IMG/VR virus record: IMGVR_UViG_3300032323_002862 | Coordinates: 1-23,575 of that record | DNA length: 23,575 nt | DNA from: a virus | Strand: one strand, 5' to 3' | Shown: in pieces, positions 1 through 23,575 of the stretch | Position numbering within the stretch: position 1 is the stretch's first letter | Layout of the letters: each line of letters opens with the position of its first letter | Notes under the pieces: model-generated | What the model was told of the DNA's origin: nothing | Databases searched by the model: none | What the model saw: the letters and a program-made list of their open reading frames with translations, nothing else | Translations under genes and position numbers: made by a program

Positions 1-396
1 ATGGCTGATGCACTTTCGGCGTCGCAGCTTGCGGAGCGTGTGCGGGAGTTGGAGGCCGAGTGCGAGCGCCTGAAGACCTTCGCGGCGCAGAACTTCTCCG
101 CGATGATTCGCCAAGAGGCCGAGCAAATGCGCGAGTACGGCCTTTCCTACGAAGGCGTGCGCAAGGTGCTGCGCGAGTACAACGACGGGGAGATCAGCTT
201 CGGCAAGCTGATGGACCTCATCCGCGCTGCGGCGCGGGCGATGGCGGAAGAGGAGTGCGCCGCGCTTCGCGCACTACTGGTCGACGCTCATCGAGAACTT
301 GCAACCATCGAGGCTATCACCGTCTCGCCGTCCGGCGTGGATGGGCTCATCGAACTTGTTAATCGCATCGGCCAAAAACTGGAGTCCAGCAAATGA
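1..396 (+). CDS. Small coiled-coil phage protein, unknown function (possibly 5'-partial)
   Basis: The frame is open from the first base and encodes 131 residues. The ATG at base 1 may be the true start or an internal Met, because nothing upstream is visible. Residues about 5-30 (LAERVRELEAECERLK) form a clear heptad-like coiled coil. They are followed by a helical charged stretch with YEGVRKVLREYNDGEIS, and the C-terminal part is again helical. There is no enzyme motif, signal peptide or membrane segment. The gene lies three genes upstream of the large terminase, so a small-terminase role is conceivable, but I see no helix-turn-helix that would support it. The next gene starts just downstream, using a Shine-Dalgarno site that overlaps this gene's end. 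The coding call is moderately sure; the function is unknown. Confidence 0.6.
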   Translation: MADALSASQLAERVRELEAECERLKTFAAQNFSAMIRQEAEQMREYGLSYEGVRKVLREYNDGEISFGKLMDLIRAAARAMAEEECAALRALLVDAHRELATIEAITVSPSGVDGLIELVNRIGQKLESSK

Positions 397-398
397 GC

Positions 399-404
399 GG
401 AGGA
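399..404 (+). promoter_or_regulatory. Ribosome binding site of gene 2
   Basis: GGAGGA lies six bases before the ATG at 411. It decides between two in-frame starts. The ATG at 393 overlaps the previous stop as ATGA but has no good Shine-Dalgarno sequence, so 411 is preferred. Confidence 0.7.
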
Positions 405-410
405 TTCACC

Positions 411-632
411 ATGACACCGACCATCGTCGACAACGACGCGCGCAACCACAACGGCGGGTCAGCCTCCGTGCGCATCACGTTCGAGCCTGGGCACATGGAC
501 GACTACGACCGCCCGTGCTTCGACGTGCTCGTGCTCGTGAACGACGAGCGCCACGCGACGCTGACGCTGCACTACGAGGCCGCCACGGAGCTTTGCAAGG
601 CGCTGAAAAGCGCGATGAGGGCCGCACCATGA
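411..632 (+). CDS. Small phage protein of unknown function
   Basis: This gene encodes 73 residues from the ATG at 411, or 79 from the alternative ATG at 393. The preferred start has GGAGGA at a six-base spacing. The protein is acidic with alternating hydrophobic residues (SVRITFEPG, FDVLVLVND, ATLTLHYE), suggesting a small beta sheet, and ends in a short helix (AATELCKALKSAMR). This looks like a compact alpha/beta fold, but I do not recognise the family. It is coupled to the next gene by an ATGA overlap at 629-632, so the two are probably translated together. It is likely an accessory protein of the packaging region, though position is the only support for that. Confidence 0.65.
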   Translation: MTPTIVDNDARNHNGGSASVRITFEPGHMDDYDRPCFDVLVLVNDERHATLTLHYEAATELCKALKSAMRAAP

Positions 633-988
633 GTGAACGCAAGTACGTAGAACCAATCAAGAGACCAGTCCCTGGTGGCAAGATGGTCGCGGGGGCGAAG
701 GCCTACTGCGATGCGTGGCGCAAGTACGCCGAGCCGCTCGCCTACAGCATCGGCTGGGACATCCACTCCTTCGGCAACGGGTACGTCAAGCTCGTCTCGA
801 AGGACTCCAAGCACGTTCAATCCCTCTCCCTCGAATTCATCGAGGCTCTCGATACCCTCATTCCTGGAAAGCGACCCCATGCTCGAACTCAAGCGCGCCA
901 TCTTCCTCAAGGGAGTGTACGACCCGGCGGACACGAACCGGATCACGACGACCCTGTACCGCCCAAAGCACACCGATCTTCGACTTGA
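629..988 (+). CDS. Small phage protein of unknown function with an out-of-frame-looking tail
   Basis: The 119-residue frame starts at an ATG overlapping the previous stop (ATGA), with GAGGG seven bases upstream. Residues 1 to about 81 look like a normal protein (YCDAWRKYAEPLAYSIGWDIH, then GNGYVKLVSKDSKHV and SLEFIEALDTLIPGK). From about residue 82 the frame becomes rich in Arg, His, Pro and Gly, as expected of a non-coding frame. At that same point the +1 frame becomes protein-like and carries the start of the next gene at 879. The two genes therefore overlap by 110 bases, which is unlike every other junction here. Either this gene has an unconstrained tail, or an indel or frameshift separates it from a continuous protein. 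The function is unknown. Confidence 0.55.
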   Translation: MSERKYVEPIKRPVPGGKMVAGAKAYCDAWRKYAEPLAYSIGWDIHSFGNGYVKLVSKDSKHVQSLSLEFIEALDTLIPGKRPHARTQARHLPQGSVRPGGHEPDHDDPVPPKAHRSST

Positions 989-1148
989 GGACGGCTTCGT
1001 GCGCTCCGGCGCTCTGCTCGTTCCGATGACCAACGTCGTCGAGCTCCAGCAGCACATCGAAGAGCTTGTCGAGGAGCCCATCGCGGAGGCGCCCGTCGAG
1101 GAGCCTCGCCGTCGTGGCCGGCCGCGCAAGAACCCGATGCCCGCATGA
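879..1148 (+). CDS. Small protein with AT-hook-like basic tail, upstream of terminase
   Basis: This 89-residue protein starts at an ATG preceded by GGAAAG at seven bases, so it can be initiated independently despite lying inside the end of gene 3. The N-terminal half is beta-like (LKRAIFLKGVYDPAD, then RSGALLVPMTNVVEL). It is followed by an acidic segment (EELVEEPIAEAPVEEP) and a strongly basic tail, RRRGRPRKNP at residues 77-86. The GRP core flanked by Arg and Lys resembles an AT-hook DNA-binding motif. The stop overlaps the terminase start as ATGA, indicating translational coupling. It could be a DNA-binding partner of the terminase, but no known small-terminase fold is recognised. The motif is short enough to arise by chance. 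Confidence 0.7.
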   Translation: MLELKRAIFLKGVYDPADTNRITTTLYRPKHTDLRLEDGFVRSGALLVPMTNVVELQQHIEELVEEPIAEAPVEEPRRRGRPRKNPMPA

Positions 1149-2746
1149 GCAAGAAAGCCGATGCGATCCTCGAGTCCTTCGAGGCTGCGGTCAAACAGCA
1201 GCTCGAAGCGAAGAGCCTTGTCCACTTCGAGGGCCTTCTCACCAGTCCTCTGGGGTTTGGTCTTACTACTGCTTCTCCTCTGCAGCGCGCCATCGCTCGC
1301 GTGGCTGACGGGCGCCCTCTGGATGACCTTGCGGAAGACACCGCAGTCATCCGGGCGTTTGGAGGAGTGGCCCCGCCGGCTGTCAAACCGGCAGAATTCG
1401 CCATCGTCTCTGGGATTCGTACCGCGAAGAGCCTTTCGGCGGCTGCCTTGGCCGTCCACTGGTCGCAGCGGGCGGACCTTTCAAGGCTAGGACCCGGCGA
1501 AATCCCGCGTATCTCCATCGTATCGCTCTCGAAAGACCTCGCGGACGTCGTGTTCGGCCACATCGTTGGCCGGACCATGGCGTCTCCGCTGCTTTCGAGG
1601 CTGATCCTGGAGACCCCGACCGCCGACACGCTCATGATTCGCCATCCGAGCGGCCGGCCGGTCGAAATCAAGGTCGTGGCGAGCTCCAAAGCCGGCTCGT
1701 CACTCGTCGCGCGCTGGTCTGCGGGCGTTATCCTCGACGAAGTGGCGCGTTGGGGCGCAGATGACGCGGCTGTCTCGGTCAATGACCTCCGAGACGCCGT
1801 GCTCCTGCGCATTCTTCCAGGCGCGCAGCTCGTTTACATCAGCTCGCCGTGGGCCCCCATGGGATTCCTCTACGATCTCGTGAAGGAACGTTGGGGAAAG
1901 CCGGAGCGGGACTGCATCGTCGTCAAAGCGCCGGCTTACGACATGGCCCCGCTCATCTGGACGCCGGACAAGATCGAGATCGCCAAGCGCGACACTCGAA
2001 TCTACCGCACCGACATTGAGGCCGACTTCGCCGACCCCGAAGAGGCGATGTTCACGACCACGATGATCGAGAACGCCACACGCAAGGACCCCCTCGTGGC
2101 GCCTCCCACCACCGGTGCGACGTACACGGCGGCTATCGACCCTGCCACGCGCGGCAACTCGTTCACCCTCGTCGTCACGACAGGTACGGGGCGCAAGGAG
2201 AAGGTCGTTGCGCTTGCCAAGCAGTGGACCGGTAGCCCTGCGAACCCGCTGAGGCCGGCAGCGGTGCTCGAGGAGATCGCTCTCATTCTAAAAGCCTATC
2301 GTGTGACCGTACTTGATAGCGATCAGTACATGGGCGACGCCCTTCGGGACCTCGCGTTCCAGGTGGGCCTCGTGCTCGTTCCTCACCACTGGACGAACGC
2401 CGAGCGCACGAAGCGGTACATGACGATGCGCACGATGTTCGAGATCGGCGAGATCGAGCTCCCGCCCGACCCGCTCGTCCGCCAAGACCTGCAGCGCGTC
2501 GTGAAGCGGTACACCCAGTCGGGCATCAGCATCGACCTCACGCGTACGAACGACGGCCGCCACGCCGACTACGCCCCGGCAATTTGCATGGCTTTGACGC
2601 GCTGGCACGAGGAGTCCATGAGCCGTCAGCAGCAGGCGTTCGAGGGCGACTACAAGGCCATGCCCGAAGAGGAGCGCAAGATCTGGGACTCGCTCGAAAA
2701 GAAGCTACGTCGCAAAAATGATCGTGCGTCCAGATTTCGTCCTTGA
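1145..2746 (+). CDS. terL: Terminase large subunit (DNA-packaging ATPase and nuclease)
   Basis: The 533-residue product is the motor that threads phage DNA through the portal into the prohead and cuts the concatemer. The N-terminal ATPase domain has a degenerate Walker A, SGIRTAKS at residues 89-96. It has a Walker B with catalytic acid, VILDE at 195-199, and a coupling motif, YISSPW at 231-236. The C-terminal RNase H-like nuclease domain shows the expected acidic residues in AAIDPATRGNS (D332), VLDSDQYMGDAL (D391/D393) and DGRHADYAPAICMAL (D475). The length is normal for the family. The start overlaps the previous stop (ATGA) without a clear Shine-Dalgarno sequence, so translation is probably coupled. 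The C-terminus is basic (KKLRRKNDRASRFRP). The portal gene follows in the same reading frame after a 33-base gap. Confidence 0.95.
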   Translation: MSKKADAILESFEAAVKQQLEAKSLVHFEGLLTSPLGFGLTTASPLQRAIARVADGRPLDDLAEDTAVIRAFGGVAPPAVKPAEFAIVSGIRTAKSLSAAALAVHWSQRADLSRLGPGEIPRISIVSLSKDLADVVFGHIVGRTMASPLLSRLILETPTADTLMIRHPSGRPVEIKVVASSKAGSSLVARWSAGVILDEVARWGADDAAVSVNDLRDAVLLRILPGAQLVYISSPWAPMGFLYDLVKERWGKPERDCIVVKAPAYDMAPLIWTPDKIEIAKRDTRIYRTDIEADFADPEEAMFTTTMIENATRKDPLVAPPTTGATYTAAIDPATRGNSFTLVVTTGTGRKEKVVALAKQWTGSPANPLRPAAVLEEIALILKAYRVTVLDSDQYMGDALRDLAFQVGLVLVPHHWTNAERTKRYMTMRTMFEIGEIELPPDPLVRQDLQRVVKRYTQSGISIDLTRTNDGRHADYAPAICMALTRWHEESMSRQQQAFEGDYKAMPEEERKIWDSLEKKLRRKNDRASRFRP

Positions 2747-2775
2747 GGCCTGAGTAGAAAACTGGATACTTGGCC
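2747..2775 (+). promoter_or_regulatory. Hairpin in the terminase-portal gap
   Basis: Directly after the terminase stop, bases 2747-2756 can pair with 2767-2775. The stem has nine base pairs including one G-U, with a bulged T at 2751 and a ten-base loop. No T-run follows, so it is not a classic intrinsic terminator. The only Shine-Dalgarno-like sequence for the portal, AGGA at 2776-2779, abuts both the hairpin and the ATG at 2780. An effect on portal translation or mRNA processing is an inference. Confidence 0.4.
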
Positions 2776-2779
2776 AGGA

Positions 2780-4651
2780 ATGGCGAGTGTCCTCGAAACA
2801 ACCAACGCGTGGTGGCTTGTTCACGAGCAGGGTGACGACCCGGCGCCCGCTGTCGTCTCTGCCGTCACGTCGATTCGCAACGAAGCATCGACGCGACGCG
2901 GGATGTGGGTACGCGCGGCAGAGGTCTACGGCCAGGATCTCCGAATGTTCGGGATGCCGGTTAAGGGCGTCTGGGACGACCGGGTGTCGTTCAACGTCGC
3001 GGCCAACGCCATCGACACCATGCAAGCGAAGCTCGCGCGGCAGATGCCGCTCCCGAGCAGCCTGACTGTCGGTGGCGACTTTCTCCAGCGGTACCGCGCT
3101 CAGCGCCTTGACCGCTTCCTGACCGGCGCGTTCTACGCCGCGAGCTACGCCAAGATCTACCCGCAGCTCCTGCTCGACGTCCTCGTCTTTGGCACGGCCT
3201 GCGTGAAGGTCTACGTCCAAGAGGGCACGGTCGTCATCGAGCGCCTGCCCATCTTCGACCTGCTCGTGAGCGAGCCTGAGGCCCGCTACGGTACGCCGCG
3301 CTGCCTCTACCACCGCTGCTACATGGACCGCTCCGTGGTCCTCGAGACCTTCGGCGGCGAGGATGCGCCTGGGCTCTTCGGCTCGCAGGAAGACCGCCGC
3401 AAGGCCATCTTCGCAGCGCCGAAGCCGGCGGACGACGACTCGTCGTACATGAACAGCTCCCGGTACTCGGACCAGATCCTGGTCTACGAGGCCACTCACC
3501 TCGCGTCCGGCAAGAGCGCCACGGACGGGCTCCGCGTCATCGCGCTCTCCACCGGCACGCTGATGAGCGCGCAGTGGACCCGCACGTCGAACTTCGGCGC
3601 CGCGTTCCTGCGCATGAACACGCCACTTGCGGGCTTCTACGGCAAGAGCATGGCGCTCGACCTCGCGGCCCCGCAGGACGAGTACGACAAGCTCTCGTCC
3701 AAGATCCAGGTGGCGCACGACCTCATGGGCGGCAGCCACATCATGGTCCAGGCCGGCACCCTCGGTAAGACCAAGATCGACAACGACGTCGGCACCATCA
3801 TCGAATACAACGGCCAGAAGCCGGACGTGTTCAACCCGCAGCCGGTTCACCCCGACACGTACGCCTACAAGGACATGATCGCGCAGAACATGCTGCGCTA
3901 TCAGGGCATCAGCGAGCTCGCGGCCCAGTCGGTCCTGCCGGCGGGCCTGCGTCAGGCGTCGGGCCGTGCGCTCAACGTTTACGACGACATGGAGGACGCG
4001 CGCTTCCGCGTGGCCCACGAGGCCGTGCGGCAGTTCCACGTCGACATCGGCTGGCTCATCGTCGACGCCTGCGAAGAGGCGACCGAGGCTGGCGAGAAGG
4101 TGGAGATCCTGGCTCCAGGTCAGGGGTCGCTCGAGCGCATCAACTGGGCCGACGTCCAGATGGACCGCCGCGAGTATACTCTACGCTGCGAGCCTATCTC
4201 CTCGCTTTCCCAGTCCAAGGCCGCGAAGTTCCAGGAGGTTATGGACCTCGTGGACCGCAAGATCTTCCAGGACCGCCGCGAGGTGGCGCATCTCCTCGAC
4301 CTCGGCGACATCGTGGCGTCCCGCGACATGGAGACGAGCGACATCGACATCGTCGACAAGACGTGCGCGCTCATCCTCCGTGGCGAGCCTTACCCCGACC
4401 CCGACAAGCGGCTCCTCTTGGACGTCGCCTACGACCGCGCGCGCCGCCACTACAACAAGGCCCGCGTCGACGGCGTGCCCGACGACCGCGTCGCGGAACT
4501 CAACGAATACCTCAACAAGATCGAGGCCTTGATCGCCCAGATGCAGGCAGAGCAGGCCGAGGCACAAGCGCAGCAGATGGCTCAGCAGCAGGGTGCGGGT
4601 GCTCCGCCTCCTGAGGCTGCGCCGCCACCGGAGGAACCACCCAATGTCTGA
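2780..4651 (+). CDS. Portal protein (head-tail connector)
   Basis: This 623-residue protein lies between TerL and a scaffold-like gene, the canonical portal position. As a ring at one capsid vertex it would be the DNA channel and the docking site for the terminase and later the tail. Portal-like features include an N-terminal helical region, a central region (GFYGKSMALDLAAPQDEYDKL then KIQVAHDLMGG), and a conserved-looking segment with YQGISELAAQSVLPAG and QASGRALNVYDDMEDARF. It ends in a long helical C-terminus and a Gln/Ala/Glu-rich then Pro-rich tail (from about residue 575). No signal or membrane segment is seen. The AGGA touching the ATG is poorly spaced; the next in-frame ATG, at 2903, would remove 41 N-terminal residues. 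The end overlaps the scaffold gene by eight bases. Confidence 0.88.
   Translation: MASVLETTNAWWLVHEQGDDPAPAVVSAVTSIRNEASTRRGMWVRAAEVYGQDLRMFGMPVKGVWDDRVSFNVAANAIDTMQAKLARQMPLPSSLTVGGDFLQRYRAQRLDRFLTGAFYAASYAKIYPQLLLDVLVFGTACVKVYVQEGTVVIERLPIFDLLVSEPEARYGTPRCLYHRCYMDRSVVLETFGGEDAPGLFGSQEDRRKAIFAAPKPADDDSSYMNSSRYSDQILVYEATHLASGKSATDGLRVIALSTGTLMSAQWTRTSNFGAAFLRMNTPLAGFYGKSMALDLAAPQDEYDKLSSKIQVAHDLMGGSHIMVQAGTLGKTKIDNDVGTIIEYNGQKPDVFNPQPVHPDTYAYKDMIAQNMLRYQGISELAAQSVLPAGLRQASGRALNVYDDMEDARFRVAHEAVRQFHVDIGWLIVDACEEATEAGEKVEILAPGQGSLERINWADVQMDRREYTLRCEPISSLSQSKAAKFQEVMDLVDRKIFQDRREVAHLLDLGDIVASRDMETSDIDIVDKTCALILRGEPYPDPDKRLLLDVAYDRARRHYNKARVDGVPDDRVAELNEYLNKIEALIAQMQAEQAEAQAQQMAQQQGAGAPPPEAAPPPEEPPNV
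4630..4635 (+). promoter_or_regulatory. Ribosome binding site of the scaffold gene
   Basis: GGAGGA lies inside the end of the portal gene, eight bases before the ATG at 4644. It supports that start over an in-frame ATG at 4593, whose extra 17 residues would be an Arg-rich stretch fully inside the portal frame. Confidence 0.7.
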
Positions 4652-5627
4652 CGAGCTCTACGCGAAGATGAAAGCGGCGGCTGATACCGCCATTCAAGCT
4701 GCCACCCCTGCTGAGGACTCTGGTGAGGCGGCTGACGCCGCTGCGCCGGAGGAGTCGTCGACGCTCGGCGGTGACGCGCCGGCTGCCGAAGAGCAGCCCG
4801 TTGAGGCCGAGGCGCAAGCCGAGGAGGGCGAGGCCACCGAGGCTGCGGACGAAGAGGCCGACGAGCCCGAGCGGGAGGACCTTGCCGACCAGATCCTGGC
4901 GGTGCGGCAGGCGGCGGAGCGCCGCGTGCGCCACGCGGAGGGTCGTGCGCGCGAGCTTGAGGTCAAGCTTGAGAAGATGACCGAGCGCGTCGAGATGTCG
5001 CGCAAGGAGGTCGTCGAGGAGCTTTTCAAGAAGCTGCGCCGTGCCCCGGCCCGTACCTTCAAGGAGTACGGCTTTGAGTTCCAGGACCTCATCGACGCGG
5101 GCATGCGCGAAGGCCAGTTCCACGATGGCGCCTTCGGTGAGCTCGACGAGGTCCGTGCGCAGATCCGCGAGCTTCAGAAGGAGCGCGAGGAGATGCAGCG
5201 CGCTCGCCAGGAGCAAGAGGAGCACAAGGCCTACCAGTCGGCCCGCCGCGAGTTCCTCGGCCAGGTGAGCGAGAAGCAGTTCCCGACGCTCTACAACATG
5301 TTCCAGGACGATCCGGAGCCGCTGTGGATCGAGGCCCAGCGCATTGCCGAGCAGCACGAGGAGCAGCACGGCGAGGCCCCGGAGGACGTGGCCGTCATCC
5401 AGTACCTGGAGAAGAAGTACAAGGCGCGTCTCGAGCGCCTGTCCGGCAAGGCGCCCGAGGCGCCGGTCTCGGCTGCGGGCAAGAAGCCTGCGCCGAAGAC
5501 CATTTCGACTAAGGCTGCCAGCGAATCGCGGACTGCTGGCAAGCCGTTTGGGCAGCTCTCTGCCGATGAGCAGCGGGCTGCCCTCGTGGCCGCAGTCAAG
5601 AAAGCAACCTCGCAAGCAACCAACTAG
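4644..5627 (+). CDS. Capsid scaffolding protein
   Basis: The 327-residue product sits between portal and major capsid genes and has typical scaffold composition. It has an Ala/Glu/Asp-rich acidic N-terminus (about residues 20-80). Long charged coiled-coil helices follow (around 85-125 with AERRVRHAEGRARELEVKLE, and around 165-210 with QIRELQKEREEMQRARQEQ). A basic C-terminal segment (GKKPAPKTISTKAAS) leads to a last helix, LSADEQRAALVAAVKKA. In related phages such proteins fill the prohead, direct coat assembly through a basic C-terminal helix and leave before DNA entry. Sequence conservation in this family is poor, so the call rests on position and composition. No serine-protease motif is apparent, so self-cleavage is not indicated. 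The start overlaps the portal gene by eight bases. Confidence 0.83.
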   Translation: MSDELYAKMKAAADTAIQAATPAEDSGEAADAAAPEESSTLGGDAPAAEEQPVEAEAQAEEGEATEAADEEADEPEREDLADQILAVRQAAERRVRHAEGRARELEVKLEKMTERVEMSRKEVVEELFKKLRRAPARTFKEYGFEFQDLIDAGMREGQFHDGAFGELDEVRAQIRELQKEREEMQRARQEQEEHKAYQSARREFLGQVSEKQFPTLYNMFQDDPEPLWIEAQRIAEQHEEQHGEAPEDVAVIQYLEKKYKARLERLSGKAPEAPVSAAGKKPAPKTISTKAASESRTAGKPFGQLSADEQRAALVAAVKKATSQATN

Positions 5628-5638
5628 GAGTCTGAATC

Positions 5639-6970
5639 ATGCCGTACACCAACCCGACCTTCGCGGCCGTCCAGTCGATCCTCAAGATCAAGTACCCGGA
5701 TGGCGCCCTTCCGCAAGCCCTCTACAAGGACTTCCCGCTCCTCTCGCTCGTCAAGAAGACGACGAACTTCGACGGTGAGTTCAAGGTCGTGGCGCTCCAG
5801 AACGAGCGTCCGCAGGGCTCCTCGTCCGTGTTCGCGACCGCGCAGGCGGTGGCGACCAACGGCCTTCGCGGCGGCGGCGGTCAGTACAACCGGTTCCGTG
5901 TCTACCGTACGCGCCACTACGGCATCCTCCGTATGGACGGCGAGACCATGAAGGCGGCGGTCCGCACGAGCGGCGCGCTCGTCGACCTCTGGAACAACGA
6001 GACGGACGGCATCTCCAAGAACGAGATGGCGGACCTCGAGTTCCAGCTCTTCGGCGACGGCACTGGCGTCCGTGGCATCGTGTCGACGTACACGACCCCG
6101 AGCCCGACGCTCGCGACGGCGTTCCGCATCCAGCTCGCGACCCCGGCGGATGCGGTCTACTTCAACCTCGGTATGCGCCTCAACTTCTTCACGGCCCTCG
6201 GCGCGGCGAAGCCGGAGACGAACGCCAACTCGAACGGCCTCTACGTCGTGGCCATCGACCGCAAGGCCGGCACGGTCGACGTGACGGCGCTCGTGGCGGG
6301 CGTCGCGACAGTCCCGACCTTTGCCGTGGCGCCCGCGGCGACGGACGTCATCGCGCGCGCGGGTGACTACCTTGCCCCCGCGTCGGTCGGCACGGAGAGC
6401 AGCGGTTCGGCGAACGGCGTCATCACTGGCATTCAGGCGTGGATTCCGGCAACGGTCACCTCGACGGACTTCTGGGGTCTCAACCGTACGAGCGACCCGG
6501 TCCGTCTCGCGGGCCAGCGCCTCGTGGCGACCGGCCTCCCGATGAATGAGGCCCTCATGGAGGCCGAGGCTCTCGTCGCCATTCAGGGCGTCGGCAGCCC
6601 GGACACCATTGTGGTGAACCCGCTCGACCTCCAGAACCTCAAGAAGTCTCTTGGGACCGACATCGTCTACGACCGCGTCGCGTCGAACGTCGCGGGCGTC
6701 TCGTTCAAGGCCATCGAGTACGACGGCATGAACGGCCCGATGAAGATCATCTCGGACCCCTTCTGCCCGCGCAACAAGGCGTTCATGCTCCAGCTCTCCA
6801 GCTGGGAGCTCTCGACGCTCGGCCCGGCGCCGCAGATGCTCGACTACGACAACAACGACTTCCTCCGCGTTGCGTCGGACGACCAGTACGAGGTTCGCTT
6901 CGGTCACTACGGTCAGTTCCTCTGCAACAACCCCGGCGCAAACATCGTTCTCACGAACTTCGGTCTCTGA
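5639..6970 (+). CDS. Major capsid protein (HK97-like fold expected)
   Basis: This 443-residue protein follows the scaffold gene with AGGAG eight bases before the start. It builds the icosahedral shell. Typical major-capsid features are the N-terminal segment with LYKDFPLLSLVKKTTNFDGE, a central YRTRHYGILRMDGETMKAA region and an acidic helical stretch. The C-terminal half has DTIVVNPLDLQNLKKSLG, a VSFKAIEYDGMNGPMKI loop and an ending with YEVRFGHYGQFLCNNPGANI. Its length is close to P22 coat (about 430 residues). Codon use is strikingly uniform, almost all codons ending in C or G and more so than its neighbours, consistent with very high expression. There is no signal peptide or protease-processed prodomain obvious by eye. 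A 26-base gap carrying a strong ribosome binding site follows. Confidence 0.92.
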   Translation: MPYTNPTFAAVQSILKIKYPDGALPQALYKDFPLLSLVKKTTNFDGEFKVVALQNERPQGSSSVFATAQAVATNGLRGGGGQYNRFRVYRTRHYGILRMDGETMKAAVRTSGALVDLWNNETDGISKNEMADLEFQLFGDGTGVRGIVSTYTTPSPTLATAFRIQLATPADAVYFNLGMRLNFFTALGAAKPETNANSNGLYVVAIDRKAGTVDVTALVAGVATVPTFAVAPAATDVIARAGDYLAPASVGTESSGSANGVITGIQAWIPATVTSTDFWGLNRTSDPVRLAGQRLVATGLPMNEALMEAEALVAIQGVGSPDTIVVNPLDLQNLKKSLGTDIVYDRVASNVAGVSFKAIEYDGMNGPMKIISDPFCPRNKAFMLQLSSWELSTLGPAPQMLDYDNNDFLRVASDDQYEVRFGHYGQFLCNNPGANIVLTNFGL

Positions 6971-6996
6971 TCGAAGCCTGAGAAAGGAGCCAAATT

Positions 6997-8034
6997 ATGG
7001 CACTGAACGCAACTTTCCACAGCCAGCTCTCCTCGAACCAGCCTGCTACGACGTTGATTTCTTCGACGTTCGTGGCGTCTGGCGACGGGCTGGGTAACGC
7101 GTTCGTGGTGGTTGACCCCACTTCGATCCAGCGCCTTGACATCACGGACGAAACCTACGGGTCCAGCGCCCTGTCGAACGGGCTTGTCGCTGCGAACATT
7201 CGGTCTACGCTCACTGATGGTCCCGCTACCGTCACCAACGGTGGCTCCGGCTACACCAATGGCGTGCACACCAACGTCGTCCTTACGAGCGGGGGTATTG
7301 CCACCGCTCGCGCGACCGTTACCGTTGCCGGCGGCGCGGTGACCTCTGTGCAGGTTACGGACGGCGGCGCCGAGTACGTGCTTTCCGGCACCGGCGTGGC
7401 AGTCTGCACGTTGTCTGGCGGAACGCCCGGCATCGGCGCTGGCTCTAGCGCGTCGGCCACCGTCGCGCTTACCACCGGTACTGGTACTGGGACTGTTCCT
7501 GCGCGGCTCTGGGTTGAAACGGGGGACTGCAAGGCCGCCCGTCTTGATCCAACCACTCCCGCGGAGCTTGGCACGGGGTTCCCGACCGCCGCGGGCGGGT
7601 TCCGCGTCTCGCTTCGTCAGGGGGCCAACCAGACCTGCATTGCGCAGGCCTATGCCGTTGGCACCGTCCCGACCGCGAACATGACGATCTCCCGCGTTAA
7701 GCTGGGGCTCTACAAGTTCGCGTTCAACGCGACGCGCGTTGGCGGCTCGTTGCCGCCCGTCGTCGTGGCGGACGCGTGCGTCGAGCTCAACCAGGGTCTC
7801 GGCGTCAGTACTGGCAACAGCTACAGCGCGACGGTGTTTGCTGGTATTGGCCTCGACGGCAAAAGCACGGCCAGTGGCACCTTTGCCATCAACGCGCTGG
7901 TATCGTACATTGATCCGGTTGACGGGTCCGTTTACGTACTGACGACGGACCACAACAATGAGCCTGCGGACCCGTACCCTGGCTCGAACGTCTCCTTCTC
8001 GCTCCTCATCCGCAATAGCTCGGCGGTGGTCTGA
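6997..8034 (+). CDS. Probable head decoration/structural protein with a Gly-rich beta module
   Basis: This 345-residue protein begins seven bases after AAAGGAG, one of the strongest ribosome binding sites here, so high expression is likely. Its place right after the major capsid gene and its beta-rich Ser/Thr/Gly/Val composition suggest a capsid decoration or similar abundant surface protein. Residues about 75-150 hold a glycine-rich module (NGGSGYTNGVHTNV, then VTVAGGAVTSVQVTDGG). A low-complexity Gly-Thr run (residues about 159-166) follows. The remainder looks like a separate beta domain ending with VSFSLLIRNSSAVV. Third codon positions are less GC-biased than in the adjacent capsid gene. 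A minor capsid or tail-attached role cannot be excluded. Confidence 0.6.
   Translation: MALNATFHSQLSSNQPATTLISSTFVASGDGLGNAFVVVDPTSIQRLDITDETYGSSALSNGLVAANIRSTLTDGPATVTNGGSGYTNGVHTNVVLTSGGIATARATVTVAGGAVTSVQVTDGGAEYVLSGTGVAVCTLSGGTPGIGAGSSASATVALTTGTGTGTVPARLWVETGDCKAARLDPTTPAELGTGFPTAAGGFRVSLRQGANQTCIAQAYAVGTVPTANMTISRVKLGLYKFAFNATRVGGSLPPVVVADACVELNQGLGVSTGNSYSATVFAGIGLDGKSTASGTFAINALVSYIDPVDGSVYVLTTDHNNEPADPYPGSNVSFSLLIRNSSAVV
7219..7446 (+). other. GxGYT beta module, copy in the decoration-like gene
   Basis: The encoded segment (about residues 75-150) reads GSGYTNGVH, a short gap, GG, then VTVAGGAVTSVQVTDGG. The same pattern occurs in the nozzle-like protein at about 11326-11520 and, more weakly, in the adaptor at about 8565-8748. 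Such Gly-Ser-Gly-Tyr-Thr segments are known as mobile beta modules in phage structural proteins. Confidence 0.55.
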
Positions 8035-8279
8035 TGAAGGGCAAAGGCGGCATGGCCCTCATGATCGCCATCGGCAAGAAGAAGCCGGGGATGGGCTCGG
8101 AGAAACCCTCCGGGCCCTCCCTGGGTTCCGAAGACGAAGGCGAGGGCATGGACATGGAGCTCGGCTCGATGCTCAAGGCCTACGAAGAGGCCAAGGCAAA
8201 GGGCAAGTGGGACAAGGCGGCGAAGCTCTTCAAGGAGGCCGTCTCGTCCTGTGGTGGTGACTACGAGGAAGAGGACTGA
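8034..8279 (+). CDS. Small acidic protein of unknown function
   Basis: The 81-residue frame starts at the ATG of a TGATG overlap with the previous stop. It has no strong Shine-Dalgarno sequence, which points to translational coupling. The N-terminus is Lys/Gly/Met-rich (KGKGGMALMIAIGKKKPGMG). The rest is a charged helix (GSMLKAYEEAKAKGKWDKAAKLFKEA) that resembles a single tetratricopeptide-type helix pair in character, then an acidic end. There is no membrane segment. The position between decoration-like and adaptor-like genes suggests an assembly or structural accessory. I do not recognise the family. Confidence 0.65.
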   Translation: MKGKGGMALMIAIGKKKPGMGSEKPSGPSLGSEDEGEGMDMELGSMLKAYEEAKAKGKWDKAAKLFKEAVSSCGGDYEEED

Positions 8280-8282
8280 TCG

Positions 8283-9287
8283 ATGGCATACTCGCGGACG
8301 CTTTCGGAACTCGAACTGGCCGTGCGGCGTGAAGCCGACATGGTGAACTCGCAGTTCGTGACGTCCGCCGAGGTGCGGTCGTACATCAACCAATCGTGGG
8401 CCGAACTCTACGACCGGATCGTACTGTTCGATCAGGAGTATCTCCTGCGCTACACCGACATTCCCGCGAGTGCGGCGAGTAGCGCAGGAGATTTCGACAT
8501 CCTCAACGACGGCAAGACGGGCCTCGTGCGCAGCGTGCTGTACGCCGCAGAGGTGCCGGGCCCGTTTGTGCTTGGCCGAGCGTACATCATCGTGCCGATG
8601 AATGGTGGGTATGCGACCCCCGCCTACGTCCGCATCGACAGCGTGTCGGGTGGAGTCGCGACGGCGTGGACGCTCATCTCGTCGGGGTCAGGCTATTTCA
8701 CGTCGCCGCCGGTGAGTGCAGACCAAGTGCAGGCAACGCTGGTTGATCAGAGCACGATGGTCACGGTGGGCAACGCAACCATCCACCTCGATTCCGATTT
8801 CTACAAGTGCAAGGGCGTGTGGCTCTCCGACGCCGATGCGGGTGGTACCACGTACTGGAACCCGCTCCGTCGCTTTCAATGGGAGCAGCAGAACATCCTG
8901 CGGCAGGCGGACGAGTACTTCCAGCAGGGCCTGACGTCGTTGCCCCTCTATCGCTTGTTCACGCTGAACGGCATGGAGAAGGTGTCCATCGCGCCGATGG
9001 TGTCTGGAACCTACCGCGTGTGGTACTACCCGGCTCCGTACAAGATGCTCGTCGACAACGACCGCATCGACGGCCGCGCGGGCTGGGACGAGTGGGTCAT
9101 CAAAGACTCCGCCATCAAGTGTCTCCTCAAGGAGGAGAGCATCGAGCAGGCGGCGGCGATCAAGGCTGTGCGCGACGAGCTCTTCTCCCGTTTCCAACTG
9201 CATGCCTCGGAGCGCGACGCGTCGCAGCCTGAGAAGATTCGCAACGTACATCTACTGAGCCGCCGTCAATTCCCCTGGGCGAGGTGA
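8283..9287 (+). CDS. Head-tail adaptor-like protein
   Basis: This 334-residue protein has GAGGA seven bases before its ATG. The N-terminal helical region (SELELAVRREADMVNSQFV, then EVRSYINQSWAELYDRI) and the C-terminal helical region ending ASERDASQPEKIRNV resemble portal-binding adaptor or gatekeeper proteins of short-tailed phages. These extend the channel below the portal and join the nozzle. A beta-rich insert (about residues 95-162) interrupts the segment before DFYKCKGVWL. It carries GGVATAWTLISSGSGYFTSPP and resembles the glycine-rich module of the decoration-like gene. The neighbourhood (portal and capsid before, nozzle after) fits a role in head closure. The assignment comes from pattern and context, not from a diagnostic motif. 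At 334 residues it is about twice the size of P22 gp4 (about 166), largely because of the insert and a C-terminal beta region. Confidence 0.62.
   Translation: MAYSRTLSELELAVRREADMVNSQFVTSAEVRSYINQSWAELYDRIVLFDQEYLLRYTDIPASAASSAGDFDILNDGKTGLVRSVLYAAEVPGPFVLGRAYIIVPMNGGYATPAYVRIDSVSGGVATAWTLISSGSGYFTSPPVSADQVQATLVDQSTMVTVGNATIHLDSDFYKCKGVWLSDADAGGTTYWNPLRRFQWEQQNILRQADEYFQQGLTSLPLYRLFTLNGMEKVSIAPMVSGTYRVWYYPAPYKMLVDNDRIDGRAGWDEWVIKDSAIKCLLKEESIEQAAAIKAVRDELFSRFQLHASERDASQPEKIRNVHLLSRRQFPWAR
8565..8748 (+). other. GxGY beta module, divergent copy inside the adaptor-like gene
   Basis: The encoded residues about 95-155 contain NGGYATPAYV, GGVATAWTLISSGSGYFTSP and a short beta run, and are likely an insertion in the helical adaptor. 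Similarity to the module in the neighbouring decoration-like gene is recognisable but weak, so this copy is tentative. Confidence 0.35.
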
Positions 9288-9290
9288 GTC

Positions 9291-9707
9291 ATGGCTGGAG
9301 CGAAGCCTGAACAGTTTACCCCGCGCCCGTCCGGGGATCTGACGATTGACAAGGCGCAGCGCGCGCTGTCGGAGGCGACCGACGCGATTCGGCAGCAGCC
9401 ACCGCCATCGCAGATGGTCACGAGCCTGTCCAAGGGAAAGCCTGGGCAAGGCGTTGTCTTCAAGCCGGGGCAGACGGTCGACATCCCGCACAACCTCGGT
9501 CGTGTGCCGAATGGCTTCAACATCGCTAAGGTCGTGACCAACACGAACCGGGCTGGCTCGGCGCCATCGGCCGTACCCAATCTGCAAGTGGTTGAAGTGC
9601 CGGGCCCAGTCGGGCAAAAGATCATGCGGCTTCGGTACATCCCACCGAAGGATACCGCCGGGAACGACATCCTCGACCCCGTGAGCCTGCACCTGGAGAT
9701 TCTCTGA
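9291..9707 (+). CDS. Small tail-associated protein of unknown function
   Basis: This 138-residue protein starts after GAGGTGA overlapping the previous stop. The first 45 residues are Pro/Gln-rich and probably helical or extended. The rest is beta-like and contains VFKPGQTVDIPHNLGRVPNGF. The HNLGRVPNGF element is a short motif often seen in phage tail or baseplate-proximal proteins. The gene ends in a TGATG overlap with the nozzle gene, so production is probably coupled to it. In P22-like phages a small gene near the nozzle often encodes a needle or plug, but no coiled-coil needle repeat is seen. The function therefore remains open. Confidence 0.65.
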   Translation: MAGAKPEQFTPRPSGDLTIDKAQRALSEATDAIRQQPPPSQMVTSLSKGKPGQGVVFKPGQTVDIPHNLGRVPNGFNIAKVVTNTNRAGSAPSAVPNLQVVEVPGPVGQKIMRLRYIPPKDTAGNDILDPVSLHLEIL

Positions 9708-12700
9708 TGGCGTCCGCAAACGAGCAGATCGTCAACGCCCCGTTGGTGGCCGGCATCGACGCGTACACGGACCCGAACAACCTAGCCCCTCCGGCGCTGC
9801 TTCGGGCGGACAACGTCACGATGGTCAACAAGAGCGCGCTGCAGACGCGCTATGGCTTCTCCATCGTCGAGGCGACGGCTGGCAACCCGGCCACTGCCTT
9901 CGATGGAGACGCGCGCCCCAGCGCCTCCGTGGAGGCCCTCGCGCGCTACGAGAACGCCGAAGGCGAGCGTACGCTCCTCGCGGCAGGGTCCAAGCTCTAC
10001 GAGTACGTCGGCAGCAGCGCGACCCGTGGGTGGCGTACGATCAACCGTCTGCCGGAGCACATCGGCACGCTGCACGCGGTCACCTCGTCGGGCGGCTCCG
10101 TGATCGAGGTCGACGCGACGCCTGACGACACGAACGCGCTCATCGTCACGGCCTGGGTCACCGGTCCTCGCACGGGGCAGGAGTTCTCCAGCGACCTTGC
10201 CTACGCGGGGCTCGTGGGTGGCGCGGCTGAATCGTACGGCAACATCGTCTACTACGCCGTGCAGCGCGCTGCCGATGGCACGTACGCGGTCCCTCCCACG
10301 GTGTTGCAAGCCAATAACAGTACGACGATCTGCAACCTGCGCATCACGAAGGTGCGGACCAGTGCGACCACGTACCGGGTGCTGATTGCGTGGCAGGAGG
10401 CGAACAGCGCGAAATACCGCGTGCTCAACACGAGCACGATGGCACTGTCGGCGGTGTACACGCTCGGCACGGTTGGCCAGCGGTGCTTTCGCTCGTTCGA
10501 CGTGACCGGCGCAGCGTGGGGCCCAATGGGCCAGCCAGCCATTGTGTGGGCGGCATGCTCGGCAGACCTCGGCGCGGGTGGACCGGCGCCTCTGTACGCG
10601 GAGCTCACGCTCATCAATGCCTCCACGGGAGCGCCTACGGTCAACGCGTCGATCGCCAACGTCACGGCGAGGACGCCTCCTGTCTCCGGGGACTGGTATG
10701 AGGCCTGGGGTCAGCGCGGAGTGGTCCTTGAGCAAGAGGCCAATGGCGTGTTTGCGCTGTCCGCGCGCGTCATCACGCAGCTCTACTCGCCGGCCGCTGT
10801 CCCGACCGGTAAGCTTGATGGGCAGCTCTGGACGGTGACGCTTGAGGCGGCGCCGGGTGTCCTGGTCCGCAGCGCGAACATCGCGCAGATCCCGTTCATT
10901 GGCTTCCAGAGCCGCGAGAACTTCGACAACGTGCTGAGCACGGTCGTCGGCACCACGTTCGTCAGCGGGAGCGTACAAATCACGCAGCCTCTCCAGACGC
11001 GCGTGATCGAGAGTAGCCGGCCGCAGCCAACCACGTTGATGCGCACGCCCGTGACCATCACCGGCGTGTTCCCGTCCGACCTGACGCGACAGACCTACAT
11101 CTCGACGCTCGGTACGTGGTTCGACATCAACACGGCAAGTGCGTACATCACGATCACGAACCTCGAGCCCAACATCGCGGGCTTTACGACGAACATCAAT
11201 GATTCGCTTGGCAGTCCGGGCGGGTTCCCGCAGCCGGTACACCTCTATCCACGAGATGCTCCGGTAGCGATCTCGACCAACTTCCCACAGATGATCACGC
11301 AGATCGACCTGACGGCGATCGCGGCGGGCCTGACCGGATTCACTCCGGGCGTGCATGCGTCGTGCCCCGTGCAGGTGGGAGGCGTGACGATTTGCCTTGT
11401 GACGGTGTACGTGAATGCCAGTGGCAACGTTACCGAGGTCGCCATTGAGGACGGCCTTCCGGGCATCGCTCCGCCGTCCGGACCTGCGAGCGCGATCGCT
11501 ATCACGAACATCGTGATCCCGCGCGCTGGCGCGTTTGTATGGCCCGTTGGCGGCCTTGCGTATGCGCACACGTTCAATCGCTTCAATGGCCTTGTGGCAA
11601 AGGATGCACCCGGCCGCGAGCAGCGTGTTCCGAACGCGCGCTTCGTGCAGGACGGGCTCATCGAGCAGTGCGTGCATCGCTGGGATGTGACGCGCGCAAA
11701 CGAGCGATGCGTGATTGCACTGTCCTCGGTCAGCGCAAACCTCATGACCACCCCAAACGGGGACGAGCCGTACGGCTCGGCAGAGCCGCACGACCAGGGA
11801 AACTTCTTCGAGATCTACCGCTGGGACGAGGGGACGGACGGCCTGATTGTCAACACAACGGGCTCGACGACGAACAACGTCATGGTCGCCGCCCTTGGTG
11901 GCCCGTGGCGCCTCGTCGGAGGCCTCCGGCGAGATGAGCTGGCCGGCACGCTCCACTGCGCTATCTGCCCCGGAGGCGATGAGTACCAGCGCAACACGTT
12001 CATGGTCCGTGTGGACCTACAGACGTCGTTCGGCATCCGCTTCCCAGCAACGGCCAAGGCAGACCCATCGGCTTCGGACTACATCTACAGCGGCAACCCG
12101 GGCGTGTTTGTTGAGTCGGCCAACATGATGCGCGTGACCTCCGCTCCGCTCAACGTGCCGTCGTCACGGGTGACGGCTGCCGGATTCGCGTGTGGCGCGC
12201 TCCGTGATGGAAGCTCCAGGGGTACGCAAGAGGTCTTCTACATCGAATACGAGAAGACCCCGCAGAACTGGCGGCGCATGCTGTCGCTGTGCGACTACAC
12301 CTTCATTAACGGCGGCGTGCTGTCCGCGTTCGACGGCGTGGGCGTCAACGAGGCGATGCCGCTCATGTGGCCGCAGAAGGACCTGACGTCCATCAACTGG
12401 CCCAAGATCAACCCGTCCGTGTACGTCGTGAGCGAACAGGGAACGCTCAACGGCGTCCAGGTGCAGTACCTCGCCAGCGCGTTTCACGACCGCACGAACA
12501 ACAACGACCGGACGTCGTACGGTCTCGTCAACATCGCGCGCCCGTTCTTCAAGTACGAAGCGGGCCTCAACGACAAGACGGGGTTCGGCCAGCTCTTCGG
12601 CTGCGGATGGGGCGCGATCCGTACGTTCTGGGGCGGGAACCCGGCCGAGAACTACGAGACGGTGTACGCCGACCCGCGCGTGTCGCAGTTCTCGTTCAGC

Positions 12701-14566
12701 AAGGCCAGCTACGCCAGCGGGCTCAACACGGCGAACGAAGAGAAGCAGCACTACTACGGCCGGTTTCAGACGGGCGTGCGCGACTACAGCGCGAGTAACT
12801 CGCTCTTCCCCGACGCATCGAGCGGCGGCAGACTGGGCGTTGCGGCGTGGCTCTTGTGGGCTCCGCGCTCCGCACGAGGCTGGGCGACGCCGAACCTCGA
12901 CACGTACAATGCGGCTGACGCGGGTGGCGACTTTCTCATGCGCTGGACGTATGAGTACATCGACGGCACAGGGCGCGTGTGCCGCTCGGCTCCCAGCAGC
13001 CCCATCAGCTACACGGTGTGCGCGGAGATTCTCGGCGCATGGTACAACCACGCCAGCTCCACGGCGACGCTGCCGTACACGGGCGGCCTCGTCACCCAGT
13101 TCAAGTGGGGCTTCTTTGCTCCGCGCCTCGAGCTGACGAACCGTCTTGAGACGGCAGCCGATGACGCGCGCCGCATGATGCTTCAGCCGTACACGACGGC
13201 GGAGCCCTACTCGACGGTCCTCTACCGCATGCCGCAGTCGAGCTTCGAGTCGTCTGCAGGCGCCTTCGTTGTCGACCGCAACATCACGCGTGGGGTGGTG
13301 CCGTTCGTCACGAACGCGTATGCGGCGAACGCCCCGCTTGGCTACGTCGTGAACAACTTCTCGCTCTTTGACGGGCCGCAGAAGGACTACAACGGCCTGC
13401 TTGCCGAGCCGATCCTCTACACGACCGGCAACATCCTCGACAACGTGCCGCCGCCTTCGGCGCGCGCCATGTGCATCCACCAGAACCGCATCGTCATGGG
13501 TGGCGCGGATGACCCGACCGTCATCTGGTTCTCGAAGGAGCTCAACGCGACGGAGGCCCCCGGCTTCAACGACGCGCTGACGTTCACGCTTGAGGAGGGC
13601 GGCTCGGTCACCGGGCTCGCAAGCCTCGAGAGCGCGCTCGTCATCTTGAAGCAGAACGACATCTTCGTGATCTCCGGGACGATGCCGGATTCCACGGGGT
13701 ACGCGCCGTCGCTGTCGACGCCGATCAAGCTGCCGCACGGTATCGGATGCCGAGACCATCGCTCGGTCATCGAGACGCCGGTTGGCATCTTCTTCCTGTC
13801 GGACCGCACCATCGAGCTTCTGAAGCCGGACCTCGGCATCGATCCGGTGGGCTTGCAGTTCAGCGGGATCAACGGTTTCGATGCGTCGACCATCACGTCG
13901 GTTGCACATAACGCGGAGACGCAAGAGGTCTACTTTACGTATTACTTCACCAGCGACCCCGACCGACGCAGTCAGGTGGCGGTCTTCAACTATGGCCTGC
14001 CAGGATGGATGCGCTGGCTGGTGAACCCGCTCGGTACGGGCTCACAGCTCGTGGCGGTGGTGAACAGCAAGCCGGAGCTCGTGGCATCGGGCACCGACAT
14101 GAGTGCAAACCCGCAGGCGCTGTTCTATCGACAGAACACGATCCATGCGGATTACCTGAAGAACCAAGCCTATGCGTTCATCCCGGTGACGTTGCAGACG
14201 GCGCCGTTCTCGATGCACAACATTCAGGGCTATGAGCGCGTGAAGCGCGCGTGCCTGCTGACTTCGCGCCCCGTCACCGGGTCGTACCCAACGGTCACCG
14301 TGACGCTCGCGGGCCCGGCGGCGCCGCCGCAGGTTGCAACGTGGACGCCGACCGAACTCGCGACGTTTATGGGCTCGGCGGCCACATGGAGCGGGCAGCT
14401 CGAGGTGCACGTCGCCGAGCAAAAGAACCGGGCGATGACCATCGCCTTCCAGACGACCGGCACCGGAGCGGCCAACAACGTCCCAATCCGTTTGGCGGGG
14501 TTCGCCTTCCGCATCGGCTTGAAGGCAGGCTTCAACAAGCGTACAACCGAAGCAGCGCGGCACTAG
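9707..14566 (+). CDS. Very large tail nozzle / stabilisation-like protein (beta-propeller)
   Basis: This 1619-residue protein is the largest here and has GGAG eight bases before the ATG. The N-terminus (PNNLAPPALLRADNVTMVNKS, then LQTRYGF) and C-terminal third look like the beta-propeller tail nozzle proteins of short-tailed phages (T7 gp12 and P22 gp10 types). Typical pieces are HQNRIVMGGADDPTVIWFSK (about residue 1260), GIFFLSDRTIELL, VFNYGLPGWMRWL (about 1427) and IQGYERVKRACLL (about 1506). The central thousand residues are mostly beta-rich and hold a Gly-rich module at about 541-604 and an FN3-like stretch (WTYEYIDGTGRVCRSAPSS). T7 gp12 has 794 residues and P22 gp10 about 470, so this protein carries a very large insertion. 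Its location between adaptor-like and ejection genes supports a tail role. Confidence 0.72.
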   Translation: MASANEQIVNAPLVAGIDAYTDPNNLAPPALLRADNVTMVNKSALQTRYGFSIVEATAGNPATAFDGDARPSASVEALARYENAEGERTLLAAGSKLYEYVGSSATRGWRTINRLPEHIGTLHAVTSSGGSVIEVDATPDDTNALIVTAWVTGPRTGQEFSSDLAYAGLVGGAAESYGNIVYYAVQRAADGTYAVPPTVLQANNSTTICNLRITKVRTSATTYRVLIAWQEANSAKYRVLNTSTMALSAVYTLGTVGQRCFRSFDVTGAAWGPMGQPAIVWAACSADLGAGGPAPLYAELTLINASTGAPTVNASIANVTARTPPVSGDWYEAWGQRGVVLEQEANGVFALSARVITQLYSPAAVPTGKLDGQLWTVTLEAAPGVLVRSANIAQIPFIGFQSRENFDNVLSTVVGTTFVSGSVQITQPLQTRVIESSRPQPTTLMRTPVTITGVFPSDLTRQTYISTLGTWFDINTASAYITITNLEPNIAGFTTNINDSLGSPGGFPQPVHLYPRDAPVAISTNFPQMITQIDLTAIAAGLTGFTPGVHASCPVQVGGVTICLVTVYVNASGNVTEVAIEDGLPGIAPPSGPASAIAITNIVIPRAGAFVWPVGGLAYAHTFNRFNGLVAKDAPGREQRVPNARFVQDGLIEQCVHRWDVTRANERCVIALSSVSANLMTTPNGDEPYGSAEPHDQGNFFEIYRWDEGTDGLIVNTTGSTTNNVMVAALGGPWRLVGGLRRDELAGTLHCAICPGGDEYQRNTFMVRVDLQTSFGIRFPATAKADPSASDYIYSGNPGVFVESANMMRVTSAPLNVPSSRVTAAGFACGALRDGSSRGTQEVFYIEYEKTPQNWRRMLSLCDYTFINGGVLSAFDGVGVNEAMPLMWPQKDLTSINWPKINPSVYVVSEQGTLNGVQVQYLASAFHDRTNNNDRTSYGLVNIARPFFKYEAGLNDKTGFGQLFGCGWGAIRTFWGGNPAENYETVYADPRVSQFSFSKASYASGLNTANEEKQHYYGRFQTGVRDYSASNSLFPDASSGGRLGVAAWLLWAPRSARGWATPNLDTYNAADAGGDFLMRWTYEYIDGTGRVCRSAPSSPISYTVCAEILGAWYNHASSTATLPYTGGLVTQFKWGFFAPRLELTNRLETAADDARRMMLQPYTTAEPYSTVLYRMPQSSFESSAGAFVVDRNITRGVVPFVTNAYAANAPLGYVVNNFSLFDGPQKDYNGLLAEPILYTTGNILDNVPPPSARAMCIHQNRIVMGGADDPTVIWFSKELNATEAPGFNDALTFTLEEGGSVTGLASLESALVILKQNDIFVISGTMPDSTGYAPSLSTPIKLPHGIGCRDHRSVIETPVGIFFLSDRTIELLKPDLGIDPVGLQFSGINGFDASTITSVAHNAETQEVYFTYYFTSDPDRRSQVAVFNYGLPGWMRWLVNPLGTGSQLVAVVNSKPELVASGTDMSANPQALFYRQNTIHADYLKNQAYAFIPVTLQTAPFSMHNIQGYERVKRACLLTSRPVTGSYPTVTVTLAGPAAPPQVATWTPTELATFMGSAATWSGQLEVHVAEQKNRAMTIAFQTTGTGAANNVPIRLAGFAFRIGLKAGFNKRTTEAARH
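11326..11520 (+). other. GxGYT beta module, copy in the nozzle-like gene
   Basis: Residues about 541-604 of the nozzle-like protein (GFTPGVHASCPV, then VTVYVNASGNVTEVAIEDG) follow the pattern of the decoration-like protein (GYTNGVHTNV, then VTVAGGAVTSVQVTDGG). The spacing is similar. The match was made by eye and no alignment score is available. Confidence 0.5.
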
Positions 14567-14573
14567 GAGAAAC

Positions 14574-15809
14574 ATGGCACTTCCGCTCGCAAGCATCCTC
14601 GGCTCGGTCGCCACCGGCGCGGCCACTCCGTTTCTGTCTCGTGTTCTTGGTGGCGCGTTCGGCGTCGACGAGGCCGAGCGAAAGCGCGAGCAGGCGCTTG
14701 CGGAGATCGACCGCGTCGCCCAGGGCGGCACGACACAGGGCCAAGCGGGCATCGCCTATGCTCGCGGGCGAGCCCTGTCGGACCTCGCCTCGATGGCGCA
14801 GCGCGGCACGGCTCAGCAGCAGGCGGGCCTTCAGCGTGCAGCCATGCAGCAGGGCGCCGACGTGCAGGCGCAGTACGCCTCGCAGCTCGCGGAGCTTCGG
14901 TCCCGTGAGCAGGAGCGCGCTCGCCAGATGGGCGGCTTCATGCGCGAGCGGGCCGCAGAGCAAGAGTCCAAGCGGCAGCGTGACGCGCTCGCCGGTGCAG
15001 TCGGCGGCGCCCTCGGTGGCCTCACCAAGATCTTCACTGGGACCGACGCAGCAGCGGACGCGGCAGCAACCGAAGCAGCGCGACTGCAGGAGTCGAGGAA
15101 GCTGCTTGGCGCTGCCGAGTTGACGGGCGACGACATCGCGCGTGAGCTCGGTATGACGGGCGCGGCTGCGGCAGCTCCCGCCGCTGCCGGCGTTGCGGCT
15201 GGTGCCGCTCCTGCGCAGGCGGCGGGTGCCGCTGCTGCTGCCCCGATGAACGAGATTGAGGCGGAGCTTGCCGCCCAGGACCGCACGCTTGCGTCGCTTG
15301 ACCCATCGCTGCGAGCGGCCATGGGCCCGAGCGAGGAGGACCAGCGTCAGGCTGGTCTCGCCGCGTTTGGCGGCGTGCCAGAACCTGCGTCGGTATCGGG
15401 CCGCAATCGTCTCGTGACGGGCAGCGGCATCGAGCGCGGCACGCGCATGGTTCCGGTGACGGCCAGCGAACAGGCGATGAAGCAGCAGGCGGATCAGGAG
15501 ACGATGAGCCGGCTTACGGCTGGCCGCCGCAACCTCGGAGAGTCGTTCTCGAACGTGCGCTCGGCCATCCCGCGCATCAGCTCCGGCGGAGGCCGCGACT
15601 TCGAGACGCAGGGGATTGAGTCCACGCTGGCCATTCGACCGAACGGGGCGGAGCCAAGTCAGGCGGAGATGGCGCCGCTTACGACGGCCGGATTCCCAAC
15701 GAGCCCCGCGATGGAGCAAGGTGAGGAACTTCGCAGGCAGCGCCAAGGCCGCATGCCGCGCCGACCCGCAATGAAGAAGATTCCCGGTGGCGGCGGCCTC
15801 GGACTCTGA
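14574..15809 (+). CDS. Internal virion / ejection protein
   Basis: This 411-residue protein starts after AGGAGA overlapping the nozzle stop. The N-terminus (MALPLASILGSVATGAATPFL) is weakly hydrophobic. It is followed by a Gln/Ala/Arg-rich helical region (residues about 33-135) with QRGTAQQQAGLQRAA and QLAELRSREQERARQ. A short hydrophobic segment (LAGAVGGALGGLTKIF, about 139-154) and an Ala/Pro linker (about 193-224) follow, and the rest is polar and low in structure. This composition is typical of DNA-ejection proteins packed in the head, such as P22 gp7/gp20/gp16 and T7 gp14-16, which form the channel through the cell envelope. It is the first of three such genes downstream of the nozzle. 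The identity of the individual counterpart cannot be set. Confidence 0.68.
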   Translation: MALPLASILGSVATGAATPFLSRVLGGAFGVDEAERKREQALAEIDRVAQGGTTQGQAGIAYARGRALSDLASMAQRGTAQQQAGLQRAAMQQGADVQAQYASQLAELRSREQERARQMGGFMRERAAEQESKRQRDALAGAVGGALGGLTKIFTGTDAAADAAATEAARLQESRKLLGAAELTGDDIARELGMTGAAAAAPAAAGVAAGAAPAQAAGAAAAAPMNEIEAELAAQDRTLASLDPSLRAAMGPSEEDQRQAGLAAFGGVPEPASVSGRNRLVTGSGIERGTRMVPVTASEQAMKQQADQETMSRLTAGRRNLGESFSNVRSAIPRISSGGGRDFETQGIESTLAIRPNGAEPSQAEMAPLTTAGFPTSPAMEQGEELRRQRQGRMPRRPAMKKIPGGGGLGL

Positions 15810-15821
15810 GAGGGTATTGCC

Positions 15822-17543
15822 ATGAGCGACTCTGAATTTGACAACACCCGCGCAGAAGAGCTGCTGAAGCAGGGCCTTGCGACTGGCTTTCGCACAACCG
15901 TCGCCACGGGTGTTCCTGGAGAAAAGAAGACCGTCGAGATGCCGGTCGCGGCTCCGGCGCTAATGAAGCCAGAGGTCAATCTCAACAAGGCCAAGGCCGT
16001 GGAGCCGGCGCCTGGGTTTGGTCAGCTTCGAGAGTCGACGCCCGGCCAGATGGGTGGCATGGGTGACGTGCTTCGGGCAGAGGCTCCGCCGCCCGTGGCG
16101 CCGCCGCCCCCGGCCGCCGGACCATACGACCAGCAGCTCCAGGCGCTCATGGCGCGGCTTGGCACCGCGCGAGGCGCTCCACGCGTCGCAATGAACGAGG
16201 ACATGCGTCGCGGCATCGCGGGCCAGCAGGAGGCCATGCGCGGCGTCATCGGTGCCATGGAGGCCGAGGGCCCTGGCAAGGAGGTCGCTCGCGCGGGCAT
16301 GCAGGTCGAGGGTGCCAAGTACATCCAGGGCCTTGAGCAGCTTCGCGGCCAGCAGAATCAGGACTTCGCGGCTCGTCGCCAGCAGATGGCACAGGACGAG
16401 GCTGCCCTCGCGCAGGCGCGCGAGCAGTACAACCCGTCTCGCGTGCTTCGAGACATCGGCAAGTCGCCGGTGAGTACGAGCGCGCTTACGTTTGCGGCTG
16501 GGCTCGTGGGTGCCCTCAAGGGGTCCGCTGGGCAGATTGGTCCGAACGAGATTCTTCAGGAGGTCGACAAGGCGGTCGAGCGCGACACCAAGATGCAGCT
16601 CCAGAACTACGAGATGCTGACGCAGGGCATCCAGACGGGCCGCTCGAACTTCGGCGACCTGATGAGGATGGGCGCAAGCCAGCAGGAAGCCCTGACCATG
16701 ACGGCCATGGCCTCGATGGATCAGCACAAGCGCGCGCTTGAGTTTGCCCAGCAGCGTGTGGCTGGCGCCAAGGAGAAGGGCGCGATCAAGGAAGCCATTG
16801 CCGGCCTCGACTTCCAGCGCGGCAAACTCCAGCTCGACATCGACATGAAGAACGCCGCGAACTACGTGGCCATGAACCGGGCGCGACAGGATGCGGCGAT
16901 CAAGCTGATGGAAATGCAGCAGAAGCTCTCTGGTATGGACCCGGAGACGCGTCAGAAAACGATGCAGTCGTACCTGTCCATCACGAACAACGACCGCTTT
17001 GGTAACGCAAAGGAAAGCGCCGATGCCGTTGGGCGCCTGCGACGCCTTCAGATGGAGATTCCCATCGAAAAGCAGAAGCAGGCGTGGGAGACGAGCGTGA
17101 AGAACCTGTTCAACAAGGCTCTCGGCGAGGCGGAGGCACGAGCATCCGACCGGGGTGACATCGTGCTTGGCGCGGTCGCGCGCGCATTCTCGTCGGGCCT
17201 TCGTGGAACGTACACGCCGGAGCAAATGAAGATGCTGAATCTTGCGCAGCAGCTCGTGAACACGGAGCTTAAGCGCATTAGCGGCGGCTCCGTCACGAGT
17301 GGCGAGGCTGTCCGCAACCTCCTGAGCCGCGACTGGTCGAGCTACGAGGGCTTCAAAAACTGGATGGACTCGCAAGAGCAGACCGCTAGATCGAACCTCC
17401 AGAGCTTCCAGGCGGCCGCCAATATCGACCCGAACGTGCGTGCGGTCATGGACGGCGTGCTCGTTGGCGCCCTTGGCCCGATGGACGATTACCAGAAGCA
17501 AACGCGAGACACGGCCGCGCTTGCGCAGGGGGCGACCAAGTGA
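15822..17543 (+). CDS. Internal virion / ejection protein
   Basis: This 573-residue protein starts seven bases after GAGAGGG. The N-terminus is Pro/Ala-rich and disordered (residues about 30-105). The rest is mostly Gln/Met/Ala-rich helix (RGIAGQQEAMRGVIGAMEAE, DIDMKNAANYVAMNRARQDA). The C-terminal part contains ELKRISGGSVTSGEAVRNLL (about 480-500), which resembles the R-SGAAV-EA element found near the C-termini of several phage ejection and tape-measure proteins. Together with its position between two similar genes, this supports a role in the ejected inner core. No lytic transglycosylase or peptidase motif is seen. It overlaps the next gene by four bases (GTGA). Confidence 0.68.
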   Translation: MSDSEFDNTRAEELLKQGLATGFRTTVATGVPGEKKTVEMPVAAPALMKPEVNLNKAKAVEPAPGFGQLRESTPGQMGGMGDVLRAEAPPPVAPPPPAAGPYDQQLQALMARLGTARGAPRVAMNEDMRRGIAGQQEAMRGVIGAMEAEGPGKEVARAGMQVEGAKYIQGLEQLRGQQNQDFAARRQQMAQDEAALAQAREQYNPSRVLRDIGKSPVSTSALTFAAGLVGALKGSAGQIGPNEILQEVDKAVERDTKMQLQNYEMLTQGIQTGRSNFGDLMRMGASQQEALTMTAMASMDQHKRALEFAQQRVAGAKEKGAIKEAIAGLDFQRGKLQLDIDMKNAANYVAMNRARQDAAIKLMEMQQKLSGMDPETRQKTMQSYLSITNNDRFGNAKESADAVGRLRRLQMEIPIEKQKQAWETSVKNLFNKALGEAEARASDRGDIVLGAVARAFSSGLRGTYTPEQMKMLNLAQQLVNTELKRISGGSVTSGEAVRNLLSRDWSSYEGFKNWMDSQEQTARSNLQSFQAAANIDPNVRAVMDGVLVGALGPMDDYQKQTRDTAALAQGATK

Positions 17544-20500
17544 AGACGGTTACGCTCGTTGATCCGCAAGGCACGAACGTCAGCGTCCCGCAGGAGCAGG
17601 TCGTCCCGCTTCTGCGCAGCGGATTCGGCGCGCGTCCTGGCCAAACCGTCACCCTTGCGGACGAGGCGAACACAGAGATCCCTATCGAGCGACTCGTCTC
17701 CGGCATCACCAAGGGTATGACGCCTCGGCTAGAGACGCAGCGTGGCGCCTTCGAGCGGGGCGCAGAAGAGCGTTTCGGTGGCGGAGCGGGTCTTGCTGCG
17801 GGCCTTGGCTACGGAGCCCTCCAAGGGGCAACCCTGGGCTTCGGCGGCAAGGCTCTCATGGAGACCGGCCTCGTGGCGCCGGAGACGCTTGCGCAGCTTG
17901 AGCAGGCTCGTGGTGGCGGTATGCTGTCGACCATCGGCGCTGGCGAGATGATCGGCCTCGGTGCGGCATCGGCGCTGACGGGTGGCGCGGCGGCTGGCGA
18001 AGCGGCTGCGGCTCGTACCCTCGGCCAAGCCACGCTGCGCTCGGCTGGTCGCGAAGCCCTCATCGGTGGCGCGTACGGCGCTGGCTCCGAGATCACGCAG
18101 GCAGGCATCGAACGCCGCGAGGCGCGTCCGCTCGAAGCTGGCGCGATGGGCGCTGCCTTTGGCGGTACGCTCGGCGCCGCCATTCCCGCGCTCAGCAAGG
18201 CCGCCTCGAAGGCCATGGGCAAGGCAGCGGCTGCGGAGGGCGCCACGCTCGCGGGCGAGGCCGTCCCCGGTGCGACCGACGCTGCAGAGCGCATGACGCT
18301 CAAGCGCCAGGAACTCGCCGATCAGGCGCGCACCAAGTCGGACGAAATCACCGGCATCGCAAACGCCTTCAACGACGTGCTCGACCGCACGCAGAAGGCC
18401 GGCTTCAAGACGCCTGAGGCGGGCATCGGCCGCATCGGCAAGGACCTGCGCCGCATCAGCGACACGCTGTCCAAGAAGGAAGGCGAGGCGCTTGCGCTCA
18501 AGGACCTGGAGACCTTCCAGAAGGACCTCGACAAGACGCTCGCCGGTGGGCTGAAGTCCAAGGCGAAGCTGGCCAACGAGGAAGCCGTCCTTCAGACGAC
18601 GCTCGCCGACATGCAGGCGGAGCTCGACGCCATGGGTACGGCAGGTCGCGCAGACCTCCGGGCCGCTGCTCTGGCAGACCGCATCCGTCAGACCGAGGGC
18701 GCGCTCGAGTACATGGCGAACGCCAAGAAGACGCTTGAGGACTTCGCCGCGCGCGGCGCCGACCTGCAGGGTCTTGCGCTCACCGAGGCGTCGCAGCTTC
18801 GGGCGCGCGGCAACGTCGAGCGTCGCATCGCGCGCCTTCGCTCGCAGCTTGAGGGCACGGGCGAGAAGGCCGTCGAGCTCGGTGGCGAGAGCGGCGCGGC
18901 GGCTCGCGCCCAGCGTGGCGCAGTCGAACGACAGGCCAACGTCGTGACGCAGGGCGAGGTCGAGCTCAGCCAAGCACTCAAGGACCTCGGCATCGAGAAC
19001 AAGTCCAAGAACCGCTACATGATCCTGCGTGCAGTGGAGAACGCCGAGGCGGACCCTGAAACGTTCCGCAGCCTCGTGCAGGACATCGTGAAGATGGAGC
19101 GCGGCTTCAAGGCCGAGCCCGGCTACACGAAGCGCAACGCCAGCATCTTTGCGGAGGTCTTCAAGCATCCGCAGGTTCTGGAGAAGCTCTCGCCCGAGAA
19201 CGCAGCGTATGTTCGTGCGGTGGCGCAGGTTGCCCCGGACACGAACCTCCTGCGCTCTGCCGCGAAGGGCGGTCGCGCCATTCGAATCCCCGGGATCGCG
19301 GCCGAGCTTGAGGGCGTCGAGGGCATCATCGGGGCCGACCGGTACAATCAGATCCGTCAGATGGCCGTCGAGGACATGGTTCGTCCTGAGGTCCAGAACG
19401 CGGCGCTCTCCGATGCGATGACGCTTCGGGAGAAGTACCGCTATGTCCCCAAGGGCGGCGCGGCACCAGCCGAGGCAGCCGTCGAGACCGTCGCAGAGGC
19501 CGCTCCTGGCGAGGGCGTGACCGCGACGAACATCACGAGTCGCAGCCCTGGCGAGACCATCAAGCTGCGCGAGTCGTTGACCAGCGCAGAGAAGACGCTC
19601 GCGGACCTCGAGAAGGAGCTTCTGAATACGCAGGCGCAGAAGCAGTCGCTCGTTCAGCAGCGGCAAGCGTTGGCCAAGGAGGCGCGCGGTGCGCGTACCG
19701 CCGAGCGCGAGCGCCGTCTCATCGAGCGCGAACGCATGCTGTGGGAGAAGGCCGCCGACACCGACGCGCTGGAGCGGGCGCTTCAGGATGCGAAGGCGGG
19801 CGTCACCGACCTGCGTAACCAAGTACGCACGAACCGCCTCATCAGCACAGCCGAGCGAGCGGAGCAGCGCACCCTTGAGCAGAACGCTCGTCAGGTGCTC
19901 GCGGACGCCAAGCGCGCCGCCAAGACCGGCAAGCTCGAATCCGAGATCACGGCGCTCCAGCGCGAGGCTGGCGAGAAGATCAAGCTCAAGACGGACCTCG
20001 AGCTCCTGCGCGACGAGCACGTCGGCGTGGGCGCCCGCCTCGACGAGCTCACCAAGCTCGGCGACCGCAACCTGCTCAAGGCCAGCGCGCAGCAGGGGCG
20101 CATCGTCCCGGTCTCGGAGCAGCAGATCTTCGACCGCTCGATGAAGGCGTTCCTGTCCTCGCCTGAGGGTAAAGAGCTTGCGCGGGAATTGGCGAAGCAG
20201 TCGAAGTCCTTCGCCCAAAAGATGCTCGAACCCGACAACCTGCTCGCGGCTCTCAGCGCCGGCACGACCGGAATGGGTGTCATGGGTGGCAGCCTTCCGA
20301 CGATGCTCATCGGCATCGGCATGGCAGCCATGGGCGGCAAGCGCGGCCTCTACAAGGCAGCCGCTACGTTCATGAACCCGGTACGCGCGTGGACCGCCGT
20401 AGGCGCATCCATCGGCGCCCTGGAGCGCCTGACGCCACGCGTCTCGCGCACGGCTGCGACCACGAGCAGCTACACGTTCCCGGTCAAGGAGGCGAACGAC

Positions 20501-21070
20501 TTCGTGGACTCGATCCTCGCCGACCGTGAGGCGGCTGAGAACGCCTTCCGCAAGATGGCGCAGAGCGGCACCATCGAGGCGAAGAACCTGGAAGCTGCCA
20601 AGAGCCGCTTCGACGCGGCGGTCGACTACCTCGAGCGCAAACGCCCGATGACCAAGAACGGCGCCGACGCGCAGGACTTCGCGCGTGCCGTGGCCGTCGT
20701 TCGCAATCCTGACCTCTTGGCCAAATTTATCAAAGAGGGTACCCTGAGGCAGCAGGACGTCGACGTGCTGCAGCGTATCTCACCTGAGAGTTACGCCTCT
20801 CTCAAGGGAGCGGTCGAGCTCCTGCACCAGCAGAGGCCCGCCGTCGTCGCTAACCTAGCGCCACTCTTCAAGATCATGACCAAGAGCAAGAGCCTCATGC
20901 GCACGACCATCCCGCTGATGATGCTTCAGCAGATGTCTGGCGCGTCGACGCCTGCGCAGCAGGGCATGACCCCGAAGAGCGAGACCGCTGCAGCTCGAGG
21001 CCGCGCAGCGTCGGCAGCCAATTCGCCGACCGCGAAGAACGTGTCGAACGACACGAGCCTCACCTACTGA
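17540..21070 (+). CDS. Large internal virion / ejection protein
   Basis: This 1176-residue protein begins with GTG, overlapping the previous stop and preceded by a G-rich AGGGGG at about seven bases. After a small N-terminal domain (VDPQGTNVSVPQEQV), residues about 79-235 are Gly/Ala-rich with several hydrophobic runs (GAGLAAGLGYGALQGATLGFG, AAFGGTLGAAIPAL). Long coiled coils occupy about 245-500 and 678-847. A membrane-like segment (GGSLPTMLIGIGMAAMGG, about 914-931) precedes helical and Lys/Arg-rich C-terminal parts. Such proteins leave the capsid ahead of the DNA and span the host envelope. Size and position match the largest T7 and P22 ejection proteins. Unlike T7 gp16, I see no N-terminal lytic-transglycosylase domain. 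The function is inferred from composition and order. Confidence 0.7.
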   Translation: MKTVTLVDPQGTNVSVPQEQVVPLLRSGFGARPGQTVTLADEANTEIPIERLVSGITKGMTPRLETQRGAFERGAEERFGGGAGLAAGLGYGALQGATLGFGGKALMETGLVAPETLAQLEQARGGGMLSTIGAGEMIGLGAASALTGGAAAGEAAAARTLGQATLRSAGREALIGGAYGAGSEITQAGIERREARPLEAGAMGAAFGGTLGAAIPALSKAASKAMGKAAAAEGATLAGEAVPGATDAAERMTLKRQELADQARTKSDEITGIANAFNDVLDRTQKAGFKTPEAGIGRIGKDLRRISDTLSKKEGEALALKDLETFQKDLDKTLAGGLKSKAKLANEEAVLQTTLADMQAELDAMGTAGRADLRAAALADRIRQTEGALEYMANAKKTLEDFAARGADLQGLALTEASQLRARGNVERRIARLRSQLEGTGEKAVELGGESGAAARAQRGAVERQANVVTQGEVELSQALKDLGIENKSKNRYMILRAVENAEADPETFRSLVQDIVKMERGFKAEPGYTKRNASIFAEVFKHPQVLEKLSPENAAYVRAVAQVAPDTNLLRSAAKGGRAIRIPGIAAELEGVEGIIGADRYNQIRQMAVEDMVRPEVQNAALSDAMTLREKYRYVPKGGAAPAEAAVETVAEAAPGEGVTATNITSRSPGETIKLRESLTSAEKTLADLEKELLNTQAQKQSLVQQRQALAKEARGARTAERERRLIERERMLWEKAADTDALERALQDAKAGVTDLRNQVRTNRLISTAERAEQRTLEQNARQVLADAKRAAKTGKLESEITALQREAGEKIKLKTDLELLRDEHVGVGARLDELTKLGDRNLLKASAQQGRIVPVSEQQIFDRSMKAFLSSPEGKELARELAKQSKSFAQKMLEPDNLLAALSAGTTGMGVMGGSLPTMLIGIGMAAMGGKRGLYKAAATFMNPVRAWTAVGASIGALERLTPRVSRTAATTSSYTFPVKEANDFVDSILADREAAENAFRKMAQSGTIEAKNLEAAKSRFDAAVDYLERKRPMTKNGADAQDFARAVAVVRNPDLLAKFIKEGTLRQQDVDVLQRISPESYASLKGAVELLHQQRPAVVANLAPLFKIMTKSKSLMRTTIPLMMLQQMSGASTPAQQGMTPKSETAAARGRAASAANSPTAKNVSNDTSLTY

Positions 21071-21076
21071 CTCATG

Positions 21077-21090
21077 CCGGCAAAAGCCGG
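21077..21090 (+). promoter_or_regulatory. Short hairpin between ejection and fibre genes
   Basis: CCGGC, loop AAAA, GCCGG forms a perfect five-base-pair stem in the 46-base gap, the largest in the window. No T-run follows. It could be a weak pause, a processing site or chance in GC-rich DNA. Confidence 0.3.
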
Positions 21091-21116
21091 GGATACCACA
21101 GGCAAGGAGAAAGACC

Positions 21117-21527
21117 ATGACTCGAATCGGAACGGGGCTCAGCTCCAAAACTCGCACGTACTCGGTGGTCCCCACCGATACGAACTTCCACCAGCTTGAG
21201 TCTCCGATTCCGCAGGGGAGTCAGGTGGTCAACTCGGCGACGGGCGTACCGATCGGTACTCCGGTCAACCTCGCGACGGGTCCGGTGCGCACGCTCGACA
21301 GCAGCTACGTGCAGGGCATCACGATCTACAACGACACCACGACGGTCGGCGAGTTCCTGTTCGTGGCTGGCGTGGAGTACGACGGCCAGACCGCCGCTGC
21401 CGCTGGCCCGACCGCGTTCAAGGTCATGCCTGGCGAGTCCATCGCCATCGACTGCCGTGACGGCTCGGGCATCGCCATCGCGTTCTCTTCCACCGCCGGC
21501 CGCTCGGCTCGCGTCATCGGGAACTGA
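21117..21527 (+). CDS. Small beta-rich protein upstream of the tail fibre
   Basis: This 136-residue protein starts six bases after AAGGAGA, a strong ribosome binding site. Its sequence is beta-rich (RTYSVVPTDTNFHQLE, GITIYNDTTTVGEFLFVAGVEYDG, then GESIAIDCRDGSGIAIAFSS) with no helix, signal or membrane segment. It lies two bases upstream of the fibre gene, so the two are probably co-translated. Its layout (N-terminal strands, a Thr-rich centre and a conserved-looking C-terminal sandwich) fits a small virion or fibre-attachment protein. I cannot name its family. Confidence 0.65.
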   Translation: MTRIGTGLSSKTRTYSVVPTDTNFHQLESPIPQGSQVVNSATGVPIGTPVNLATGPVRTLDSSYVQGITIYNDTTTVGEFLFVAGVEYDGQTAAAAGPTAFKVMPGESIAIDCRDGSGIAIAFSSTAGRSARVIGN

Positions 21528-21529
21528 CC

Positions 21530-23290
21530 ATGGGAGCCCCTCGCCTTCTCGCTCCGACGACCCTTTCCGGCGGCATCCCGACCGCGGGAGCTGGCACCCT
21601 GAACACCGTCGCGCTGTGGACGCCCGACGGTTTCACGCTCGGCAACTCGCTGTTGACCCAGGCTGGCAGCATCATCACGAACGCGACCGGCGCGATCCGC
21701 GCGAACGGCACGTCGCAGGCGTCTCCCGCGTTCATGCGTCACGACGCAACGAACACCGGCATCTACTTCCCTGGCCTGAACGAGATCGGTTTCACGATCA
21801 ACGGCAACCATGCGATGTACATCGCGTCCACCCGTCACGTCGGCATCGGCACGACGAGTCCGGACGTATTCAGTCGTGGATACGGGCGCATTCTTGGAAT
21901 TTCGAGCGCGTCTAGTGCCGCTCTTGAAATCAACGCGGCCACCGCAAACAGCGCGATCATCGATCTCGGTGTCAACGGCACCCGTTCGCTGACCATCGTG
22001 AGCGACGGCACGGCTCCGTCCGTTGGCACCCTCGGGTCGCTGCCGCTTGTCATGTCGACCAACGGCATCGAGGCAATGCGAATTTTGGCCGGTGCTGCCG
22101 GCGTAGGCGGCAACGTCGGCATCGGCACGGCGAGTCCGGCTCGCAGGCTGGAGATTTCCTCCGCTGCACCGCTCCGTATGGGCGCTGGTGGCGAACACTT
22201 CGACTTCCTGCAGTTCACCACCAACACATGGTCGTGGCTGTCCAACGCGGGCAACTACGTCATGACGATGCAGACGACCGGCAACGTCGGCATCGGCACG
22301 ACGAGTCCACTTGGTCCGCTCGACGTGCGCGATGCGACCGTCTCCGGTCTCGGCGTGACCTCGATCTACACCGGAGCCATCACTGCGGGCCAGGGCGGCG
22401 CCATCACCTTTGGTGGCTTCTTCACCGGCACCAGTCCGACGACGTGGGCAAAGATTGTCGGCGGAAAGGACAACGCGACCGCTGGCGAATTCGGCGGACA
22501 CCTGCAATTCCTCACGCGGCCGAATGGTGGCGCGACTGCCGAGCGCATGCGCATCGACAGCACCGGGCGCATCCTTCAGGGCACAACGCAAAACGCTGTG
22601 CCAGTCGGCGTGCGCTACACCATGGCATATGCCGGATCGGCGTATCTCGGCGTGTTCAACACGAGCGCGAACACCGGGCTCCTCCTTGGCGTCGAGGGGT
22701 CGAAAGGCTACCTGTACAACGCGGCTGGCGCGCTTGGCTCGGAAGGCTACACGATTGCGGCCACGTTTGACACGACCGGCGTTCAGCTTGGCACCGGTTC
22801 GGGCATGGTGTTCAACGCCTCCGGCACGCAACAGGGCCTCAAGCTCCCCGCGACGCCGGGCAACGGGGACAGGCAGACGCTCGACAGCTACCAAGAGCTC
22901 GACAAGGGCGTTGTGTCGTATGACTGGACGCCAACCGTGACATTTGGGACGGGCGGAACCGTGACGTACACGGTCGACCAATCGAGCGCGACACGTATCG
23001 GTCGCATGGTATTTTTCTTCGCACAAATTTCGTACACGGTGACCGCGGCCCCAACGGGCGGAGATCTTTCGTTTACACTTCCCGCGACCGGCGCGGCGTT
23101 TAATCAGACCGTTGGAGTCGGGAACTCAAACGCGACGGCCGCCGGCGACGCGGGTCCATTTTTTATGGTGCTAGGCTCGTCAGCAACCAGTGCACTCGTG
23201 CGCACTCGCTCGGGCACTGCTGCAAATCAGCTTGCAGCACGTCTAACGACAAGCTCAACCTTTACCGTCTCTGGCGCATATCAGGTGTGA
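21530..23290 (+). CDS. Tail fibre / receptor-binding protein
   Basis: The 586-residue product carries three VGIGT(T/A)SP repeats at about residues 103, 195 and 252. This motif is characteristic of repeat shafts in phage tail fibres and appendages. The shaft is beta-rich with Gly, Thr, Asn and Ser. Residues about 455-586 (SYDWTPTVTFGTGGTVTYT, then RIGRMVFFFAQISYTV and LSFTLPATGAAF) form a different beta domain, found at distal ends of some fibres and likely the receptor-binding tip. No S74 chaperone motif or endosialidase signature is seen, although such repeats often precede one. The start follows the previous stop by two bases with only a weak GGGA upstream. Base composition becomes more AT-rich in the last 300 bases. 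Confidence 0.8.
   Translation: MGAPRLLAPTTLSGGIPTAGAGTLNTVALWTPDGFTLGNSLLTQAGSIITNATGAIRANGTSQASPAFMRHDATNTGIYFPGLNEIGFTINGNHAMYIASTRHVGIGTTSPDVFSRGYGRILGISSASSAALEINAATANSAIIDLGVNGTRSLTIVSDGTAPSVGTLGSLPLVMSTNGIEAMRILAGAAGVGGNVGIGTASPARRLEISSAAPLRMGAGGEHFDFLQFTTNTWSWLSNAGNYVMTMQTTGNVGIGTTSPLGPLDVRDATVSGLGVTSIYTGAITAGQGGAITFGGFFTGTSPTTWAKIVGGKDNATAGEFGGHLQFLTRPNGGATAERMRIDSTGRILQGTTQNAVPVGVRYTMAYAGSAYLGVFNTSANTGLLLGVEGSKGYLYNAAGALGSEGYTIAATFDTTGVQLGTGSGMVFNASGTQQGLKLPATPGNGDRQTLDSYQELDKGVVSYDWTPTVTFGTGGTVTYTVDQSSATRIGRMVFFFAQISYTVTAAPTGGDLSFTLPATGAAFNQTVGVGNSNATAAGDAGPFFMVLGSSATSALVRTRSGTAANQLAARLTTSSTFTVSGAYQV
21837..21861 (+). repeat. Tail-fibre VGIGT DNA repeat, copy 1
   Basis: This 25-base unit encodes VGIGTTSP. 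It recurs 276 bases later with one mismatch and again at 22284-22308 without mismatch. Confidence 0.8.
22113..22137 (+). repeat. Tail-fibre VGIGT DNA repeat, copy 2
   Basis: This unit encodes VGIGTASP and differs from copies 1 and 3 at one base, which changes Thr to Ala. Confidence 0.75.
22284..22308 (+). repeat. Tail-fibre VGIGT DNA repeat, copy 3
   Basis: This unit encodes VGIGTTSP and is identical to copy 1 across the 25 bases. It is the last of the three repeats. Confidence 0.75.
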
Positions 23291-23292
23291 TC

Positions 23293-23575
23293 ATGTTTGC
23301 AATTATTCAGACCGTTTCCACATGGCCACAGGCATCGACGAGGCTCACGATCGATAACGTGAGCATTGTCCCTGCGACATCGGCGCTCTTCTGGTGGCAC
23401 CTCAAGACCAGCGATGGGGCGGAGATGCAGTCCGGGGCGCTGAGTTTGACAGGCGACGCCTACGCCGCGTGGGGCACCGACGACGACTACCTCTACACCT
23501 ACACCGCGCAGCAGCTCGGCCTGACCATCGTCGAGATCGTGCCCGACGCGCCGCCTGCGCCGCCCGCGCCGCCCG
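23293..23575 (+). CDS. Fibre-region small protein, 3'-truncated by the window
   Basis: At least 94 residues are open to the window end. The ATG follows AGGTG overlapping the fibre stop. The N-terminus (MFAIIQTVSTWPQAS, then LTIDNVSIVPATSALFWWHL) is a compact beta-rich domain. The segment SLTGDAYAAWGTDDDYLYTY precedes a helix, and the visible end is a repeated Pro/Ala linker (DAPPAPPAPP). Similar short proteins with a Trp-Trp core occur next to tail fibres in other phages, where an accessory or assembly role is suspected; I recall this only as a general resemblance. The Pro-rich run may be a flexible linker to a further domain beyond the window. The function is unknown. Confidence 0.7.
   Translation, partial: MFAIIQTVSTWPQASTRLTIDNVSIVPATSALFWWHLKTSDGAEMQSGALSLTGDAYAAWGTDDDYLYTYTAQQLGLTIVEIVPDAPPAPPAPP

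Follow-up and report, generated by a model that had tools for sequence, protein, structure and literature searches.

A glycine-rich beta segment appears to recur in three neighbouring virion genes of an uncultured phage, raising the questions of whether the three segments are copies of one module, how such a module came to occupy three sites, and what it does on the particle. The window, meaning the whole stretch of 23,575 nucleotides analysed here, is a 23.6-kb virus record that carries the structural block of a short-tailed phage, with genes in the order terminase, portal, scaffold, capsid, decoration-slot gene, 81-aa gene, adaptor, 138-aa gene (g138), nozzle-like gene, three large genes without assigned function, and fibre genes. 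The capsid gene matches PF17236 SU10_MCP (E 6.5e-9), and the nozzle-like protein weakly resembles PHROG families of virion proteins (phrog_3287, E 4.6e-7). The three large proteins (411, 573, and 1176 aa; 14574-21067) have no Pfam match at E 0.1, and the 1176-aa protein has no PHROG match either. Positions 21117-23290 hold g136 together with a gene for a tail fibre (PHROG match, E 1.9e-13), with an N-terminal part that is better conserved among relatives than the rest. Relatives were collected through the adaptor and comprise 41 loci, or 46 with five more found by means of the adaptor alignment; one of the 41 loci (L003) is identical to the window in all genes compared, and no adaptor relatives were found in bacterial genomes. 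The carriers and their modules are listed in Table 1.

Table 1. Carrier genes and module copies in the window
Feature	Position	Strand	Details
Decoration-slot gene	6997..8034	+	345 aa; ORF; between major capsid gene and 81-aa gene
Head-tail adaptor ring gene	8283..9287	+	334 aa; PF24175 SU10_adaptor, 27.4 bits (cut-off 27)
Nozzle-like tail gene	9707..14566	+	1619 aa; ORF; homologues at same position in relatives
Module, decoration-slot protein	7216..7470	+	residues ~74-158; six predicted strands
Module, adaptor (diverged)	8526..8789	+	residues 82-169; between conserved flanks DFDILNDGKTG and DSDFYKCKGVW
Module, nozzle-like protein	11318..11464 (approx.)	+	residues ~538-586; tblastn E 1.7e-4, profile E 7e-9

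The preliminary description reported one module at all three sites. For the decoration-slot and nozzle copies this is borne out directly, as tblastn, shuffles, and profile-profile comparison all agree. The decoration-slot motif GYTNGVH...GG...VTVAGGAVTSVQVTDG aligns with the nozzle motif GFTPGVH...GG...VTVYVNASGNVTEVAIEDG once a single one-residue gap is allowed. When positions 7219-7446 are searched against the whole window by tblastn, only the query itself and the nozzle segment are returned, and the Smith-Waterman score of the pair is 75, with a maximum of 69 among 5000 shuffles. The profile match was obtained by hhalign from the nozzle set and a decoration-slot family that consists of four sequences only (effective number 1.4).

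The adaptor copy, described earlier as a weaker one at 8565-8748, does belong to the family, with a wider span of approximately 8526-8789; within this genome alone it is weak or marginal. The score between the decoration-slot and adaptor copies of the window is reached by one of 5000 shuffles, and the adaptor and nozzle copies of the window show no significance in the shuffle test. The relatives provide the connection. Their adaptor site holds a textbook copy of the module, such as GGTGYVDGAATLVQGSNATATVTLTTSAGVITAITLTGAGNGYTS in L004, and the profile of adaptor relatives matches the decoration-slot module at an hhalign E of 2e-8. The core of the window's adaptor module scores 21.8 bits against the core profile of the relatives (shuffled maximum, 12.6), which identifies the window copy, by profile, as a diverged member that can be linked only through the relatives. 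Across all ORFs of the loci, the nozzle-site and adaptor-site HMMs find the decoration-slot module of the window at 9.9e-5 and 7.7e-5, respectively. The adaptor and nozzle profiles do not match one another significantly (E 0.005 to 0.02) and are joined only through the decoration-slot module. On sequence grounds, the three segments are homologous and form one family of small (~80-90 aa), six-stranded, Gly/Thr/Val-rich beta modules.

Ig-like domains are scattered over the virion proteins of phages. A search of the adaptor profile against the PDB matched the tailspike Dpo31 (E 0.0041), and a module-only profile of adaptor and decoration-slot copies matched Dpo31 residues 446-505 (E 3.4e-4), which lie within the domain D3*. 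Dpo31 is the trimeric polysaccharide-degrading (depolymerase) spike of the marine podovirus Carin-1, and D3*, comprising residues 434-536, is a solved Ig-like domain that protrudes from it (PDB 28lx, 28mg, 8ck1; PMC13317679). By sequence profile the modules belong to a D3*-type family, with a match that covers ~60 of the 103 residues of D3*. The adaptor HMM scores D3* at 30 bits (shuffled maximum, 13), whereas the decoration-slot and nozzle profiles alone match it only weakly. D3* and the window module match largely the same PHROGs, and these matches fall inside the tail-fibre, virion, baseplate-wedge, and head-closure Hc2 families of other phages; the D3* stretch used in the shuffle and PHROG checks came from HMMER output. 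No Pfam family covers the module, and the Pfam Ig-like models match neither 13 module members with an E limit of 1 nor the whole proteins with a limit of 10. In the phage collection, the decoration-slot protein and its module have no tblastn matches, and the adaptor-site module query finds 134 records, with weak E-values among the matches listed.

AF2 models were made for the adaptor and the decoration-slot protein. The adaptor model (pLDDT 75, pTM 0.69) aligns with the adaptor rings of SU10 (Z 11.0), GP4 (Z 11.2), and cyanophage A4 (Z 12.0), within a range of 9.9 to 12 that includes crAss001, and the gene is an SU10-type adaptor ring protein both by profile (PF24175) and by fold. The matched PDB adaptor chains have ~195-245 residues; judging from size and alignment, the ~100 additional residues of the window adaptor would be the Dpo31-type module, which is too big for the shorter chains. 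In the model, the strands of the module (80-88, 100-105, 114-122, 125-133, 148-155, 161-171, and a short one at 136-138) sit among beta strands after the N-terminal helices. On this model the module does not seem to interrupt a helical fold, contrary to what had been proposed; it is placed between beta strands of that region and not in a helix bundle. This part of the model probably corresponds to the region of the long-tail-fibre dock domain, which is present in the adaptors of SU10, T7, and KP32 (PMC9509320). The decoration-slot model is confident only in the module and a few short stretches, its rows in the viral structure library are weak, and its module strands (75-81, 89-98, 102-111, 114-122, 133-143, 153-158) follow the same order as those of the adaptor model. 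For neither model did Foldseek or VIA-align return a structure, D3* included, that matched the module convincingly, an absence that proves nothing, and chain 8ck1_A aligned to a part other than the module. Because of this, the Ig-like fold predicted for the modules of this phage rests on sequence. Rows for eIF2-gamma domain III and the F1 beta-barrel (Z 4 to 6) were treated as a common arrangement.

Variation at the adaptor site is concentrated in the module, with a median identity over all pairs of 30% in the module and 84% and 71% in its flanks. Between the window and L004/L005, DNA identity is ~93-100% (one bin at 83%) up to position 8490, a stretch that includes the 81-aa gene and 60 codons at the adaptor start, drops to ~33-64% (about 45%) across the module core, and is mostly 75-95% beyond it. 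A second pair, L034 and L006, is 98-100% identical from terminase through portal and scaffold into the first part of the capsid gene (L034 3495 to ~8194), 62-89% in the remaining capsid gene, and 96-100% through the decoration slot, the 81-aa gene, and the adaptor start (L034 9357-10137). Identity then falls to 35-85% over L034 10137-10857, returns to 95-100% over 10857-11818, and is lower further on in the nozzle gene. The adaptor segment of L034 is 95-100% identical to that of L016 (10166-10886) and 91-100% identical to that of L033 (from 10170), each with one 60-base bin at 83%, and its nozzle stretch from ~11831 is 100% identical to L016; L034, a single contig, could be a chimeric metagenome assembly. 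These mosaic identity patterns suggest that the module segment has been exchanged between genomes at the adaptor site, and the replacement, which involves indels, does not look like the work of a diversity-generating retroelement. Partial Mantel tests find no significant coupling of the adaptor-module type to the nozzle, g138, portal, or capsid. A coupling of adaptor module and nozzle was considered from L034, which has both from an L016/L033-like source and keeps g138 between them, and was rejected on partial rank correlations of -0.04 to 0.14 (p 0.09 to 0.72). Separately, residues ~140-270 of the major capsid protein (gene region 5639-6970 of the window) also vary between otherwise near-identical genomes (window and L005; L034 and L006). 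The adaptors of L036-L040 (e.g. L036:8570-10516) have 649 aa, with ~315 extra residues directly after the module; this extra domain, possibly a beta-propeller, is matched weakly, under the Pfam cut-offs, by DUF6923 (E 0.0012) and SGL (E 0.061).

The reading favoured here, at a probability of roughly two in three, is that a D3*-family module is mounted on three outward-facing virion proteins as a probable surface-contact element, with adaptor versions that are partly exchanged between genomes through the flanks. Synteny and fold suggest that the carriers, namely the decoration-slot protein, the beta region of the adaptor, and the nozzle, face outward, and the modules would then be exposed on the particle. 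There the module may act as a surface contact, either by weak binding of host or environmental glycans or by docking other virion parts, and adaptor-site variation would stem, at least in part, from genomes trading the module segment through conserved flanks. The exchanged versions at the neck ring of close relatives suggest a replaceable surface part, and the module is most likely an Ig-like surface element that brings diversity to virion proteins facing outward. By analogy, binding of sugars or polysaccharides is plausible; adhesion to polysaccharides, as raised in the preliminary description, would be compatible with the solved relative D3* being part of a polysaccharide-degrading spike, although the authors describe D3* as only distantly similar to Ig-like domains that bind sugars (PMC13317679).

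It is possible, if rather doubtful, that the module is instead a structural spacer or assembly domain without a ligand outside the virion. The tail of SU10 is wrapped and stabilised by four Ig-like domains of the nozzle, which are inserted in a beta-propeller and touch each other (PMC9509320), and the presence of the nozzle module in all aligned relatives is what would be expected of a structural part. The lack of depolymerase activity in D3* alone (PMC13317679) also fits such a role. A buried contact is nevertheless disfavoured by an adaptor module that is far more variable than its flanks and swapped between genomes, and the lack of significant coupling to nozzle, g138, and capsid in the partial Mantel tests weighs in the same direction. 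An unlikely explanation of that variability is that a tail fibre docks at the adaptor module, which would change along with the fibre. The modelled placement in the dock region would suit this explanation, yet the only fibre-like genes of the window (21117-23287) keep close N-termini in phages with different adaptor-module types, which argues weakly against it: g136 is 82-85% identical among these phages, and the fibre is 83% identical over residues 1-113 (L013 record) and 62% over residues 1-157 (L006 record).

Convergence of low-complexity Gly/Thr/Val-rich beta sequence without common origin is very unlikely. The composition is simple, the comparisons between D3* and the adaptor depend on Gly-Tyr motifs, and a Fib stretch scored 56 against the decoration-slot module, where the adaptor scored 55; however, shuffling columns or residues, which preserves composition, lowers the scores, and the conserved motifs keep their order. 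Real scores with the decoration-slot module are 47 to 51, whereas column shuffling, outliers aside, yields no more than 17.6 (nozzle set and set of adaptor relatives) or 29.2 (adaptor set that includes the window). One decoration-slot to nozzle shuffle gave an outlier at 133, which a rerun showed to be a 5-column end artefact; two outliers at ~132 occurred in the adaptor-nozzle shuffles, a comparison treated as not significant in any case. In profile comparisons with 125 chunks of the window proteome, the other two sites come out first for each module profile, ahead of the remaining Gly-rich regions.

The distribution of the module differs between the sites. Related phages, which the preliminary description proposed to check for a lack of the insert in the adaptor and nozzle genes, do carry it, with the module present in all 46 related adaptors found and in all 23 aligned related nozzles (24 rows with the window). 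Presence varies only at the decoration slot, where module-bearing and bare proteins alternate. A module-bearing protein is found there only in the window, L010, L012, and L020, a patchy set, with the homologues in the three relatives at 55-57% identity. In the other relatives the slot is mostly occupied by a bare protein of ~130-150 aa, which shares its N-terminal 31 residues with the decoration-slot protein of the window (hhalign E 5e-5); in some relatives the protein is longer, and a few of these longer proteins have a different small motif. SU10 has a gene for an Ig-like protein (gp10) between its capsid and adaptor genes (PMC9509320). Another small motif, T(D/N)FT..GAS.N..G..F.AT, recurs in decoration-slot proteins and is also nested in the nozzle module; its carriers are L011, L015, and L017 (decoration slot or upstream ORF), L022 and L042, and, by eye, L030, L031, L032, and L041.

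When all copies are placed in one tree, they fall into one clade per site across genomes, and each site appears to have its own module lineage, with no recent copying within a genome. The shared module of the first interpretation is thus retained and its proposed spread by intragenomic recombination is not: although one genome carries three copies, recent copying into three genes is extremely improbable because the copies cluster by site, same-genome pairs do not score systematically higher than cross-genome pairs, no direct repeats join the three sites in the DNA (a single 18-base match at 83% between the nozzle copy and a part of the decoration gene that lies outside the module is at chance level), and the nozzle and adaptor sites are filled throughout the relatives.

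The D3*-family assignment joins scattered unnamed virion segments, in decoration-slot, adaptor, and nozzle proteins and in the PHROG baseplate-wedge, head-closure, and fibre families, to one module with a solved representative. The findings also indicate that a protein of the neck ring, generally seen as conserved, can harbour a domain under rapid exchange, and they offer a testable route by which uncultured phages may vary their surface without changing their tail fibres. More tentatively, the adaptor ring could carry a dedicated specificity cassette, in which its outward domain is swapped between near-identical genomes via conserved flanks, L036-L040 add a domain of ~315 aa, and neck and tail fibres together set host or surface contact.

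Dpo31 D3* shares with the window modules the ~60-residue profile match and largely the same PHROG neighbours; like D3*, the window modules would be inserted domains of virion proteins, which at the adaptor fits the size difference from SU10-type adaptors. In contrast, its carrier is a trimeric depolymerase spike while those in the window are adaptor, nozzle, and decoration-slot proteins, and the C-terminal part of D3* aligns poorly with the window modules. The adaptors of SU10, T7, and KP32 are the same ring protein, of which the window version is ~100 residues longer, with its module in the region after the N-terminal helices. Single-sequence hhalign of the carriers against SU10 gp10, gp11, and gp17 gave no similarity. 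With gp10 and the Ig-like nozzle domains of SU10 (PMC9509320) as examples, capsid, neck, and tail proteins of other phages likewise carry additional small beta domains.
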